From NCBI RefSeq assembly GCF_037076525.1, contig NZ_AP029018.1:1302001-1366000 (forward strand): DNA of 64,000 nt, given 5' to 3'. The translations under genes and the position numbers were made by a program. Below the pieces are notes generated by a model, which searched no databases, had not been told where the DNA came from, and saw only the letters and a program-made list of their open reading frames with translations. How positions within the stretch are numbered: the first letter of the stretch is position 1; each line of letters opens with the position of its first letter. Positions 1 to 64,000 of the stretch are shown here, piece after piece. This stretch comes from Selenomonas sp. TAMA-11512 (GTDB lineage: Bacteria > Bacillota > Negativicutes > Selenomonadales > Selenomonadaceae).

Positions 1-395
1 TGAAGGATGGCGCCATGATGGCAAACTCCGGACACTTTGACGTGGAAATCAACATTCCGGAGCTTGCGGAAATTTCCACATCTCGTCGTACCGTGCGTCA
101 GAACATCGAGGAATTTGTGCAGAAGGACGGCAGAAAGCTCTACCTGCTTGCAGAAGGACGTCTGGTCAATCTTGCCGCAGGGGACGGACATCCCGCCGAA
201 ATCATGGATCTTTCCTTTGGCGTGCAGTTCTTCTCGGCACTGCACATTCTACAGCATCATCAGGAGCTCAAGAACGAGGTTTATCTGATGCCGGATGAAA
301 TCAATACGAAAATCGCAGAGCTTAAACTTGCCGCAGTCGGTGTCAAGATTGATACACTGACAGCAGAGCAGAGAGAATATCTCTCGCTGGACTAA
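1..395 (+). CDS. ahcY: Adenosylhomocysteinase, C-terminal end (partial)
   Basis: The reading frame is open from the left edge, so the gene begins outside the window; about 131 C-terminal residues are visible. They carry the hallmark end of S-adenosylhomocysteine hydrolase: a KDGAMMANSGHFDVEI segment followed by LVNLAAGDGHPAEIMDLSFGVQ, then a helical tail ending in a LTAEQREYLSLD motif. The enzyme splits S-adenosylhomocysteine into adenosine and homocysteine in the cytoplasm using bound NAD, relieving product inhibition of methyltransferases. Only 18 bases separate it from the MTA/SAH deaminase gene, so the two are almost certainly co-transcribed. Family assignment is very secure; whether the upstream part is intact cannot be seen. 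Confidence 0.93.
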   Translation, partial: KDGAMMANSGHFDVEINIPELAEISTSRRTVRQNIEEFVQKDGRKLYLLAEGRLVNLAAGDGHPAEIMDLSFGVQFFSALHILQHHQELKNEVYLMPDEINTKIAELKLAAVGVKIDTLTAEQREYLSLD

Positions 396-413
396 GCGAG
401 TGAGGAGATTATC

Positions 414-1694
414 ATGCGTATTACAATACAGAATGTAATGGCTTTTCTGCCAACGGGAGAGAGCAAAAAAGTCGATATTGCCATTGAAAATGACAGAATT
501 AAAGCCGTTGGGGAGCTTCCTGCCGGATGGGTGGCTGACCGTCTCATAAATGGGGATAGAAAGTTTGCCATTCCCGGATTTGTCAATGCGCATACACATG
601 CATCGATGACACTTCTGCGCAGCTATGCGGATGACATGGAGCTCATGGATTGGTTGGAGAATAAGATTTGGCCCATTGAGGCAAAGCTGACGAGTAATGA
701 TATTTACTGGGGGGCTATGCTCGCCGCTCTTGAGATGATCAAGAGCGGTACGACAGCTTTTGCGGATATGTACGGACCGGATATGGAAAGGGTCGCGGAG
801 GCTGTTCAAGTATCCGGTCTGCGAGGCGTGCTCTCTCGCGGACTCATCGGTGTCGCGCCCGATAGCGATAAGAAGCTGGAAGAAAATGTCTCTCTTTACA
901 GAGATTATCACGGTGAGGCAAATGGGCGCATCCAGATCATGTTTGGGCCCCATGCGCTGTATACTTGCCCTCCTGACTATCTCAAGAAGGTTTCGAAGGC
1001 TGCGAGTACGCTTGGAGCGGAGATTCACATCCATATGTCGGAGACTCGCTTTGAGATTGAGAACTGCCTTAAGGAGTATGGAAAGCGGCCCTTTGCTCAT
1101 GTGGAGTCGACGGGGCTCTTTGAGAATGGAACCTTGGCAGCGCATTGCGTTCATCTCGACGAAGAGGACATTGATATCATCAAGAAGTACGGCATCCGTG
1201 TCGCGCATAATCCCGGAAGCAATATGAAGCTCGCCAGCGGAACAGCACCTGTACCGCGTCTCCTAAAAGAGGGAATTACAGTGGCTCTCGGAACGGATGG
1301 AACGTCTTCGAACAACAATCTTGATATGTTGGAAGAGGTCAATCTTGCCGCGATGCTGCACAAGGTTGTAAGTTATGATCCTACGGCTGTGCCTGCAAAA
1401 ACGGCACTTCAAATGGGGACTGTAGAAGGGGCGAAAGCCCTTGGTTATCACGATGTCGGCAAACTGGAGGCAGGACAGAAGGCGGATATTGTGCTTCTAT
1501 CGATGAAAGGGGCCGCTTGGACGCCTTGCTATGATCCTGTGTCACTTCTTGTGTACTCGGCGAATGCCTCAGCTGCCGATACAGTCATCGTTGATGGCCG
1601 TCTTTTGATGGAAAAGCGCGAAGTATTGACGATGGATGAAGAAAAGATCCTCTATGAAGCAGGGAAATGCGCGGATCGGCTGGTTGCAAAATAA
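414..1694 (+). CDS. mtaD: 5-methylthioadenosine/S-adenosylhomocysteine deaminase
   Basis: A 426-residue amidohydrolase of normal family length. Visible metal and catalytic motifs are NAHTHASM (His60, His62), HIHMSET (His207 and the following Glu), AAHCVHLD (His244) and ALGTDG (Asp295), which together match the MtaD/SsnA branch. It deaminates methylthioadenosine and S-adenosylhomocysteine to the inosine forms. The ATG is preceded by GAGGAG at a good distance. It follows the SAH hydrolase gene closely, so one transcript would encode two different ways to remove S-adenosylhomocysteine. Guanine deaminase-like relatives share the fold, but the MSET and GTDG contexts and the neighbour favour MtaD. 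Confidence 0.9.
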   Translation: MRITIQNVMAFLPTGESKKVDIAIENDRIKAVGELPAGWVADRLINGDRKFAIPGFVNAHTHASMTLLRSYADDMELMDWLENKIWPIEAKLTSNDIYWGAMLAALEMIKSGTTAFADMYGPDMERVAEAVQVSGLRGVLSRGLIGVAPDSDKKLEENVSLYRDYHGEANGRIQIMFGPHALYTCPPDYLKKVSKAASTLGAEIHIHMSETRFEIENCLKEYGKRPFAHVESTGLFENGTLAAHCVHLDEEDIDIIKKYGIRVAHNPGSNMKLASGTAPVPRLLKEGITVALGTDGTSSNNNLDMLEEVNLAAMLHKVVSYDPTAVPAKTALQMGTVEGAKALGYHDVGKLEAGQKADIVLLSMKGAAWTPCYDPVSLLVYSANASAADTVIVDGRLLMEKREVLTMDEEKILYEAGKCADRLVAK

Positions 1695-1715
1695 GGAAAC
1701 GGACGGTGTAGACGA

Positions 1716-4703
1716 TTGAAGGAAAAGGCTGCGGAAAGTAAGAAAAGAAAAAAACAACAGCGGCAGCCTCGTGCTTTCAAGCAAGCAGCTGCGAAAACAC
1801 AGACAGCAGATCCCAGGGAGAAGTCCAAGATGGACAAAGGGAAAAAATATGAACTCTTTGGACTCCTATTGGTTGCTGTGGGACTGATTGGTCTTTGCGG
1901 CATGCTGGATTTCAATGTGGGCTTCATCGGTCTTACCTTTGCAAAGATACTGCACTATTTCTTCGGTTATGGCGCTTGGCTTGCTGTGGCACTTCTCTTA
2001 GGCGGCGGTGTCAGAGGTCTGTTCAAACATGCGTTTGTGAGCTTCACACCGCGATTTTGGATCATTGGGTTTTTGATGGTATCTTTGCTTGCTATTCTGC
2101 ATCACTTTGTCGCACCGCCGGATCAAGAGATACTGCCGGAGGTTCTGCCCGATGGCGGCGGACTTCTGGGTGGGATGGTACTTTTTCTTGTCCGCAAGCT
2201 CTTCGGTTTGGATGGCGGTATTATTGTACTATCACTGGTCGCTGTTGCTTTGATTCTCCTTTCGACGAATTGGTCAATTGCCATCGGCTATTTGACGACA
2301 AAGCGCCATGCAAAGAAGGGAATAGTCAAGACAAAGGGCGTGCTTGAGGCGGTAGGGCAGAAAGCCGTTATTCTCGATGAAATTGTGATCGAACCGCTTC
2401 GCGATAAACTGAAAAACTCTTTTTACAATCAAGATGCGGACAAATCCTTTCAGGAAGAACCGCTTTTTAAACGAAGCGATTATGATAGGGTGGCAACGAG
2501 TCCCACCCCCGAGGAAAAGATGGCTTTGCAAGAATCCGCTGAATCATCTGTCGCCGTAATTTCAACAGAGACAAGTGCGGCTGGGGAGTCTTCGATGGCA
2601 GATCTCATTATTGCCAACCGAGCACTTGTATCACAATATCGTCCGCAGCCCGACTTCTCCTTTTCCACGAGAGATAAGGATGGACTAACTTCCGTTACAG
2701 ACACTGCAAAAAATACCGCTCTTTCTGCATCGGAAGGGGAAGATCTCAGCATGACACAGACAGTGTCGCCGAAAGCTGCCGGCACTGAAGATACGATAGA
2801 GAAAACGAGCGATGTATCTGATGAGGTGGAATCACCTGACAGGACACAAGATATCTCAATCGACAGCTCATTAATCTACGATTTTGATGCCGATGTGCTT
2901 GCGAAGGATGTCTTAGAAGAGGATACATCCGCTTCCTTTACGATTGACTACGGGAAGCGTGAAAGGGGAAGTACGGAAGATCATTCGGAGGATGCGCCGA
3001 TTACAGAAGAAGTCAGCGATAAGCGTCTCCAAAGGATGTATGGTGGTGCCGATGTGAGTGCAGTGACTGCAGGTACAGGCCTTGCTTCCGCCGGTACGGC
3101 AATAACCGCTGCGGCGAGCGCAAACGGTCTTTCTATGTCTATGATGGGGCAAGGATTGAAGATGAACTCTCTCGGAGAGGTCGTTTCAGAAAATCGTGCA
3201 GCAAGTGGTTCTATACAAGAGGAGTCTGTGTTGGAACCTCTTGTCAATAAGCCATACGAACTGCCTTCTGTCGCCGCCATCCTAAAGAAACCGGTAAAGC
3301 GGCAGAACGAGCAGATTGCACAGGAGATTGCGGAAAAGGCGAAGGTTCTTTCACGTACACTGGAAGATTTCAAGGTAAAGGCTCGTATTATCAATGCCTG
3401 CCGCGGGCCTGCTGTCACACGCTACGAGCTGGAGCCTGCTCCTGGAGTGAAGGTCAGCAAGATTACAAACCTTGCGGAGGATATCGCTCTCAGTCTTGCT
3501 GCAACCGCTGTACGTATCGAGCCGATTCCGGGCAAGGCGGCGATTGGCATTGAGGTGCCGAATGCGGAGCTTTCCGGTGTGCGCATTCGAGAGGTGCTTG
3601 AAACAGGAAAATTCCTAGAAGCAGAATCTAAGCTAACCGTAGGTCTCGGCATCGATATAGGCGGAGAGATCATCCTTGCCGATATTGGAAAGATGCCGCA
3701 CCTTCTTGTTGCCGGTTCAACGGGTTCCGGTAAATCCGTCTGTATTAATACACTGATCACGAGCATTCTCTTTAAGGCAAAACCCGATGAAGTCAAGTTT
3801 ATTCTTATCGATCCGAAGATGGTCGAGCTATCGAATTATAATGGTATCCCGCATCTGATGGTGCCTGTTGTCACAGATGCAAAGAAAGCTGCTGCCGTCC
3901 TGAATTGGTCTGTGCTCGAGATGGAGAAGCGCTATACGCGCTTTGCCAATGAGGGTGTTCGAGATATGGCTAGATTCAATGCATTGCACCCGGAAGATAA
4001 AATGCCGGCGGTAATTATTATCATTGATGAGTTGGCGGATTTAATGATGGTCGCACCGCATGATGTTGAAGATGCTATCGCACGTTTGACTGCAAAGGCT
4101 CGAGCGGCAGGTATTCATCTGATTCTTGCTACACAGCGTCCATCCGTTGATGTCATTACGGGTACCATCAAGAATAATATTCCATCGAGAATAGCGTTTG
4201 CAGTCTCATCTCTGGTGGATTCGCGTACAATTCTTGATGCGGGAGGAGCGGAAAAGCTTTTAGGCAAGGGGGATATGCTTTTTTCTCCCATCGGATCAAA
4301 TAAGGCAACACGCGTGCAGGGTGCCTTTATCAGCGATGAAGAGGTCGAGGATCTTCTTGACTTTATTCGCGGTCAGGGACAGCCGATGGAAGAAAATGAG
4401 GAAATTATCGCCTATGCAGAAAATGCCGTTGCAGAGGATGATGTCGATGAATCCTCCGATACCGATGAAGAAAAGGTCGATGAACTCTTAGGGAAAGCAT
4501 TGGAGATTATCTTGAACTCCCAGCAGGCATCGACATCGAATGTGCAGCGTCGTCTGCGAATCGGTTATACGCGTGCTGCGCGCATCATTGATACACTTGA
4601 AGAAATGCACATCATTGGCCCCGCGGTCGGTAGCAAGCCACGTGAGATTTTGATGATGGCGGATGAGGCGATGGCAATTGTCGAAGGAAAACTAAATAGT
4701 TAA
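1716..4703 (+). CDS. ftsK: FtsK/SpoIIIE family DNA translocase
   Basis: A 995-residue DNA translocase that pumps chromosome ends through the division septum. A basic N-terminus leads into about four membrane segments (residues about 45-190), then a long acidic, low-complexity linker (about 230-510) rich in Ser, Thr, Asp and Glu. The motor follows: Walker A GSTGSGKS near residue 670, Walker [14 protein letters not shown] near 765. A C-terminal winged-helix gamma domain (about 920-985) would read KOPS-like DNA polarity signals. The start used is TTG at 1716, which has only a weak ribosome site. An in-frame ATG at 1830 has GGGAG ten bases upstream and would still keep all membrane segments, so the true start is uncertain. 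A strong hairpin terminator follows directly. Confidence 0.93.
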
Positions 4704-4704
4704 G

Positions 4705-4770
4705 AAACAAGGCTGCTGTATGAATATGTGATAAACATAGGATATCACTTCGTACAGCAGCCTTGTTTTT
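4705..4770. terminator. Bidirectional terminator between ftsK and the SGNH hydrolase gene
   Basis: The arms ACAAGGCTGCTGTA (from about 4707) and TACAGCAGCCTTGT (from 4753) pair perfectly. The stem is flanked by A-rich sequence on the left and a T run on the right, so it can stop transcription from both converging genes. The 32-base loop contains a smaller GTGAT/ATCAC pairing. Confidence 0.9.
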
Positions 4771-4776
4771 GCATTA

Positions 4777-6402
4777 TTATCTGCGCAACTGATCCTGATG
4801 GAGGTTGATAATTTCCGCCATAAGCATCTTGCCCCGAATGTCCGGATGAAGTCCATCGACGGAAAAAGATGGTGACAGAATCGTATTTGAATCGTTGTAA
4901 AAATATAGCTCGAGATCTATGTAATAGGGTTGTTCCTTGATATAGGTATTTACTCTTCGCAGTTTCTCCCGCCAACGGGAATCGGTATCCGTGTGAAAAG
5001 CGGCGGCAATGTTGTTCGGATGAATTGGCATGAGAGTGAGGAATACAGGGCGTATGTCGTTTTCTCTGCACTTTCTGTCAATCTCTTTCAGGTCTTCAAT
5101 GATTTCATCCGCAGAAATACTTGGATCACGCAGACTGTTGGAGCCGGTCAAAATCAGGAGATTGTAAGGACGAAAGAAGAGAACGTCCTGCTCGAAACGA
5201 TCGGCAGAGAGGCGTGAGGTATCGCCGCTGCGCCCGAGATTGATTGTTGGAAAATCAAGATAGCTTGTGAAGCTGTACTCAAGATCCATCGGTGAGAAGG
5301 ATAGCGCACCGCCGCCATGCGTAATGGAGTCGCCAAATGCGGCAGCTAAGATGCGAGAAGGTTGCTCGGGAACATCAAAACGCTGTACAGTTGAAAAACT
5401 GCCAATCGTATTTCCGTCCGCATCGACGGCGCGTACACGCCAATAGTACTTACCGGCATAAGGGCGAGGATATTCATCATAGCAGCTAAAGGCGCCTGTC
5501 ACCTTTTGCGCCCAAAGACGATTTGGTGACGGCTTTTGGTTTGCTGCAACTGTCGTTGGCGGAGCTTCTGTCAATAACTCTACTTCATAGGTTTGATATC
5601 CGTTAAGGGGAATCCACTGATAAACAGGGTAGATCGGCATATCTCCCTTAGGGAGTCGGTCGAAGTTATTAATGAGCGGCTTGTTTGGCATGGGAAGTTT
5701 TGAGTCGACATAGATAGGCTCTGCGTTAGAAAACTCCCCAATTGCTTGACGATTAAAATCCAGTGCGCGCACACGCCAATAGAGGATATCCTTTTCTCCC
5801 TTCAGTACAGGACGCAAATCAGCTTGGTAGCCATTGGTAAAGATTTCTGCAGTGCGGAGAAGGGATTGGGCAGAGGCTGTAGTACCGCCTTCCGTTTTTG
5901 GAGGTGCCGATAGAATTTCCAGCTCATAGCAAACGGCTCCGGGAACGGCATGCCAGACGAGGAAGGGCATCGCACTGGCGGGTGACCGCTCCGAATATGT
6001 GTAGACGGAGACAGGAGAAATCGGGTGTAAATCTCGAGGATTTTCGACGATAACAGAGGTATCCATAATGCGGCCTAAAAGACCGTAAGCTGTAATGCGA
6101 TACACCATAGGAATAGGCGCTGCCGGAAGTTCACAGGAAGAGTTTACAGTTGTCACTTCACCAAAAGAGTGATACTCTGAAGTTCCATTGACAAGCCCTG
6201 TTGACTTGGATAGGGATTCTATGCGATAAATGCAAGGGTAGGGAAGTCGCTCCCAGGTCAAGAGGAGGAGATCTCCTTTATTGGAAAAAGCAACATGGAT
6301 GTTTTTTTCTCTTAGAGCAAAGAGATCCATACACTCTACTGCATAGATCGAAGCAAGAGTGAAAATGGATATGAGTAGGGAAAATAGCAGAAACTTTTTC
6401 AT
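4777..6402 (-). CDS. Secreted SGNH/GDSL hydrolase with Fn3-like repeats
   Basis: A 541-residue protein starting with a signal peptide (Lys-Lys then a hydrophobic stretch to about residue 22). The middle, about 30-345, looks like several beta-sandwich repeats; two share the pattern YYWRVRA or YWRVRALD followed by GxFS, typical of Fn3-like modules in extracellular enzymes. The C-terminal part (about 350-541) is an SGNH hydrolase with block I FGDSITHG, a block III region LTGSNSLRD and the catalytic pair in VDGLHPD. Such enzymes remove acyl groups from sugars or lipids; the substrate is unknown here. The gene is alone on its strand, preceded by GGGAG before ATG and closed by the shared terminator. 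Cell-envelope or polysaccharide deacetylation is an inference. Confidence 0.85.
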   Translation of the reverse strand: MKKFLLFSLLISIFTLASIYAVECMDLFALREKNIHVAFSNKGDLLLLTWERLPYPCIYRIESLSKSTGLVNGTSEYHSFGEVTTVNSSCELPAAPIPMVYRITAYGLLGRIMDTSVIVENPRDLHPISPVSVYTYSERSPASAMPFLVWHAVPGAVCYELEILSAPPKTEGGTTASAQSLLRTAEIFTNGYQADLRPVLKGEKDILYWRVRALDFNRQAIGEFSNAEPIYVDSKLPMPNKPLINNFDRLPKGDMPIYPVYQWIPLNGYQTYEVELLTEAPPTTVAANQKPSPNRLWAQKVTGAFSCYDEYPRPYAGKYYWRVRAVDADGNTIGSFSTVQRFDVPEQPSRILAAAFGDSITHGGGALSFSPMDLEYSFTSYLDFPTINLGRSGDTSRLSADRFEQDVLFFRPYNLLILTGSNSLRDPSISADEIIEDLKEIDRKCRENDIRPVFLTLMPIHPNNIAAAFHTDTDSRWREKLRRVNTYIKEQPYYIDLELYFYNDSNTILSPSFSVDGLHPDIRGKMLMAEIINLHQDQLRR

Positions 6403-6444
6403 TTTAAATTAAACTCCCGACTGAAATAAATTTATGTAGATATT

Positions 6445-6473
6445 TTGACAAACTGCTTTACGAATTGTAACAT
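6445..6473 (+). promoter_or_regulatory. Sigma-A type promoter for the cobalamin adenosyltransferase gene
   Basis: A perfect TTGACA at 6445-6450 is followed after 17 bases by TAACAT at 6468-6473. The predicted transcript starts about 6480, leaving a leader of some 40 bases, too short for a cobalamin riboswitch. Confidence 0.75.
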
Positions 6474-6522
6474 AGCATAGTATAGCATGATTTTACAAAA
6501 GATTGCAAAGGAGAGTATACAC

Positions 6523-7053
6523 ATGCATGGATTGACGATCGTCCACACGGGAGACGGAAAAGGAAAAACGACAGCTGCATTAGGGCTTGCCCTGCGTGCA
6601 TGGGGAAACGGTCTTTCTGTGTGCATCTTGCAGTTTATCAAAGGAAAATGGAAGTATGGTGAACTTAAATCCATTGAAGTGTTACAGAAAATAGATGACA
6701 GAATAGAAATTCATCCTTTAGGTGCGGGCTTTTCAAAAAGGACACCGGAAAAGATAGAAGAACACCGAAAAAAAGCAAATGAAGCATTGGCGCTTGCGCG
6801 TGAAGAAATGCATAGTCAAAAGTGGAATATTCTTATACTAGATGAGATTAACTATGCGATAGACTTCGGTTTGCTTGATGAAGAAGATGTCATACGCTTG
6901 ATTGAAGAAAAACCGTCTTTACTGCATCTTGTGCTGACAGGGCGTAATGCTACAAAGAAAGTGATAGAAGCGGCTGATCTTGTCACTAGGATGGAGGCTG
7001 TAAAGCACCCTTTTCAGCAGGGCATAGAGGCGCAGATAGGAATCGAGTTTTGA
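6523..7053 (+). CDS. cobO: Cob(I)yrinic acid a,c-diamide adenosyltransferase
   Basis: A 176-residue P-loop enzyme of the BtuR/CobO/CobA family, which transfers the adenosyl group of ATP to cob(I)alamin or cobyrinic acid diamide to make coenzyme B12 forms. The Walker A sequence TGDGKGKTTAA is at residues 9-19 and the family motif LILDEINYAID is near 105. The start chosen is the ATG at 6523, which has AAAGGAG nine bases upstream; an in-frame ATG at 6487 would add twelve residues lacking family similarity and lies just after the promoter. No other cobalamin genes are in the window, so this may serve scavenged corrinoids. Confidence 0.92.
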   Translation: MHGLTIVHTGDGKGKTTAALGLALRAWGNGLSVCILQFIKGKWKYGELKSIEVLQKIDDRIEIHPLGAGFSKRTPEKIEEHRKKANEALALAREEMHSQKWNILILDEINYAIDFGLLDEEDVIRLIEEKPSLLHLVLTGRNATKKVIEAADLVTRMEAVKHPFQQGIEAQIGIEF

Positions 7054-7190
7054 ATTCCATTCATCGCATAAAATATTATATAATTGTGAAAAATAAACAG
7101 GATTTTTTTCTTGTATAGCGAAGTTAAAAATAGGGAATTAGGTATATATGATAGTTGGATACTTGCACAAAGTTCATGGAGGTGTTTACA

Positions 7191-7571
7191 ATGGCAAGTG
7201 TAAAGAAAATTCTAGTGCCAGTAGACGGATCTGTTAATGGATGCAAAGCTGTGGATGAAGCGCTTTTTATTGCTGAAAAGTGTGATGCGGCAGTGGATTT
7301 CGTGTACGTCGCCAGTAATATCAATAAGGACATCCCAAGCCATATTGTCTTTGACCGTATCGAAGAAAAGATTCCGGCCGGGATGAAAACTGCCAAACAT
7401 GTTGAAACGGGAAATATTCCAAAGGCAATCCTAAAGGTCGCCGAGACAGAAGGCAGCGATATGATTGTTATGGGAAGCCGTGGTCTTGGACTCTTCAAAG
7501 GGGCGCTTATCGGCAGCGTCAGTCAAAAGGTTGTGGAGGAATCTAAGATTCCTGTTATGGTTATTAAGTAA
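7191..7571 (+). CDS. Universal stress protein, UspA family, ATP-binding type
   Basis: A 126-residue cytoplasmic single-domain Usp. The N-terminus KKILVPVDGS holds the conserved Asp of the nucleotide site, and the C-terminus has GSRGLGLFKGALIGSVSQKVV, matching the ATP-binding signature Gly-x2-Gly-x9-Gly-Ser, followed by a final beta strand IPVMVIK. The ATG at 7191 has GGAGGTG seven bases upstream; the longer in-frame start at 7155 has none. A TATAAT at 7079-7084 may be its -10 box but no good -35 is seen. The gene stands alone, ended by a MITE-like repeat and a hairpin terminator. Its role in stress survival is known for the family only. Confidence 0.92.
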   Translation: MASVKKILVPVDGSVNGCKAVDEALFIAEKCDAAVDFVYVASNINKDIPSHIVFDRIEEKIPAGMKTAKHVETGNIPKAILKVAETEGSDMIVMGSRGLGLFKGALIGSVSQKVVEESKIPVMVIK

Positions 7572-7595
7572 AAACATGATATAACTGTATATCCG

Positions 7596-7763
7596 TTAAG
7601 GAAGGGCTGATAAAATGAATTCTGTCAAATTGGTGTAGATTTTTCGTTCTATCAAGGAGGAAAACCGGAGGCAGAGTGGTGCTCTGTGGAGGATTTGCCG
7701 ACAAAGAGAGGGCGGAAAAGATACGCCAAGATGGCTGTGCTGCATTTATCAGTATCTCCTTAA
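7596..7763. mobile_element. MITE-like repeat, copy 1
   Basis: A 168 bp non-coding element with imperfect terminal inverted repeats: TTAAGGAAGGGCTGATAAAA on the left against TTAAGGAGATACTGATAAAT read from the right (15 of 20 positions match). A second copy, about 80 percent identical by eye, is at 18808-18976. The outer TTAAGGA and inner CTGATAAA of the ends are fixed in both copies. Inside, CAGAG and CTCTG form a small hairpin at the centre. There is no transposase, so it would have to be moved in trans. TTAA at both borders may be a target duplication. It lies between the stress protein gene and ilvD. Confidence 0.8.
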
Positions 7764-7770
7764 ATCTGAA

Positions 7771-7800
7771 GGAGCCGTTGCCATGTGTGGCGGCTCTTTT
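7771..7800 (+). terminator. Hairpin terminator upstream of ilvD
   Basis: GGAGCCG and CGGCTC pair around a short loop, extended by G-T pairs, and are followed by TTTT. It lies upstream of the ilvD promoter, so it ends transcripts entering from the stress protein gene and is not an ilvD attenuator. Confidence 0.7.
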
Positions 7801-7815
7801 GATTTCTGCGAATCA

Positions 7816-7843
7816 TTGACAGTGTCTACGACTTTACGATAAA
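7816..7843 (+). promoter_or_regulatory. Promoter for ilvD
   Basis: TTGACA at 7816-7821 and GATAAA at 7838-7843 with a 16-base spacer. The leader to the ATG at 7890 is about 40 bases, leaving no room for a T-box or leader-peptide attenuator. Confidence 0.6.
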
Positions 7844-7889
7844 ATGAGAAAGCATTTTGTTATGATTTTATAGATAAAGGTGATTTTAT

Positions 7890-9542
7890 ATGCGCAGTGA
7901 TGTGGTCAAAAAAGGTGCAACTCGATGTGCACATCGTTCTTTATTTAATGCAATGGGATTTGGTCCGGAAGATCTTAATAAACCATTGATCGGCATTTGC
8001 AATTCATTCACAGAAGTCATTCCGGGACATATTCATCTTCGTGAAATTGCAGATGCGGCAAAGCTTGGTGTAGCAGCTGCAGGCGGAACAGCACTTGAAT
8101 TTCCAGCAATTGGTGTTTGTGACGGGATTGCCATGGGGCATACAGGTATGAAGTACTCACTCGCAAGTCGTGAACTCATTGCTGATTCCATAGAGGCAGT
8201 TGCGATGGCCTCCGGTTTTGATGGTCTTATATTAATACCAAACTGTGATAAAGTTGTCCCGGGCATGCTTATGGCTGCCGCGCGTCTCAATATTCCCTCT
8301 GTTGTCGTCAGCGGGGGGCCGATGCTTGCGGGTCGTTATCAAGAACATGATATCAGCGTCAGTCAGTCCTTTGAGGCCGCGGGCAAGTTTGCTGCGGGGC
8401 TCATTGACGAGGCAGAGATGACAGAGATAGAGGCAGCATCCTGTCCAAGCTGTGGATCATGCGCAGGGCTTTTCACGGCAAATACAATGAACAGTCTGAG
8501 CGAAGTGCTTGGTATGGCGCTCCCGGGAAATGGCACCATTCCGGCTGCCTACACAGGGGCTCGTCGTCAGCTTGCAAAGCGTGCAGGACATGTCATTCTT
8601 GATCTTGTCAAGAACGACATCAAGCCGTTGGATATTTTGACGCAAAAAGCATTTGAAAACGCGATTACGGTCGATATGGGAATTGGCGGGTCTTCGAATA
8701 CGGTTCTCCATCTTACAGCGATCGCACACGAGGCAGGTATTACAATTCCGCCTACACTTTTCGATGAGATCAGCCGCCGCACACCATATATTACAAAACT
8801 TAGCCCCGCCGGCACACACCACATGCAGGATCTCAATGAAGCAGGCGGTATCTCGGCAGTCATGAAGGAGCTGTCGAAGAAAGGTATCCTTCATATGGAC
8901 GCGCTGACTGTTACGGGGACAATCGCTGACCGTATCAAGCATGCAAAAATTACACGTCCCGATGTCATTCATTCAGTCGATACACCCTATCGTAAACAGG
9001 GCGGAATTGCTATGCTGCATGGGAATTTGGCACCGAATTACGCCGTTGTCAAGGCCTCGGCTGTTGTGGAGGATATGCTTGTCTACAAGGGAACGGCAAA
9101 GTGTTTTGCCTCTGAAGAAGAGGGGGTTAATGCCATTATGGACGGCAAGATCAAGAATGGTGATGTTGTTGTAATTCGCTATGAGGGACCAAAGGGTGGA
9201 CCCGGTATGCAGGAAATGCTGAATCCGACAGCTGTTATCACAGGAATGGGGCTTAAGGTCGCACTTATTACGGATGGACGTTTCAGCGGTGCAAGCCAGG
9301 GGGCTGCCATCGGTCATATCTCTCCGGAGGCGATGGAAGGCGGTCCGATTGCACTCATCGAAGATGGGGATATCATCTCCATTGACATTCCAAACCGAAA
9401 ACTCGAATTGGAGGTCAGCGATGAGGAGCTTGCCCGACGCAAGAAAAATTGGAAGCAGCCGGAGCCCAAGATTAAGACGGGGTACCTTTCACGCTATGCG
9501 CGATTGACTACCTCGGCAAATACGGGGGCAGTCTTGAAGTAA
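7890..9542 (+). CDS. ilvD: Dihydroxy-acid dehydratase
   Basis: A 550-residue iron-sulfur enzyme that dehydrates dihydroxyisovalerate and dihydroxymethylvalerate in valine, isoleucine and pantothenate synthesis. Full family length. Cluster cysteines are visible in [21 protein letters not shown] and [17 protein letters not shown], and the C-terminal signature [19 protein letters not shown] binds metal and substrate. AAGGTGA precedes the ATG. The next two genes, trmL and murB, follow at 12 and 22 bases, so one transcript would join amino-acid, tRNA and cell-wall functions. No other ilv or leu gene is present here. Confidence 0.96.
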
Positions 9543-9554
9543 GAGGAGCTGTTC

Positions 9555-10031
9555 GTGCATATCGTATTAGTAGAGCCGGAGATACCTGGAAATACAGGAA
9601 ATATTTCAAGGTTATGTGCGGCCATAGGAGCGGAACTTCATCTTGTCAAACCACTGGGATTCTCTATCGATGACAAGCATCTAAAGAGAGCCGGACTTGA
9701 TTATTGGCACCTCGTCAAAGTGCATGTTCATGAGAGTTTTGTCGAGATGCAGAAATTATATTGTGGATATAGCTTCTATTATTGCTCAACAAAAGCGCCT
9801 TATTCCTACAGCGAAAAGGCTTATACGATGGATGATGTATTTGTTTTTGGAAAAGAGACGGCAGGCCTTCCTGAGCATCTTTTGGAAACGTATCATGAGG
9901 ACTGCATCCGTATTCCGATGATAGAGGAAGCGCGATCGCTGAATTTATCCAATGCGGTTGCTATCATTGCTTACGAGGCACTTCGACAAAATGATTTTCC
10001 GGAGCTTTGCGCAGCCGGGAGCATTGTGTAG
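9555..10031 (+). CDS. trmL: tRNA (cytidine/uridine-2'-O-)-methyltransferase TrmL
   Basis: A 158-residue SPOUT methyltransferase of the TrmL/YibK/CspR type, which methylates the 2'-oxygen of the wobble base 34 in leucine tRNAs. The N-terminal EPEIPGNTGNISRL motif carries the catalytic Arg. The knot region shows FGKETAGLPE and the SAM-binding IPMIEEARSLNLSNAVAI. The GTG start at 9555 has GAGGAG seven bases upstream and reads straight into the family N-terminus. It lies between ilvD and murB in one apparent operon. Confidence 0.94.
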   Translation: MHIVLVEPEIPGNTGNISRLCAAIGAELHLVKPLGFSIDDKHLKRAGLDYWHLVKVHVHESFVEMQKLYCGYSFYYCSTKAPYSYSEKAYTMDDVFVFGKETAGLPEHLLETYHEDCIRIPMIEEARSLNLSNAVAIIAYEALRQNDFPELCAAGSIV

Positions 10032-10053
10032 ACCATACTAGGAGGAGACAAGA

Positions 10054-10971
10054 GTGCAGGAAAAGCAAGCTTTTGAGCAGGAAATGCTCACGCTTCTCTC
10101 CCGAGAACGCTTTCTACAACAGGAGCCAATGCGAAATCATACAACGTTCAAGATTGGCGGTCCTGCAGATTATTTGATTTTACCATCGTCGTTAGAGGAA
10201 TTGACAAGAGTTATCGAGATCCTGAAAAGATATGATGTTCCGCATCAAGTGTTGGGGAACGGTTCGAATATTCTTGTGTTGGACGGGGGAATTCGAGGGG
10301 GTGTCATTAAGTTTGAAAGTGCAATGGCGTATATGCGACGAGAGGGTAAGACCATCACTGTCGGTGCAGGAGCTCTTCTCAAGGATGTTGCCGCCTTTGC
10401 CGCGGATGAAGAACTCACAGGTCTTGAGTTTGCCTGTGGAATACCCGGAAGCGTCGGTGGGGCTGTCTTTATGAATGCGGGTGCATATGAAGGCGAGACA
10501 AAGGATGTTGTTGCTCGTGTACGCGCCGTGACCAGCGATGGAAAGATCGTTACATATGCAGGAGATGCACTTCGCTTCGGTTATCGAAAGAGTATCTTCC
10601 AAAAAACAGAGGAAATCATTGCAGAAGTGGATTTTGTCCTTCGTAAAGGTGAACGGAAAGAAATCCTTGCAAAAATGGAGCAGCTTCAAGTGCGTCGTGA
10701 AAGCAGGCAGCCTCTTGAGATGCCAAGCGCGGGGAGCACGTTTAAGAGACCAACGGGGCACTTTGCAGGGACATTGATTGAGGAGACCGGATTAAAAGGA
10801 TTTTCCGTCGGCGGGGCGCAAATATCGATGAAGCATGCGGGCTTTGTTGTCAATAAAGGCGATGCCACGGCAAAGGATGTACTTACTCTTATTGAAGAAG
10901 TGCAGAAGCGTGTCTACAATACAAAAGGTGTCAAGCTGCATCCGGAGGTTAGAATCATCGGAGAGCGATAA
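10054..10971 (+). CDS. murB: UDP-N-acetylenolpyruvoylglucosamine reductase
   Basis: A 305-residue FAD enzyme making UDP-N-acetylmuramate, the second committed step of peptidoglycan synthesis. FAD-binding motifs are NHTTFKIGGPADYL near the N-terminus, GNGSNILVLDGG, and GIPGSVGGAVFMNAGAYEGE; the C-terminal domain has the proton-donor region PSAGSTFKRP and ends with LHPEVRIIG. The length and the absence of the extra loop of E. coli MurB indicate the short, type II form usual in Firmicutes. The GTG start follows AGGAGG. It is the last gene of the ilvD operon, closed by a strong terminator. Confidence 0.96.
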   Translation: MQEKQAFEQEMLTLLSRERFLQQEPMRNHTTFKIGGPADYLILPSSLEELTRVIEILKRYDVPHQVLGNGSNILVLDGGIRGGVIKFESAMAYMRREGKTITVGAGALLKDVAAFAADEELTGLEFACGIPGSVGGAVFMNAGAYEGETKDVVARVRAVTSDGKIVTYAGDALRFGYRKSIFQKTEEIIAEVDFVLRKGERKEILAKMEQLQVRRESRQPLEMPSAGSTFKRPTGHFAGTLIEETGLKGFSVGGAQISMKHAGFVVNKGDATAKDVLTLIEEVQKRVYNTKGVKLHPEVRIIGER

Positions 10972-11016
10972 AAAGACGAGCATCGCACGTCATTTGTGTG
11001 ATGCTCGTCTTTTTAT
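10970..11016. terminator. Bidirectional terminator between murB and the M20 peptidase gene
   Basis: AAAAGACGAGCATCGCAC (10971-10988) pairs with GTGTGATGCTCGTCTTTT (10996-11013) with a single mismatch and a 7-base loop. A and T runs flank both sides, suiting the two converging genes. It overlaps the last bases of both. Confidence 0.93.
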
Positions 11017-12137
11017 CTTGTAATCAATGCAATAAGGAGTTGGGTCGTTTTGTATAGATCATCTACAGTGATGCATTCTTTTGTGGAGTGCGCATTCTGA
11101 AACCCGCAGGAAAGGACGACGCCTGCAATGCCGTGGGCAGCGAGCTGATTCGCATCACTGCCGCCGAAGCTTGCTTTTGGAATGAAAGAAAGTCCCACAT
11201 CCGTTGCTGCTGCTTGGAGACGAGCAACAACAGGGGTATCAAGAGGGGTGCTGTAGGCAGTCAGAGCAATGCGCCTCGTACTTTCTAATGTGGCGCCTGC
11301 ACTCTCCGCAATTGTTTTAAAATGTGTTTCCAATCGACTGAATGCGGAGAGCGCCTCTTTGTGCTCATAACTTCGTATCTCTCCTTTGACAGTGCAGGAT
11401 GCGGGAATAATATTAGCCCCTGTACCTCCTATAATCTCTCCAATGTTTACAGTCGTATCTTTCGTGATGCGTCCAAGCCTACTTTTGGATGCTGCATGGG
11501 CAACAATTTGTATTGCATGAATACCATCCTCAGGAGCAAATCCTGCGTGCGCCGCTTTTCCATGAATTGTAAAAGAAAAGGAAATAATGGATGGGGCCTG
11601 ATAAATAAATGAACCGATTTCTCCATTAGCATCAATAATATACGCCTCTTTTGATTCGAGCTTTGAAAAATCAAATTGTTCGATGCCAAGGTCATAAAGC
11701 TCTTCCGCTGTGGAAAAAAGCAGTTCCAGCGGACGGTGAGGAAGCTGCTGCTCTTTGATATAGCGTATCGCCTCATAAATAGCCGTTAATGCTGCAAGAT
11801 CATCGGCTCCAAGTACGGTTGTTTCATCGCTCGTGATGGTTCCATCTCGTAGAATTGCTTTTTTCCCGATGGCGGGATTAACTGAATCAAGATGCCCTGA
11901 TAGAAGAATGGGTGGCGAGGTCGCAAGAGAACCTGTGCCTTCGATACGGCCGAATAGATTTCCCGCCGTCCCGCCAATTCTGCTGCCGGCGTTGTCTTCA
12001 TCAAGGAAAATGTCAAGTTCGGCAAAAAGACGAATCATTTCATCAGCCATGGCTCGTTCCTGGAGTGAGGGATTGTCGATAGCAACAAGGGAGAAAAATG
12101 TGGATATGAGACGATTCGAGTCCAAAATAATTGTCAC
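11013..12137 (-). CDS. M20 family metallopeptidase (PepT-like)
   Basis: A 374-residue dinuclear zinc aminopeptidase of the M20 family, closest in layout to tripeptidase T and YqjE-like enzymes. Visible ligands and catalytic residues are LSGHLDSV, GADDLAALTA, STAEELYDLG with the catalytic Glu, IIDANGEIG and the C-terminal NAHSTKECI. The dimerisation insert runs from about residue 185 to 295. The GTG start has AAAGGA eight bases upstream. It is read in the same direction as the LysR gene 69 bases upstream and may share its transcript. Substrate (di- or tripeptide, or an N-acyl amino acid) cannot be fixed from sequence. Confidence 0.87.
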   Translation of the reverse strand: MTIILDSNRLISTFFSLVAIDNPSLQERAMADEMIRLFAELDIFLDEDNAGSRIGGTAGNLFGRIEGTGSLATSPPILLSGHLDSVNPAIGKKAILRDGTITSDETTVLGADDLAALTAIYEAIRYIKEQQLPHRPLELLFSTAEELYDLGIEQFDFSKLESKEAYIIDANGEIGSFIYQAPSIISFSFTIHGKAAHAGFAPEDGIHAIQIVAHAASKSRLGRITKDTTVNIGEIIGGTGANIIPASCTVKGEIRSYEHKEALSAFSRLETHFKTIAESAGATLESTRRIALTAYSTPLDTPVVARLQAAATDVGLSFIPKASFGGSDANQLAAHGIAGVVLSCGFQNAHSTKECITVDDLYKTTQLLIALITR

Positions 12138-12206
12138 CGGAGCAGTCCTTTCCGTGTCGACTCAAAGCTCCGTTGAAGAGTGCTGAGTCAACAAGTCATA
12201 CATATA

Positions 12207-13091
12207 TTACTTCTTTTCTTTTTTTAATGTTTCCTGGCAGAAATCAATAAATGCTTGTGCTGCCGTTGATACATATCGGCCACGTTTCCAAGCGAGACCA
12301 ACGTCAACCTGAATTGGATCAGCCAGAGGTATCTTCTTAATTCCCGGAGCATCCGCAATAATGAAGTCTAATAGGAAAGCTACGCCTACGCCGCCCGCAA
12401 CAAGCCCCTTTATTGTCTCAACCTGATTTGACTCAAGAACAATATTAGGCGATATGCCGACATTTTGGAATTGCTGTAGGATGAGATGTCGTAAGAAAGA
12501 GCCTTCTTTCAACATGATGAGATCTATATTTTCAAAATCTTGGAATGTCAGCGAACTTTGGTTTGCTAACGGATGATTTTCAGGGAGACAGACAAAGATC
12601 TCGCTGGAGGTCATCGGCAATGTATCGAGTGCAGTCGATGCGTCTGATAGGATTACGATACCAAAATCCAGCTCATTGCGTTCTAATTGCTCACGGATGA
12701 TCATAGAGCCCTCTTCGTAGAGATAGACATCAAGATGTGCATATTTGCGTTGAAAGCTTGAAAAAATACGAGGAAAAAGATATGCTCCAATCATTGGCGG
12801 AATACCGATTTTGATGATTCCCTTTTGAAGCTGTTTATAGTCATTTACTTCGAGAACGGCATCCTGAATATTGCGAAGTGCTAAATCAATGCGTGAAAGA
12901 AATACAGTTCCTTCAGGCGTTAAGGACAACTGCTTTTGGCTTCGGTCGAAGAGCTGAATGCCCAGCTCCGCCTCAAGCTTTTTTATGGCCACGGTAATAT
13001 TGGGCTGAGAAACACGTAATCTTTCCGCTGCACGAGTAATATTCTTCAAACGACTTGCCATATAAAAGTATTCAAGCTGCCTAAGTTCCAT
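12207..13091 (-). CDS. LysR family transcriptional regulator
   Basis: A 294-residue LysR regulator. The N-terminus MELRQLEYFYMASRLKNITRAAERLRVSQPNIT forms the winged helix-turn-helix (about 3-60), linked to a periplasmic-binding-like effector domain from about residue 90 with the usual KIGIPPMIGAYL start. The effector is unknown. Members normally act on a neighbouring gene and on themselves; here the same-strand M20 peptidase is downstream and motAB is divergent with a 265-base gap. That AT-rich gap could hold LysR sites, though I cannot pick a convincing T-N11-A box with confidence. Confidence 0.92.
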   Translation of the reverse strand: MELRQLEYFYMASRLKNITRAAERLRVSQPNITVAIKKLEAELGIQLFDRSQKQLSLTPEGTVFLSRIDLALRNIQDAVLEVNDYKQLQKGIIKIGIPPMIGAYLFPRIFSSFQRKYAHLDVYLYEEGSMIIREQLERNELDFGIVILSDASTALDTLPMTSSEIFVCLPENHPLANQSSLTFQDFENIDLIMLKEGSFLRHLILQQFQNVGISPNIVLESNQVETIKGLVAGGVGVAFLLDFIIADAPGIKKIPLADPIQVDVGLAWKRGRYVSTAAQAFIDFCQETLKKEKK

Positions 13092-13249
13092 AGTAATTCA
13101 CCTCGTAGATCAAAGTTATAAGCACAAATTATCTAATAATACATATATCATACTTCAAAGGCATCTATAATACAATAATAAAAATCTATTCTTATAAAAA
13201 AATGAAAAGAATGGTAAATTATACCTAGTTTATTTGCGCCTTTACAGTA

Positions 13250-13278
13250 TTGAAACATAGTACAGGATGATGTATCAT
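13250..13278 (+). promoter_or_regulatory. Promoter for motAB
   Basis: TTGAAA at 13250-13255, a 17-base spacer and TATCAT at 13273-13278 give a sigma-A type promoter. Its position over the in-frame ATG at 13267 argues that motA starts further down, at 13357. I saw no sigma-28 flagellar promoter pattern. Confidence 0.55.
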
Positions 13279-13356
13279 GTAAAAGTATATATATTTGTAC
13301 AGGAGCTAGGCGTAGCCTCCAGGGTTAGAGAATTATGGGAGAAGAGGGGAAGTTTT

Positions 13357-14133
13357 TTGGAAAAATCAACAATTATTGGTTTTATTGGAGGCCTTATTTC
13401 CATATTTGTCGGTATGGTGGTTAAGGGGGCTCCAATCTCGTCCATGGCAAATCCGGCAGCGTATATCATCATTATCGGTGGTACGTTTGCGTGTCTTTTT
13501 GCAGCTTTTCCAATGGACGTTGTTACAAAGTTGCCCACCTTTGTCGGTAAGGCATGGAAAACCCAGGACGTCGGTAATAAGGGAGAACTCTTAAATCTTT
13601 TCGTTGAGTTGTCGCAAATTGCTCGTCGTGAAGGTATTCTTGCACTTGAAAGCCGTGTACAAGAGATTAAGGATCCCTTTTTCCGTACGGGACTTGGTAT
13701 GGTTATTGACGGTATGGATCCGGACTTTGTGGGTGATGTCCTAGACGCGGAAATTGCTATGATGCAGCATCGTCATGCATTGGCTCGTTCTGTTTTATCC
13801 CAAGCGAATGCATATGCTCCTACACTCGGTGTTCTTGGAGCCGTTATCGGTCTGATCGCTGCGCTTGGTAACCTCAACGATGTTAATGCGCTTGGCCATG
13901 CGATTGCTGGTGCGTTTATTGCTACCATTCTCGGTATTTTTACCGCTTACGTTTGGTGGGGACCATGGGCGAATAAGCTTAAGGTCTTTTCCGAGGAAGA
14001 GGTTCTTGTTAAGCGCATGATTATTGAGGGGATTCTTTCCCTGCAGGCAGGCGATTCACCAACACAGATTGAAGCAAAGTTAATGGTGTTCATCTCTCAG
14101 TCTGAGCGTGAAGCGCTAAAGGGAGAAGGCTAA
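13357..14133 (+). CDS. motA: Flagellar motor stator protein MotA
   Basis: A 258-residue inner-membrane stator subunit that, with MotB, conducts protons and turns the flagellar rotor. Four membrane segments are visible: about 4-24 and 32-52 near the N-terminus, and two in the C-terminal half around YAPTLGVLGAVIGLIAAL and AGAFIATILGIFTAYVWWGP. The cytoplasmic loop between them carries the charged residues (RREGILALES) that contact the rotor. I chose the TTG at 13357, with GAGGGG upstream, because the protein then starts MEKSTIIGFIGG as in the family. The ATG at 13267 lies within the promoter. motB begins three bases after the stop. Confidence 0.93.
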   Translation: MEKSTIIGFIGGLISIFVGMVVKGAPISSMANPAAYIIIIGGTFACLFAAFPMDVVTKLPTFVGKAWKTQDVGNKGELLNLFVELSQIARREGILALESRVQEIKDPFFRTGLGMVIDGMDPDFVGDVLDAEIAMMQHRHALARSVLSQANAYAPTLGVLGAVIGLIAALGNLNDVNALGHAIAGAFIATILGIFTAYVWWGPWANKLKVFSEEEVLVKRMIIEGILSLQAGDSPTQIEAKLMVFISQSEREALKGEG

Positions 14134-14136
14134 GTT

Positions 14137-15063
14137 ATGGCACGTAAAAAACGAGCGGCTCCACACGAGGAGCACGAAGGCGAGCCTTGGCTCCTTCCGT
14201 ATTCTGACCTCATGACTCTTCTATTGGCTCTTTTTATTGCGCTCTTTGCTATGAGTCAATCGGATACGGATAAAATGAAGGAAATGGCGCAAGCATTTTC
14301 TGCCGCATTTAATATGGGGGGACCGTCTTTTTTTGAACAAATGGGGCCAAACCCTGGGCGTCAGGCGGAGATTATATCGGACGACGATGCCGGCAACAGT
14401 GCGTATCTTCAGGAAGCCAAGCATCTTGAACATGTGCAGAAGCAGATGGAAGAGTATATCAAAGAAAACAATATGAGCGATGAAATCAGCACTCTCATGA
14501 CGGAAGAGGGACTGATGATTCGAATCAAGGAGCAGGCTCTTTTCCCGTCCGGATCCGCGACGCTTGTTGCAGAATCGCAGAGAATCGCTCCTGTCATAGC
14601 AGGATTATTAGCTACACTTCCTGAGCGCGTTATTGTTTCCGGTCATACGGATACTGTTCCGATTAATACGGCTGAATTTCCTTCTAACTGGGATTTGAGT
14701 TCGAAGCGCGCACTCAATTTCATGCGCTATATTGTCGCGAGTGATGACCGATTAAATCCCGCTCGTTTTAGTGCGATCGGCTATGGTGAGTATCGTCCGA
14801 TTGGAGATAACAATACAGATGCAGGGCGGCAGTCAAATCGTCGTGTTGAAATTTTGATTGCTCGCAACTATCAATTTAATGCCGATATTTCGACAGGGGG
14901 AGCATCGACATCCTATCCTATTGTTGTTCCGACTGTGTCGCCTGGTGGCGGAGCAGGTGGAGGAATGGTTGATATAGGTGACTTGCCTGATGAGGGGATG
15001 ACGCTCGATGCAGCAGCTGAGACTGTCGGCGTTTCTTCCGGGGAAAATACAACATCGTTATAA
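14137..15063 (+). CDS. motB: Flagellar motor stator protein MotB
   Basis: A 308-residue stator subunit. A short basic N-terminus is followed by one membrane helix, LPYSDLMTLLLALFIALFAMS, in which Asp24 is the ion-carrying residue; a linker and plug follow (about 45-120). The OmpA-like peptidoglycan-binding domain (about 140-250) has the motif SGHTDTVPINT and NRRVEILI. The Gly/Ser-rich tail (about 260-308) is longer than usual. It is paired with motA and terminated by a hairpin directly after the stop. No other flagellar or chemotaxis gene is in the window, so the stator genes are detached from any flagellar cluster visible here. Confidence 0.94.
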   Translation: MARKKRAAPHEEHEGEPWLLPYSDLMTLLLALFIALFAMSQSDTDKMKEMAQAFSAAFNMGGPSFFEQMGPNPGRQAEIISDDDAGNSAYLQEAKHLEHVQKQMEEYIKENNMSDEISTLMTEEGLMIRIKEQALFPSGSATLVAESQRIAPVIAGLLATLPERVIVSGHTDTVPINTAEFPSNWDLSSKRALNFMRYIVASDDRLNPARFSAIGYGEYRPIGDNNTDAGRQSNRRVEILIARNYQFNADISTGGASTSYPIVVPTVSPGGGAGGGMVDIGDLPDEGMTLDAAAETVGVSSGENTTSL

Positions 15064-15067
15064 TTGT

Positions 15068-15104
15068 AACAGGGTTGCTGTAAATATCGGCAACCCTGTT
15101 TGTA
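15068..15104 (+). terminator. Terminator after motB
   Basis: AACAGGGTTGC (15068-15078) pairs with GCAACCCTGTT (15090-15100) around an 11-base loop, followed by a short T-rich stretch. Confidence 0.8.
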
Positions 15105-15110
15105 TATTAC

Positions 15111-15139
15111 TTGTCATGCAATTTGCTTATCGCTATAAT
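15111..15139 (+). promoter_or_regulatory. Promoter for acpS-nnr
   Basis: TTGTCA at 15111-15116, a 17-base spacer and a perfect TATAAT at 15134-15139. It begins just after the motB terminator and should drive acpS and nnr. Confidence 0.75.
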
Positions 15140-15186
15140 ACAAAGAGAGAAGATTCGTGGATGCGAATATATAGGGGGGAAGCTTT

Positions 15187-15564
15187 TTGCTGCTTGGAAT
15201 TGGTACCGATATTGTGGAGATTGCACGTATTGCACGTGCTGTTGAAAAAGATGCTTTTCTTACTCGCGTGTACACGAAATCTGAACGTACGTATTGTATG
15301 GGCCGAGGAAAACAAGGGATGATTTCCTCCTTTGCGGTTCGATTTGCAGCCAAAGAAGCGGTCTCAAAAGCCTTTGGCACAGGCCTCCGATTTGGGACTC
15401 TACGGGATGTGGAGGTTATCAACGACGAGCTTGGCGCACCAAAAGTTTTCCTTCACGGTTATTTTAAGGATCTTGCAGCACTGCAAGGGGTCAAAACAGT
15501 TCATATAACGTTAAGCCATGCTATAGATTATGCTGTGGCATACTGTGTTTTAGAAGGAGAATAG
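15187..15564 (+). CDS. acpS: Holo-[acyl-carrier-protein] synthase
   Basis: A 125-residue phosphopantetheinyl transferase that moves 4'-phosphopantetheine from CoA to a serine of acyl carrier protein, activating it for fatty acid synthesis. The N-terminal GIGTDIVEIARI holds the Mg-binding Asp, FAVRFAAKEAVSKAFGTG holds the second metal ligand Glu and catalytic Lys, and HITLSHAIDYAVAYC closes the domain. The TTG start has a run of AGGGGGGAAG ideally placed upstream. The nnr gene starts four bases after the stop, an arrangement common in Firmicutes. Confidence 0.95.
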   Translation: MLLGIGTDIVEIARIARAVEKDAFLTRVYTKSERTYCMGRGKQGMISSFAVRFAAKEAVSKAFGTGLRFGTLRDVEVINDELGAPKVFLHGYFKDLAALQGVKTVHITLSHAIDYAVAYCVLEGE

Positions 15565-15568
15565 AGAG

Positions 15569-17113
15569 ATGAAAATAGCTCTTGCGAAAGAAATGCGCGA
15601 AATTGATAGAAAGGCAATAGAAGAGTATGGAGTTTCTGAAATTCTTCTCATGGAAAATGCCGGTCGACGAGTAGCGGAAGCCTTTTCTGATTATTTGGGT
15701 GGATTTTCAGGAAAAAAGATTTGTATTCTTGCGGGGAGCGGAAATAATGGCGGAGATGCTTTTGTCGCAGCGCGTCATATAGAAAATCAAGGTGCACAAG
15801 TTCGTGTGTTTTTGGTTGGAAATCCGGAACACCTCACAGAGGGTGCAAAACTTCATCGAGATATCATTACGAAAATGGGAATGCAAGTTCATACTTTAAA
15901 TGCTGAACGGGACTGGGACAAATTTCAGGTCGCTATGCGATTTGCAGACGGTATTGTGGATGGAATGATTGGAACCGGCTTTACCGGAGAGCTGCGTGAG
16001 GATGTTATCCGCATCATTAAATTTGTCAATAGTCTTGCTAAGCCGGTTATTTCTATTGATATTCCCACGGGAGTTGAAGCGGATACGGGAGCAGCTTTCG
16101 GTGAGACAATTCTTGCGTCGCTTACAGTAACCTTTGGTTTGCCGAAAATCGGACATCTTATTTGTCCCGGAAAAACTGCGACGGGGAAGCTTCTTATTGA
16201 TGACATTGGGATTCCGAATGCGCTTTTATCCGATGAAAATATTAAACAAACTTTTCTCAATGAAACAATGGTGGCATCGATTCTTCTTTCCAGACAACTG
16301 GATGCACATAAAGGATCATGCGGAAAGATTCTCGTCATCGCCGGAAGCAGAGGGATGACAGGAGCAGCAGCACTTTCCTCTATGGCAGCACTCAAAAGTG
16401 GTGCCGGGCTCGTGACGCTTGCCGTCCCTGAAAGTCAGTATGCACTTCTTGAGGGGCGTCTTACAGAGATTATGGTTCGGCCTATGCCGGAGACAGTAGA
16501 TGGGACGTTGTCGCATGGGGCTTTAAGTGAGATTCTCTCCTTGTCTGCAGCGCATGACGCTGTGCTTATAGGTCCGGGTCTTGGTCGAGCGCAGGAAACA
16601 AAAGAGCTTGTTCGTTCCTTCTGTAAAGAGGTCAAGAAGCCTCTCATACTGGATGCGGATGCTATCTATGCATATCAAGGATATGCAGACAGTTTGAAGG
16701 AACTTGCTTTTGTCCCCGTATTGACGCCGCATCTTGGCGAAATGGCCGGTCTTTTGGACATTACGGTTGATGAGTTAAAGGGGACACTGCTTGACATGAC
16801 ACGTGAGGCAGCTAAGGAATATCATGCAACGTTTGTCGTTAAGAGTGAGAGTACGATGGTTGTTCACCCGGATGGCAAGATCTTTGTTACTTCAAAGGGC
16901 AATTCGGGTATGGCGACAGCCGGCTCCGGTGATGTGCTTGCAGGCGCAATTGCAGGAATGTTCAAGCAGACGGCTGCAGGATTGTCACCTCTTGCAGGTG
17001 TATATATTCATGGACTTGCCGGTGATATGGCGGCTGCGGAAAAAGGCTATGGACTGATTGCATCGGATATCTTGCATTACCTTCCGCAAGCGGGTATGAC
17101 ACTTGTAAAATGA
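15569..17113 (+). CDS. nnr: Bifunctional NAD(P)H-hydrate epimerase/dehydratase
   Basis: A 514-residue fusion that repairs hydrated NADH and NADPH. The N-terminal YjeF domain (about 1-215) epimerises the R and S hydrates and has LAGSGNNGGDAFVAARH and SIDIPTGVEADTG. The C-terminal YXKO kinase-like domain (about 230-510) is the dehydratase, with VIAGSRGMTGAAALS, VLTPHLGEMAGLL and the nucleotide-binding NSGMATAGSGDVLAG. In bacteria the dehydratase step usually uses ADP. It is coupled to acpS. A promoter for the next gene overlaps its end. Confidence 0.95.
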   Translation: MKIALAKEMREIDRKAIEEYGVSEILLMENAGRRVAEAFSDYLGGFSGKKICILAGSGNNGGDAFVAARHIENQGAQVRVFLVGNPEHLTEGAKLHRDIITKMGMQVHTLNAERDWDKFQVAMRFADGIVDGMIGTGFTGELREDVIRIIKFVNSLAKPVISIDIPTGVEADTGAAFGETILASLTVTFGLPKIGHLICPGKTATGKLLIDDIGIPNALLSDENIKQTFLNETMVASILLSRQLDAHKGSCGKILVIAGSRGMTGAAALSSMAALKSGAGLVTLAVPESQYALLEGRLTEIMVRPMPETVDGTLSHGALSEILSLSAAHDAVLIGPGLGRAQETKELVRSFCKEVKKPLILDADAIYAYQGYADSLKELAFVPVLTPHLGEMAGLLDITVDELKGTLLDMTREAAKEYHATFVVKSESTMVVHPDGKIFVTSKGNSGMATAGSGDVLAGAIAGMFKQTAAGLSPLAGVYIHGLAGDMAAAEKGYGLIASDILHYLPQAGMTLVK

Positions 17114-17130
17114 ATTTTTTTTGCTATAAT
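17103..17130 (+). promoter_or_regulatory. Promoter for ppaC overlapping the end of nnr
   Basis: TTGTAA at 17103-17108 lies in the last codons of nnr; a 16-base spacer that includes its stop codon leads to a perfect TATAAT at 17125-17130. Confidence 0.65.
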
Positions 17131-17167
17131 ATAGCATATAATTAATAAGACAGGAAGGAAGTATAGC

Positions 17168-18811
17168 GTGAAGAAGGCCAAACCAATCTATGCTATTGGT
17201 CATAGAAATCCGGATACAGACTCCATTTGTTCCGCCATCGGATATGCACATCTCAAGCAGGCAATGGGGGAAAATGTCGTTGCTGCACGAGCCGGCAAGG
17301 TCAATGAAGAGACAAAGTATGCGCTCAACTACTTTCATATGGAAAAACCTCGCCTGATTACAGATCTATATCCACGTGTCAAGGATATCATTCTTGATGT
17401 AAAAACGGTTGTAAAAGAGACCGAAAGCCTGCGTCGTCTGGGTGAAGTCATGCGAGAAAACGATTTGAAGTCTGTCCCTGTCGTTAATAAGGACGAGCAG
17501 CTCGTCGGTATCGTCACAGTGAGTGATCTGGCACGGCGTTACTTCAAAGAATTGAGTATGCAAAATCTTGCGGATACCGGTATTTCTTTCCGTGATATTG
17601 TCAAGGTTATTGATGGTGAAATTATTGTTCACGGTGATGAGGGAAGTAAGGTGCGCGGCAATGTACGAATTGCGGCCGGCAGCAAGGAAATGATTGCTGA
17701 GGTTGTGCAGGCACACGATATTGTTCTGATTGGAGATCGTAGTGCAGAGACACTGTTGGCCTGCTTAGATCGTGATATTGACGGTATGATTGTCACCGGT
17801 AATGGACGAATTTCTCCTGAGGTCATGGAAGCGGCAGAAGCAGCACAAAAGATAATTATCAGCACACCGTATGATACCTATACTTGTGCACGCTTGATTA
17901 ACCAGTGTGTGCCTGTCAAACGAATCATGCAAAAATCTCTTGTCTCCTTTAAGCCCCTTGATCTGTTGAGTGATATCAAGGGGACAATGGATGAGCATAA
18001 CTTTCGCAACTATCCTGTTGTGGAGAATGGCAAGCTGATCGGTCTGATCAGCAAGGATATGATGATGCTGCCGGAGCGTGAACGCGTTATCCTGGTGGAT
18101 CATAATGAGCGAGGGCAGGCTGTTGAAGGCATTGAAGAAGCGAAGGTTTTAGAGATTATTGACCATCATCGTCTCGGCGGCATCCAGACAAGTGAACCGA
18201 TCTTTACGCGTCAAGAGCCTGTAGGCTGCACGGCCACGATTGTTGCCAATATGCACTGGCATCGCGATGTGGATATTCCGCCATCCATTGCCGGCCTCTT
18301 GCTCTCAGCAATTCTTTCAGATACAGTTCTCTTTAAGTCACCGACGTGTACGCCGTATGATAAGAAAACGGCAGAGCGCCTGGCGGAAATTGCGGGCGTA
18401 GATATCATGGATTACGGTATGGCTATGCTTAAGGCTGGATCCGGCATTGGTGATATGTCTCCAATGGAAATTGCTAAGAATGATATGAAGGAATTTCAAA
18501 TTGGCGATTATCGTATTATTGTCAGCCAGATTTCGGTTATGGATACACAAGAAGTGATGTCTATGGAGGCAGACCTCATTCATGCAATGAGCACTATCTG
18601 CAAGAAGGAAGGCTTTGATATGAGTCTGGTCATGGTGACAGATATTATTGAGGAGGGGACATATCTTCTCTATACCGGATCACCAAAGACTCTCATCGGC
18701 GAGGCCTTCCACAAGGATGCCAGCGGAACGAATATCTATTTACCGGGAGTCATGTCTCGCAAGAAGCAAATTATCCCACCGCTTTCGGAAGCGGTTAAGA
18801 GAATCAATTAA
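17168..18811 (+). CDS. ppaC: Manganese-dependent (family II) inorganic pyrophosphatase with CBS and DRTGG domains
   Basis: A 547-residue cytoplasmic enzyme that hydrolyses pyrophosphate. The DHH domain starts at the N-terminus with AIGHRNPDTDSICSA, is interrupted after about residue 65 by two CBS repeats flanking a DRTGG domain (about 70-305), then resumes with VDHNERGQAVEGI and the DHHRLGG motif. The DHHA2 domain ends the protein. In this subfamily the CBS pair binds adenine nucleotides, which inhibit or activate the enzyme according to energy state. GTG start with AGGAAGG upstream. Its TAA stop is supplied by the first bases of the MITE-like element copy 2, so the element inserted exactly at the gene end. 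Confidence 0.93.
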   Translation: MKKAKPIYAIGHRNPDTDSICSAIGYAHLKQAMGENVVAARAGKVNEETKYALNYFHMEKPRLITDLYPRVKDIILDVKTVVKETESLRRLGEVMRENDLKSVPVVNKDEQLVGIVTVSDLARRYFKELSMQNLADTGISFRDIVKVIDGEIIVHGDEGSKVRGNVRIAAGSKEMIAEVVQAHDIVLIGDRSAETLLACLDRDIDGMIVTGNGRISPEVMEAAEAAQKIIISTPYDTYTCARLINQCVPVKRIMQKSLVSFKPLDLLSDIKGTMDEHNFRNYPVVENGKLIGLISKDMMMLPERERVILVDHNERGQAVEGIEEAKVLEIIDHHRLGGIQTSEPIFTRQEPVGCTATIVANMHWHRDVDIPPSIAGLLLSAILSDTVLFKSPTCTPYDKKTAERLAEIAGVDIMDYGMAMLKAGSGIGDMSPMEIAKNDMKEFQIGDYRIIVSQISVMDTQEVMSMEADLIHAMSTICKKEGFDMSLVMVTDIIEEGTYLLYTGSPKTLIGEAFHKDASGTNIYLPGVMSRKKQIIPPLSEAVKRIN

Positions 18812-18976
18812 GGAAACGCTGATAAAATGAAGTCTGTCAGATTAGTACAGATTTTTTCGTCCGAACAAGGTGACAAACCGGACGCAGAGTGGTGCTCTGT
18901 GGAGGATTTGCCGCCGAAGTGCGGGCAAAAAAGATGTGCCAAGATGATCGGGCTGAATTTATCAGTGCTTCCTTAA
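18808..18976. mobile_element. MITE-like repeat, copy 2
   Basis: A 169 bp element related to the one at 7596-7763. The ends TTAAGGAAACGCTGATAAAA and TTAAGGAAGCACTGATAAAT (read from the right) match at 17 of 20 positions. Its interior is nested symmetry: TTTTTTCGTCCG (18852-18863) against GCGGGCAAAAAA (18921-18932), CAAACC (18874) against GATTTG (18905), and CAGAG (18885) against CTCTG (18895). The whole element could fold as one long interrupted hairpin. It supplies the stop codon of ppaC and lies just before pcrA. No gene product is encoded. Confidence 0.83.
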
Positions 18977-19083
18977 GTGTATGTTATTGGAGGACTGTTG
19001 TGTGCTCGGAGGTTTCTATGGTACATAATAGCCCTCTCTTTATTGTAAGCAATCTGCACAAAGATTTGATGAGGTGCGAGGTA

Positions 19084-23519
<4,436 letters not shown>

Positions 23520-23531
23520 GAGTGTTGGACG

Positions 23532-24398
23532 ATGCGTTCGGAAGTATACTATGCACTTCTTGTCTTTGTCGGCGGATGCAGCTATGGCGTGACTTCGACG
23601 ATTGTCAAGACAGCCTACCGGTACGGTTATACAGTAAACGAGGTAGTCGGCGGACAAGTTGTCCTCGGGGTACTTGTTTTGTGGATGCTGACATTTTTAT
23701 TTTGCTGGAAAAGACTTCCTCTTTTAACCATAGGTAAGCTGCTTATCGCAGGAGTGCCTATTGGATTGACTACGATCTTTTACTATTCCTCACTGGAGCG
23801 AGTGGCGGCGTCTCTGGGACTTGTTTTACTCTTTCAGTTCGTTTGGATCGGTGTTCTTTTGGAGCGAATTGTGCAGGGAAAAACGATTTCAAGGCAGAAA
23901 GCAGCGGCTATTTTGTTTTTGCTTACAGGCTCTGCCTTAGCTTCCGGATTGACACCGGATATGCTTGTCAGTAACTGGCTCGGATATGCGCTGGGGCTTG
24001 CGTCAGCCGTGACCTATGCGACGGTTCTACTGGTCAGCGGCACGGTTGCCACGGATGTTCCCTCCGTTTTAAAGACTGCTTGGATGTCCATAGGGGCATG
24101 TATCGTCATTCTTCTTTTTTTACCGCCCACGTTTTTACTGGATCCAACGACGGCTTGGAACTTCCTGCCCTTTATGGTATTTTTGGCTTGCTTTGGACTA
24201 GTATTGCCACCATTTCTTTTCTCTATCGGCGTTCCAAAGATAGGGGCAGGGCTTAGCAGTATTTTAACATCTTCAGAACTTCCTGTCGGCATCATGCTCT
24301 CCTATCTTATCTTGGAAGAGCAATTTTTACGAATACAATGGATAGGGGTACTGTGTATTCTCACAGGTATTGTCATAGGCAATCTTCGACGAGATTGA
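23532..24398 (+). CDS. EamA/DMT family transporter
   Basis: A 288-residue inner-membrane protein with about ten membrane helices arranged as two five-helix EamA repeats; the second repeat starts near residue 145 (WLGYALGLASAVTYATVLL). Such proteins export or take up small metabolites such as amino acids or purines; the substrate cannot be told. It starts 12 bases after ligA and is probably read with it, though the function seems unrelated. No hairpin terminator is obvious after it. Confidence 0.85.
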   Translation: MRSEVYYALLVFVGGCSYGVTSTIVKTAYRYGYTVNEVVGGQVVLGVLVLWMLTFLFCWKRLPLLTIGKLLIAGVPIGLTTIFYYSSLERVAASLGLVLLFQFVWIGVLLERIVQGKTISRQKAAAILFLLTGSALASGLTPDMLVSNWLGYALGLASAVTYATVLLVSGTVATDVPSVLKTAWMSIGACIVILLFLPPTFLLDPTTAWNFLPFMVFLACFGLVLPPFLFSIGVPKIGAGLSSILTSSELPVGIMLSYLILEEQFLRIQWIGVLCILTGIVIGNLRRD

Positions 24399-24460
24399 CA
24401 AAAGGAGAGTTTCGCATTTTATCCTATGTTTGCCATGTTTGTCATACTATATAGGAAGTA

Positions 24461-24489
24461 TAGGCAAAAAGGTTTAAGTATGCTATAAT
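24461..24489 (+). promoter_or_regulatory. Promoter for the mltG operon
   Basis: A TGCTATAAT extended -10 box (hexamer 24484-24489) with a weak -35 TAGGCA at 24461-24466, 17-base spacer. Transcription would start near 24496. Confidence 0.6.
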
Positions 24490-24527
24490 ATACTGTCTGT
24501 ATATGTATGGGATGGGGAGAGATATCT

Positions 24528-25661
24528 TTGAAGCTACTGAAGGATTTCGAGCCTTTTAGCTCCATTTGGAAGCAGCTGAAAAACACGTTGAAGGGCAATG
24601 CTCTTCAGGATGGAATCAATGATTTTTTTGCGAATCCATCGTTAGAAACACTTCATTTAAGAGATAAATGGCAGTGGTGGGTGGGAATCTTATTGCTGCT
24701 TCTGCTGCTGTGTTCCCTGCCTTTTGTCGTTTTGTCTATGGCCGGAACAACCACTCGCGTAAACGCAGGAACTCCTATTTACTTTGAGGTCCATCCGGGG
24801 ATGACTGCCAATGAAATTGCAGCTTCACTGGAGGATAAAGGGATTATTGAGAGTCGATTTAAATTTTGGTGGGTGGTAAAGCTCAATGACGCGAGTGAAC
24901 AGTTTAAGGTGGGAACCTATGCGTTTTCTGCCGGAATGGAACCTAAAGAAGTTATTCGCGAACTGATGCAGGGAGAAACGGTGACCATTCAATTTGTTAT
25001 CCCTGAGGGATTTACGGTAGATGATATTGCCAAAAGATTGGATGCACAAGGGATTGTAAAGCAGGAAGATTTCCTCAGAGAAGCGAAATCATATCGTCCC
25101 TTTGACTATGTTGACCCGCCGAGTAATGTGCGTTATGATGCGGAGGGTTTTCTCTTTCCTGATACCTATATCATCGGTGGCGATACGGGAGTCAAGGAAA
25201 TTTTGGACATTATGTCAAAGGATTTTGACCAGCGCCTGACCTTGGAGATGCGCCATCGTGCAAAAGAAAAGAATCTATCGATTTATGAGCTCATCACACT
25301 TGCTTCTCTTGTTGAAAAGGAAGCACGTTATGATGAGGATCGTCCGATTATTGCACAGGTTTTCTTAAAACGCTTAGAAATCGGCATGCCGCTGCAGTCT
25401 GATGCGACTCTCCAATATCTGATGGATGCTCCGAAAGAAGATGTCTTGATTTCGGATACAAAGATCGACTCTCCATATAATACTTACCAAAATGCGGGAC
25501 TTCCGCCGGGACCTGTTGCAAATCCGGGACTGGACTCTATTGAAGCTGTTTTGGAGCCTTCGGATACGGAGTATTTGTACTTCGTCGCAGATCGCGATGG
25601 TCATAATTATTATTCCTACACATATAGCGAGCATCTGGCGACAGTCGATCAGGTGCGCTAA
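24528..25661 (+). CDS. mltG: Endolytic murein transglycosylase MltG
   Basis: A membrane-anchored YceG-type enzyme that cuts nascent glycan strands and sets their length. A cytoplasmic N-terminus of about 50 residues precedes one membrane helix (WWVGILLLLLLLCSLPFVVLS). A LysM-like region (about 85-160) is followed by the catalytic domain with LASLVEKEARYDEDRPIIAQVFLNR-type sequence, whose first Glu is catalytic, then SDATLQYL and SPYNTYQNAGLPPGPVANPG. The TTG at 24528 has GGGGAG eight bases upstream; an ATG at 24507 adds seven residues but has no ribosome site and is close to the promoter. Length 377 residues. It leads an operon with a U32 gene, as in B. subtilis yrrL-yrrN-yrrO. Confidence 0.92.
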   Translation: MKLLKDFEPFSSIWKQLKNTLKGNALQDGINDFFANPSLETLHLRDKWQWWVGILLLLLLLCSLPFVVLSMAGTTTRVNAGTPIYFEVHPGMTANEIAASLEDKGIIESRFKFWWVVKLNDASEQFKVGTYAFSAGMEPKEVIRELMQGETVTIQFVIPEGFTVDDIAKRLDAQGIVKQEDFLREAKSYRPFDYVDPPSNVRYDAEGFLFPDTYIIGGDTGVKEILDIMSKDFDQRLTLEMRHRAKEKNLSIYELITLASLVEKEARYDEDRPIIAQVFLKRLEIGMPLQSDATLQYLMDAPKEDVLISDTKIDSPYNTYQNAGLPPGPVANPGLDSIEAVLEPSDTEYLYFVADRDGHNYYSYTYSEHLATVDQVR

Positions 25662-25677
25662 GAAAAGCGAGCGAAAA

Positions 25678-26913
25678 ATGGCAAAAAAGCCGGAATTGCT
25701 TGCACCGGCAGGCAACCTTGAAAAACTGAAGACAGCGATATATTATGGTGCCGATGCCGTATACCTCGGCGGAAAGACTTTTGGTCTGCGTGCCTTTAGC
25801 GGTAATTTTACACACGCGGCGATGGAGGAAGGTGTGCGTTTCGCGCACGAACGCGGAAAGAAGGTTTATGTAACACTGAACATTTTTCCGCATGAGCAAG
25901 ATGTAAAAACATTTCCCGCCTACTTGGATTTTTTGCGCAGCATTGGTGTGGATGCCGTACTTGTATCCGATCTCGGTCTATTCATGCAGATCAGGAAAGA
26001 TGCATCGGATATGGAAGTGCACGTCAGTACACAGGCCAACAATGTCAACAGTCTTACCGTAAATGCTTGGCAGGAGCTGGGGGCAAGCCGCATTGTGCTT
26101 GCCAGAGAGCTGTCGAGGGCAGAGATACAGAGTATTCGTGCGGCTACAAGTGCAGAGCTCGAAATGTTTGTACACGGTGCCATGTGCATCTCCTATTCAG
26201 GACGATGTCTTTTGAGCAGCTACTTCACCGGCCGCGATGCCAATCGCGGGGCTTGTGCGCAAGTCTGCCGCTGGAAGTTTTCTCTTGTAGAAGAAAATCG
26301 TCCCAATGAATATTTTCCCGTTGCAGAGGATGAACGCGGAACATATATCATGAATTCCAAGGATCTGTGTCTCTTGCCATATGTTGGAGAGCTCTCTCAA
26401 ATGGGGATAGACAGCTTAAAGATCGAGGGTCGCATGAAGAGTGTACACTATGTGGCAACCGCGGTTAAGGTCTATCGTGAAGCGATCGATGCATGCGCGC
26501 AAAATGGAGGTTCTTTTATTGTCCGTCCGGCTTGGATAGAAGAACTTCAAAAGGCATCACATCGCATTTACACAACAGGTTTTTATGAAAAGAAACCCGA
26601 TGGGAACGATCAAATTTACGGTACGTCATCCTACGAACAGACAACCGATTTTGTAGGTGTCGTATTGGGATACGACGAAGCAGCCGGTTATGTCCATGTC
26701 GAACAGCGCAATCTCATGGAGCTTGGAGATGAGCTGGAAGTTCTCCAGCCGCATGGAGATGTATATCGTGTGGTGATTTGGAATATGACAGATATGGATG
26801 GAGCGGCTATAGAGCGGGCTCCTCACGCACAGCAGCATATTCGTATTTGCTTTGGTCGTCCGATAGAAAAGTATGCGCTGTTAAGGCGTTATCGAAAGGA
26901 GTCTTACCAATGA
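25678..26913 (+). CDS. U32 family protein, probable tRNA uridine-34 hydroxylation protein (TrhP-like)
   Basis: A 411-residue peptidase U32 family protein. It begins PELLAPAGNLEKLKTAIYYGADAVYLGG, a TIM-barrel like start, and holds the family signature FVHGAMCISYSGRC with RGACAQVCRWKF, whose cysteines are thought to bind an iron-sulfur cluster. Relatives next to mltG in B. subtilis (YrrN/YrrO, TrhP) are needed for 5-hydroxyuridine at position 34 of tRNA; I transfer that role by context. The start is the ATG at 25678, 16 bases after mltG, since residues coded upstream overlap mltG and lack family similarity. Its TGA overlaps the ATG of the acylphosphatase gene. Confidence 0.85.
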   Translation: MAKKPELLAPAGNLEKLKTAIYYGADAVYLGGKTFGLRAFSGNFTHAAMEEGVRFAHERGKKVYVTLNIFPHEQDVKTFPAYLDFLRSIGVDAVLVSDLGLFMQIRKDASDMEVHVSTQANNVNSLTVNAWQELGASRIVLARELSRAEIQSIRAATSAELEMFVHGAMCISYSGRCLLSSYFTGRDANRGACAQVCRWKFSLVEENRPNEYFPVAEDERGTYIMNSKDLCLLPYVGELSQMGIDSLKIEGRMKSVHYVATAVKVYREAIDACAQNGGSFIVRPAWIEELQKASHRIYTTGFYEKKPDGNDQIYGTSSYEQTTDFVGVVLGYDEAAGYVHVEQRNLMELGDELEVLQPHGDVYRVVIWNMTDMDGAAIERAPHAQQHIRICFGRPIEKYALLRRYRKESYQ

Positions 26914-27197
26914 CTGAGCATGAAGTAGTGCGTCGTTTTGCAAGAGCGGAAGGCCGCGTGCAGGGAGTCGGATTTCGTTTTTTTGTACAGCAGACAGCTA
27001 TGGAACTGGAATTAACGGGCTGGGTTCGTAATGAAAGTGACGGTTCTGTAACCATGGAAGTACAGGGGGATATGTCTGTGATCGATACGATGATGCAGAA
27101 ACTCAAAGCCGGAAACGGTTTTTGCAAGGTATCAAATCTCATCTTGGAAGGACGCGATGTTCGAGCAGATGAACACAGCTTTGACATACGTTACTGA
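26910..27197 (+). CDS. acyP: Acylphosphatase
   Basis: A 95-residue enzyme hydrolysing acyl phosphates. The signature AEGRVQGVGFRFFVQQ carries the catalytic Arg, and GWVRNESDGSVTMEVQG the catalytic Asn. The ATG overlaps the TGA of the U32 gene (ATGA) and has AAAGGAG upstream, indicating translational coupling. The natural substrate in bacteria is poorly known. aroQ follows after 15 bases. Confidence 0.93.
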   Translation: MTEHEVVRRFARAEGRVQGVGFRFFVQQTAMELELTGWVRNESDGSVTMEVQGDMSVIDTMMQKLKAGNGFCKVSNLILEGRDVRADEHSFDIRY

Positions 27198-27212
27198 GGA
27201 AAGGAAGATATA

Positions 27213-27662
27213 ATGGCTAAGATATTGGTGCTGCACGGTCCGAACCTCAACCTGTTAGGAAAGAGAGAGCCTGAAGTTTATGGATATTTGACGTTGGCTG
27301 ATATTAATCAGAAGCTGCAAGAGCGCGCTCGTCAAGTTGGTTTAGAGCTTGACGCAAAACAGTCGAATGAGGAAGGCACACTCGTTACTTCGATTCAGCA
27401 GGCGGAAGAGGCTTATTCTTTTATCATTCTAAATGCTGCAGCTTATACGCATTACAGCATTGCAATACGTGATGCTATTGCTGCGGTCTCGGTGCCTGTA
27501 ATCGAAGTACATTTATCCAATGTGCATGCTCGTGAGGAGTTTCGTCATCAGTCGGTGATTTCTCCTGTGGTAATGGGGCAGGTTGCCGGCTTTGGTCTGG
27601 ATAGCTATATGGGCGCTCTTGAAATTGCCATTCGAAAGCTGCAGGCGGAGAATAAAATATGA
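27213..27662 (+). CDS. aroQ: 3-dehydroquinate dehydratase, type II
   Basis: A 149-residue dodecameric enzyme of the shikimate pathway. HGPNLNLLGKREPEVYG contains the catalytic Arg18 and Tyr23 on the flexible lid, LNAAAYTHYSIAIRDAI the substrate-binding Asn, and VHLSNVHAREEFRH the catalytic His region. Length is exactly typical. Its ATGA stop-start overlap with the Xaa-Pro peptidase gene, seen in many Firmicutes as aroQ-pepP-efp, supports co-translation. Confidence 0.97.
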   Translation: MAKILVLHGPNLNLLGKREPEVYGYLTLADINQKLQERARQVGLELDAKQSNEEGTLVTSIQQAEEAYSFIILNAAAYTHYSIAIRDAIAAVSVPVIEVHLSNVHAREEFRHQSVISPVVMGQVAGFGLDSYMGALEIAIRKLQAENKI

Positions 27663-28729
27663 GCGTACAGGATCGCATCCAGCGGCTGCAGGATCAGCTT
27701 CGAGAAGAAGGAGCAAAGGCAGCGCTCTTAAACAAGGTGGAAAACATCCGATATTTCAGCGGCTTTACAGGAGATGATTCGCTTCTCCTAGTCACTCTTG
27801 ATAAGTGTTTTCTTTTGACGGATTCTCGCTACACAGAACAGGCGGCGGCAGAGACATCGGCCGAAATTGTTGAGCAAAAAAACGGACTTTACCCAAAAGC
27901 CATTGATTTAGTCACGCAGCTTGGCATAAAGAGATTGTCGTTTGAAGCCGCTGCAATGCTCTATCAGAATTATAAAAAACTCGCTGCTTCCTTATCTGCA
28001 GTAGAGCTTGTGGAGTCAAACTTCGATGCTTTACGGCAGATCAAGGAAGCAGAAGAGATTCAGTGTATCCGGGAAGCTGTCCGTATCAGCGATCTTGCCT
28101 TTGAAAAGATTCTCTCTTATATACGTCCGGGACTATCAGAGACTGATGTAGCAACATACTTGGAGCAGGTAATGCGTGCGAACGGCTCGGATCGCCCTGC
28201 GTTTATGACAATTGTCGCCTCCGGGGTGCGCGGCAGTTTGCCGCATGGTATTGCAACAGAAAAGTTGCTTGTTTCAGGTGAATTTGTTACAATGGATTTC
28301 GGTGCGGTCTATCACGGCTATCATTCGGATATAACGCGCACTATTGTTCTTGGTACGGCAACACCATGGCAGCGAAATGTGTACACAGCTGTCTATGAGG
28401 CGCAAAGACTGGGGAAAGAGGCTGTCAAACCCGGTGTATCCGGCATATTTCCCGATAAGGCGGCAAGAGACCACCTCACCGGATGCGGCTATGGAGAGTA
28501 TTTTGGACATGGCTTAGGGCATAGTTTGGGGCTTGAGATACATGAAGAGCCTCGACTTTCTCCTTCATCGAAGTGTGCGAGTCTTGTACCGAACATGCTC
28601 ATTACTGTGGAACCAGGAGTATACATCCCCGGAAAAGGAGGTCTTCGTATTGAAGATACGGTCCTTGTAACGGAAACCGGACATGAATCATTGACACAGG
28701 CAGACAGGCAGCTCATTGAGCTTGTTTGA
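27659..28729 (+). CDS. Xaa-Pro aminopeptidase (M24B family)
   Basis: A 356-residue pita-bread-fold dimetal peptidase that removes N-terminal residues preceding proline. The creatinase-like N-domain (about 1-125) precedes the catalytic domain, whose metal ligands sit in MDFGAVYHGYHSDITRT (two Asp), GHGLGHSLGLEIHEEP (His), ITVEPGVYIPG (Glu) and GGLRIEDTVLV (Glu). It overlaps aroQ by four bases and is 37 bases before efp; proline-peptide turnover and polyproline translation by EF-P are thus encoded side by side. PepQ-type dipeptidases are the main alternative. Confidence 0.9.
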   Translation: MSVQDRIQRLQDQLREEGAKAALLNKVENIRYFSGFTGDDSLLLVTLDKCFLLTDSRYTEQAAAETSAEIVEQKNGLYPKAIDLVTQLGIKRLSFEAAAMLYQNYKKLAASLSAVELVESNFDALRQIKEAEEIQCIREAVRISDLAFEKILSYIRPGLSETDVATYLEQVMRANGSDRPAFMTIVASGVRGSLPHGIATEKLLVSGEFVTMDFGAVYHGYHSDITRTIVLGTATPWQRNVYTAVYEAQRLGKEAVKPGVSGIFPDKAARDHLTGCGYGEYFGHGLGHSLGLEIHEEPRLSPSSKCASLVPNMLITVEPGVYIPGKGGLRIEDTVLVTETGHESLTQADRQLIELV

Positions 28730-28766
28730 AGATATTTTATCAAAATAAATTTTGGAGGTTTTAAGC

Positions 28767-29324
28767 ATGATTTCAAGTACAGATTTTCGTACGGGGCTGA
28801 CGATTGAGATCGACGGCGGTGTATGGCAGGTTGTTGATTTTCAGCACGTTAAACCGGGAAAAGGGGCTGCTTTTGTCCGTACAAAGATCAAAAATGTTGA
28901 GACGGGAGCTGTCATTGAACGCACTTTCAACCCAAATGAAAAGATGCCTGCGGCACGTCTCGATACACGTACCATGCAGTATCTCTATGAATCGGATGGT
29001 GTCTATACCTTTATGGACACGGAAAACTACGAGCAGTCGGAACTCTCCAAAGATCAGCTGGGGGATGCCCTAAACTATCTGCAGGAGAACATGGAGGTCA
29101 ATATCCAAACCTTCAAGGGACGTATTATCGGTATTGCGTTACCGAATTCTGTCAACCTCAAAGTAACGGAGTGTGAGCCAAGCGTAAAGGGAAATACGGC
29201 GACGGGGGCTACGAAGATGGCAACTGTGGAGACCGGATACATTGTCCGGGTGCCACTGTTTATCAATGAGGGAGATGTTCTTCGCATCGATACGCGTACA
29301 GGCAACTATATTGAGCGTGCATAA
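28767..29324 (+). CDS. efp: Translation elongation factor P
   Basis: A 185-residue three-domain beta-barrel protein that rescues ribosomes stalled at polyproline. Domain I has the loop [13 protein letters not shown] whose tip Lys is the modification site in many bacteria; the C-terminal OB fold shows the family end [17 protein letters not shown]. The ATG at 28767 follows a GGAGG site; five codons further up is another ATG without one. No EpmA/B or deoxyhypusine-type modifying gene is nearby. A strong terminator follows. Confidence 0.97.
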
Positions 29325-29330
29325 CTTTAC

Positions 29331-29364
29331 GGATACCGCTACATATTTTGTAGCGGTATCTTTT
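29331..29364 (+). terminator. Terminator after efp
   Basis: GATACCGCTAC (29332-29342) pairs perfectly with GTAGCGGTATC (29350-29360) and is followed by TTTT. Confidence 0.9.
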
Positions 29365-29387
29365 CTATAGCAGGGATTTTCTATATA

Positions 29388-29416
29388 TGGATAGAAGTGT
29401 ATACTATTAATATAAT
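29388..29416 (+). promoter_or_regulatory. Promoter for the asp23-amaP operon
   Basis: TGGATA at 29388-29393, 17 bases, then a perfect TATAAT at 29411-29416. The leader contains a short GGATAG/CTATCC hairpin (about 29435-29455) before the ribosome site. I see no sigma-B type promoter. Confidence 0.5.
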
Positions 29417-29474
29417 GTTCGTAGAAGCGGGGATAGACATTACCGCTATCCACATGAAAAGGGAGGTTTTTATC

Positions 29475-29870
29475 ATGGCTGAAGAAAGAGCAGAACAGAA
29501 AAACACCATCGGTTCGATTCGTATTGCCGATGAGGTGGTTGGCATCATTGCAGGACTTGCCGCAACAGAAATTGAAGGCATTGCCGGTATGAGCGGAGGC
29601 ATTGCCGGTGGAATCGCAGAGATGCTTGGGCGCAAAAACTTTGCCAAGGGTGTAAAAGTCGAGGTCGGCGAGAAGGAAGCTGCTGTTGATTTGTATATTA
29701 TTGTCAAGTACGGCACCCGTATCCCGGATGTTGCAATCACAGCACAGGAAAATGTTAAAACGGCAATAGAAAACATGACCGGACTCTCTGTGGTTGAAGT
29801 CAATGTCCACGTACAGGGAGTTGGCTTTGAAGATGAAGCGCCGGAAGAGGAAGTACACCGTGTTCACTGA
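29475..29870 (+). CDS. Asp23/Gls24 family envelope stress response protein
   Basis: A 131-residue Asp23-family protein. IGSIRIADEVVGIIAGLAATEIEGIAGM opens the domain, then a glycine-rich stretch, VDLYIIVKYGTRIPDVA and a final amphipathic strand VEVNVHVQGVGF. In S. aureus the homologue coats the membrane through AmaP and is induced by envelope stress. The next two genes encode AmaP and a DUF2273 membrane protein, the same trio. The ATG at 29475 is preceded by GGGAGG. The longer in-frame start at 29397 overlaps the promoter and is rejected. Confidence 0.92.
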   Translation: MAEERAEQKNTIGSIRIADEVVGIIAGLAATEIEGIAGMSGGIAGGIAEMLGRKNFAKGVKVEVGEKEAAVDLYIIVKYGTRIPDVAITAQENVKTAIENMTGLSVVEVNVHVQGVGFEDEAPEEEVHRVH

Positions 29871-29894
29871 TGAAATAGGAGGCCAGAAAGCTTT

Positions 29895-30482
29895 ATGAGC
29901 TTTTTTAATCGACTGATACTTTTTTTCTACGCCTTAGCCGTGGCTGTTTTATCTTTAGGTGTTGTCGTATTGGCTCTGGGGATTGTTCCTTCGCATATCC
30001 TGCAGAATGAATATCAGTATGTGATGTCTATGCAAAAGGAACTGATTGCGGGAGCGGTGCTTGTGTTTCTTTTGAGTGTGCATCTTTTAGCGTGCAGCTC
30101 ATCCGGTAGGGAAAAGGTGCATGAAAGTGCGCAGGGCGAGCTTTTGATTATAGCGGGAACAACAGGCGAAGTCGGCGTATCCCTGCAGGCACTGCATCGT
30201 CTAATCGAGCGCGTGGCAACAGCGACGGCCGGTGTAAGGGATACGAAGGTCAAAGTTATACAGCGTAAGACCGTAAAGGATGGTAAAGAGACGACTACCT
30301 TGCATGTGCTGCTTCGCTTAGTGCTTGGACGAGAGGCGGAGGCAGCCGGCGTTTCGGATATACTGCGCAGAGAGATTTGTGAGGAGCTATCACATACGGT
30401 GGGGATAGATCATCCTGAAATTACGATTGTAGTGGAGGATATCTCCAATGCGCCGATGACAAAGAAGAAGCGTGTAGTTTGA
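29895..30482 (+). CDS. amaP: Alkaline shock response membrane anchor protein AmaP
   Basis: A 195-residue membrane protein with two N-terminal helices (about 8-32 and 48-68) and a cytoplasmic C-terminal region (about 85-190) that itself resembles an Asp23 domain, ending in basic residues KKKRVV. In S. aureus AmaP tethers Asp23 to the membrane. Its place between the Asp23-like gene and the DUF2273 gene matches that system. Family call rests on topology and context more than on a diagnostic motif. Confidence 0.85.
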   Translation: MSFFNRLILFFYALAVAVLSLGVVVLALGIVPSHILQNEYQYVMSMQKELIAGAVLVFLLSVHLLACSSSGREKVHESAQGELLIIAGTTGEVGVSLQALHRLIERVATATAGVRDTKVKVIQRKTVKDGKETTTLHVLLRLVLGREAEAAGVSDILRREICEELSHTVGIDHPEITIVVEDISNAPMTKKKRVV

Positions 30483-30497
30483 TAGAGGCGGTAAACT

Positions 30498-30749
30498 ATG
30501 AAGGAAGATATAAAGGACATAGTCAAAGAGCTAATGGGAGATCACAAAGGAAAGATCTTAGGCAGTTTTCTCGGTGTTCTGCTGGGGATTGTTGTAATCT
30601 TATTCGGCTTTTGGGCGACTCTGTTTGTCTTGCTTACGGGGCTTATTGGTCTCGCTATCGGCACCTATATGGATAAGGGACTGCCAATGAGGGATTTGCT
30701 GGCAGCTATAAAAGAAATTTTCCCTTATGGATTTAATCGCTACCGATAA
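30498..30749 (+). CDS. DUF2273 small membrane protein
   Basis: An 83-residue protein with a charged amphipathic N-terminus (MKEDIKDIVKELMGDHKG) and two close membrane helices (about 20-40 and 42-60, with GIVVILFGFWATLFVLLTGLIGLAIG). This is the DUF2273 pattern, regularly encoded with Asp23 and AmaP. Function unknown; it probably belongs to the membrane complex that anchors Asp23 proteins. Confidence 0.85.
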   Translation: MKEDIKDIVKELMGDHKGKILGSFLGVLLGIVVILFGFWATLFVLLTGLIGLAIGTYMDKGLPMRDLLAAIKEIFPYGFNRYR

Positions 30750-30778
30750 AAAGTCATACGAGAAAGGGTTTTTACTAT

Positions 30779-31213
30779 ATGAGTCGAAGACACGCACGCG
30801 AAGCTGCGCTGTTGACATTATTTCAGTTGGAACTGAATCCGCCGCAAGAGAGTGCAGATTTTGACGGCGAGGTACTGGCATTAGACGCGGCGGTGGAGGA
30901 GACGCATCTGCGAGGAAAAGACGATTACGATTTTGCTGCAAATCTGGTACATGGAACACGGGCTGTAATAGGCAAGATAGATGACCAACTCAAAGCACAT
31001 GCAAAGAGTTGGTCTTTGGAGCGCATGGCAGGTGTAGATCGAAATATTGTACGTATCGCACTTTATGAACTCCTGTATGCGGATGAACCTATGGATACAG
31101 CTGTGGCGATCAGCGAAGCCGTAGAACTGGCAAAAATATACGGTACAGATGAATCTGCACGCTATGTGAACGGTGTGTTGGGGGAGATTGTACGCTCGCT
31201 GGATAAAGCATGA
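30779..31213 (+). CDS. nusB: Transcription antitermination factor NusB
   Basis: A 144-residue all-helical protein that binds boxA RNA with NusE (S10) for rRNA antitermination. The N-terminus SRRHAREAALLTLFQLEL and the C-terminal VDRNIVRIALYELLY and SARYVNGVLGEIV motifs are diagnostic. Start ATG at 30779 follows GAAAGGG. It begins the nusB-xseA-xseB-ispA-dxs-tlyA stretch common in Firmicutes. Confidence 0.95.
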   Translation: MSRRHAREAALLTLFQLELNPPQESADFDGEVLALDAAVEETHLRGKDDYDFAANLVHGTRAVIGKIDDQLKAHAKSWSLERMAGVDRNIVRIALYELLYADEPMDTAVAISEAVELAKIYGTDESARYVNGVLGEIVRSLDKA

Positions 31214-31234
31214 TGAAAGAGGCGTGAAGTACGA

Positions 31235-32440
31235 ATGACGGTTAGAGCCCATAGTGTCAGTGAGCTGACTCGCTATATCAAACAGATATTTCAGGCGGAA
31301 GATATCCTCCATAACATTGCTGTGGAAGGCGAACTGTCTAATTTTAAGAGATATCCCTCCGGACATTGTTACTTCACATTGAAGGACAAAGATGCCTCCT
31401 TGAAGTGTGTCATGTTTAAAAGCTATGCCGGCGGTCTGCGGTTCCTGCCGGAAAACGGTATGATGGTCATTTTGACAGGCAGTATTTCTGTCTATGAACG
31501 CGATGGCGTATATCAACTCTATGCGGAGCAAATGCTGCCGGCAGGTATAGGTGAGATGCACTTAGCCTATGAACAGTTAAAAGAGCGATTGGAAAAAGAG
31601 GGGCTGTTCGCCGCAGAACATAAGGCTTCACTGCCCTTTTATCCACATGTCATCGGAGTTGTTACCTCCAGAGCCGGAGCCGTGCTGCGTGATATATATC
31701 GAGTCTCTAAACGTCGCAATCCGTATATACGATTGGTTTTATATCCGGTACAGGTACAGGGAGAATCGGCTGCCGCGGAAATTTCTCGAGGGATTCGGTT
31801 TTTCAATGAGAAATACCCGGTAGATGTCTTGATCGTTGGTCGTGGCGGCGGATCTCGAGAGGATTTGTGGGCATTTAACGAAGAACCTGTCGTACGAGCT
31901 ATTTATGCGTCTAAAATTCCTGTTATATCCGCAGTCGGGCATGAGACGGATACAACGTTGGCGGATTTTGTAAGTGATGTCCGCGCCTCTACGCCCTCGC
32001 AGGCAGCTGAACTTGCAGTGCCGGAGAGAGCTCAGCTTGTATATACAGTGCACAATATGGAGCGAAATTTACAAAACGCTCTTTTACATCATTTACAGAT
32101 AAAAAAACGGCAGCTGCATCAAGCGTGTTCGTTCTATCGCAAAAAAACACCGGAGCGCCTTTTGGCAGAGCATTGGCAGCGAGCAGATCATCTATTGTTT
32201 CAGTTGGATAGCCATAAACGTATGGGGCTTGAAAGAAAGGAACAGAAGTTTTTGGCAGCGTCAGCGCAACTTGAGCTTTTAAATCCTCTGCGTGTTTTAG
32301 CGCGAGGTTATGGAATTGTCGAGCAGGCCGGAGAGCCTCTTCATAGTGTCAAGGCGCTGTGTGAAGGCAATATCGTTCAAGTTACCGTGCAAGATGGTTC
32401 ATTTTCAGCAATGGTGCAGAAAGTTAAGCGAATAAAGTGA
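31235..32440 (+). CDS. xseA: Exodeoxyribonuclease VII large subunit
   Basis: A 401-residue subunit of ExoVII, which degrades single-stranded DNA into oligonucleotides. The N-terminal OB fold (VEGELSNFKRYPSGHCYFTLKD) binds DNA; the catalytic domain has GVVTSRAGAVLRDI, VGRGGGSREDLWAFN and VGHETDTTLADFVSDVRASTPSQAAE. A helical C-terminal region (about 275-350) binds the small subunit, whose gene follows after 16 bases. Confidence 0.96.
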   Translation: MTVRAHSVSELTRYIKQIFQAEDILHNIAVEGELSNFKRYPSGHCYFTLKDKDASLKCVMFKSYAGGLRFLPENGMMVILTGSISVYERDGVYQLYAEQMLPAGIGEMHLAYEQLKERLEKEGLFAAEHKASLPFYPHVIGVVTSRAGAVLRDIYRVSKRRNPYIRLVLYPVQVQGESAAAEISRGIRFFNEKYPVDVLIVGRGGGSREDLWAFNEEPVVRAIYASKIPVISAVGHETDTTLADFVSDVRASTPSQAAELAVPERAQLVYTVHNMERNLQNALLHHLQIKKRQLHQACSFYRKKTPERLLAEHWQRADHLLFQLDSHKRMGLERKEQKFLAASAQLELLNPLRVLARGYGIVEQAGEPLHSVKALCEGNIVQVTVQDGSFSAMVQKVKRIK

Positions 32441-32456
32441 CGAGGAGTTTTTACAT

Positions 32457-32705
32457 ATGGGCAGAAAGAAGCAGCCAACCTTTGAAGAAGCTTTGACAGA
32501 ATTGGAATCGATTACGCGAACTATGGAAAACGGTGACCTGCTCTTAACGGATCTGATGAAACAATATGCGCATGGTGTAGAACTGGCTGCAATCTGTAAA
32601 GCTGCGCTGACGGACGCTGAAAAAGCAATGGATGCAGTATTGGTCGATAAGGTCGATCAGATTGAAGAATTGCGTCTGGAGGTTGAGGGTGATATCAATG
32701 GATAG
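32457..32705 (+). CDS. xseB: Exodeoxyribonuclease VII small subunit
   Basis: An 82-residue helical-hairpin protein: TFEEALTELESITRTMENGDLLLTDLMKQYAHGVEL is the usual core. Several copies wrap the long helix of XseA. Its end overlaps the start of ispA by eight bases, so translation of the two is probably coupled. Confidence 0.95.
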   Translation: MGRKKQPTFEEALTELESITRTMENGDLLLTDLMKQYAHGVELAAICKAALTDAEKAMDAVLVDKVDQIEELRLEVEGDING

Positions 32706-33567
32706 TACGAAAGAGCGTATCGGATTGATTGAGCGAGCCTTACAAGAGGCTCTTTCTTTGCGTCCTGCCTATGAAAAGAAGCTGCACCAAGCGATGGAGT
32801 ATAGTCTTATGGCTGGCGGGAAGCGTATTCGCCCCTTGCTTCTAATGGCAGCAGCGGATGCCGTTGGCGGGCATGGAGAGAATTTTATTACAGCAGCCTG
32901 CTCTTTGGAAATGATACATTCGTATTCGTTGATACACGATGATCTTCCGGCTATGGATGATGACGACTATCGACGAGGTAAACCGACAAATCACAAAGTG
33001 TTTGGAGAAGGAATGGCAATCCTTGCGGGCGACGGATTGGAAACCCTAGCCTTTGAGGTATTGCTTCGGCAGAAGGCGGCCCCGGAAACGCTCTTAGCTG
33101 TCGTTCGAGAATTAGCGGATGCTGCAGGTCCTTATGGTATGGTAGGTGGGCAAGCGATTGACCTGGATGCGGAGGATACTTCCATTGATATAAAGACGCT
33201 CCAGAAAATGCATGCCGGTAAGACGGGGGCTCTTTTTCGCGCCGCTATTCGTATGGGAGCTATCCTGGCCGGTGCAAAAGAGGCGGAGCTTGCGGCACTT
33301 ACCGAGTATGCGGAAAAATTCGGTATGGCTTTTCAGATTACAGATGACATTCTTGACGTGACAGGCGATGAGGCACTCTTAGGAAAACCTGTAGGCAGTG
33401 ATGAAAAACAGCATAAGTCAACTTATGTGAGTCTGCTCTCATTACATGAGGCCGGAGAGCTTGCCAAGAAAGCAGTCGATGAGGCTATAGCCGCACTGGA
33501 ACCTTTTGGCGAACGAGCTGCTTTTTTGCGACAGACCGTTCAGTATTTATTGGATCGAAAGGCTTGA
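32698..33567 (+). CDS. ispA: Polyprenyl synthase (farnesyl/geranylgeranyl diphosphate synthase)
   Basis: A 289-residue all-helical prenyltransferase that condenses isopentenyl diphosphate with dimethylallyl or geranyl diphosphate. MAGGKRIRPLLLMAA, the first aspartate-rich motif DDLPAMDDDDYRRG (with the two-residue insert of bacterial type II FPP synthases) and the second motif FQITDDILDVTGD are present. The ATG at 32698 overlaps xseB. Immediately next is dxs, so an early and a late step of the MEP isoprenoid route share a transcript. Confidence 0.94.
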   Translation: MDSTKERIGLIERALQEALSLRPAYEKKLHQAMEYSLMAGGKRIRPLLLMAAADAVGGHGENFITAACSLEMIHSYSLIHDDLPAMDDDDYRRGKPTNHKVFGEGMAILAGDGLETLAFEVLLRQKAAPETLLAVVRELADAAGPYGMVGGQAIDLDAEDTSIDIKTLQKMHAGKTGALFRAAIRMGAILAGAKEAELAALTEYAEKFGMAFQITDDILDVTGDEALLGKPVGSDEKQHKSTYVSLLSLHEAGELAKKAVDEAIAALEPFGERAAFLRQTVQYLLDRKA

Positions 33568-33577
33568 GGAGTGCACA

Positions 33578-35467
33578 ATGGGTACACTACTGGAAACAAT
33601 AAAAAATCCACAGGATTTCAAGGAGTTTTCCATGGAACAGCTTTTGCAGCTTGCAGGCGAGATTCGCACGCAGATTATAGAGACTGTTTCATTGACAGGA
33701 GGACATCTGGCTCCGAGTCTGGGCGTAGTCGAGCTGACTATAGCCTTACACCGCATACTGGAGTGTCCGCAGGATAAGTTGATTTGGGATGTCGGTCATC
33801 AATCCTATCCGCACAAACTTTTGACCGGTCGACTGGATCGTTTTTTTACATTACGCCAAAAGGATGGAATCACAGGATTCCCAAATCGCAAAGAGTCTCC
33901 CTATGATGCCTTCGGTACAGGGCATGCAAGCACCTCTATTTCCGCTGCGCTGGGCATGGCTGCTGCACGTGATTTGGCGGGAGCTGACTATAAGGTTGTA
34001 GCGATTATCGGCGACGGAGCATTGACCGGCGGTGAAGCATTTGAAGCTCTAAACCAGGCGGGTGCTCTAAAAAAGAACATAATCGTCATACTGAATGATA
34101 ACGGAATGTCTATTGCACACAATGTCGGTGCGATGTCCGAATATCTCTCTCTGTTTCGAGCGGATCGTCGTTATGCACAAGCTAAAAAAGAGCTCAAGGG
34201 AATTTTGAAGCGAATTCCCCGTATTGGCGAACAGGTTGTCGAAACGGCTGAGCACTTTAAAGATGGAGTCCGTTCTGCATTGATTCCGGGAGAGTTTTTC
34301 ACGCAGCTTGGATTCCAATATTTTGGTCCGTTTGATGGACATAATTTACCCTTACTGCTGGATATTCTTGAAGCGGCTGTGGAAAGACAAGGTCCTATTT
34401 TGCTTCATGTTAAGACGCATAAAGGGCATGGATATCCGCCAGCAGAGGATTCCCCTGAAAAGTTTCACGGCATTGGCAAGTTCGATATCGAAAACGGAGA
34501 AACCTCGAAGAACATAAATCGTACACCTACTTATACAGAGGTGTTTGGTCGAGCTATACTGGAAGCAGCCGAACATGATTCACGCATCGTTGCGATTACG
34601 GCTGCTATGCCGGAAGGCACTGGGTTAAAACCGTTTTCTGAACGATTTCCTTCGCGCTTTTATGATGTCGGGATTGCGGAAGAACACGCCATGACATTTG
34701 CTGCAGGACTGGCTGCGTCCGGTGCTCGTCCTGTCGTGGCGCTTTACTCTACCTTTGCACAGCGCGCCTATGATCAGATCATTCATGACGTCGCTCTGCA
34801 GAACCTGCCTGTCTTGATTGCTTTGGATCGAGCCGGATTTGTAGGGGCGGATGGTGCGACACATCACGGTGTCTTTGATTATTCCTATTTGCGCCACATC
34901 CCAAATCTGACCGTTTGGGCCCCAAAGGATGAAAATGAACTTGGAAAAATGGTGCAGACCGCTTTGCGCACAAATGGCCCTGTTGCCATTCGCTATCCCC
35001 GTGGGGAGGGGAGAGGTGTAGCGTTGGAAAGTCGCTTTGAGCCTTTTTCTGAAATACGGGCAGAGGTGCTTCAGCAGGGACAAGAGGTTGCGATTTTGGC
35101 TGTTGGAAGTATGGTGGAAAAAGCAGAAGATATCGCTAACCGGCTGACAGCAGCTCAGATACGGCCAACCATTGTTAATATACGCAGCATCAAGCCCCTC
35201 GACATTGACTGTCTAAAGGAATTGATCGGAGCTCCCTCTTTGCGCCTCTTGGTGACGATGGAGGAAAATGTCTTAGCGGGCGGTTTCGGCTCCTTGGTAC
35301 TGGAAACACTGGCAGATTTAAAGCAAACTATACCTACGCTGCGTTTCGGGATCCCGGATACCTTTGTGGAGCAGGGAAGTGTCAAAGAAGAGCTTGAGAT
35401 GTGCGGGCTCCTACCGGAGCAAATGGCAGATATCATTCTGGAACGTTTGCAGGAATTGAAAGGGTAG
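33578..35467 (+). CDS. dxs: 1-deoxy-D-xylulose-5-phosphate synthase
   Basis: A 629-residue thiamine diphosphate enzyme joining pyruvate and glyceraldehyde 3-phosphate, the first step of the MEP pathway. WDVGHQSYPHKLLTGR, the ThDP/Mg motif GDGALTGGEAFEALNQAG ending in LNDN, and the pyrimidine-domain AEEHAMTFAAGLAASG with DRAGFVGADGATHHG are visible. The start at ATG 33578 has GAGGAG upstream; the frame upstream overlaps ispA and is not used. tlyA begins two bases after the stop. Confidence 0.97.
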   Translation: MGTLLETIKNPQDFKEFSMEQLLQLAGEIRTQIIETVSLTGGHLAPSLGVVELTIALHRILECPQDKLIWDVGHQSYPHKLLTGRLDRFFTLRQKDGITGFPNRKESPYDAFGTGHASTSISAALGMAAARDLAGADYKVVAIIGDGALTGGEAFEALNQAGALKKNIIVILNDNGMSIAHNVGAMSEYLSLFRADRRYAQAKKELKGILKRIPRIGEQVVETAEHFKDGVRSALIPGEFFTQLGFQYFGPFDGHNLPLLLDILEAAVERQGPILLHVKTHKGHGYPPAEDSPEKFHGIGKFDIENGETSKNINRTPTYTEVFGRAILEAAEHDSRIVAITAAMPEGTGLKPFSERFPSRFYDVGIAEEHAMTFAAGLAASGARPVVALYSTFAQRAYDQIIHDVALQNLPVLIALDRAGFVGADGATHHGVFDYSYLRHIPNLTVWAPKDENELGKMVQTALRTNGPVAIRYPRGEGRGVALESRFEPFSEIRAEVLQQGQEVAILAVGSMVEKAEDIANRLTAAQIRPTIVNIRSIKPLDIDCLKELIGAPSLRLLVTMEENVLAGGFGSLVLETLADLKQTIPTLRFGIPDTFVEQGSVKEELEMCGLLPEQMADIILERLQELKG

Positions 35468-35469
35468 CT

Positions 35470-36279
35470 ATGGCGAAAGAACGACTCGATGTCTTACTTG
35501 TTAATCGCGGTTTTTTCCCAAGCAGAGAGCGAGCTCGCGCCCTTATCATGGAGGGAAAGGTTCTTGTCAATGAAAGGAAGATAGATAAACCGGGTACAGC
35601 CGTAAAAGAAGATGCTGTTATTCGTCTTTTAGGGGAAGATATCCCTTTTGTCAGTCGGGGAGGACTGAAGCTCTCGAAAGCCCTGGACACCTTTTCACTT
35701 TCGTTAAAAGGAAAAGTGATGGCGGATATTGGTGCCGCAACAGGGGGATTCACAGACTGTGCCTTACAGCGCGGAGCGCGCAAAGTCTATGCAATTGATG
35801 TCGGCTATGGACAACTTGCCTGGAAGCTCCGCACAGATGAACGAGTCGTCAATATGGAGCGCACGAATATTCGTCAGGTGACACAGGAGATGTTTGCATA
35901 TCCATTGGATTTTGCCTCAATTGATGTTGCATTTATTTCACTTTCTAAGGTATTGCCAACCGTCTATGAGATACTGTCTCCCAGTGGGGAGGTTGTCGCC
36001 TTGATCAAGCCTCAGTTTGAAGCCGGACGTGAACATGTTGGAAAAAAAGGTGTTGTTCGAGATCCATCGATACATATATCCGTGATACGAGACGTATTTC
36101 AAACGGCAGACAATCTTGGCTTTTATCCGACGCAGCTGACCTTTTCCCCTGTCAAGGGACCGGAGGGAAATATTGAATATCTTGTTCATCTTGAGAAGGT
36201 GCCGTCTGCACCCGCAGAGCAGGAGACAATCCATATTGAAAATATTGTGCAGGAAGCACATCTTACATTGACAAAGTAA
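35470..36279 (+). CDS. tlyA: TlyA family rRNA 2'-O-methyltransferase
   Basis: A 269-residue protein with an N-terminal S4 RNA-binding domain (RLDVLLVNRGFFPSRERARALIMEGKVLVN) and a C-terminal FtsJ-like SAM methyltransferase (VMADIGAATGGFTDCALQRGA, then VYAIDVGYGQLAWKLR). TlyA methylates ribose 2'-hydroxyls in 16S and/or 23S rRNA in mycobacteria; older annotations call it hemolysin. Its location between dxs and nadK is the conserved B. subtilis yqxC locus. Confidence 0.93.
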   Translation: MAKERLDVLLVNRGFFPSRERARALIMEGKVLVNERKIDKPGTAVKEDAVIRLLGEDIPFVSRGGLKLSKALDTFSLSLKGKVMADIGAATGGFTDCALQRGARKVYAIDVGYGQLAWKLRTDERVVNMERTNIRQVTQEMFAYPLDFASIDVAFISLSKVLPTVYEILSPSGEVVALIKPQFEAGREHVGKKGVVRDPSIHISVIRDVFQTADNLGFYPTQLTFSPVKGPEGNIEYLVHLEKVPSAPAEQETIHIENIVQEAHLTLTK

Positions 36280-36285
36280 ACGTGA

Positions 36286-37146
36286 ATGGTGGTTGTAAAT
36301 ATGATGTCTATAGGGATTTTTCCCAATATGCAAAAGAATTTAGCCAAAAGCATCTTGAAGCGCGTCATGAACTTTTTTATTGGAAAATCGGTGCGCGTAG
36401 TGATGCCGCAGCGTGAGGCCGAGTACTTCGGATTCCCTGCATATGGCTCCGAAAGTATTGTAGATGAGTCCTTGGACATTGCTGTCAGTATCGGCGGTGA
36501 CGGGACTCTATTGGGGGTCTGTCGATTACTTTCACAGCACGATATCCCCGTTTGCGGTATCAATCTTGGAACAGTCGGATTTATGACGGATATAGAACTC
36601 AATGAGATTGAAAAATGTCTGCAAAAACTGTTGAACGGCAACTACAATATTGAAGAACGGCTAATGTTAACAGGGACGGCTCTGCATGGCGGCAAAGAGA
36701 TGCTCTTAGGTCATGCCATCAATGATATTGTTGTATCCAAAGGCGGACTTGCCCGTATGCTGCGCATCAGTCTGGATGTCAATAAGACACAGGTGGCGGA
36801 TTATAAAGCAGATGGCATTATCGTTTCTACGGCAACAGGTTCTACGGCGTATTCGTTGTCGGCGGGAGGACCGATTCTAAACCCGCTTGTAAAAGCGCTG
36901 CTTCTGACACCTATCTGTCCGCATTCCTTTAATATTCGCCCGATGGTCGTCCGTGCAGAGGATATTGTTGAGGTACATGTCGTATCGGGACAAGATGTCG
37001 CTGCGACGCTTGATGGACAAAAAATTATCCCCCTGGACGAGGGCGATACAGTGATTGTACGCCAATCGGAAAAATCGGCACGCATTGTTAAATTTGCGGA
37101 TAAAGATTACTATAAGATAGTTCGTACGAAGCTATGGGGAACCTGA
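36286..37146 (+). CDS. nadK: NAD kinase
   Basis: A 286-residue kinase making NADP from NAD. The GGDGTLLG motif (near residue 70) binds phosphate, followed by INLGTVGFMTDIE, the LGHAINDIVV region and STATGSTAYSLSAGGPI. Start uncertain among ATG at 36286, 36301 and 36304; GGTGG lies before the later pair, and SIGIFPN is the first conserved segment, so the shorter forms are plausible. Member of the tlyA-nadK-argR-recN cluster. Confidence 0.95.
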   Translation: MVVVNMMSIGIFPNMQKNLAKSILKRVMNFFIGKSVRVVMPQREAEYFGFPAYGSESIVDESLDIAVSIGGDGTLLGVCRLLSQHDIPVCGINLGTVGFMTDIELNEIEKCLQKLLNGNYNIEERLMLTGTALHGGKEMLLGHAINDIVVSKGGLARMLRISLDVNKTQVADYKADGIIVSTATGSTAYSLSAGGPILNPLVKALLLTPICPHSFNIRPMVVRAEDIVEVHVVSGQDVAATLDGQKIIPLDEGDTVIVRQSEKSARIVKFADKDYYKIVRTKLWGT

Positions 37147-37179
37147 AATACGCATAGAAACGTCGGGGAGAGCAGTGAT

Positions 37180-37641
37180 ATGAAGTCGAAACGACATACC
37201 TTAATACGGGAAATTATTGGTAAGGAAGAAATAGAAACACAAGAGGAATTGGCTGAAGCACTGCGCAAGCACTCCTTTGATGTAACACAAGCGACGGTAT
37301 CCCGGGATATCAAAGAGCTTATGCTGCGAAAGGTTCCCATGTCCAACGGGCGATCACGCTATGCTGTTCCCGCGGATACAAATCGAATTATTGCGGGCGG
37401 AAGAAGTGTGCGAATGTTTCAGGACTCGGTTATGCATGTTGATTCGAGTGAAAATATAGTCGTTATGAAGACCCTTCCGGGTACGGCAAATGCAATTGCC
37501 TCGATTTTAGATCATGAGGCATGGACAGATGTGATTGGAACGGTTGCCGGAGATGATACGATTCTGCTGGTCATAAAACCGACGGCAGCGGTGCCGAAGG
37601 TAATGGAACGTTTAAGATTCATGATGGCGGGAGGGAGGTAG
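37180..37641 (+). CDS. argR: Arginine repressor ArgR/AhrC
   Basis: A 153-residue hexameric regulator that senses arginine. The N-terminal winged helix (about 1-70) has TQEELAEALRKHSFDVTQATVSRDIKEL; the C-terminal domain (about 80-150) has TLPGTANAIASILDH and VAGDDTILLVIK for oligomerisation and arginine contact. No arginine biosynthesis gene is in the window; the location before recN is conserved in Firmicutes and says nothing about its targets. Confidence 0.95.
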   Translation: MKSKRHTLIREIIGKEEIETQEELAEALRKHSFDVTQATVSRDIKELMLRKVPMSNGRSRYAVPADTNRIIAGGRSVRMFQDSVMHVDSSENIVVMKTLPGTANAIASILDHEAWTDVIGTVAGDDTILLVIKPTAAVPKVMERLRFMMAGGR

Positions 37642-37642
37642 T

Positions 37643-39361
37643 ATGCTCACATCATTAAAGGTATGGAATTTTGCATTGATTGAAGAGGTTAAGATCGAAT
37701 TTGATGAAGGTCTTAATATCTTAACGGGAGAAACAGGGGCCGGCAAGTCCATTTTAATTGACGCTCTGGGGGCTGTTCTTGGCAGCCGGCTCACCGTTTC
37801 GGCTATTCGCACGAATTGCGAATGGCTGAAGGTGGAAGCTGTTTTTGATATAGCAGGGCAGGATGAGCTCATAAAAATGTTGTCGGATCAGATGATAGAG
37901 GCGGAAGACAATCTTCTTATTTTGATACGGCAAGTGTCGAAAACAGGCAAGAATTCTATTCTTGCTAATGGCTCGCATATTACACTGACACTTTTACGCT
38001 CCATTAGCAAATACCTGATGGATATTCACGGGCAAAATGAGAATCTTGCTCTTCTGAGAGAAGAGAATCGTTTTCGCTTAGTTGACGGAAGTAATGCCGA
38101 CATTCGTGCGCTTTATGTCGACTATATGAGTCAATACAGATGCTGGCAGGAGCTTTTAAAAAAGAAGCAGGAACTGGAAAATGCGGCAAAGAACTATGAC
38201 GAGCGACTGGATATGCTGCGCTGGCAGGAAAAAGAAATTACGGATGCCGAACTGAAAGAGGGCGAAGATGAAGCTCTCGAAGCAGATATACATAGACTCT
38301 CTCATGCAGAAAAAATCGCACAATATGTACAAGAGGCCTATATGTATCTTGATGAGGAGCCAGGCGGAACGTCGCTGTCTATTCTTTCCGCACTTGCAAA
38401 AGTCAGGCATGCATTGGAATCTCTTTCTCGCTATGATGATGGTTTAGAAAATGCAAGAAATCTGATTGAAACAGCGATTACGGAGCTGCAGGAGGCGGCG
38501 TATGAGGTTCGCGATTACGGTGAAAGTATGGATGCCGATCCGGCACGGTTGGATCAAATGCAGCAACGCTTAGATACAATTGACAGGCTCCGTCATAAAT
38601 ACGGTGCAACTGTTGCAGAAATTCTGGCGCACCAGAAAAAAATACAGGCAGAACTGACGTCTATCGAAAATTATGATACCGATCTAGCTTCCCTTGATAA
38701 AGAAATTGAGACAGCCGCCACTCGAGTTGCCGCAGCAGCAGATAACCTGTCCTTGCAGCGAAAAAAGGCTGCAAAAAAGCTGACAGCGGAAATCGTAAAA
38801 CAGATTCATAGTCTTGGTATGAAAGAAGCTGATTTTCATATAGATGTTACATCCGGTTCCGACTATACGCCAACAGGAAAAGATCAGATACGGATTCTCT
38901 TCTCGGCGAATCCGGGTGAAAGTGCTCAAGCACTCGAGCAAGTTGCTTCCGGCGGTGAGTTATCACGTATAGCGCTCGCTATTAAAGCGGTCTCTGCCGC
39001 ATCGGATGATGCGGCCCCCAGTATGGTCTTTGATGAAATCGATACGGGCATCGGCGGGCAAACGGCTCGCATGGTAGCGGAACGCATTGCTCTCGTCGCA
39101 GATAAGAAACAGGTCCTCTGCATCACGCATTTGCCGCAGATTGCTTGTATGGCAGATGTGCACCTCTATATTCATAAGGAAACAAAAAATGGGCGGACAA
39201 TGACCTTTATTGATCGACTGTCGGAAGTTTCTCGAGTCAACGAAATAGCTCGCATGGCATCCGGGAATGATATCACGGCTGCCGCGCTTGACAATGCAAG
39301 AGAAATGGTAGATAATGCGAAAATCAAGAAGGACATGCTGCTTCGCAAAAAGGAAAAATAG
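37643..39361 (+). CDS. recN: DNA repair protein RecN
   Basis: A 572-residue SMC-like ATPase recruited to double-strand breaks. Walker A GETGAGKSILIDALGAVLG is near residue 30; two coiled-coil arms (about 150-375) surround a short hinge; the ABC signature SGGELSRIALAIK and Walker B MVFDEIDTGIGGQTA are in the C-terminal half, followed by VLCITHLPQIACMAD. It starts one base after argR ends and has GGGAGG within the end of argR as ribosome site. Confidence 0.96.
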   Translation: MLTSLKVWNFALIEEVKIEFDEGLNILTGETGAGKSILIDALGAVLGSRLTVSAIRTNCEWLKVEAVFDIAGQDELIKMLSDQMIEAEDNLLILIRQVSKTGKNSILANGSHITLTLLRSISKYLMDIHGQNENLALLREENRFRLVDGSNADIRALYVDYMSQYRCWQELLKKKQELENAAKNYDERLDMLRWQEKEITDAELKEGEDEALEADIHRLSHAEKIAQYVQEAYMYLDEEPGGTSLSILSALAKVRHALESLSRYDDGLENARNLIETAITELQEAAYEVRDYGESMDADPARLDQMQQRLDTIDRLRHKYGATVAEILAHQKKIQAELTSIENYDTDLASLDKEIETAATRVAAAADNLSLQRKKAAKKLTAEIVKQIHSLGMKEADFHIDVTSGSDYTPTGKDQIRILFSANPGESAQALEQVASGGELSRIALAIKAVSAASDDAAPSMVFDEIDTGIGGQTARMVAERIALVADKKQVLCITHLPQIACMADVHLYIHKETKNGRTMTFIDRLSEVSRVNEIARMASGNDITAAALDNAREMVDNAKIKKDMLLRKKEK

Positions 39362-39372
39362 GAGGCTTTATC

Positions 39373-39915
39373 ATGTACGAGGATTTGATTGAGACAAAAA
39401 TCAGCAGTGAATCCATTTATGACGGAAAACTGCTTCATGTGCGTTGCGATACGGTACGCTTGCCAAACGGCAATACAGCTACACGAGAGTGGATCATACA
39501 TCCGGGAGCTGCGGCTGTACTGCCTGTCACAGAGGCCGAGGAGGTTCTTTTAGTTCGCCAGTATCGATATCCGATCGATGCTGTAACACTGGAGATCCCT
39601 GCCGGGAAATTGGACGCTCCGGATGAACCACCCTTGGAATGTGCTAAAAGAGAATTATCCGAAGAAACAGGGTATACGGCTGATCACTATATAAAGCTGA
39701 CAACCGTTGCAACAACTGTGGGATTTACAAATGAAAAAATACACATATATCTTGCAAAGGGACTAAATGTCGGTGAGCAGCATACGGATGACGATGAATT
39801 TATTCACGTTGTAAAGATGCCGCTTCAAGAAGCTGTCAAATTGGTTTATGACGGTACGATTGTAGATGGTAAATCCATCACAGCAATTCTGATGGCTGCA
39901 AATATGGAGAAATAA
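39373..39915 (+). CDS. Nudix hydrolase, ADP-ribose pyrophosphatase type
   Basis: A 180-residue Nudix protein. The Nudix box PAGKLDAPDEPPLECAKRELSEETGY matches the consensus with one extra residue in the first loop, a variant common in NudF-like ADP-ribose pyrophosphatases. An N-terminal strand dimerisation region and the late Glu pair (DDEFIHV) fit the same subgroup. ADP-ribose cleavage is a family inference. It follows recN by 11 bases. Confidence 0.88.
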   Translation: MYEDLIETKISSESIYDGKLLHVRCDTVRLPNGNTATREWIIHPGAAAVLPVTEAEEVLLVRQYRYPIDAVTLEIPAGKLDAPDEPPLECAKRELSEETGYTADHYIKLTTVATTVGFTNEKIHIYLAKGLNVGEQHTDDDEFIHVVKMPLQEAVKLVYDGTIVDGKSITAILMAANMEK

Positions 39916-39963
39916 ATCATAAAATGCAAGAGCAGTGACGTAAAGGAGTCGACAGGATAGAAT

Positions 39964-40593
39964 ATGTTTGATTTTGACTTAGCCACTTTAATTGCCTTTA
40001 TTCCGGGTATTTTGATTGCCATGGTGATCCATGAGTATTCCCATGCTCGCATGGCGGTTGCAATGGGGGATTTTACTCCTCGAATGATGGGGCGTCTGAC
40101 ACTCAATCCGATTGCGCACGTCGATTGGATTGGTCTTTTGATGCTCTTTTTTGTCCACTTTGGCTGGGCCAAGCCTGTTATGTATAATCCACGCAATTTT
40201 CATGATGTACGCAAGGGGGAGCTTTTAACGGCATTGGCCGGTCCCGCCTCCAACATTATTGTTGCATTTTTAGCATATGCGTTTTTTGTTTTATATCAGC
40301 AAACAGGTTTGTATCTGTCTGACGGACTTTTTCTGGTTTTACGCTCTATTATTTTAATCAACATCAATTTTGCCGTCTTTAATATGCTGCCATTGCCACC
40401 ATTGGATGGATCAAAAGTCTTAATGACCTTCCTTCCGGGTAATCTTGCTTATCAGCTCATGCAATTAGAGAGGTATAGCTTTATCATTTTGATTTTATTG
40501 CTCTACCTTGGACCGATTCGTACGATTTTAGTTGGTATGAGCTCCTTTATACTTACTGTTTTTCAAGCTTTTTTCTCTGTCTTTTTTATCTAG
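39964..40593 (+). CDS. Site-2 protease family (M50) membrane metalloprotease
   Basis: A 209-residue intramembrane zinc protease of the short YwhC-like type. HEYSHARMA (His23, Glu24, His27) in the first helix is the zinc motif and NMLPLPPLDGSKVL near residue 142 supplies the Asp ligand. Four to five membrane helices are visible and no PDZ domain is present. The substrate is unknown. Placement just before scpA-scpB is common in Firmicutes. Confidence 0.9.
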   Translation: MFDFDLATLIAFIPGILIAMVIHEYSHARMAVAMGDFTPRMMGRLTLNPIAHVDWIGLLMLFFVHFGWAKPVMYNPRNFHDVRKGELLTALAGPASNIIVAFLAYAFFVLYQQTGLYLSDGLFLVLRSIILININFAVFNMLPLPPLDGSKVLMTFLPGNLAYQLMQLERYSFIILILLLYLGPIRTILVGMSSFILTVFQAFFSVFFI

Positions 40594-40602
40594 GTTGGCA
40601 AA

Positions 40603-41325
40603 ATGAATACGTATACGGTTCACTTGCAGGCATTTGAAGGACCTATGGACCTTTTAATGCACCTGATTGAGAAGAATAAAATTGACATTTATGATATCCC
40701 CATTGCAGTGCTGACAGAACAATATCTGGAGTACATTAAGTCAATGGAAGAATTTGATATCGAAATTGCTAGTGAGTTTCTTCTCATGGCTGCAACTCTT
40801 TTGCAGATTAAAGCGCGGATGATGCTGCCCAAGCCGCCTAAACAAGAGGAAGAGAGTGAAGAAGACCCTCGCCATGAGCTCATTGAGCGCATCCTGGAAT
40901 ATAGACGCTTTCAAGCGGTCAGTGAAACTTTGGACAATATGGCTTCGATGCAGGAAAAACACATTGCCCGAACGCCGAATTTACCTCCGATTCGCCATTT
41001 TCCTCCGCAAGGTTTATCCGTATCGCTCCTGATTGAAGCATTTGAACTTGCCATGATTGTTCAACAGGAATTGACTATTCCGGAAGCTTTAGTCGAGCCT
41101 GAAGTGTTTTCCATTCAAGATAAGATTACGGATATCCTAACAACTCTGCATAGAAAACAGGGCAGGATTTTCTTTCGAGATACCTATCCGACAGGAACGA
41201 AAAAGGAGATAATTACTTCTTTTTTGGCACTTTTAGAGCTGATCAAGCAAAAGACAATTGTAATATGCCAAACAGCGTTATTTTCGAATATATCCATAGA
41301 AATTCGTCTTCGAGAGGAAGTGTAA
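40603..41325 (+). CDS. scpA: Segregation and condensation protein A
   Basis: A 240-residue kleisin that bridges the SMC dimer in bacterial condensin. The N-terminus YTVHLQAFEGPMDLLMHLIEKNKIDIYDIPI and SEFLLMAATLLQIKARMMLP are characteristic; the C-terminal winged helix (about 170-240) binds the SMC head. An acidic linker lies near residue 85. scpB starts three bases later. Confidence 0.95.
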   Translation: MNTYTVHLQAFEGPMDLLMHLIEKNKIDIYDIPIAVLTEQYLEYIKSMEEFDIEIASEFLLMAATLLQIKARMMLPKPPKQEEESEEDPRHELIERILEYRRFQAVSETLDNMASMQEKHIARTPNLPPIRHFPPQGLSVSLLIEAFELAMIVQQELTIPEALVEPEVFSIQDKITDILTTLHRKQGRIFFRDTYPTGTKKEIITSFLALLELIKQKTIVICQTALFSNISIEIRLREEV

Positions 41326-41328
41326 TGG

Positions 41329-41949
41329 ATGGCCATGTTTAATGAAGATTTACGCGCGCCTCTCGAAGCTCTTTTATTTGCTAACGGCAATCCGATTCCC
41401 GAAGCACGACTCATGGAAATATTATCTGTAGATCAAGAAGGACTATACGAGCTCATCAACTGGTATCACGAAGAATTATCGAAACGAGGCGGAGCACTTT
41501 CTCTTTTACGCGTGGCCGGTGGATATCAGCTGGTAACTTCGCCGAATATGTATCCCTATATTGAAAAGCTGACCTCAATCAAGGAAGAAAAGCTATCTGC
41601 ACCGATGATGGAGACATTGTCAATCATTGCCTTCAAGCAGCCTATTACTAAGCAGGAGGTAGAGCAGATACGCGGCGTTCGGATTGAGCGTGTATTATCC
41701 AGGCTTATGGAATTGGATCTTATTGAAGAGGCCGGCCGCAAGGAGGTCGTCGGCCGACCGATCTTATACAAGACGACGAATCGTTTTTTGCTGAGTTTTG
41801 GGCTGCATGATCTGACGGAGCTTCCTGCCTTGCCCTCAAGAGAGGATGTTGCCGATGCGGAGGAGCTGCAACTGGAGCTTCTGGATCAAGAATTGCTTCA
41901 AGAAAAACTCAGTGGACAGCAGGAAGAAACACGACAAGATGAAATATAA
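41329..41949 (+). CDS. scpB: Segregation and condensation protein B
   Basis: A 206-residue tandem winged-helix protein that dimerises on ScpA. LEALLFANGNPIPEARLMEIL, RVAGGYQLVTSPN, ETLSIIAFKQPITKQEVEQIRGV and GRPILYKTTNRFLLSFGL are family motifs. The tail (about 165-206) is acidic and glutamine-rich. GAGAGGAAG within the end of scpA serves as ribosome site. Confidence 0.95.
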   Translation: MAMFNEDLRAPLEALLFANGNPIPEARLMEILSVDQEGLYELINWYHEELSKRGGALSLLRVAGGYQLVTSPNMYPYIEKLTSIKEEKLSAPMMETLSIIAFKQPITKQEVEQIRGVRIERVLSRLMELDLIEEAGRKEVVGRPILYKTTNRFLLSFGLHDLTELPALPSREDVADAEELQLELLDQELLQEKLSGQQEETRQDEI

Positions 41950-41970
41950 ATTTATCGGAGGCTGAATAAA

Positions 41971-44469
41971 TTGGTAGAACTGTTAGCTCCAGCCGGTAGT
42001 AAAGAGGCTTTGACCGCTGCTGTAGAGAGTGGTGCAAATGCCGTCTATTTAGCTGGAGCTGTTTTTGGTGCAAGAGCGTATGCCAATAACTTTGATGAAG
42101 ACGGATTACGGGAGGCCATTCGCTTTGCGCATCTTCGAGATGTCAAGGTGCATGTTACCGTAAATACACTTGTCAAAGATACGGAATTAAATGATTTGGC
42201 CAAATATCTGAGATTTATCTATGCGGCCGGTGCGGATGCTGCTCTTGTGCAGGACTTGGGCGTGGCTCGTCTAGCCAAGGAAGTTGTGCCACACCTGCCG
42301 TTACACGCAAGTACACAGATGAGTGTACACAGCCTTGAAGGAGTGCTTTTTTTAGCACAGCACGGATTTGAACGAGTTGTTTTGGCTCGAGAGCTCTCTT
42401 TAGATACAATTCGTCATATTGCAAAAGCATCTCCTATTGAAATTGAAACCTTTGTACACGGGGCGATATGTGTCTGTTACTCCGGAGAGTGTTTAATGAG
42501 CAGCATGATTGGCGGACGAAGCGGCAATCGCGGCCGCTGTGCGCAGCCATGTCGTCTGCCATATCAACTGATTGATGGACAGGGAACACATGTAGCTGCC
42601 GGTGATGCAGGGGACTTTTTGCTTTCCCCGAAAGACATGAATACGATGGAGCTCCTCCCTGAACTTATAGATGCCGGGGTTTCCTCATTGAAAATTGAAG
42701 GGCGTATGAAACGGCCGGAATATGTTTCCGTCGTCGTCCATGCTTATCGAAATGCTATTGATGCACACTATGAAAAGCACCCGCACGAGCAGGCAGAGGA
42801 AGATAATCGTGCATTGGCGCAGATATTCAACCGAGATTTTACGACGGCTTACCTAAAGGGAAATCCCGGACGTACAATGATGAGTGATCTTCGTCCCAAT
42901 AATCGCGGTCTTCTCGTTGGACGAGTACAGACGTATATGCCTGAAAAAAACCAAGTAAAAATTAAGCTTTCTGCACCTATAGCCATGGGAGATCAACTTG
43001 ATTTTTGGGTGAAGATCGGTGGACGCGTGACAACCACATTGAATGAAATATCGGATGCGAGAGGGAAACGAATAGATAGGGCAGAAGCAGGCGATGAGGT
43101 CTGTATTTCTTTGCCGCAGCCTGTTCGGACACATGATCGTATCTTTAAGGTCTATGATGCCAAACTCATGGAATGGGCAAAAACATTCTACAAGACTGCT
43201 TCGCCGATTCGTCGTATTCCTGTTCATGCAACTGTTCAAGTGAAGCTTGGAGAGCCTCTTGTTCTTCGGCTCACAGATGAGGAAGGGCATACGGGTGTTG
43301 GGAAAACGAACTTTTTGGCAGAGACGGCTAAAAATCGGCCGTTGACTCAAGAAATACTGGAAAAGCAACTGCAGCGAATGGGAACTACCGTTTACTCGAT
43401 TACAGATTTTACGCTTTCCATGGAAGATGGGTTGATGGTTCCCGTCAGTGAGATTAACGAAGCTCGACGCAGAGCTGTTGAAGCGCTTGACGAGGCCAGA
43501 CTGGGCAATTATGAACGAAGCCCGTTAAGTAAGGCAAAAGTAAGCAGCCGAGAGATTAAACCTCGTAGACGAGAAATGACGATTCCAGCCATCGCTGTCA
43601 ACGTGGCGAATCTTGAACAGCTGGAGGCCGCACTCTCTGGTGGTGCTGATGAAATTGTCTTTGGCGGTGATTCTTATCAGCATCAACCTGTAACAGCGGG
43701 GATGTATAAAAAGGCAGCAGCGCTTATTCACGAGTCAGGGAAAAGCTGTGTATTCAATACACCTCGTATCGTGCGGCAAAGCGAGATAGAAAAGTGGAGA
43801 GGGCTTTTCGCCCAATGGAAATCCGACCAGGTTGCCTGCTGTCGTGTCAATGTACATCATGTCGCTTTGCTTTCTATAGCAAAAGAGTTTGATTTGCCGT
43901 TTCAGACGGATTTTTCACTTCCTGTATGCAACCATCGGACCATTGAGCAGCTTGCTTTGTTTGGGGCAAAGCAGGTTCTCTTATCACCGGAGTTGACCTT
44001 AGATGAAATTCATATGCTTGCCGCTATGACATCATTTCCTCTTGAATGCTATATAGATGGCCGCATGGAACTTATGGTTTCAGAATACTGTGCATTGGGC
44101 AGCTTTTTGGGCGAGATGGATAAGGGAAAATGTTCTATGCCTTGCATTGGAAGAAACAACCCCTTTTATCTAAAGGATCGCAAAGATATTCTGTTTCCTA
44201 TTGTCACGGATGCAGACTGTCATATGCACATACTCAACAGCAAGCGTCTCAGCATGCTTCCATATCTTCGCTGGTTTCGGGAAAAAGGGATTCACAAGTT
44301 ACGTATAGAGGCTCGTTACGAAACAAGAACGGCAATAGAGTCTCGCGTGCGTTTATACAAAGATCATCTGCAGGCAAACTACGCATCAAATACTTACACC
44401 GAAACAGAACTCCGTAAAATAGAAGGAGAGGATATCACGCGGGGACATTATTTTCGTGGTGTGGAATAA
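41971..44469 (+). CDS. Long U32 family protein with DUF3656 (RlhA-like)
   Basis: An 832-residue protein. The N-terminal U32 domain (about 1-330) starts VELLAPAGSKEALTAAVESGANAVYLAG and has FVHGAICVCYSGEC with NRGRCAQPCRLPY, whose cysteines probably hold an iron-sulfur cluster. The DUF3656 part follows (about 370-520). A second, degenerate U32-like barrel (about 545-820) has CYIDGRMELMVSEYC and GKCSMPC. E. coli RlhA, with U32 plus DUF3656, is needed for 5-hydroxycytidine 2501 in 23S rRNA; the same role here is an inference. TTG start with GGAGG nine bases upstream. Last host gene before the prophage, closed by a hairpin terminator. Confidence 0.87.
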   Translation: MVELLAPAGSKEALTAAVESGANAVYLAGAVFGARAYANNFDEDGLREAIRFAHLRDVKVHVTVNTLVKDTELNDLAKYLRFIYAAGADAALVQDLGVARLAKEVVPHLPLHASTQMSVHSLEGVLFLAQHGFERVVLARELSLDTIRHIAKASPIEIETFVHGAICVCYSGECLMSSMIGGRSGNRGRCAQPCRLPYQLIDGQGTHVAAGDAGDFLLSPKDMNTMELLPELIDAGVSSLKIEGRMKRPEYVSVVVHAYRNAIDAHYEKHPHEQAEEDNRALAQIFNRDFTTAYLKGNPGRTMMSDLRPNNRGLLVGRVQTYMPEKNQVKIKLSAPIAMGDQLDFWVKIGGRVTTTLNEISDARGKRIDRAEAGDEVCISLPQPVRTHDRIFKVYDAKLMEWAKTFYKTASPIRRIPVHATVQVKLGEPLVLRLTDEEGHTGVGKTNFLAETAKNRPLTQEILEKQLQRMGTTVYSITDFTLSMEDGLMVPVSEINEARRRAVEALDEARLGNYERSPLSKAKVSSREIKPRRREMTIPAIAVNVANLEQLEAALSGGADEIVFGGDSYQHQPVTAGMYKKAAALIHESGKSCVFNTPRIVRQSEIEKWRGLFAQWKSDQVACCRVNVHHVALLSIAKEFDLPFQTDFSLPVCNHRTIEQLALFGAKQVLLSPELTLDEIHMLAAMTSFPLECYIDGRMELMVSEYCALGSFLGEMDKGKCSMPCIGRNNPFYLKDRKDILFPIVTDADCHMHILNSKRLSMLPYLRWFREKGIHKLRIEARYETRTAIESRVRLYKDHLQANYASNTYTETELRKIEGEDITRGHYFRGVE

Positions 44470-44493
44470 AAGAAGCCCATATTTCTATCTTTT

Positions 44494-44529
44494 ACTTCCG
44501 ATAAGGATAAATTATCGGAAGTTGTTTTT
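44494..44529 (+). terminator. Terminator after the long U32 gene
   Basis: ACTTCCGATAA (44494-44504) pairs perfectly with TTATCGGAAGT (44512-44522), 7-base loop, followed by TGTTTTTA. Confidence 0.9.
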
Positions 44530-44696
44530 ATGTACTTTTATAGATTGCTATGAAATGCTTTCTAACCCTTGATTTTCCTGGACTTAACAAGGAAGGCTCT
44601 CATATTTTGCTTTATGAGTTTTCATGCGTTTTTATACGTTTTTGACTATGTTCGCCGTCAAATCCGCCGTCAAAAATTTTATCATGGACACATGTG
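44530..44696. other. Probable host-prophage junction (attachment region)
   Basis: This AT-rich stretch separates the last host terminator from the terminator of the phage lysis genes, so the junction should fall here or a little to the right. No gene is evident. The 14-base sequence TTCGCCGTCAAATC occurs at 44651-44664 and again at 44754-44767, with a third partial copy (CCGCCGTCAAAA) between. Read on the minus strand the copies encode short FDGE-containing peptides in open frames, which might be relics of a gene end such as an integrase. Without the other prophage end the core cannot be fixed. Confidence 0.4.
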
Positions 44697-44737
44697 AAAA
44701 ACCTCCGACATTGTTGGGCTGTCGAAGGTTTTTCTTT
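44697..44737 (-). terminator. Terminator after the phage lysis genes
   Basis: AAAAACCTCCGACA (44697-44710) pairs with TGTCGAAGGTTTTT (44720-44733) with one mismatch; on the minus strand the T run ends the leftward late transcript. It can also act on the plus strand. Confidence 0.8.
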
Positions 44738-44819
44738 CTATGAAATTTTCTCTTTCGCCGTCAAATCGTCTAATAGATAAAAAGAAAAGATGAACGGTTT
44801 TAAATCATCGTCCTGTTTT

Positions 44820-45113
44820 CTACGCGTATGCCTTGACCGTCGGCGCAAGCGATTTCTCAAGCACCATTTTGATGATCCACACTGCTCCCTGCATCACAGT
44901 CGGCAGTACGATGGCGTCGCGCCAGTAGCACCAGCCACTTTCACTTTTCGATTGCTCTTTGATCTTGTCCACAAACTTATCAACAACTTGTTCGATCATC
45001 GGCAGGCCTTCGTTGAGAATAGCACGCGTGACACGCTGCTTGACTTCTTCTGTCACATTCTCGACATTGAGTTCTTTGACGATTGCGTCCCTGACGTCTG
45101 TCCACTTGCTCAT
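44820..45113 (-). CDS. Phage protein of unknown function, 97 residues
   Basis: A 97-residue acidic-to-basic protein, mostly helical, with one moderately hydrophobic segment near the C-terminus (AIVLPTVMQGAVWIIKMVLEKSLA, about 66-89) that could be an amphipathic or membrane-associated helix. AAAGGAG is well placed before the ATG. It is the last gene of the late transcript, 69 bases after the amidase, followed by a terminator. I recognise no family with confidence; a lysis accessory role is only suggested by position. Confidence 0.75.
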   Translation of the reverse strand: MSKWTDVRDAIVKELNVENVTEEVKQRVTRAILNEGLPMIEQVVDKFVDKIKEQSKSESGWCYWRDAIVLPTVMQGAVWIIKMVLEKSLAPTVKAYA

Positions 45114-45182
45114 TTTATAAAATCTCCTTTCAGAAAGTGAAATGTATTTGAGTTTTCGATTTAATATTTCACTTTTATTTCA

Positions 45183-45710
45183 CTAAATCATCTGCTCATA
45201 ATCCGTTATCCCTCTCGCGACAGCCCTCGCAAATTCATCCTGCCGCTCTCTCAGCAGTGCTGCGTCGCCGGCATTATCAATAAACGCCAGTTCGACAAGC
45301 ACCGCGGGCATATCCGTGCTTTTCAGCACCCAGAGATTTGGACGGTCTTTGAGTCCTCTGTCCGTCGTGCCGAGGCTATCGACGATCTGCCGTTGAATGC
45401 AGTCCCCAAGCTTCCTGCCGGCGTCGCTCCCGGGATACACGAGTACCTCCGTACCCTTTGCATTCCCGTTAAATGCGTTGCAATGGATGCTGACGAAAAT
45501 GTCCGCTCCGCTCGCGTTGGCCACACTCGTGATTGTATAGAGGTCGTCATCCTGCATGTTGCCAACGACTTCCACGCCCGCCGCTGTGAGATAGTGCTCT
45601 ACGAGGTCAGCGACACTCTTTGCTACGTCGCACTCTCGGAGTCCGCGGCCGCATGCTCCGGGATCCGGAATCCCGTTCGGCGCATGGCCGGGATTTAAAA
45701 ACACTTTCAT
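45183..45710 (-). CDS. Phage N-acetylmuramoyl-L-alanine amidase (Amidase_3 endolysin)
   Basis: A 175-residue single-domain zinc amidase that cuts the bond between muramic acid and the stem peptide at lysis. Zinc ligands are His in FLNPGHAPNG, Glu in GLRECDVAKSVA and His in VSIHCNAFNG; the catalytic Glu is in AVLVELAFIDN. No cell-wall-binding domain and no signal peptide are present, so it should need the holin for release. The start is the second Met, at 45710, preceded by a strong AAAGGAGGTGA site; the longer frame start at 45737 overlaps that site. It follows the tiny gene 45716-45853. Confidence 0.93.
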   Translation of the reverse strand: MKVFLNPGHAPNGIPDPGACGRGLRECDVAKSVADLVEHYLTAAGVEVVGNMQDDDLYTITSVANASGADIFVSIHCNAFNGNAKGTEVLVYPGSDAGRKLGDCIQRQIVDSLGTTDRGLKDRPNLWVLKSTDMPAVLVELAFIDNAGDAALLRERQDEFARAVARGITDYEQMI

Positions 45711-45715
45711 TCTCT

Positions 45716-45853
45716 TCACCTCCTTTCCGGTCTGCACTTTTTCAAGTGCTCTTCCATTGCTTTAAGCTCCGGCACGAAGAATCCCGTTCTCGTTGCAATT
45801 GCCAAAAATGCGTAATACTTCGACCAGAGCTCGCACCACTCAAGATTTGTCAT
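45716..45853 (-). CDS. Tiny phage gene overlapping the holin gene, 45 residues
   Basis: A 45-residue product starting MTNLEWCELWSKYYAFLAIATRTG and ending KCRPERR. The ATG at 45853 overlaps the holin TGA (ATGA) and has AAAGGAGAG upstream, strong signs of real, coupled translation. The protein has an aromatic first half and a basic end, and no clear membrane helix. No family recognised. Its location between holin and amidase suggests a lysis-timing or accessory role, which is unproven. Confidence 0.7.
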   Translation of the reverse strand: MTNLEWCELWSKYYAFLAIATRTGFFVPELKAMEEHLKKCRPERR

Positions 45854-46314
45854 TTCCCCCGCTCTCCTTTTTCGTTCTTGAGCTGTTCTAATGTATCGCA
45901 TAGCTTCTGCGGCACCGGAACGCCGGAGTTTGCCGCGTTCTCGATAATTGATAGTCCTTCATTCCCGATGTAGAACCAGACGATCATCGTATGTACTGCC
46001 GATGTTCCCATTGCCGTGTCGATATAGTGCGCCAGTGCCACAATGCACAGAATAGACACCTTGCGTACAATGCCCAGTGCCCCCACACGGCTGCTGGGCC
46101 CCCTTTTGCTGCTAGGGTGTTTCCTCTTGTAGCGGTATGCTGCGAGGACGCCCGTCACATAGTCGATCGCCATCGCGACAAGCAGAGTCTCTACAAGATT
46201 ATTCCACCCGAGCAAATGCCCTGCGATTCCGCCTGCAACGGAACACCCCGCCCCCCATACCATCTGCATTTCCGTCGGGATCATCCCTTTCAAAAAAATC
46301 AATACATCCTGCAT
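45850..46314 (-). CDS. Phage holin (Bacteriophage_holin_4/phi29-Cp1 type)
   Basis: A 154-residue membrane protein. Helices are seen near 15-32 (MQMVWGAGCSVAGGIAGHLLG), 38-60 (LVETLLVAMAIDYVTGVLAAYRYKRK), 80-98 and 103-125. The pattern AIDYVTGVLAAY followed by a basic SSKRG loop and FYIGNEGLSIIENAANSGVPVP is the signature of the toxin-secretion/phage lysis holin family. It permeabilises the inner membrane at lysis, freeing the amidase. The ATG at 46314 has AAAGGAGAT upstream; the frame extends further but overlaps the small gene before it. Confidence 0.93.
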   Translation of the reverse strand: MQDVLIFLKGMIPTEMQMVWGAGCSVAGGIAGHLLGWNNLVETLLVAMAIDYVTGVLAAYRYKRKHPSSKRGPSSRVGALGIVRKVSILCIVALAHYIDTAMGTSAVHTMIVWFYIGNEGLSIIENAANSGVPVPQKLCDTLEQLKNEKGERGK

Positions 46315-46339
46315 ATGATCTCCTTTCCTTCGCCTTTCA

Positions 46340-46498
46340 TTATCCTTCGGCACGCTCCGCGAGATGCATCGCAACATCTTCTCGATAGACCGCCGGGACA
46401 ATCTTTTGCCCATCTTTCTGTTCTGCCTCATTGATCGCGTATCTCCCCAGCCGAATGAGCTCTGCGTAGATCGGAATCATAAACGATTGTTTCTTCAT
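46340..46498 (-). CDS. Small phage protein, 52 residues
   Basis: A 52-residue gene found by eye: it begins MKKQSFMIPIYAELIRLGRY, continues AINEAEQKDGQKIVPAVYRE and ends DVAMHLAERAEG. The ATG at 46498 overlaps the stop of the upstream 106-residue gene (ATGA), with AAAGGAGGTGA placed eight bases upstream, so translation is very likely. The YAELIRLG and VYREDVAMHL parts recall XkdX/CD1375-like short phage proteins found after tail fibre genes, but the match is weak. Function unknown. Confidence 0.7.
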   Translation of the reverse strand: MKKQSFMIPIYAELIRLGRYAINEAEQKDGQKIVPAVYREDVAMHLAERAEG

Positions 46499-46815
46499 TG
46501 CGATTCACCTCCTTTCAGGGACTCTTCCATCCTTACAACGGCTTCGTATATCCCGGCAACCGCCTCCAACACTGTTGCGCTCACATCCTCTGCCGCGGCA
46601 TTGAGCACGTTGTCCGGCGGTGCGGAGACCGGCTTCCCAGACTCGCCGTCTCGAACGTAGCCGGTGCCATTTTCGCCCATGCCGTGCATTCCTACATAAT
46701 GCTCCCAGTCATCCGCTGAAATCTGAATATACCCTTCCTTTTTCGCACTGCCTTGGTATGAATCCAGCAGATGTCCTTCGTTGTCAAACAATGCTTTGTA
46801 TCCTGCCTTTGCCAT
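46495..46815 (-). CDS. Phage tail-fibre-associated protein, 106 residues
   Basis: A 106-residue protein. The first half (AGYKALFDNEGHLLDSYQ, then EGYIQISADDWEHYVGMHG) resembles the short beta-rich proteins often encoded after tail fibre genes, some of which are fibre assembly chaperones. The second half (about 65-104) is a helix rich in Ala, Glu and Val. AAAAGGAG precedes the ATG. It follows the fibre tip gene by 12 bases and overlaps the next small gene. Role assigned by position only. Confidence 0.7.
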   Translation of the reverse strand: MAKAGYKALFDNEGHLLDSYQGSAKKEGYIQISADDWEHYVGMHGMGENGTGYVRDGESGKPVSAPPDNVLNAAAEDVSATVLEAVAGIYEAVVRMEESLKGGESQ

Positions 46816-46827
46816 ATTTTTCTCCTT

Positions 46828-47985
46828 TTAATTATCCGCGTACTTTGCGAGGCGCAGCCCGAGGTACGTAAGTGAGACCGTCGCGGCATAGTTCACAGCG
46901 AACGAGAACGGACCGCTGTACGTACCGTGTCCAAAACAGTCACTTTGATGCAACACGCTATTTGCCGCCGCCCACGCGTAATCCGCATATGTCGCGTTAG
47001 CTTCCACAGCATCGGCAGTTACGGGAATAAAGACGTCTGCAAGGTCGTACGCTTCGCCTTTCGCTACGGATACGTCCTTTATCCATCCGGCAGCTACAGT
47101 TACGTCTGTTTGTACGTATGTGCCGTCGCATGCGTTTGAGAATATCTGTGCTTTCCCCTCCGCGTCTGTTTTGAAACCGTCTGTGTGTTCAAATATATTG
47201 CCCCACCACTCGGATAGACCGCGCCACTTCGCGTTGGATGTACCCGTTGCAACTATCGTGTGCTGTGAACCGTTTCCGATCACTTCTTGCATGTCTGTCG
47301 TCGCATATTCTATGAGCATGAGAAGCGAGATTGCCGCTCTCTCGTAGATCGTCTGCAAGTGCCAGCCGCGCTTGTTCGGATCACTGGCATTTGTATTGCG
47401 CGCTGTGCAGCTGTTGATTGCACTTGCCATCCCGCCGACGCTCACCCACGGCGTTTTCCCTGCCGCGCTTCCTGCGACGCCATTATCGTTGTATGCTTCG
47501 TACGCGCCAATATAAAAGCAGCTCTTCTCTTCGCCGTTGCGTATAAACGCCGGATGCACGTGATATCCTTCCCGCGGTTCTTTGCTGATCCAGCGGCACT
47601 TGTTATCATATCTATGGTAAAACTTCGGAATTTTCACCATGGTCTGTCCGTCAAACGTGACTGTCTCTATCGCGTTCCATGGATAGAGGTCGTCGAAATT
47701 CGGGCGCGGAATCATTCTGCCGGCTTTGTTGATGTGCAGCCATATGCCTGACTTCAAGCCCTCTTTCGCGAGCATGACGCCGACGACACCTTCCGCGTCC
47801 TCTTTGAGCTTATTGATGCTCTCATTGAGTGCATTTGTCTGTGCTGTGTTGAGTTCGTCGACTTCAGCCTTCGTGTACGTGTTTTCTGCGTGTACTTCTC
47901 CGAAGTATCCGGCCTTCCATTTCTTTTTCTTTGTTCCGATTGTTCCTTCACCCGTCGCACGCGGCACATAGTTTCTCGTTGCCAT
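46828..47985 (-). CDS. Phage tail fibre tip/receptor-binding protein with lectin-like C-terminus
   Basis: A 385-residue protein. The N-terminus (GEGTIGTKKKKWKAGYFGEVHAENTYTKAEVDELN) is a tail-fibre style repeat followed by a short coiled coil. From about residue 75 the protein has features of a C-type-lectin/formylglycine-enzyme-like fold: KIPKFYHRY, FYIGAYEAYNDNGVAGS, then GRGWHLQTIYERAAISLLMLIEY-like helix and a Trp-rich WRGLSEWWGNIFEHTDGF. It ends LTYLGLRLAKYADN, reminiscent of target proteins of diversity-generating retroelements. No reverse transcriptase gene is in view. It lies between the T7-like fibre base and the lysis genes, so host binding is the likely role. Confidence 0.78.
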   Translation of the reverse strand: MATRNYVPRATGEGTIGTKKKKWKAGYFGEVHAENTYTKAEVDELNTAQTNALNESINKLKEDAEGVVGVMLAKEGLKSGIWLHINKAGRMIPRPNFDDLYPWNAIETVTFDGQTMVKIPKFYHRYDNKCRWISKEPREGYHVHPAFIRNGEEKSCFYIGAYEAYNDNGVAGSAAGKTPWVSVGGMASAINSCTARNTNASDPNKRGWHLQTIYERAAISLLMLIEYATTDMQEVIGNGSQHTIVATGTSNAKWRGLSEWWGNIFEHTDGFKTDAEGKAQIFSNACDGTYVQTDVTVAAGWIKDVSVAKGEAYDLADVFIPVTADAVEANATYADYAWAAANSVLHQSDCFGHGTYSGPFSFAVNYAATVSLTYLGLRLAKYADN

Positions 47986-47996
47986 CGTCTTCCTCC

Positions 47997-48761
47997 TTAT
48001 TCCTTCGGCATGATATCGCCGTTCTCGTCGAGCTCGTAGTTGACATCATAGATCGGCTCTTCAATCGGCATGATGTCGCCGTTTATGTCTACTTCGAAGA
48101 AGTCGATTTTAGCGACGTTAAGCGCATCAGTCACCTTCTTCACGTACTCGATCAGCTTTGTCTCCCCTTCTACCGCATCTCTGAGTGCCTGTGCTGTCGC
48201 AAGAGCTTCCGCCGCTGTATTTGCGGCGCCCTCCACTTTTTCCGACGCGTTCTCCGCTTTCTCTGCTGCGACCATCGCTTTCCCGACTGCCTGCGCTGCA
48301 TCTTCTCGGCTTTCTCTGATGAGGCGTATCATTGTTTCGGGTGATTCGGTGCCGGACTGTATGATCTTTACACATCGAGAGAGCTCCTCTGCATGCTCTT
48401 GCAGTATGAGCATCGATTTGTCTATCATCTGCTCGGCGATTGTTAGCGGATACATCGTCCCTAAATCGTCGTCTTGTGTGAGCGCTGTTCTCCGTACGAG
48501 TGTGATAATCTTTCCTTTCTTTAGTGGCGGAGGTCTGTTTGCGTCTTCTACTTCTTCTCCCGGCGGGTACCATGGATAGAGTACCGCTTTTTGCACATCA
48601 TCGATAAATACATGTGCATCTAACTTTTCTTCTGTCTCCGCCGCTTCGTCGTAGACGAGGCACACAATGTCCTCTTTCTTGATGTACGGAAATGGAATCG
48701 GGAAAACGGTCGTGCTCCCGTCACCATGATATGAGATATGTGGTTTCTGATCTTCTACCAT
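47997..48761 (-). CDS. T7-type tail fibre N-terminal (attachment) protein
   Basis: A 254-residue protein starting MVEDQKPHISYHGDGSTTVFPIPFPYIKKEDIVCLVYD, the pattern of the T7 gp17 N-terminal domain that fixes fibres to the tail. KGKIITLVRRTALTQD and a MYPLTIAEQMIDKSMLILQE segment continue the domain to about residue 130. A long heptad-like coiled coil rich in Ala and Glu (about 140-215) follows. The end contains two NGDIMP repeats. The ATG at 48761 has GAGGAGG upstream. It has no receptor domain, which the next gene supplies. Confidence 0.88.
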   Translation of the reverse strand: MVEDQKPHISYHGDGSTTVFPIPFPYIKKEDIVCLVYDEAAETEEKLDAHVFIDDVQKAVLYPWYPPGEEVEDANRPPPLKKGKIITLVRRTALTQDDDLGTMYPLTIAEQMIDKSMLILQEHAEELSRCVKIIQSGTESPETMIRLIRESREDAAQAVGKAMVAAEKAENASEKVEGAANTAAEALATAQALRDAVEGETKLIEYVKKVTDALNVAKIDFFEVDINGDIMPIEEPIYDVNYELDENGDIMPKE

Positions 48762-48777
48762 GCGTAGCCTCCTCTCT

Positions 48778-48815
48778 ATTAAAGAAAGCCCCGCAGGCAT
48801 TTGCCCGCAGGGCTT
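48778..48815 (-). terminator. Terminator between the giant core gene and the fibre gene
   Basis: On the minus strand AAGCCCTGCGGGCA and TGCCTGCGGGGCTT form a 14-pair stem (two G-T pairs) with a tiny loop, followed by CTTTCTTT. It lies 12 bases past the stop of the giant gene and just upstream of the fibre ribosome site, so fibre and lysis genes must depend on read-through or an unseen promoter. Confidence 0.8.
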
Positions 48816-48826
48816 CTCCTATATAT

Positions 48827-51800
48827 TTATTTTACTTCGGTTTCTTCTTCATATCGTGCCGCCCGTTTTGATTTTTTCTTCTTTTCCTTTTTTGGCTTTT
48901 CCAGAATCTCCCTCTTGACGGGCTTCTTGTCGAAGAATACGCTCCAAAGTATGTTCCACCCTCCTTCGTAGCGGTTTTCCTCGTCGTTCATGTACTGCAT
49001 CGTTCGCGTGATGGAGTCGACGAGTGTCGTCGTTATGCCTGTCCTTGCCGCTGTAAACGTTGCCGCACCGCTCCCCGCTTTTTGCAGAATCTCGCTGTAT
49101 GTGATGGCTTCGTCCGGTTTTTCGTATAGCTTGTCTTCTTCTAACTTCTGCATGTACTCGCGCTTGGCTTTTCCCTTCTTCTTGCGCAAAGTTTCCTGTT
49201 CTTTCTGCTCTTTCAACGCTTTCTTGGCGGCGATTTCGCTGTCTTTTTCGCTCTTCTTTGACAAGAGCAAGATCGCATCCCAAATCTCGCTTCCACCGCG
49301 TGTGACGACGCTTACCGGTGAATAGCTTCTTCCGTACGTCGTTCCGTCGAAGATCTGATTGGCTGCGAGGTTCGTGACGTCACGCAGGATCGGGATGCCG
49401 CCCGACGTGTTTAAGAGCACGTTCTTCGCGTACAGGGTTGAGAAGCGTTCGATTGCGCCTCTTTCCACTTTCTCGTATTTACCCGTTTTCGGATTGAATA
49501 CGCGCTTGTATTTGTCGCGCTCGTCGTCGCCCTCCAGCCCGAGTGCATATTTTAGCCCCATGGTTATAAGTGACGGGATGAGTATGCGGTAGAACACAGA
49601 CCTCGCAAACGGTATCCAGTGTTTCACGTGGGTTGGTTCTCCGGAGAATTTCCCTTTTCGGTATGCCGCGAGCAGCGCATTGAACTGCGTGTTGAAGTAG
49701 CTGTAGAAGATTGTCAGCAGGCGCATCAGTTCGTTCTTGTTGCGCTGAACGGAGCTCTGGTCCATATCTCGGCCGCTTCCGAATACTTCACGCACCGCCC
49801 GATCGGCGCGGAAGACGGCCTTCCCTTCGGCGTCGGACAGGATTTCCTCGTCGGTCCGTATCTTCGCGCTGGCAGCGATGTCAAACTCTCTCTGCGCTTC
49901 CTCAATCTTTTGATCGAGGTCTCTCAACGTACTCTTCGCCTCGTCTTCCATGTCGTTGAGTTCTTTGTCGTTGTGGACGGCAAACGGCGATTCCTGTGCT
50001 CTTCCCTGTGCGATCGGGTCTTCACTCGCTCGGTTCTCTCGGTGGTTTCGTATCGCTCCTAGCTGAAACGTCGCCTCGATTTGCTCTTCTTTGAGCTTAT
50101 CCAGTGCCGCTCTTGTCTCTTCGATACGCTTGACTTTCGCTTCGTTTTCTTTGATTGCTTCCTGCAGGCACAGACCGTAACTGTCCCGGTACACCTGTAC
50201 CCACATGGGCTTTGATACCATGAGATCGGTGAAGATCATCGGGGCATACGCATGAGAGCGTGCCCACTCCAGGGCTTTATAATCTGCAGACAAGGGCTGC
50301 GCTTGTCTTCGGATGTCTCGGTCGATGGCGTCCTGCCGTTCTCGCATAAACACGGATTTTTTTACGAGCCGGTTCGCTTCGCTCCAATTTCCTGTATAGT
50401 ATGTCAGCGCTTCTCCCATTTTCTGTGCGCCGATCTTGTCTATGGCCGGGCCGATATTGCTCGAGTTCTCTATGGCCGGCCACATGCGAAAGCCCATGAT
50501 GGCAAAGGTCGAATTTGCACGCAGTTTACGAAGCGCTGATGTGACAAAGCTCTCCGCTTCGTTGTTTCCCACTTTCACCGCACTCCACACGTCTGTTGCC
50601 CATTCTTTGATGACTTTGTAATGGGCCTCGCCCATTGTGTTTTTCACATGGCTTTCAAAGTCTTTGTTCGCTATGAGGCGGTACACGTCTCGCACGGCGA
50701 TCCGCATCGCGATGTTGTGTGTGATGTCGTTCAGGTGGCTGACGAGCACGTCGAACGAAAGCAATAGCGGTTGGCCGTACACGGCTCCTGCGCGGCTTTT
50801 CTTGTATCCCTGTCTCGTTCCCATAATCATCGCCCCGGAGGCGGATTCTTTTGCTGATGTATTGGCCGCATTTTCCGATGCTTTTTCGCTCTTCTCGATA
50901 TTGTATCGGATCGGGTAGTAGCCGCCTTTCAGCTTCAGCATCTTGCCTGTATCTGCCGCCTGCACATTGAACGGCGATGCCGCGACGGGTTTGAGCTGCG
51001 TTCCGTTGAGTTCCATTTCTGTTTTCTCAATCTCCGGCCAGAAGCTTCCGACGTAATCCCAAACATCTTGGACAAACATCCAGTCGCGTTCTGTCATGTG
51101 CTTAGCAATCTGCTCTTCCAGGAAGGAAATGGAGCGCTTTGACATCTCTTCCGCCCATTCTCTTTTTTTCAGAGCGGCGCCGGAGAACGCCTTTTGAATC
51201 TCTTCTCGGAACGCTGTTTCTTTTTCTTCCGGCACACCAAGACCGCCTGCCAGTCGCTGCCGGTTGCTTTCTGTTCCTAAGTTGAGCGCCATACAGAGCA
51301 GCTCTTCTTTTGACACATTCTCTATGCCGTCCGCCGTCTCGATTGGAATGCTCTTCTTTTCCCATGCCTGTCGCTCTTCGTGACTATATCTTGCGACCAG
51401 TTCTTCCAGCTTCTCGAAGTACGCCTCTTTCAGTTCACCTTCTCTTTCGGCCGCTTTTTCGAATGTGCCGTAGATGTACTTGTGCGCTTTCTCTCCCAGG
51501 AAGCTTAGTATCTGCTCCGGCGTCGTTATGGCGGCCAGCCCTTTTTGGCCGTATCTTGCCGCCGACTCTCCCAGCGGCATCTTTGCGAGATACTCGTTGT
51601 ACCCGAGTCCGCCCACATTGTCACGGATGCGATAATTTTCCGTATGGACATTTCTTGCCAGCCCGGTCTCGTCGTTGATGATCTCATCCACGGCGTCTTC
51701 TTCACCGATGCCATCCCATGTCTTTAGCTGGAACTTTTCGCGTCCGGTCGTGTAGATCTGTGTCATGACGTTCAGGGCGCTTTCGAAATCCAAGACGTTC

Positions 51801-54800
51801 ATGCTCTCGTAGCCGGCGAAGTTTTCTCCTTTGGCTGCGATGTCGCATACTTTTTGATGCATGTCTTCGATCTTGCCGTCGGAGCCGATTTCCACCTTTG
51901 CCGCCTTTTCTTCGAGCAGTTCACGAAGTTCAGGCATGTCTATCGGGTTTCCTTCCTCGTCTTTCGGGAGGTAGGCATCGTTTTTTACGATGCGCAGAAT
52001 GTAGGCGAGGTGCGCGAGCCAGTACCTATCTTCTCTCGGCAGGCGAACGCTCTTTTCATACACCTGATCTTTTGCCTTCTTGAGGTCTTTTTTGACGCGG
52101 TCTCTCATATTCCGTGCTTCTTCGGCATATATTTCCATGTAGAGCTGCTGTTGCTGGAAGAGAACCGCCTTATTCCACTTTTTGGCCTTTATGAATTCCC
52201 TCACTTTGCGGGCATAGTATCTCGCCTTATTCGTATAGGCATAGGAGGCGGTCGCTTCGGCGATCGGCTTTCTCTCTAAATCTGCCCGTACTCTCTTTTT
52301 TAGGTCTCGAATGTTTTCTGTCGCCGACTCTTTGACTTCCTCTTCGTGTATCTTCTCTTCTTTTGCCTTTTGCTTGAATTCATGAAACGCCTTCTTCGCC
52401 TCATCGACGGTCTTTGCGTCTATGATGCCCTGCATTCTTTTATAGTCGTCATCGTTCCAGCGTGCCGCTACGCGCAGTTGTCCAAGCTCTTTCTGCAGGT
52501 TTTTCACTTCTTCACGGTCTTTGTCGACGGTCAGTTCGATGTCTTCCGGCATGGCGTTCAGGCGGTCTTCCACCGCTTTCATGGCGAGTTCTGTCTTTCT
52601 TGTGATTTTGGCTTCCAGCCGCTCTTTTCTTCGCATGGCGACTTTCAGCAGCTCCGTCATGTATGCTCTGTACGTCGGCTCGTTCATTGCCTCCTGTACG
52701 GCTTCGTCGGTGAGCTTTCCGTCAATGAGCTCCGTATCGAGACGTGCGGCGAACTCTGCCATATGCTTTTTCACATTCTCTTCGAAGTCGCCCATTTCGC
52801 GGAGCTCTTTTTGGAATCCCTCTTTGCCGGTTTCGGGATACCAGAATTTAATGACGCTCTCTTTCCCGCTTTCTCGAAGCGCTCTTTCGGCCAAGTAGCA
52901 GGATTCTTGGCCGAGCTCTCGCCGAAATCTTTCTTCTTCTTTATCGAGACGCTTTTTGAATCCGGTCTGCTGCTCCTCTTGAAGGTCTTTCATGACGATC
53001 TTCATTAGGTATTCTTTTGCTTCTTCCTGCGCTTCGTTCCACCATCGCGCATTTGTCTCTTCTTCGGTTTCTGTCAGAAGTTTTTCGCCGCCCGCCTCTT
53101 TGACGTTACTGTAGCGGTCATCAAGCTCCATGTACCTGATCTCTTCCTCTGTCGCCAGCATGCGATCCATGACGCGCCGCACTTCTGGACTTGGACGCAT
53201 GCCTTCTCCGATGAAAGCGCGATAGATGCTTGTCAGGAATGCGCGGAAGCGGCGGAACACCGCTTTCAGTCCCTTTGCCGGCGCTTGGCCGTCATGGAGG
53301 TAGGCTTCGTAGGCGCGGGCAAATCTTTCCTGCCGCCATACAGCTTTCAGGCGATCCGCCTCGTCGAAGTCTTTCGCCTCTTCCGCCGCTTTGATGTTCG
53401 CCTCGTATATGCTGAACTCTCCTTCGAGGTCGGTTCCCTTGTAGAGCTTTGCGTCTCCTTCTTTCCATGTGGCCCATTCGTTGACGGTCTGCAGGTCTTT
53501 CTTTGCCGCTTCGTCGATTTCGGCCAACTCCTCCAGGTCGTAGAGAAATGCATGTCCCATCTCATGGAGGAATGTGGACGCATCTCCGTCTTCGAATACG
53601 GAGATAATTCTTTTGTTGTCTGAGAGTGTCGTAATCGTCCCGCGCGTACCGCCGCCCATTTTCTGATTATACTTTTCGATGATGGAGATGGCCTTATCGT
53701 CAAAGATGACATAGCAGCGTCCATCCTGCCGCCCGTCGTATGTGATGCCCTTGATGCCGACGGAGTTGAGCGCGAGAGATGCAGCTTTGTCCGATTCATA
53801 CGCCCCCGCAAGCGCCTGATAGAAATTGCCTCCCGTTTTGTTTTGCATAGCATATTCGTCGCGGAAATACTGCGTTGCAAAAGCAAGCATCTGTTTCTCC
53901 AATTCCTTGACGCGTGGCTCATACTTTTCACGCAAGAGTGCTGATTCTTTTTTGCCGTGCTCCGGGTTCGCCTTAAAATTCGCAACATTCTCCTCCGAAT
54001 ACCCATGAACAAGCAACGCACCCCTACTGAACCTTCTGCCTTGACTCACGCTGATCGGCGCTGGAATCAACATCTGTAAATGATGCCACTCCTGTCTTAT
54101 CTTTTGATACTCTTTCGACCCATAACCGACGCGATCAAAAAAACGATTTAACTCGCGCATAGACAACGCCCTCAGCGCTTTGCGTAACCCTTGCAAAACC
54201 TTCTTCGGCTGCTCTTTTAAGGTCTTCTGCTCGTCAAGCAGGACATCATCCTCCGGGATTTCGACATGGTACAACCTGCCATGTCCCTTTGTTCCAATTT
54301 TCTCCGGGTCGAACCGTTTCAACAGATTGTAGACACGCTCGTTTGCACGAAGAGATTTTTCTGTATCGTTCATCACATACTGTAACGATTCCAAAAGCTC
54401 TTCGCGGGACAACTCCTCTCCGGCAACTTCTTCTGCCGAGTCAATAAGCCCCATCTTTTTTAGCAGTTCCGGGATTTCCATGTTTGGATTCTGTTCGGCT
54501 AATCGGAGTTCATTTTCATGTCGGTTGCGTTTTTCCCGATCCTCATTGACTCTATTTTCTGTCTCGCTAAGCAATTGCTCGTATATAGATTTTATTCGAG
54601 CTTTATCTCTGAGGTCTCCGAAGTACCCCTTGAGAACTATCTCCCATGCTTCTTGCAGATCCGTCGGCAACTCGTCTACTTTTTTGCCATCATAGACGAG
54701 TTCCGTCTTCTCCAGTTTTTCCCTATACCCCTCTCCTATATTTCTATTCTGTGCGGAGTATAGGCCGTAGCCATGCACTTGTGCACCCTCGCCTGTGCCG

Positions 54801-57800
54801 ATATAGCCGAGGTCAAACTTGTCGAAGTCTGTGGGAGAGCCGACCCATGCGGATTGATAGAGCCCACGATTTTCTCTTTTCAGCTTGCCTAAATCCGTTT
54901 CATCTGGTATACTAAGACCATACAAGGACTGTTTCGTTAGTGGAGCACTATGACTCCCGGCCGTAGCCGTTTTGGCTGCGACCCAGCGATCAGTCCTTTT
55001 TTTATTGATATAGAGCAGATTTTTTTGATTCAGTCGATCAATATACCACTTGTCGTTCGGTTGTCCGGACGTTTTTGCGCGTCCATAGGCACTGGCAATC
55101 TTATTTAATCCTTTGCTTGTATTGAGAAAGAATGGAACCATAACTGTTGCGCCGTTGATTTCCATATCGACAACAACAATTCTCTTTTGCGTGTCCTCGG
55201 TTCCAGTTTTTGTATCGAATACCCGTAAAACAAAAAGAGGGTCGGCTATCTTTTTCGGAAGCTCTAGCAGGTCCTTCCGTGCGAAATGGTGTTTGTCGAC
55301 AAGTTTTTGAAGAATTTTACTGTCAATCGCAACTTCCAAACTGCTGTCTGCTCCAATCAAATCAAAGACGAGAGGACTGCGCATCATAACATTATTATGC
55401 AATGGCAACTTGTCCGCAAAGAAAGCATCCACTTTCTCTTTCCATGCCAGCATATCTTCTTTTAATCGTCGTGCGGCCGATGTCTGATTCAATCCGCCGA
55501 CATCTTTATACTTTTCCTCAAAGTCGAAGCCGTAGCGCTCCATATAGTCGAGCGCCGTATATGGTTTGCCTGTCGCCTTGGCGTAGGCTTTCGCGTATAT
55601 GTCGGCGCGGCGGGCCCAGAGGATTGCGTTTACCTTTGCCGTCTTTGCCGTTTCTTTCCCGTCGATTGTCACGGACTCGAGCATTTTCTTGAGATCGCTG
55701 TATACCTTATAGCCCTCCGGGCTCAAGGATTCGACGAACTGCATTTCCATGCCGCTGATGTTTTTGGCCGTATCTTTGATTTCATCCAATCTCGCCAGGA
55801 CTTCCTGTATTCTTCCGACCTGCTCTTTCTTTCCCTCCATGTACTCCGCATCGTAGGCCTCTGTCCATTTCTTCACCTGCGGTGCATCGCTCTTTCCGGT
55901 CACCATGGCGATGGCTATGGCTTCTAATTCAGCTTTCTTCGGTTTGCGTTTATGTTCTTTATAGAACTCTTTGTACCATTCGCCTGTTTCTTTATCTGCC
56001 TGGAGCGCTTTCAGAGCTGTAGCGATTTCTCGCTGCAGCTCTTTTGTATACTCCTTGTGCATGGTGTTCCACCCAACTGCAGGGTTCAGCGGGTTGATTT
56101 TGATGATGTCCGCCAGGAAGCCTCGGCGAAATTCCTGCGCCGCATCGTTCTCCACTTTCGGATAATGTGTGTCGACAATGGTGCGGATCAGCTTGTCCTG
56201 CTCTTCGACGGCTGTTTTCTGCGCTTCTTCGGCTGTTTCTATCGCGGTCTTTGCATCTCTCCCCAGTCTTGCGAGACTGGTTGCATCCTGTGTGTAGGTG
56301 ACGGATTGCAGGAGCTCGGGGCTGCTTTTTACCTGGGCGAACTGTTCCACGGGGACTGGGATGGTTGCTTTGGATTCAATCGCTGTCTGCAGGTCTTCGC
56401 TGCTCATCCCTGTCGCTTCAGCGACTTTTTGCAGGTCTTCCATGCCTTTCCTGCCTTCGACGGCCATCTCCGTATCGATGTATGCCATCTCGTAGCCTGT
56501 GCCTTCAAGCTGCTTTCGGAGAACTTTTTGCGCGATATCCGGCGCGCTTTTCGACAGTCTTCCATCACTCGCGATCTGCTGCAGCTGTTCGAGCATAGCA
56601 CCGCCCGCAATCGTCTTCTGCACTTCTTGGCCAAGCCTGGTTTCCTCTTTTTGCCGCTTTATCCAGGTGTGCGTTCCTCTTGCTATATCCACGCTTACGC
56701 CTGCGCCGCCGCCGGCCAGCCCAAACACAAGGGAGGACGGCAGCGCTGTCACGGAGCTTTTCACCGCGTCGAACGCAATGTCTCCCAAGGTATGTGTATA
56801 GGTATCGCCGCGGCCGGTTATGGTAAAGAGAAGGTTGTCCACGACGTCGTCGGCCGCGCTCTGTAGCCCTTCTTCCAGCGCTTCCGTTTTGGCCACGGAC
56901 AGGACGTCTTTCCCGCGGCTTTTTGCGAGTGTCAGGATACGTGCTTTTGACGCGATCTCTATTCCGCTGTTGGCGATGGCGTCGGATACGACTTTTTCCG
57001 TAAACGGTGTTGACGCGACACTTCGGCCAAGGACTTTCCCCATGACGGCGAATGTCGGGAAGATTTCAACGCCTGCGTTGACTGCTCCTCCCAGCATGGC
57101 AGCTCCCGCGGCTGCTTTATCCGAATATACGCGGTTGCCTTCCTCATCCTTTCTCTCTATATATTCTGCAAACCGTTCGCCGGCTTCGGGTCGCATCATG
57201 CCTAGAAACGCGCCTGCTTCTCCGCCGTATTTTGCCGCTTTCAGAAGAAGCGCACGGCCTTCGGTCGTCATGAGCATGCGCCCTGCAATGCGCGCAAACA
57301 GGGAGCGCGAGACGCCTTTGCCGAAGCCTCCCACGGCTCCCGCAGTTGCCCCCGGCAGAGCGCCCACGCCGCCCGCCGCCGCCCCTATGCCGCCCGTCAC
57401 GGCTGCCGTAAGCGCGGCGTCGCGCACGCCGTCCATGATCATGTCTTTCATGCCCGGCATGGATTCCCCGGCGCCGGATACGGCATAGGCGATGGGGTTT
57501 TCAAAGAAGGACGGCATGTCTGCTTCTGCGTCTTGGACTTCCGCCTCCAGTGCTTTCGCGCGCTCTTTTTCTTCCTCTGTGGCCTCTCCCCACATGATCT
57601 TGTATCTTATCTTATTGAGCTCTAAGCTTTTCTCACCAATCTCCAGGGACTTTGTGAATGTGTCGATGACGCTTGCCTGCCGGCGCATTTCATCCCGGTT
57701 GTGCAGGATGAGCGCTGCGCCTTCCGTGTCGAGAGATTCCACGGTCTCTTTCAGCCCGGGGTATTTCCCCCACCATGTCTCCGGGTCCATCCCTTCTTGG

Positions 57801-58354
57801 TCGCGCTGCTTTTTAAACTCGTAGAAGCGCAGGGCTTCTTTATATGTGGATGCATCGTACAGGATGGCTTCCGCCGGAATGCCGGTGTACATCGACACGT
57901 CTCTCGCTGTCTTGATCTTCTCTTCGGGTGTGGTGTAGTACTCCATGTAGACGTCGGAGCGGCGGATGCTGTTGGCCGCTTCATAGAACAATCTCTCTGG
58001 ATCGTTTGCATTCGCCTCGACAAATGCGGTTGTTGCCGCCTTTGCCGGGGAGAGGACGAGGCCACCTAGGGCGTGCATTTGGCTTTCATCTGCCTGCGCT
58101 CGCGCCGCTTGCAGTGCGGAAAAATCTCCTGTTCGCTTATACTCCTCCACGGCGTTTTTTATTTCTTCTCTGCGCCTTTGATTGACTTCCTGCAGTGTAT
58201 TCCACGCGTCCCCTACATCGCTTGCAATCGCACTACCGACATCCCACGCACGGTCAAAAAAGGATTTGTTCGCTTCGATCGCCTCCGCTTTTTGCCGTGC
58301 TTCTTCTTCCGCGTTCTCTTCTTCCAATCTCTGCCGCACTACATCCAGATTCAT
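48827..58354 (-). CDS. Giant virion core (ejection) protein with polyvalent enzyme domains
   Basis: A 3,175-residue protein in the position of T7 gp16. It opens with charged helical sequence, then a Gly/Ala-rich hydrophobic stretch (about 311-360). Residues about 985-1125 resemble a PBECR-type (barnase/EndoU/colicin/RelE-like) nuclease of phage proteins (DKHHFARKDLLELPKKIADP, then NKIASAYGRAK and LLYINKKRT). About 1164-1560 resembles the polyvalent-protein ADP-ribosyltransferase (AWVGSPTDFDKFDLGYIGTGEGAQVHGYGLY, GRLYHVEIPEDD, CYVIFDDKA). About 1575-1730 has STFLHEMGHAFL (His1597-His1601), a zincin motif. The rest is long coiled coil. The C-terminal third includes a conserved phage region (about 2840-2960) with a hydrophobic helix near 2918-2938, and a Lys/Glu-rich tail. 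AGGAAGAGAG precedes the ATG. Domain names are motif-based. Confidence 0.85.
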   Translation of the reverse strand: MNLDVVRQRLEEENAEEEARQKAEAIEANKSFFDRAWDVGSAIASDVGDAWNTLQEVNQRRREEIKNAVEEYKRTGDFSALQAARAQADESQMHALGGLVLSPAKAATTAFVEANANDPERLFYEAANSIRRSDVYMEYYTTPEEKIKTARDVSMYTGIPAEAILYDASTYKEALRFYEFKKQRDQEGMDPETWWGKYPGLKETVESLDTEGAALILHNRDEMRRQASVIDTFTKSLEIGEKSLELNKIRYKIMWGEATEEEKERAKALEAEVQDAEADMPSFFENPIAYAVSGAGESMPGMKDMIMDGVRDAALTAAVTGGIGAAAGGVGALPGATAGAVGGFGKGVSRSLFARIAGRMLMTTEGRALLLKAAKYGGEAGAFLGMMRPEAGERFAEYIERKDEEGNRVYSDKAAAGAAMLGGAVNAGVEIFPTFAVMGKVLGRSVASTPFTEKVVSDAIANSGIEIASKARILTLAKSRGKDVLSVAKTEALEEGLQSAADDVVDNLLFTITGRGDTYTHTLGDIAFDAVKSSVTALPSSLVFGLAGGGAGVSVDIARGTHTWIKRQKEETRLGQEVQKTIAGGAMLEQLQQIASDGRLSKSAPDIAQKVLRKQLEGTGYEMAYIDTEMAVEGRKGMEDLQKVAEATGMSSEDLQTAIESKATIPVPVEQFAQVKSSPELLQSVTYTQDATSLARLGRDAKTAIETAEEAQKTAVEEQDKLIRTIVDTHYPKVENDAAQEFRRGFLADIIKINPLNPAVGWNTMHKEYTKELQREIATALKALQADKETGEWYKEFYKEHKRKPKKAELEAIAIAMVTGKSDAPQVKKWTEAYDAEYMEGKKEQVGRIQEVLARLDEIKDTAKNISGMEMQFVESLSPEGYKVYSDLKKMLESVTIDGKETAKTAKVNAILWARRADIYAKAYAKATGKPYTALDYMERYGFDFEEKYKDVGGLNQTSAARRLKEDMLAWKEKVDAFFADKLPLHNNVMMRSPLVFDLIGADSSLEVAIDSKILQKLVDKHHFARKDLLELPKKIADPLFVLRVFDTKTGTEDTQKRIVVVDMEINGATVMVPFFLNTSKGLNKIASAYGRAKTSGQPNDKWYIDRLNQKNLLYINKKRTDRWVAAKTATAGSHSAPLTKQSLYGLSIPDETDLGKLKRENRGLYQSAWVGSPTDFDKFDLGYIGTGEGAQVHGYGLYSAQNRNIGEGYREKLEKTELVYDGKKVDELPTDLQEAWEIVLKGYFGDLRDKARIKSIYEQLLSETENRVNEDREKRNRHENELRLAEQNPNMEIPELLKKMGLIDSAEEVAGEELSREELLESLQYVMNDTEKSLRANERVYNLLKRFDPEKIGTKGHGRLYHVEIPEDDVLLDEQKTLKEQPKKVLQGLRKALRALSMRELNRFFDRVGYGSKEYQKIRQEWHHLQMLIPAPISVSQGRRFSRGALLVHGYSEENVANFKANPEHGKKESALLREKYEPRVKELEKQMLAFATQYFRDEYAMQNKTGGNFYQALAGAYESDKAASLALNSVGIKGITYDGRQDGRCYVIFDDKAISIIEKYNQKMGGGTRGTITTLSDNKRIISVFEDGDASTFLHEMGHAFLYDLEELAEIDEAAKKDLQTVNEWATWKEGDAKLYKGTDLEGEFSIYEANIKAAEEAKDFDEADRLKAVWRQERFARAYEAYLHDGQAPAKGLKAVFRRFRAFLTSIYRAFIGEGMRPSPEVRRVMDRMLATEEEIRYMELDDRYSNVKEAGGEKLLTETEEETNARWWNEAQEEAKEYLMKIVMKDLQEEQQTGFKKRLDKEEERFRRELGQESCYLAERALRESGKESVIKFWYPETGKEGFQKELREMGDFEENVKKHMAEFAARLDTELIDGKLTDEAVQEAMNEPTYRAYMTELLKVAMRRKERLEAKITRKTELAMKAVEDRLNAMPEDIELTVDKDREEVKNLQKELGQLRVAARWNDDDYKRMQGIIDAKTVDEAKKAFHEFKQKAKEEKIHEEEVKESATENIRDLKKRVRADLERKPIAEATASYAYTNKARYYARKVREFIKAKKWNKAVLFQQQQLYMEIYAEEARNMRDRVKKDLKKAKDQVYEKSVRLPREDRYWLAHLAYILRIVKNDAYLPKDEEGNPIDMPELRELLEEKAAKVEIGSDGKIEDMHQKVCDIAAKGENFAGYESMNVLDFESALNVMTQIYTTGREKFQLKTWDGIGEEDAVDEIINDETGLARNVHTENYRIRDNVGGLGYNEYLAKMPLGESAARYGQKGLAAITTPEQILSFLGEKAHKYIYGTFEKAAEREGELKEAYFEKLEELVARYSHEERQAWEKKSIPIETADGIENVSKEELLCMALNLGTESNRQRLAGGLGVPEEKETAFREEIQKAFSGAALKKREWAEEMSKRSISFLEEQIAKHMTERDWMFVQDVWDYVGSFWPEIEKTEMELNGTQLKPVAASPFNVQAADTGKMLKLKGGYYPIRYNIEKSEKASENAANTSAKESASGAMIMGTRQGYKKSRAGAVYGQPLLLSFDVLVSHLNDITHNIAMRIAVRDVYRLIANKDFESHVKNTMGEAHYKVIKEWATDVWSAVKVGNNEAESFVTSALRKLRANSTFAIMGFRMWPAIENSSNIGPAIDKIGAQKMGEALTYYTGNWSEANRLVKKSVFMRERQDAIDRDIRRQAQPLSADYKALEWARSHAYAPMIFTDLMVSKPMWVQVYRDSYGLCLQEAIKENEAKVKRIEETRAALDKLKEEQIEATFQLGAIRNHRENRASEDPIAQGRAQESPFAVHNDKELNDMEDEAKSTLRDLDQKIEEAQREFDIAASAKIRTDEEILSDAEGKAVFRADRAVREVFGSGRDMDQSSVQRNKNELMRLLTIFYSYFNTQFNALLAAYRKGKFSGEPTHVKHWIPFARSVFYRILIPSLITMGLKYALGLEGDDERDKYKRVFNPKTGKYEKVERGAIERFSTLYAKNVLLNTSGGIPILRDVTNLAANQIFDGTTYGRSYSPVSVVTRGGSEIWDAILLLSKKSEKDSEIAAKKALKEQKEQETLRKKKGKAKREYMQKLEEDKLYEKPDEAITYSEILQKAGSGAATFTAARTGITTTLVDSITRTMQYMNDEENRYEGGWNILWSVFFDKKPVKREILEKPKKEKKKKSKRAARYEEETEVK

Positions 58355-58389
58355 ATCTCTCTTCCTTTCGCTTCATCTCTAAGCTTTCG

Positions 58390-60711
58390 TTACCGTTTCA
58401 TTTCCGCCTTTGCCTGCTCGACGTAGTATCTGGCCTCCGATGGCGAGAAGCCTCCGTTTTCCTCCTGCTGCAGGTACCATTCCGCCTCTTCGTCGTTGGA
58501 TGTTCTGCGCACAGCCAATATCGCCATCTTGAGCGATTCGCCGCTCGCGGTATTGTCTCCGCTGCCGGCCAGCCCGACGTCCTGCAGAATCCTCGCCGCC
58601 TTGTTGTACTTTGTCTGATCTTTGGGTGAAATCGTGTCGTCCGAATCGTCACGTCGAACCTGATACTCGTTGAAGCGATCCTGCGCATCCTCGATATCGT
58701 CGCGCGTGTACTCTTTGCCGCTCGCTCCTTGTATGTGCTCTTTATGTTTGCCCGGGAGCGGGTATACTTCGTTTATGTATTTCATCGCCGCCCGCTGTGC
58801 GTCTCTTTCCAGTCCGCCGATTCCGGAGATTGCGATCATCGCTTCTGCTCGACCTCCCGCCTCGTCGACGACATCTTTGACATGTTCCAAGAGCGCGTGC
58901 TGCTGCTTTTTCCAGACGGTTGTTTGATCTGATGCCTGTGCCCTTACGGCGGCGATGAATGCCGCTTTCTTATTTTCGTCAACGTATGTGTACCCGGATG
59001 TTCCTGCGTTCCCCGTAAATGTTCCTTTATATCCGCCCAGATGCAGATGATCTCCGGAGCCGGCATCGTGAAAGAGAACCTCTTCGAATGCCCCGGTACT
59101 CTTGAAGTATTTGACGATCGCGGATTTATCCACGCCGTCCGGCAGGACGATATCCACTGCGTCTCCACCGTTTCCGTCGTCGATGTGATGGGAATGCTCT
59201 GCTCCGCCCACCTCTCGGTTGTGCTCTCTCGTTCTTCCTGTGGAAGAAATGACGCCTGTCAGTCCGAAATTGTCTTTCAGTGCGCCGCCGATGATGCCGA
59301 GTATGCCGTCTTTCCACTTGGGCTGCAGGCGATCTGCGGATATACCGTCTTGCGTTCCCATGTAATACGGTGTAATTCCGAGCACGTTGCCTCCGCCTGC
59401 GTTGCCTTTTTCTTTGTTCTCTTGATAGGCTTTTTGCACTTTTTCGACGTACGCCTTTGTTTCCGCGTAGTTTGGCACGCCGCCCGCGTCCTTTACAGCC
59501 TGTGGTCCCGCATTGTAGGCGGCTGCTGTAAGTCTTATATCGCCGCCAAACTCTTCGAGCAGTCCTTTCAGATACTTCGCGCCTCCACGGATGTTATCCC
59601 GTCGGTCATCCGGGTTGACGCCCAGTCCTGCCGCTGTCCCAGGCATGAGCTGCATGATTCCTCTCGCGCCTGCCGATGATACGGCGTTTTGGTCGAATCC
59701 CGCGGTCTCGACGTTCGCGATAGCGGCGACAAGCGCTGGATCGACACCAAATTCTTGCGCGGCATCGTTGATTTCTCCGTCAATTCCCGCATCTCCGCTC
59801 CACCCGACACTGCCCTCTGCGCCTTGGACTCTGACTTGGGCATATTGTGTCGCCGCTTTTTCCAGTGCGTCTTCGTCAAAGAGGCCTGTCTTTACATTGT
59901 AGAGCATCGGCAGGATGCTTTTTGCGGCCATCTGCACTTCTCTTTCTGTTCTCTGTTTTGTCAGCGGTTGGATGAGCTGGCTGTGTCGTTCCGGATCCAT
60001 ATCGCTTTGGTGCTTTTCCAAAAGTTCATAGGCTCCGTCTGTATTTCCAGCGGCAATCATAGCGCCGGCGCGCTCTGCAACAAGCTTTGTCGTGAAGTCT
60101 GTTTCCATCGCGCGCACCTGTGCTCCGCTCCATCCAAGCTTTTGTGCACGCTCACCGATGAGGTTTCGTCCTTCTTGCAGCAGGCTGTCTTCCGCTCCGG
60201 ATACCATCCATGTCTTGCCGGCCGTGTTCGACAACCCATCGAGGTTCGCACTGTATTCCGCTGTGGCCGCATTTTCGAGTTCATTCCTCTCCTGCGTCCC
60301 GGCCGAGCGCATATAGTTGAGCATGTTGTCGCTGATGCCTGCGGCGATGCGTCTTTGTACTCTCCCGTTATACTGCTGGCCAATCTCTTTGGCTGTATCC
60401 CGGATGGTGCTTTCTGTATCCTGCATGAGGCCTTTTGCGTGTTTTCCCACGCGGGTCGCAAAGAGGCCTTCTTCGCCATACAATTTTTCGGTGACGGCTG
60501 TCCGAATGGCATTCATGCCTTCCTGCACGGCGATATCGTCTTCTTCATCCTGTCTCTTTTGTAGGATGTCGATGACTTTTCCGATTGCGCCGGCGACGGC
60601 CGCTTCTTGCTGTCCGCCCGCTTCAAATCGCAGATGGGCAACAGGCGCCTGTACAGCAGGTGTTCTCATGATACCTACAGGGACCGATGTATCGTATGTT
60701 GTGAACTTCAT
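58390..60711 (-). CDS. Virion core protein with lytic transglycosylase and M15-like peptidase domains
   Basis: A 773-residue protein in the gp15/gp16 region of a T7-like virion module. A helical N-terminal third (about 40-290) is followed by an SLT domain (about 308-425): AAIANVETAGFDQNAVSSAGARGIMQLMP with catalytic Glu335, then AAAYNAGPQAV. A second enzyme domain (about 480-560) looks like an M15/LAS peptidase: HSHHIDDGNGGDAVDI (His508/509, Asp520) and GDHLHLGG (His555, His557). Transglycosylase plus peptidase would cut both glycan and peptide bonds of the wall during DNA ejection. The C-terminal 200 residues are helical and acidic. The stop lies 35 bases before the giant gene. Confidence 0.88.
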   Translation of the reverse strand: MKFTTYDTSVPVGIMRTPAVQAPVAHLRFEAGGQQEAAVAGAIGKVIDILQKRQDEEDDIAVQEGMNAIRTAVTEKLYGEEGLFATRVGKHAKGLMQDTESTIRDTAKEIGQQYNGRVQRRIAAGISDNMLNYMRSAGTQERNELENAATAEYSANLDGLSNTAGKTWMVSGAEDSLLQEGRNLIGERAQKLGWSGAQVRAMETDFTTKLVAERAGAMIAAGNTDGAYELLEKHQSDMDPERHSQLIQPLTKQRTEREVQMAAKSILPMLYNVKTGLFDEDALEKAATQYAQVRVQGAEGSVGWSGDAGIDGEINDAAQEFGVDPALVAAIANVETAGFDQNAVSSAGARGIMQLMPGTAAGLGVNPDDRRDNIRGGAKYLKGLLEEFGGDIRLTAAAYNAGPQAVKDAGGVPNYAETKAYVEKVQKAYQENKEKGNAGGGNVLGITPYYMGTQDGISADRLQPKWKDGILGIIGGALKDNFGLTGVISSTGRTREHNREVGGAEHSHHIDDGNGGDAVDIVLPDGVDKSAIVKYFKSTGAFEEVLFHDAGSGDHLHLGGYKGTFTGNAGTSGYTYVDENKKAAFIAAVRAQASDQTTVWKKQQHALLEHVKDVVDEAGGRAEAMIAISGIGGLERDAQRAAMKYINEVYPLPGKHKEHIQGASGKEYTRDDIEDAQDRFNEYQVRRDDSDDTISPKDQTKYNKAARILQDVGLAGSGDNTASGESLKMAILAVRRTSNDEEAEWYLQQEENGGFSPSEARYYVEQAKAEMKR

Positions 60712-60724
60712 CGGGTGTGCCTCC

Positions 60725-61441
60725 TCATCTCCAGCGGAATTCTTTCTTGACGCCCAGGCTTCTTATGCCTTCGTTGTTGCTTCGCCAATCGAAGCCTTTA
60801 TTGCCGAGGTAGTCCATTTTGCCGGGGCCCATCGGCTGTGTGTCGAAGAAGTCAAAGGGCGAGATTGTATCTTTCTTTGCCGATACTGTTCCGTACGGCG
60901 ACTGCCCGCCTCCGGACATGCCAACAATCGATGCCGCTGTGCCGATGAGTGTCCCGATGCCCTGCCACTTTGCCGCTTTTCTCACGGTTCTTGCGTTGCC
61001 GTGGGCATTCGCCTCGGAAAGATGCGCCTGATCTGCCTGGTTGATATAGTTGCTCTCCGCTATACGGGAGGCGTAGTTATCGTATCGCTGGTTTGTCAGC
61101 AGGTTGATCTGATCTTCTTTGTATGCCTCGTTCGATGCGCTCAGCAGGTCCATGGAGCTTCCCGCAAAGGAAAGCCCTGCCGCACCTGTCTGCGCTCTTT
61201 GCTCGCCTTCCGCCAGGCGTCGGCGTCTTCTAAGTTCGGTTGCTTCCTGCGCATATTTGTCCGCGATGCTCTCTTGTTTTTTGTTCTCGATGCGGGCATT
61301 CTGCTCTGCCGCGTCCGCTTGGTATCTGTACGCGTTTGCCTGCGCTTCGTACATCTTCGCCTGTGCTTCGCCCTGTTCTCTTTGCTGTCTGTATTGTAGC
61401 AACCCTCCGATTGCGGTGAGTCCCGCCATTACACTGCACAT
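60725..61441 (-). CDS. T7 gp14-like internal virion core protein
   Basis: A 238-residue protein starting MCSVMAGLTAIGGLLQYRQQ, followed by a long Ala/Gln/Arg-rich helix (about 20-85: AQAKMYEAQANAYRYQADAAEQ), a TGAAGLSFAGSSMDLL segment and a glycine-rich region (about 170-190) with a weak hydrophobic helix. This layout is that of T7 gp14 relatives, which enter the outer membrane during ejection. The ATG at 61441 has GAGGAGG upstream; the longer open frame overlaps the gp13-like gene and is rejected. Confidence 0.85.
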   Translation of the reverse strand: MCSVMAGLTAIGGLLQYRQQREQGEAQAKMYEAQANAYRYQADAAEQNARIENKKQESIADKYAQEATELRRRRRLAEGEQRAQTGAAGLSFAGSSMDLLSASNEAYKEDQINLLTNQRYDNYASRIAESNYINQADQAHLSEANAHGNARTVRKAAKWQGIGTLIGTAASIVGMSGGGQSPYGTVSAKKDTISPFDFFDTQPMGPGKMDYLGNKGFDWRSNNEGIRSLGVKKEFRWR

Positions 61442-61461
61442 GCCGCTGCCTCCTCTTTTGC

Positions 61462-62004
61462 CTATCGTTTCTTCTCCGTGCTGTACATAGTTTCTTCTGT
61501 GATATAGAATGGTCGGAACGCCATATCTCCTCGCGGGAACGGCTCTGTATATCCCGTGCCGATAAAGTTTAGCCATTTTACTGCGTCTGTATTTTCCTCT
61601 GATACTGCGTTGTAGAGCAGGCCGTATTCTTTGACCCATCCGCGCAGTATCTCTTTTGACTCTCTCGCAAAGGACGCGAACATGGTCTTTATAGCATCTG
61701 TTCCCAGGCACCATATAAGGCACCCATCAAATCCTTCAAGTTTTCTCCTGCCCCACAGGACGAGCAGTTCACCGTCTTTTTTACGTGCTTCCCATACTTC
61801 ATCGCTCAGGCTTATGCTGCTTTTGACTTCGTTTTTAACCGCCAAGAAGGATCGGATGCGATACTCCTGTGTATCCCTTTTCAGTCCTTCCATGGCGGCG
61901 ATTTCCGCATAGTCTGCGTCCCGCAGATTCTTTAGCAGTTCTTTTCCTGCTTCTCTTTTGTCGCTTTCTTCAACCAGCTGTCTTATCTCGTAGCGCTTTT
62001 CCAT
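61462..62004 (-). CDS. T7 gp13-like protein (GNAT-fold, DUF2833)
   Basis: A 180-residue protein. An N-terminal LRDADYAEIAAMEG segment, a middle LVLWGRRKLEGFDGCLIWCLGTDAIK and a C-terminal AVKWLNFIGTGYTEPFPRGDMAFRPFYI match the phage Gp13/DUF2833 pattern, which has a degraded acetyltransferase fold. In T7, gp13 is needed for incorporation of the core but is not itself a main core protein. Position between the nozzle and gp14-like genes supports the call. Start ATG at 62004. Confidence 0.85.
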   Translation of the reverse strand: MEKRYEIRQLVEESDKREAGKELLKNLRDADYAEIAAMEGLKRDTQEYRIRSFLAVKNEVKSSISLSDEVWEARKKDGELLVLWGRRKLEGFDGCLIWCLGTDAIKTMFASFARESKEILRGWVKEYGLLYNAVSEENTDAVKWLNFIGTGYTEPFPRGDMAFRPFYITEETMYSTEKKR

Positions 62005-62015
62005 GGTTTCTTCTC

Positions 62016-64000
62016 CTATCCCAAGAATGTCACAGCGCGTATCAGCGCGGACATATCGAACGGATGCGGCGTATCGTGCTCGATATAGACGCGGCCTTCG
62101 GTGTTCACACCTTTTTCGTGCATCGTCGTCTTGACCTCTCCCGTGACGAGAGATCCTGGCGCTGTCTCTTCGGTGCCGTAGAGTATGCGCTGCAGATGCT
62201 TTTGATCGGCGCCGATTTTCCCTCCATAGCTGTTCTTTACGCGAAGTATCGCTTCGGTGACGGTCTTTTTTCTGCCCTGCACGGTGCCGGATTCCGTGTT
62301 CCCCGCGTCCCAGTTGGGCGTTTCCAGGATCATCTTGTACGGCAGTCCGAAGGTGACTTTCTGCGCGCTCGTCGGAAGCTCCGCTTGTCCTTTTCGTACG
62401 ACGTACATTCCTATGTATTTTCCGTCTGCAACAATCTGCACGGTCTTGCCTTCAAGTCTTTCAAGTCCGGTGACGGTATGAGACGGCGTATCTCGCTCAA
62501 CGATGCCTGCCGCATCCATCATGCAATAGTCTTCCAGTTGGCTCTTTTTCCCCTCGTCGGCCAGCCGTTCTATGTATACGCGTTTTTCTCCGCCCGCTTC
62601 ACGCTCGACGGCGATATATACTTCATCTCTGTCTTTTCCGTTGATGGATGCGATGGAGAGAATCTTTCCGTCGGTCACGATGTGGGACCATCCGTATACC
62701 TGCTGTTCCATGACGTAGGTCAGGCACAGGAGTATGCCGTCGTCTCGCACAAAGTACATGATGCTGTCGGGTTCTTGCGCAAAGTCCGCGTCTTCAATCT
62801 TGTGTCCTTTGACGAGGTGTTTTGCAAGAAGCGTCAGATCCATGCCGTGGTAGCTGTCCGAGTTGTAATCATAGCCGATGTCTCTGGCGACCGCTCCTCG
62901 ATTTTGCACGTAGACAACACGGCTTCCCACACGGATCGGGGTGATGTTTCCCGTTCCGTAGCTGTCCTGCCGCCTGGGCGTAATGGAGGACGGCGTAACT
63001 GTGTCGTTGCCGGAAATCGTCCACGAGTTTCCTTCGGTGAAGACGATAAGGTCTGTTCCCGCATCCATGTGCGCGACGGATACGTATTTCTGGGAGAGCA
63101 TGTCTGCCGATATCGCACTGTCGTCGGTGACGCTCCCTCCTTCTTTCAGGATGTCGAAGTTTTCGTAGTCGCCGCTCTTGCTCATCCATATGCGCGTCGG
63201 ATGTCGTTTCCCGCCGCCCAGGCATAAGCGATCCTGAAAGAAGGTGGCTGCCACCGGATATCCGTATCGGTCGCTCCACGCACCGAAATACCAGTCCGGC
63301 GTGCTTTTCGTGCTGCCAAAGTCTTTCTCAGTTTCTACAATGACTTTTCGCGCATTCACATACTTGACGATGCGCCCCCACCCTGTATGCGTATACGGCA
63401 GTGACGAAAGGCTTTGCTGTATGCTTCCGGATACGCCCTCATTTCGTATGCGCATCAGGCATTCTTCTTCCACGGTTCCTGTTTCCTGTGGGTTGTAGTC
63501 GTTGCTCGATGTGTATGTGCGCATCTTTGTCCAGGTCTTTCCGTTGTTGATGGAGTATTCCAAGTGCACGGTCCCCGCCCATGTGCCGTGGCTGATGTAT
63601 TTCCACGATCCGCCCACGCTGATAGAGTTTGCCTCCGCTTTTATCTCTTTGACGGTTATGGTGTCACTGCCGCCCTGTATCTGTGCTCTTACTGTCGTTG
63701 TGCCGCGAAGCGCTGTCACTTTCAGATACAGGCGGCTATATGTTTCTTGCACCTGTCCTTGTGCGTTGTTTCCTTCGTATGTCTCCGGGCTCTGCCAATC
63801 GATCTTGTGCTTTTCCGCATCGAACACTTCATAAAAGGACCCATCGACGCGCCTGTAGAAGATGGTCTCCCATCGGCTCACTGCTTCCGCGTACGTATAT
63901 GATGTGCTTCCATCTTCGTTTATGTGTTTATCTATGACGTGTTTCGGGAAGTCGTACTTCACCAGAAGTTCAATAATGACATTGCCGCCTTCGCTTGCCA
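62016..64000 (-). CDS. Tail nozzle/tail tubular protein B-like (gp12-like), 5' end outside window
   Basis: The frame is open to the right edge, so the N-terminus is missing; the GTG at 63962 is internal. At least 660 residues are visible. Beta-rich sequence includes WYFGAWSDRYGYPVAATFFQDRLCLGG and IWMSKSGDYENFDI, a signature of podovirus tail nozzle (stabilisation) proteins, then repeated beta-propeller-like strands (VVYVQNRGAVARDIGYDY, YGWSHIVTDGKILSIAS). It would close the portal channel and carry the fibres. It directly precedes the gp13-like gene by 11 bases. Confidence 0.83.
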   Translation of the reverse strand, partial: ASEGGNVIIELLVKYDFPKHVIDKHINEDGSTSYTYAEAVSRWETIFYRRVDGSFYEVFDAEKHKIDWQSPETYEGNNAQGQVQETYSRLYLKVTALRGTTTVRAQIQGGSDTITVKEIKAEANSISVGGSWKYISHGTWAGTVHLEYSINNGKTWTKMRTYTSSNDYNPQETGTVEEECLMRIRNEGVSGSIQQSLSSLPYTHTGWGRIVKYVNARKVIVETEKDFGSTKSTPDWYFGAWSDRYGYPVAATFFQDRLCLGGGKRHPTRIWMSKSGDYENFDILKEGGSVTDDSAISADMLSQKYVSVAHMDAGTDLIVFTEGNSWTISGNDTVTPSSITPRRQDSYGTGNITPIRVGSRVVYVQNRGAVARDIGYDYNSDSYHGMDLTLLAKHLVKGHKIEDADFAQEPDSIMYFVRDDGILLCLTYVMEQQVYGWSHIVTDGKILSIASINGKDRDEVYIAVEREAGGEKRVYIERLADEGKKSQLEDYCMMDAAGIVERDTPSHTVTGLERLEGKTVQIVADGKYIGMYVVRKGQAELPTSAQKVTFGLPYKMILETPNWDAGNTESGTVQGRKKTVTEAILRVKNSYGGKIGADQKHLQRILYGTEETAPGSLVTGEVKTTMHEKGVNTEGRVYIEHDTPHPFDMSALIRAVTFLG

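Follow-up and report, generated by a model that had tools for sequence, protein, structure and literature searches.

A putative giant polyvalent ejection protein encoded by a short-tailed prophage of Selenomonas

The giant gene and the prophage that carries it

A prophage of Selenomonas sp. TAMA-11512 encodes, at the place where phage T7 encodes the ejection protein gp16, a protein of 3,175 residues, which raises the question of whether so long a chain would form an unusually long ejection channel or would rather carry cargo into the infected cell. The window analysed here is a stretch of 64,000 nucleotides (contig NZ_AP029018.1, positions 1,302,001 to 1,366,000) belonging to a 2.59-Mb genome in a single contig, and both alternatives had been proposed for it in an earlier sequence-only reading. 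That reading described an intact 9.5-kb open frame with a proper ribosome-binding site, which the present analysis reproduces, adding the minus strand, which had not been given. The frame of 3,175 codons starts with the ATG at 58354-58352, and the sequence AAGGAAG lies ahead of it at a spacing of 6 nt. Because intact homologues of about 2.0-3.8 thousand residues are present in many phages and prophages, a chance frame is of no concern, and the giant gene is a real, intact frame. Two more homologues, of 3,190 and 2,236 aa, are encoded in the same genome, each in a separate prophage. The features of the gene and its surroundings, in window coordinates, are as follows.

44505-44626, no strand: left attachment repeat, 122 bp; right copy outside the window, just after the integrase
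47997-48800, minus strand: tail fibre, T7-type N-terminal domain (PF03906 below cut-off, 20.3 versus 25.2 bits; PHROG tail-fibre families)
48827-58354, minus strand: giant protein gene, 3,175 aa (PHROG 9880, E 1.9e-125)
58361-58367, minus strand: ribosome-binding site AAGGAAG, 6 nt before the ATG (from the sequence)
58390-60711, minus strand: structural lysozyme, 773 aa, SLT transglycosylase and Peptidase_M15_3 domains (SLT PF01464 E 8e-26; Peptidase_M15_3 E 1.7e-10)
60725-61723, minus strand: T7 gp14-family internal virion protein (PF24072 E 1.3e-14, above cut-off)
61462-62004, minus strand: internal virion protein, gp13-like, weak (PHROG 308 E 7e-20; T7 Gp13 PF11090 below cut-off)
62016-64000, minus strand: gp12-like tail protein, 888 aa in all, running past the window (PHROG 376)

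The prophage is 40.7 kb long and is flanked by the 122-bp direct repeat. Its genes gave PHROG matches to a large terminase, a head-tail connector, a major head protein, tail proteins and an integrase, while a holin and an amidase were matched by Pfam as genes separate from the giant. The order in the window is gp12-like protein, internal virion protein, gp14-family protein, SLT lysozyme, giant and fibre. The PHROG and Pfam matches agree with the earlier assignment of gp12-, gp13-, gp14- and transglycosylase-like genes before the giant and of a T7-type fibre after it, although the gp13 match is weak and the fibre domain scores below its cut-off. Comparison with the T7 order, which is gp13, gp14, gp15, gp16 and gp17, with an endolysin domain within gp16, likewise places the giant in a gp16-like position of a T7-like tail and ejection module. 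With its called GTG start, the gp14-family gene (60725-61723) shares 262 bases with the gene before it, and the PF24072 match begins at residue 95, so that the true start is probably later, inside the called frame.

All three prophages of the genome share a tail protein, of 385 aa in the window (46828-47985) and with homologues in sister prophages B (L008) and C (L009), at about 91% DNA identity, while the giants of these prophages are 24-37% identical over long matches, and hence the fibre end seems to have been exchanged among them. A diversity-generating retroelement was considered for the fibre and rejected, as the sites at which the three similar fibre genes differ show no clustering at the 3′ end; no reverse transcriptase was found in the window's genome. 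A 476-aa frame whose first 30 residues are identical at both sites adjoins prophages B and C (973498-974928 and 2239770-2241200) and is perhaps an insertion-sequence gene.

Relatives and the layout of the chain

The giant matches PHROG 9880, a group of BPP-1 Bbp10-like giants of unknown function, over four stretches. A tblastn search with its last 976 residues returned 40 phage records, all below 60% identity and none covering more than 80% of the query, which included BPP-1 Bbp10, Pseudomonas AF, Caulobacter BL94, Xanthomonas CP2, Cobetia Carin1 and Vibrio phages. Scans using the single window protein alone found no relative. Within the bacterial family, homologues are present in 11 of 189 genomes, the window's genome counted. 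Judged by these matches, the giant belongs to a widespread, known but uncharacterised protein family. With a core alignment, 98 distinct complete relatives were gathered from viral contigs (the best 80 of 328) and genome contigs (64); their median length is 2,226 residues (range 1,172-3,846), and 12 of the 98 have at least 3,000.

Seven phage records were opened, and in all six for which the upstream side was obtained the giant is preceded by a lysozyme-type gene. The call rests on PHROG in Carin1 and BPP-1, on annotation in AF, and on a profile built from five others in BL94 (E 1.7e-75), CP2 (E 1.6e-27) and Vibrio 1.185.O (E 3.6e-26). A depolymerase or tail gene directly follows the giant in Carin1 and BL94; in the other opened records further genes intervene downstream, or the product is unnamed. 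Enough upstream DNA was available for 88 of the 98 relatives, and an upstream frame was in place in 76 of these, matching the lysozyme profile in 48 (five-seed profile) or 63 cases (iterated profile). With the iterated profile no lysozyme-profile gene was detected upstream in 25 of the 88.

The records of relatives name the protein hypothetical, coil-containing, crystallin beta/gamma motif, lysin or lysis protein, and the last three of these names, together with a passage on OANV1 gp16 in the available text of PMC9239159, could suggest that the giant is itself a lysin. This we consider extremely unlikely, as no peptidoglycan-hydrolase domain was found in the giant; the SLT and M15 domains belong to the preceding gene, and the amidase and the holin are separate genes.

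To describe the layout of the chain, 18 giants were aligned and the 98 relatives were then measured, 97 of which match a profile of the zincin-like domain. One relative, whose gene contains a stretch reading N, is absent from alignment A1, contributes a zincin row to A2 and was kept among the 18 giants. The parts of the window's protein are listed below.

56555-58354, minus strand: N-terminal region, residues 1-600, with Gly/Ala-rich hydrophobic stretches (profile in 58 of 148 distinct complete ORFs)
57275-57424, minus strand: Gly/Ala-rich hydrophobic stretch, residues 311-360 (peak 313-333, KD 1.45)
53675-56554, minus strand: variable slot, putatively for cargo, residues 601-1560 (length comparison; Pfam content of 61 slots)
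54992-55312, minus strand: MuF_C domain, residues 1015-1121 (PF18819 E 6.1e-11, 42.8 bits versus cut-off 27.6)
53675-54862, minus strand: ADP-ribosyltransferase (ART)-like domain, residues 1165-1560 (BLAST homology to ART domains of relatives)
53120-53674, minus strand: zincin-like metallopeptidase domain, residues 1561-1745 (alignment of 17 homologues; family profile)
53552-53566, minus strand: HEMGH active-site motif, residues 1597-1601 (HExxH conservation)
51647-53119, minus strand: region between zincin and core, residues 1746-2236, of near-constant length (SD 56)
50129-51646, minus strand: conserved core, residues 2237-2742, with a GGYYP motif (alignment; model of 2237-2955)
49490-49837, minus strand: conserved C-terminal helical part, residues 2840-2955, with a hydrophobic helix at about 2914-2938 (profile, model, hydrophobicity)

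The data showed that the relatives vary in length mostly before the zincin. Among the 97, the start of this domain ranges from residue 1 to residue 2,574 (SD 511), while the distance from zincin to core has an SD of 56 residues and that from core to end an SD of 49. Total length correlates with the pre-zincin stretch at 0.98, which is partly expected, as this stretch is the largest, and the SDs measure the variation better. The window's giant exceeds BPP-1 Bbp10 (2,052 aa) by 1,123 residues, of which about 800 also lie before the zincin and about 320 after its start. These length differences speak against the unusually long ejection channel of the sequence-only reading.

The hydrophobic stretches placed near residues 311-360 and 2918-2938 in that reading were recovered as peaks at 313-333 and 2920-2938 (KD 1.31 for the second). 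The window's giant has five peaks of KD at least 1.2, compared with a mean of 4.3 in 200 shuffles of the same protein, which is about chance; the stretches are credible not because of their number but because they recur at the same aligned place among the 18 giants. An aligned peak near 2923 is present in 17 of the 18, the remaining one being unreadable there, and peaks near 315-337 and near 529-549, the latter absent from the earlier reading, are each present in 14. The highest peak of all (1059-1077) falls within MuF_C.

The variable slot and the zincin-like domain

The slots of 61 members, the window's included, were scanned with Pfam at E<=0.01; 25 of 29 families are listed, and rows near E 0.01 were not relied on. 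The slots contain ART-PolyVal (17 members), PBECR5 (11), MuF_C (5), LPD3 (5), LPD23 (4), DUF7178 (3) and PBECR1 (3), and the single cases include a C5 DNA methylase, RadC and RelA_SpoT. Thus, the slot domains are of enzyme families and differ from relative to relative. In the window's giant, residues 620-960 of the slot form a block that is common to close relatives and matches no assigned domain. MuF_C is the sole Pfam match above cut-off in the whole chain; in the available text of Iyer et al. (2017; PMC5512222) MuF-C is counted as a PBECR, i.e., RNase-fold, domain. A segment like residues 960-1140, which include MuF_C, is located at residue 1410 in one relative (L219) and at residue 3072 in another (L183), and this displacement may be read, from the alignments, as a sign of domain shuffling.

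The ART-like domain of the window matched no Pfam model, while PF18760 (ART-PolyVal) was matched at E<=0.01 by 20 of 24 aligned members. The ART alignment comprised 29 rows, two of which were left out for length. A histidine in strand 1, which the accessible part of Iyer et al. (PMC5512222) describes as characteristic of the ART class, is present in 25 of the 27 remaining rows; it is replaced by Val1171 in the window's copy and also by valine in L086. Tyr1199 in strand 2 and Asp1552/1553 in strand 5 are kept in the window's domain, and the ART copy of sister prophage B retains the strand-1 histidine. Because of the replacement by Val1171, the window's ART-like domain may be inactive or altered, and part of the cargo of this giant may be dead.

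The length of the giant varies mostly before the zincin, in slots whose enzyme-family domains rotate among relatives, and for this reason the unusual length is read as cargo. Hence, the cargo alternative that the earlier reading had also offered is favoured over a long channel. We consider it probable that a BPP-1-type short-tailed prophage here encodes a giant polyvalent ejection protein, with cargo rather than channel making up most of its extra length, and we infer its packaging, ejection and cleavage. In the literature searched, with subscription papers mostly outside reach, no virion proteome of a family member was found. According to this explanation, the giant would be made late along with the virion genes, and the chain would be packed in the head with the gp13- and gp14-like proteins and the structural lysozyme. 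It would be ejected late, like the virion RNA polymerase (vRNAP) of phage N4, once the lysozyme has opened the cell wall, while hydrophobic parts of the chain would interact with the envelope. Cleavage by the zincin, either inside the head or following entry, would free slot domains that might act on host RNA, proteins or defences, and the C-terminal chassis would serve packaging and delivery. The layout of these giants can now be read as a carrier that stays constant and a cargo slot that varies, with a peptidase dividing them; this makes possible direct tests of slot release, of its site and of action on defences, and points to a natural way for short-tailed phages to deliver enzymes at entry.

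The slot domains of relatives, PBECR and ART, are of the conflict-system type, and the available text of Iyer et al. (PMC5512222) allows roles against rival elements. These points could also fit a non-virion protein acting in the lysogen or in early infection, for example in superinfection defence. However, the giant gene belongs to the late tail and ejection block, and a lysozyme-type gene precedes it in phages of distant hosts as well, which makes a non-virion role very unlikely.

No other enzyme-type domain seen here is kept as widely as the zincin, which is located at the boundary between slot and chassis in the 18 aligned giants. HExxH is present in 18 of 18 giants and in 87 of the 98 complete relatives, and in 17 aligned zincin sequences the H, E and H as well as two downstream glutamates are invariant. 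Two relatives (L122 and L081) have HExxxH in place of HExxH (HEFAGH and HEFTGH), a variant described in the accessible part of Iyer et al. (PMC5512222). The other relatives lacking HExxH are seven of Rhizobiales, L117, which has no zincin match, and L071, which has a partial one. A model of residues 1140-1760, which covers the ART-like domain and the zincin (621 residues), was only fair (pLDDT 79.9, pTM 0.51), with pLDDT block means over HExxH of 77 and 90. It gave no PDB matches at E<=0.001, and the best Z of 8.1 in a VIA second look reflected helical hairpins at the chance level for helical models.

In the seven Rhizobiales loci (L265, L267, L268, L270, L271, L272 and L275) the family protein is split in two genes, located at about 2.7-11.7 kb of each locus and adjacent in six, while they are 2.8 kb apart in L270. 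The stretches examined around the seven pairs contain no lysozyme-profile gene. By eye the neighbours look chromosomal, and one of them, common to L265, L267 and L270, was judged in the same way to be an aldo/keto reductase. LPD22 is present in the upstream gene of all seven loci, and this gene also shows N-terminal family similarity (7/7; filters off, E 8.5e-13 to 3.9e-5). The downstream gene encodes the core and a zincin from which HExxH has been lost, with a dN/dS of 0.25-0.38 in all 21 pairs. Diversity is much higher in the upstream gene (22-80% identity), whose dN/dS is 0.30-0.54 where computable, synonymous sites being near saturation in many pairs. A domesticated system is possible for this two-gene locus; the seven loci are related, and one event may account for all of them.

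These loci bear on the role of the zincin. The loss of HExxH fits a self-processing role, because a divided chain needs no cutting. The available text of Iyer et al. (PMC5512222) lists a host-targeting effector as an option for such zincins, which here would be a variant of the preferred explanation, overlapping with it in probability. We regard it as unlikely, though with an appreciable chance, given the wide conservation of the domain at the boundary in the 18 giants, and given that HExxH was lost in the seven split loci while the downstream gene has a dN/dS of 0.25-0.38, which is what a chain-cutting role would predict; the relatedness of the loci applies to this argument too.

The constant C-terminal half, comprising the zincin, the next region, the core and the hydrophobic helix, could be a general protein-delivery chassis of short-tailed phages, on which a slot domain would be packed, ejected and cut loose. 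This would make it a podovirus counterpart of a secreted-toxin carrier, with a core fold that has no significant PDB match, which Rhizobiales chromosomes would have taken over as a split, peptidase-dead two-gene locus. We propose this wider view tentatively, at somewhat less than an even chance.

The core model and comparison with known proteins

The sequence-only reading had proposed structure prediction in segments and Pfam and profile searches. In the present analysis residues 2237-2955 were modelled confidently and MuF_C was found, but the core obtained neither a significant PDB match nor a Pfam name. The model, made with 58 sequences, has a pLDDT of 87.5 and a pTM of 0.85 and is almost wholly helical, with no PDB matches at E<=0.001. 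A second look with VIA gave a best Z of 9.5, rejected as long-helix hairpins at the chance level for helical models, and weak rows of alpha-pore-forming toxins in the PDB comparison were not counted as evidence. Against a viral model library the core had 59 matches at E<=0.001; the 50 that are listed are entries of 861-1,495 residues, several of them named PolyVal, ART-PolyVal, MuF or nuclease. The zincin of the window, like the core, has no Pfam assignment. Across the core and C-terminal part of 58 members, two Pfam families were matched at E<=0.01, weakly and in one member each, and no LPD model was matched.

The giant shares with T7 gp16 its place in the operon, but it is 2.4 times longer, shows no significant sequence similarity to it, and lacks an SLT domain, which is located in the preceding gene. 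Orthology with gp16 was examined by hhalign and is not used as evidence: the core against 46 gp16 sequences gave probabilities of 1.6-2.9% (P 0.015-0.031) with one short motif, and the N-terminal profile gave 0.7-3.7%. The motif aligns GGYYPIRYN of the core (near residue 240 of the 719-residue model) with GTYVPHVYD of T7 gp16 (from residue 662) and is not significant by profile comparison. The ejection proteins of N4 and P22 had no significant match to four family profiles. Among the matches listed, the lowest whole-sequence E values were 0.046 (P22 gp7, N-terminal profile) and, both with the core profile, 0.049 (T7 gp15) and 0.067 (T7 gp16); the lowest E for shuffled sequences was 0.14, and a single N4 gp51 segment reached 0.019 (N-terminal profile).

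The gp16 position, the hydrophobic stretches at conserved places, the long helices of the core model and the weak motif shared with T7 gp16, whose hhalign score against the core profile is 31 compared with 16-20 for three shuffled proteins, could be explained if the whole chain were an extended gp16-like channel, with the extra residues lengthening a trans-envelope tube. We give this only a small chance of being correct, since the extra length lies mostly in a slot whose enzyme-family domains vary among relatives, since relatives of about 2,050 aa manage without it in the same gene place, and since the profile-profile probability with gp16 is so low.

A polyvalent ejection protein with cargo remains the preferred reading, and it has an analogue in coliphage N4. 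The vRNAP of N4 (gp50), an ejected protein of 3,500 residues, is called analogous to gp16 in the available text of PMC12633501, where it is also proposed to leave the head last, as beads on a string, via a tube of smaller ejection proteins. The two giants are similar by analogy in being encoded in an ejection-gene block. On the other hand, the window's giant has no RNA polymerase Pfam match at E<=1, and N4 gp50 had no significant hmmsearch match to the four family profiles. Features of gp50 itself, according to the accessible parts of the respective papers, are a peptidase domain (Iyer et al., PMC5512222) and a lipid-binding N-terminal domain (PMC12633501).

Polyvalent proteins are proposed, in the available text of Iyer et al. 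(2017; PMC5512222), to be injected, with processing by the zincin, and the processing of P1 DdrB is cited there. The core and C-terminal part of the window's giant differ from them in matching no LPD model, and its ART copy lacks the strand-1 histidine. The giant is like them in combining zincin-, ART-PolyVal- and MuF_C/PBECR-type domains in one chain and in being encoded among late virion genes. The likeness to BPP-1 Bbp10 is one of homology, detected by BLAST for the zincin, core and C-terminal part and by alignment for the N-terminus, and the gene of Bbp10 also follows a lysozyme-type gene. The difference is in length, to which, besides the residues before the zincin, smaller additions contribute, including about 96 residues at 2745-2840 that are present in 5 of the 18 giants compared.
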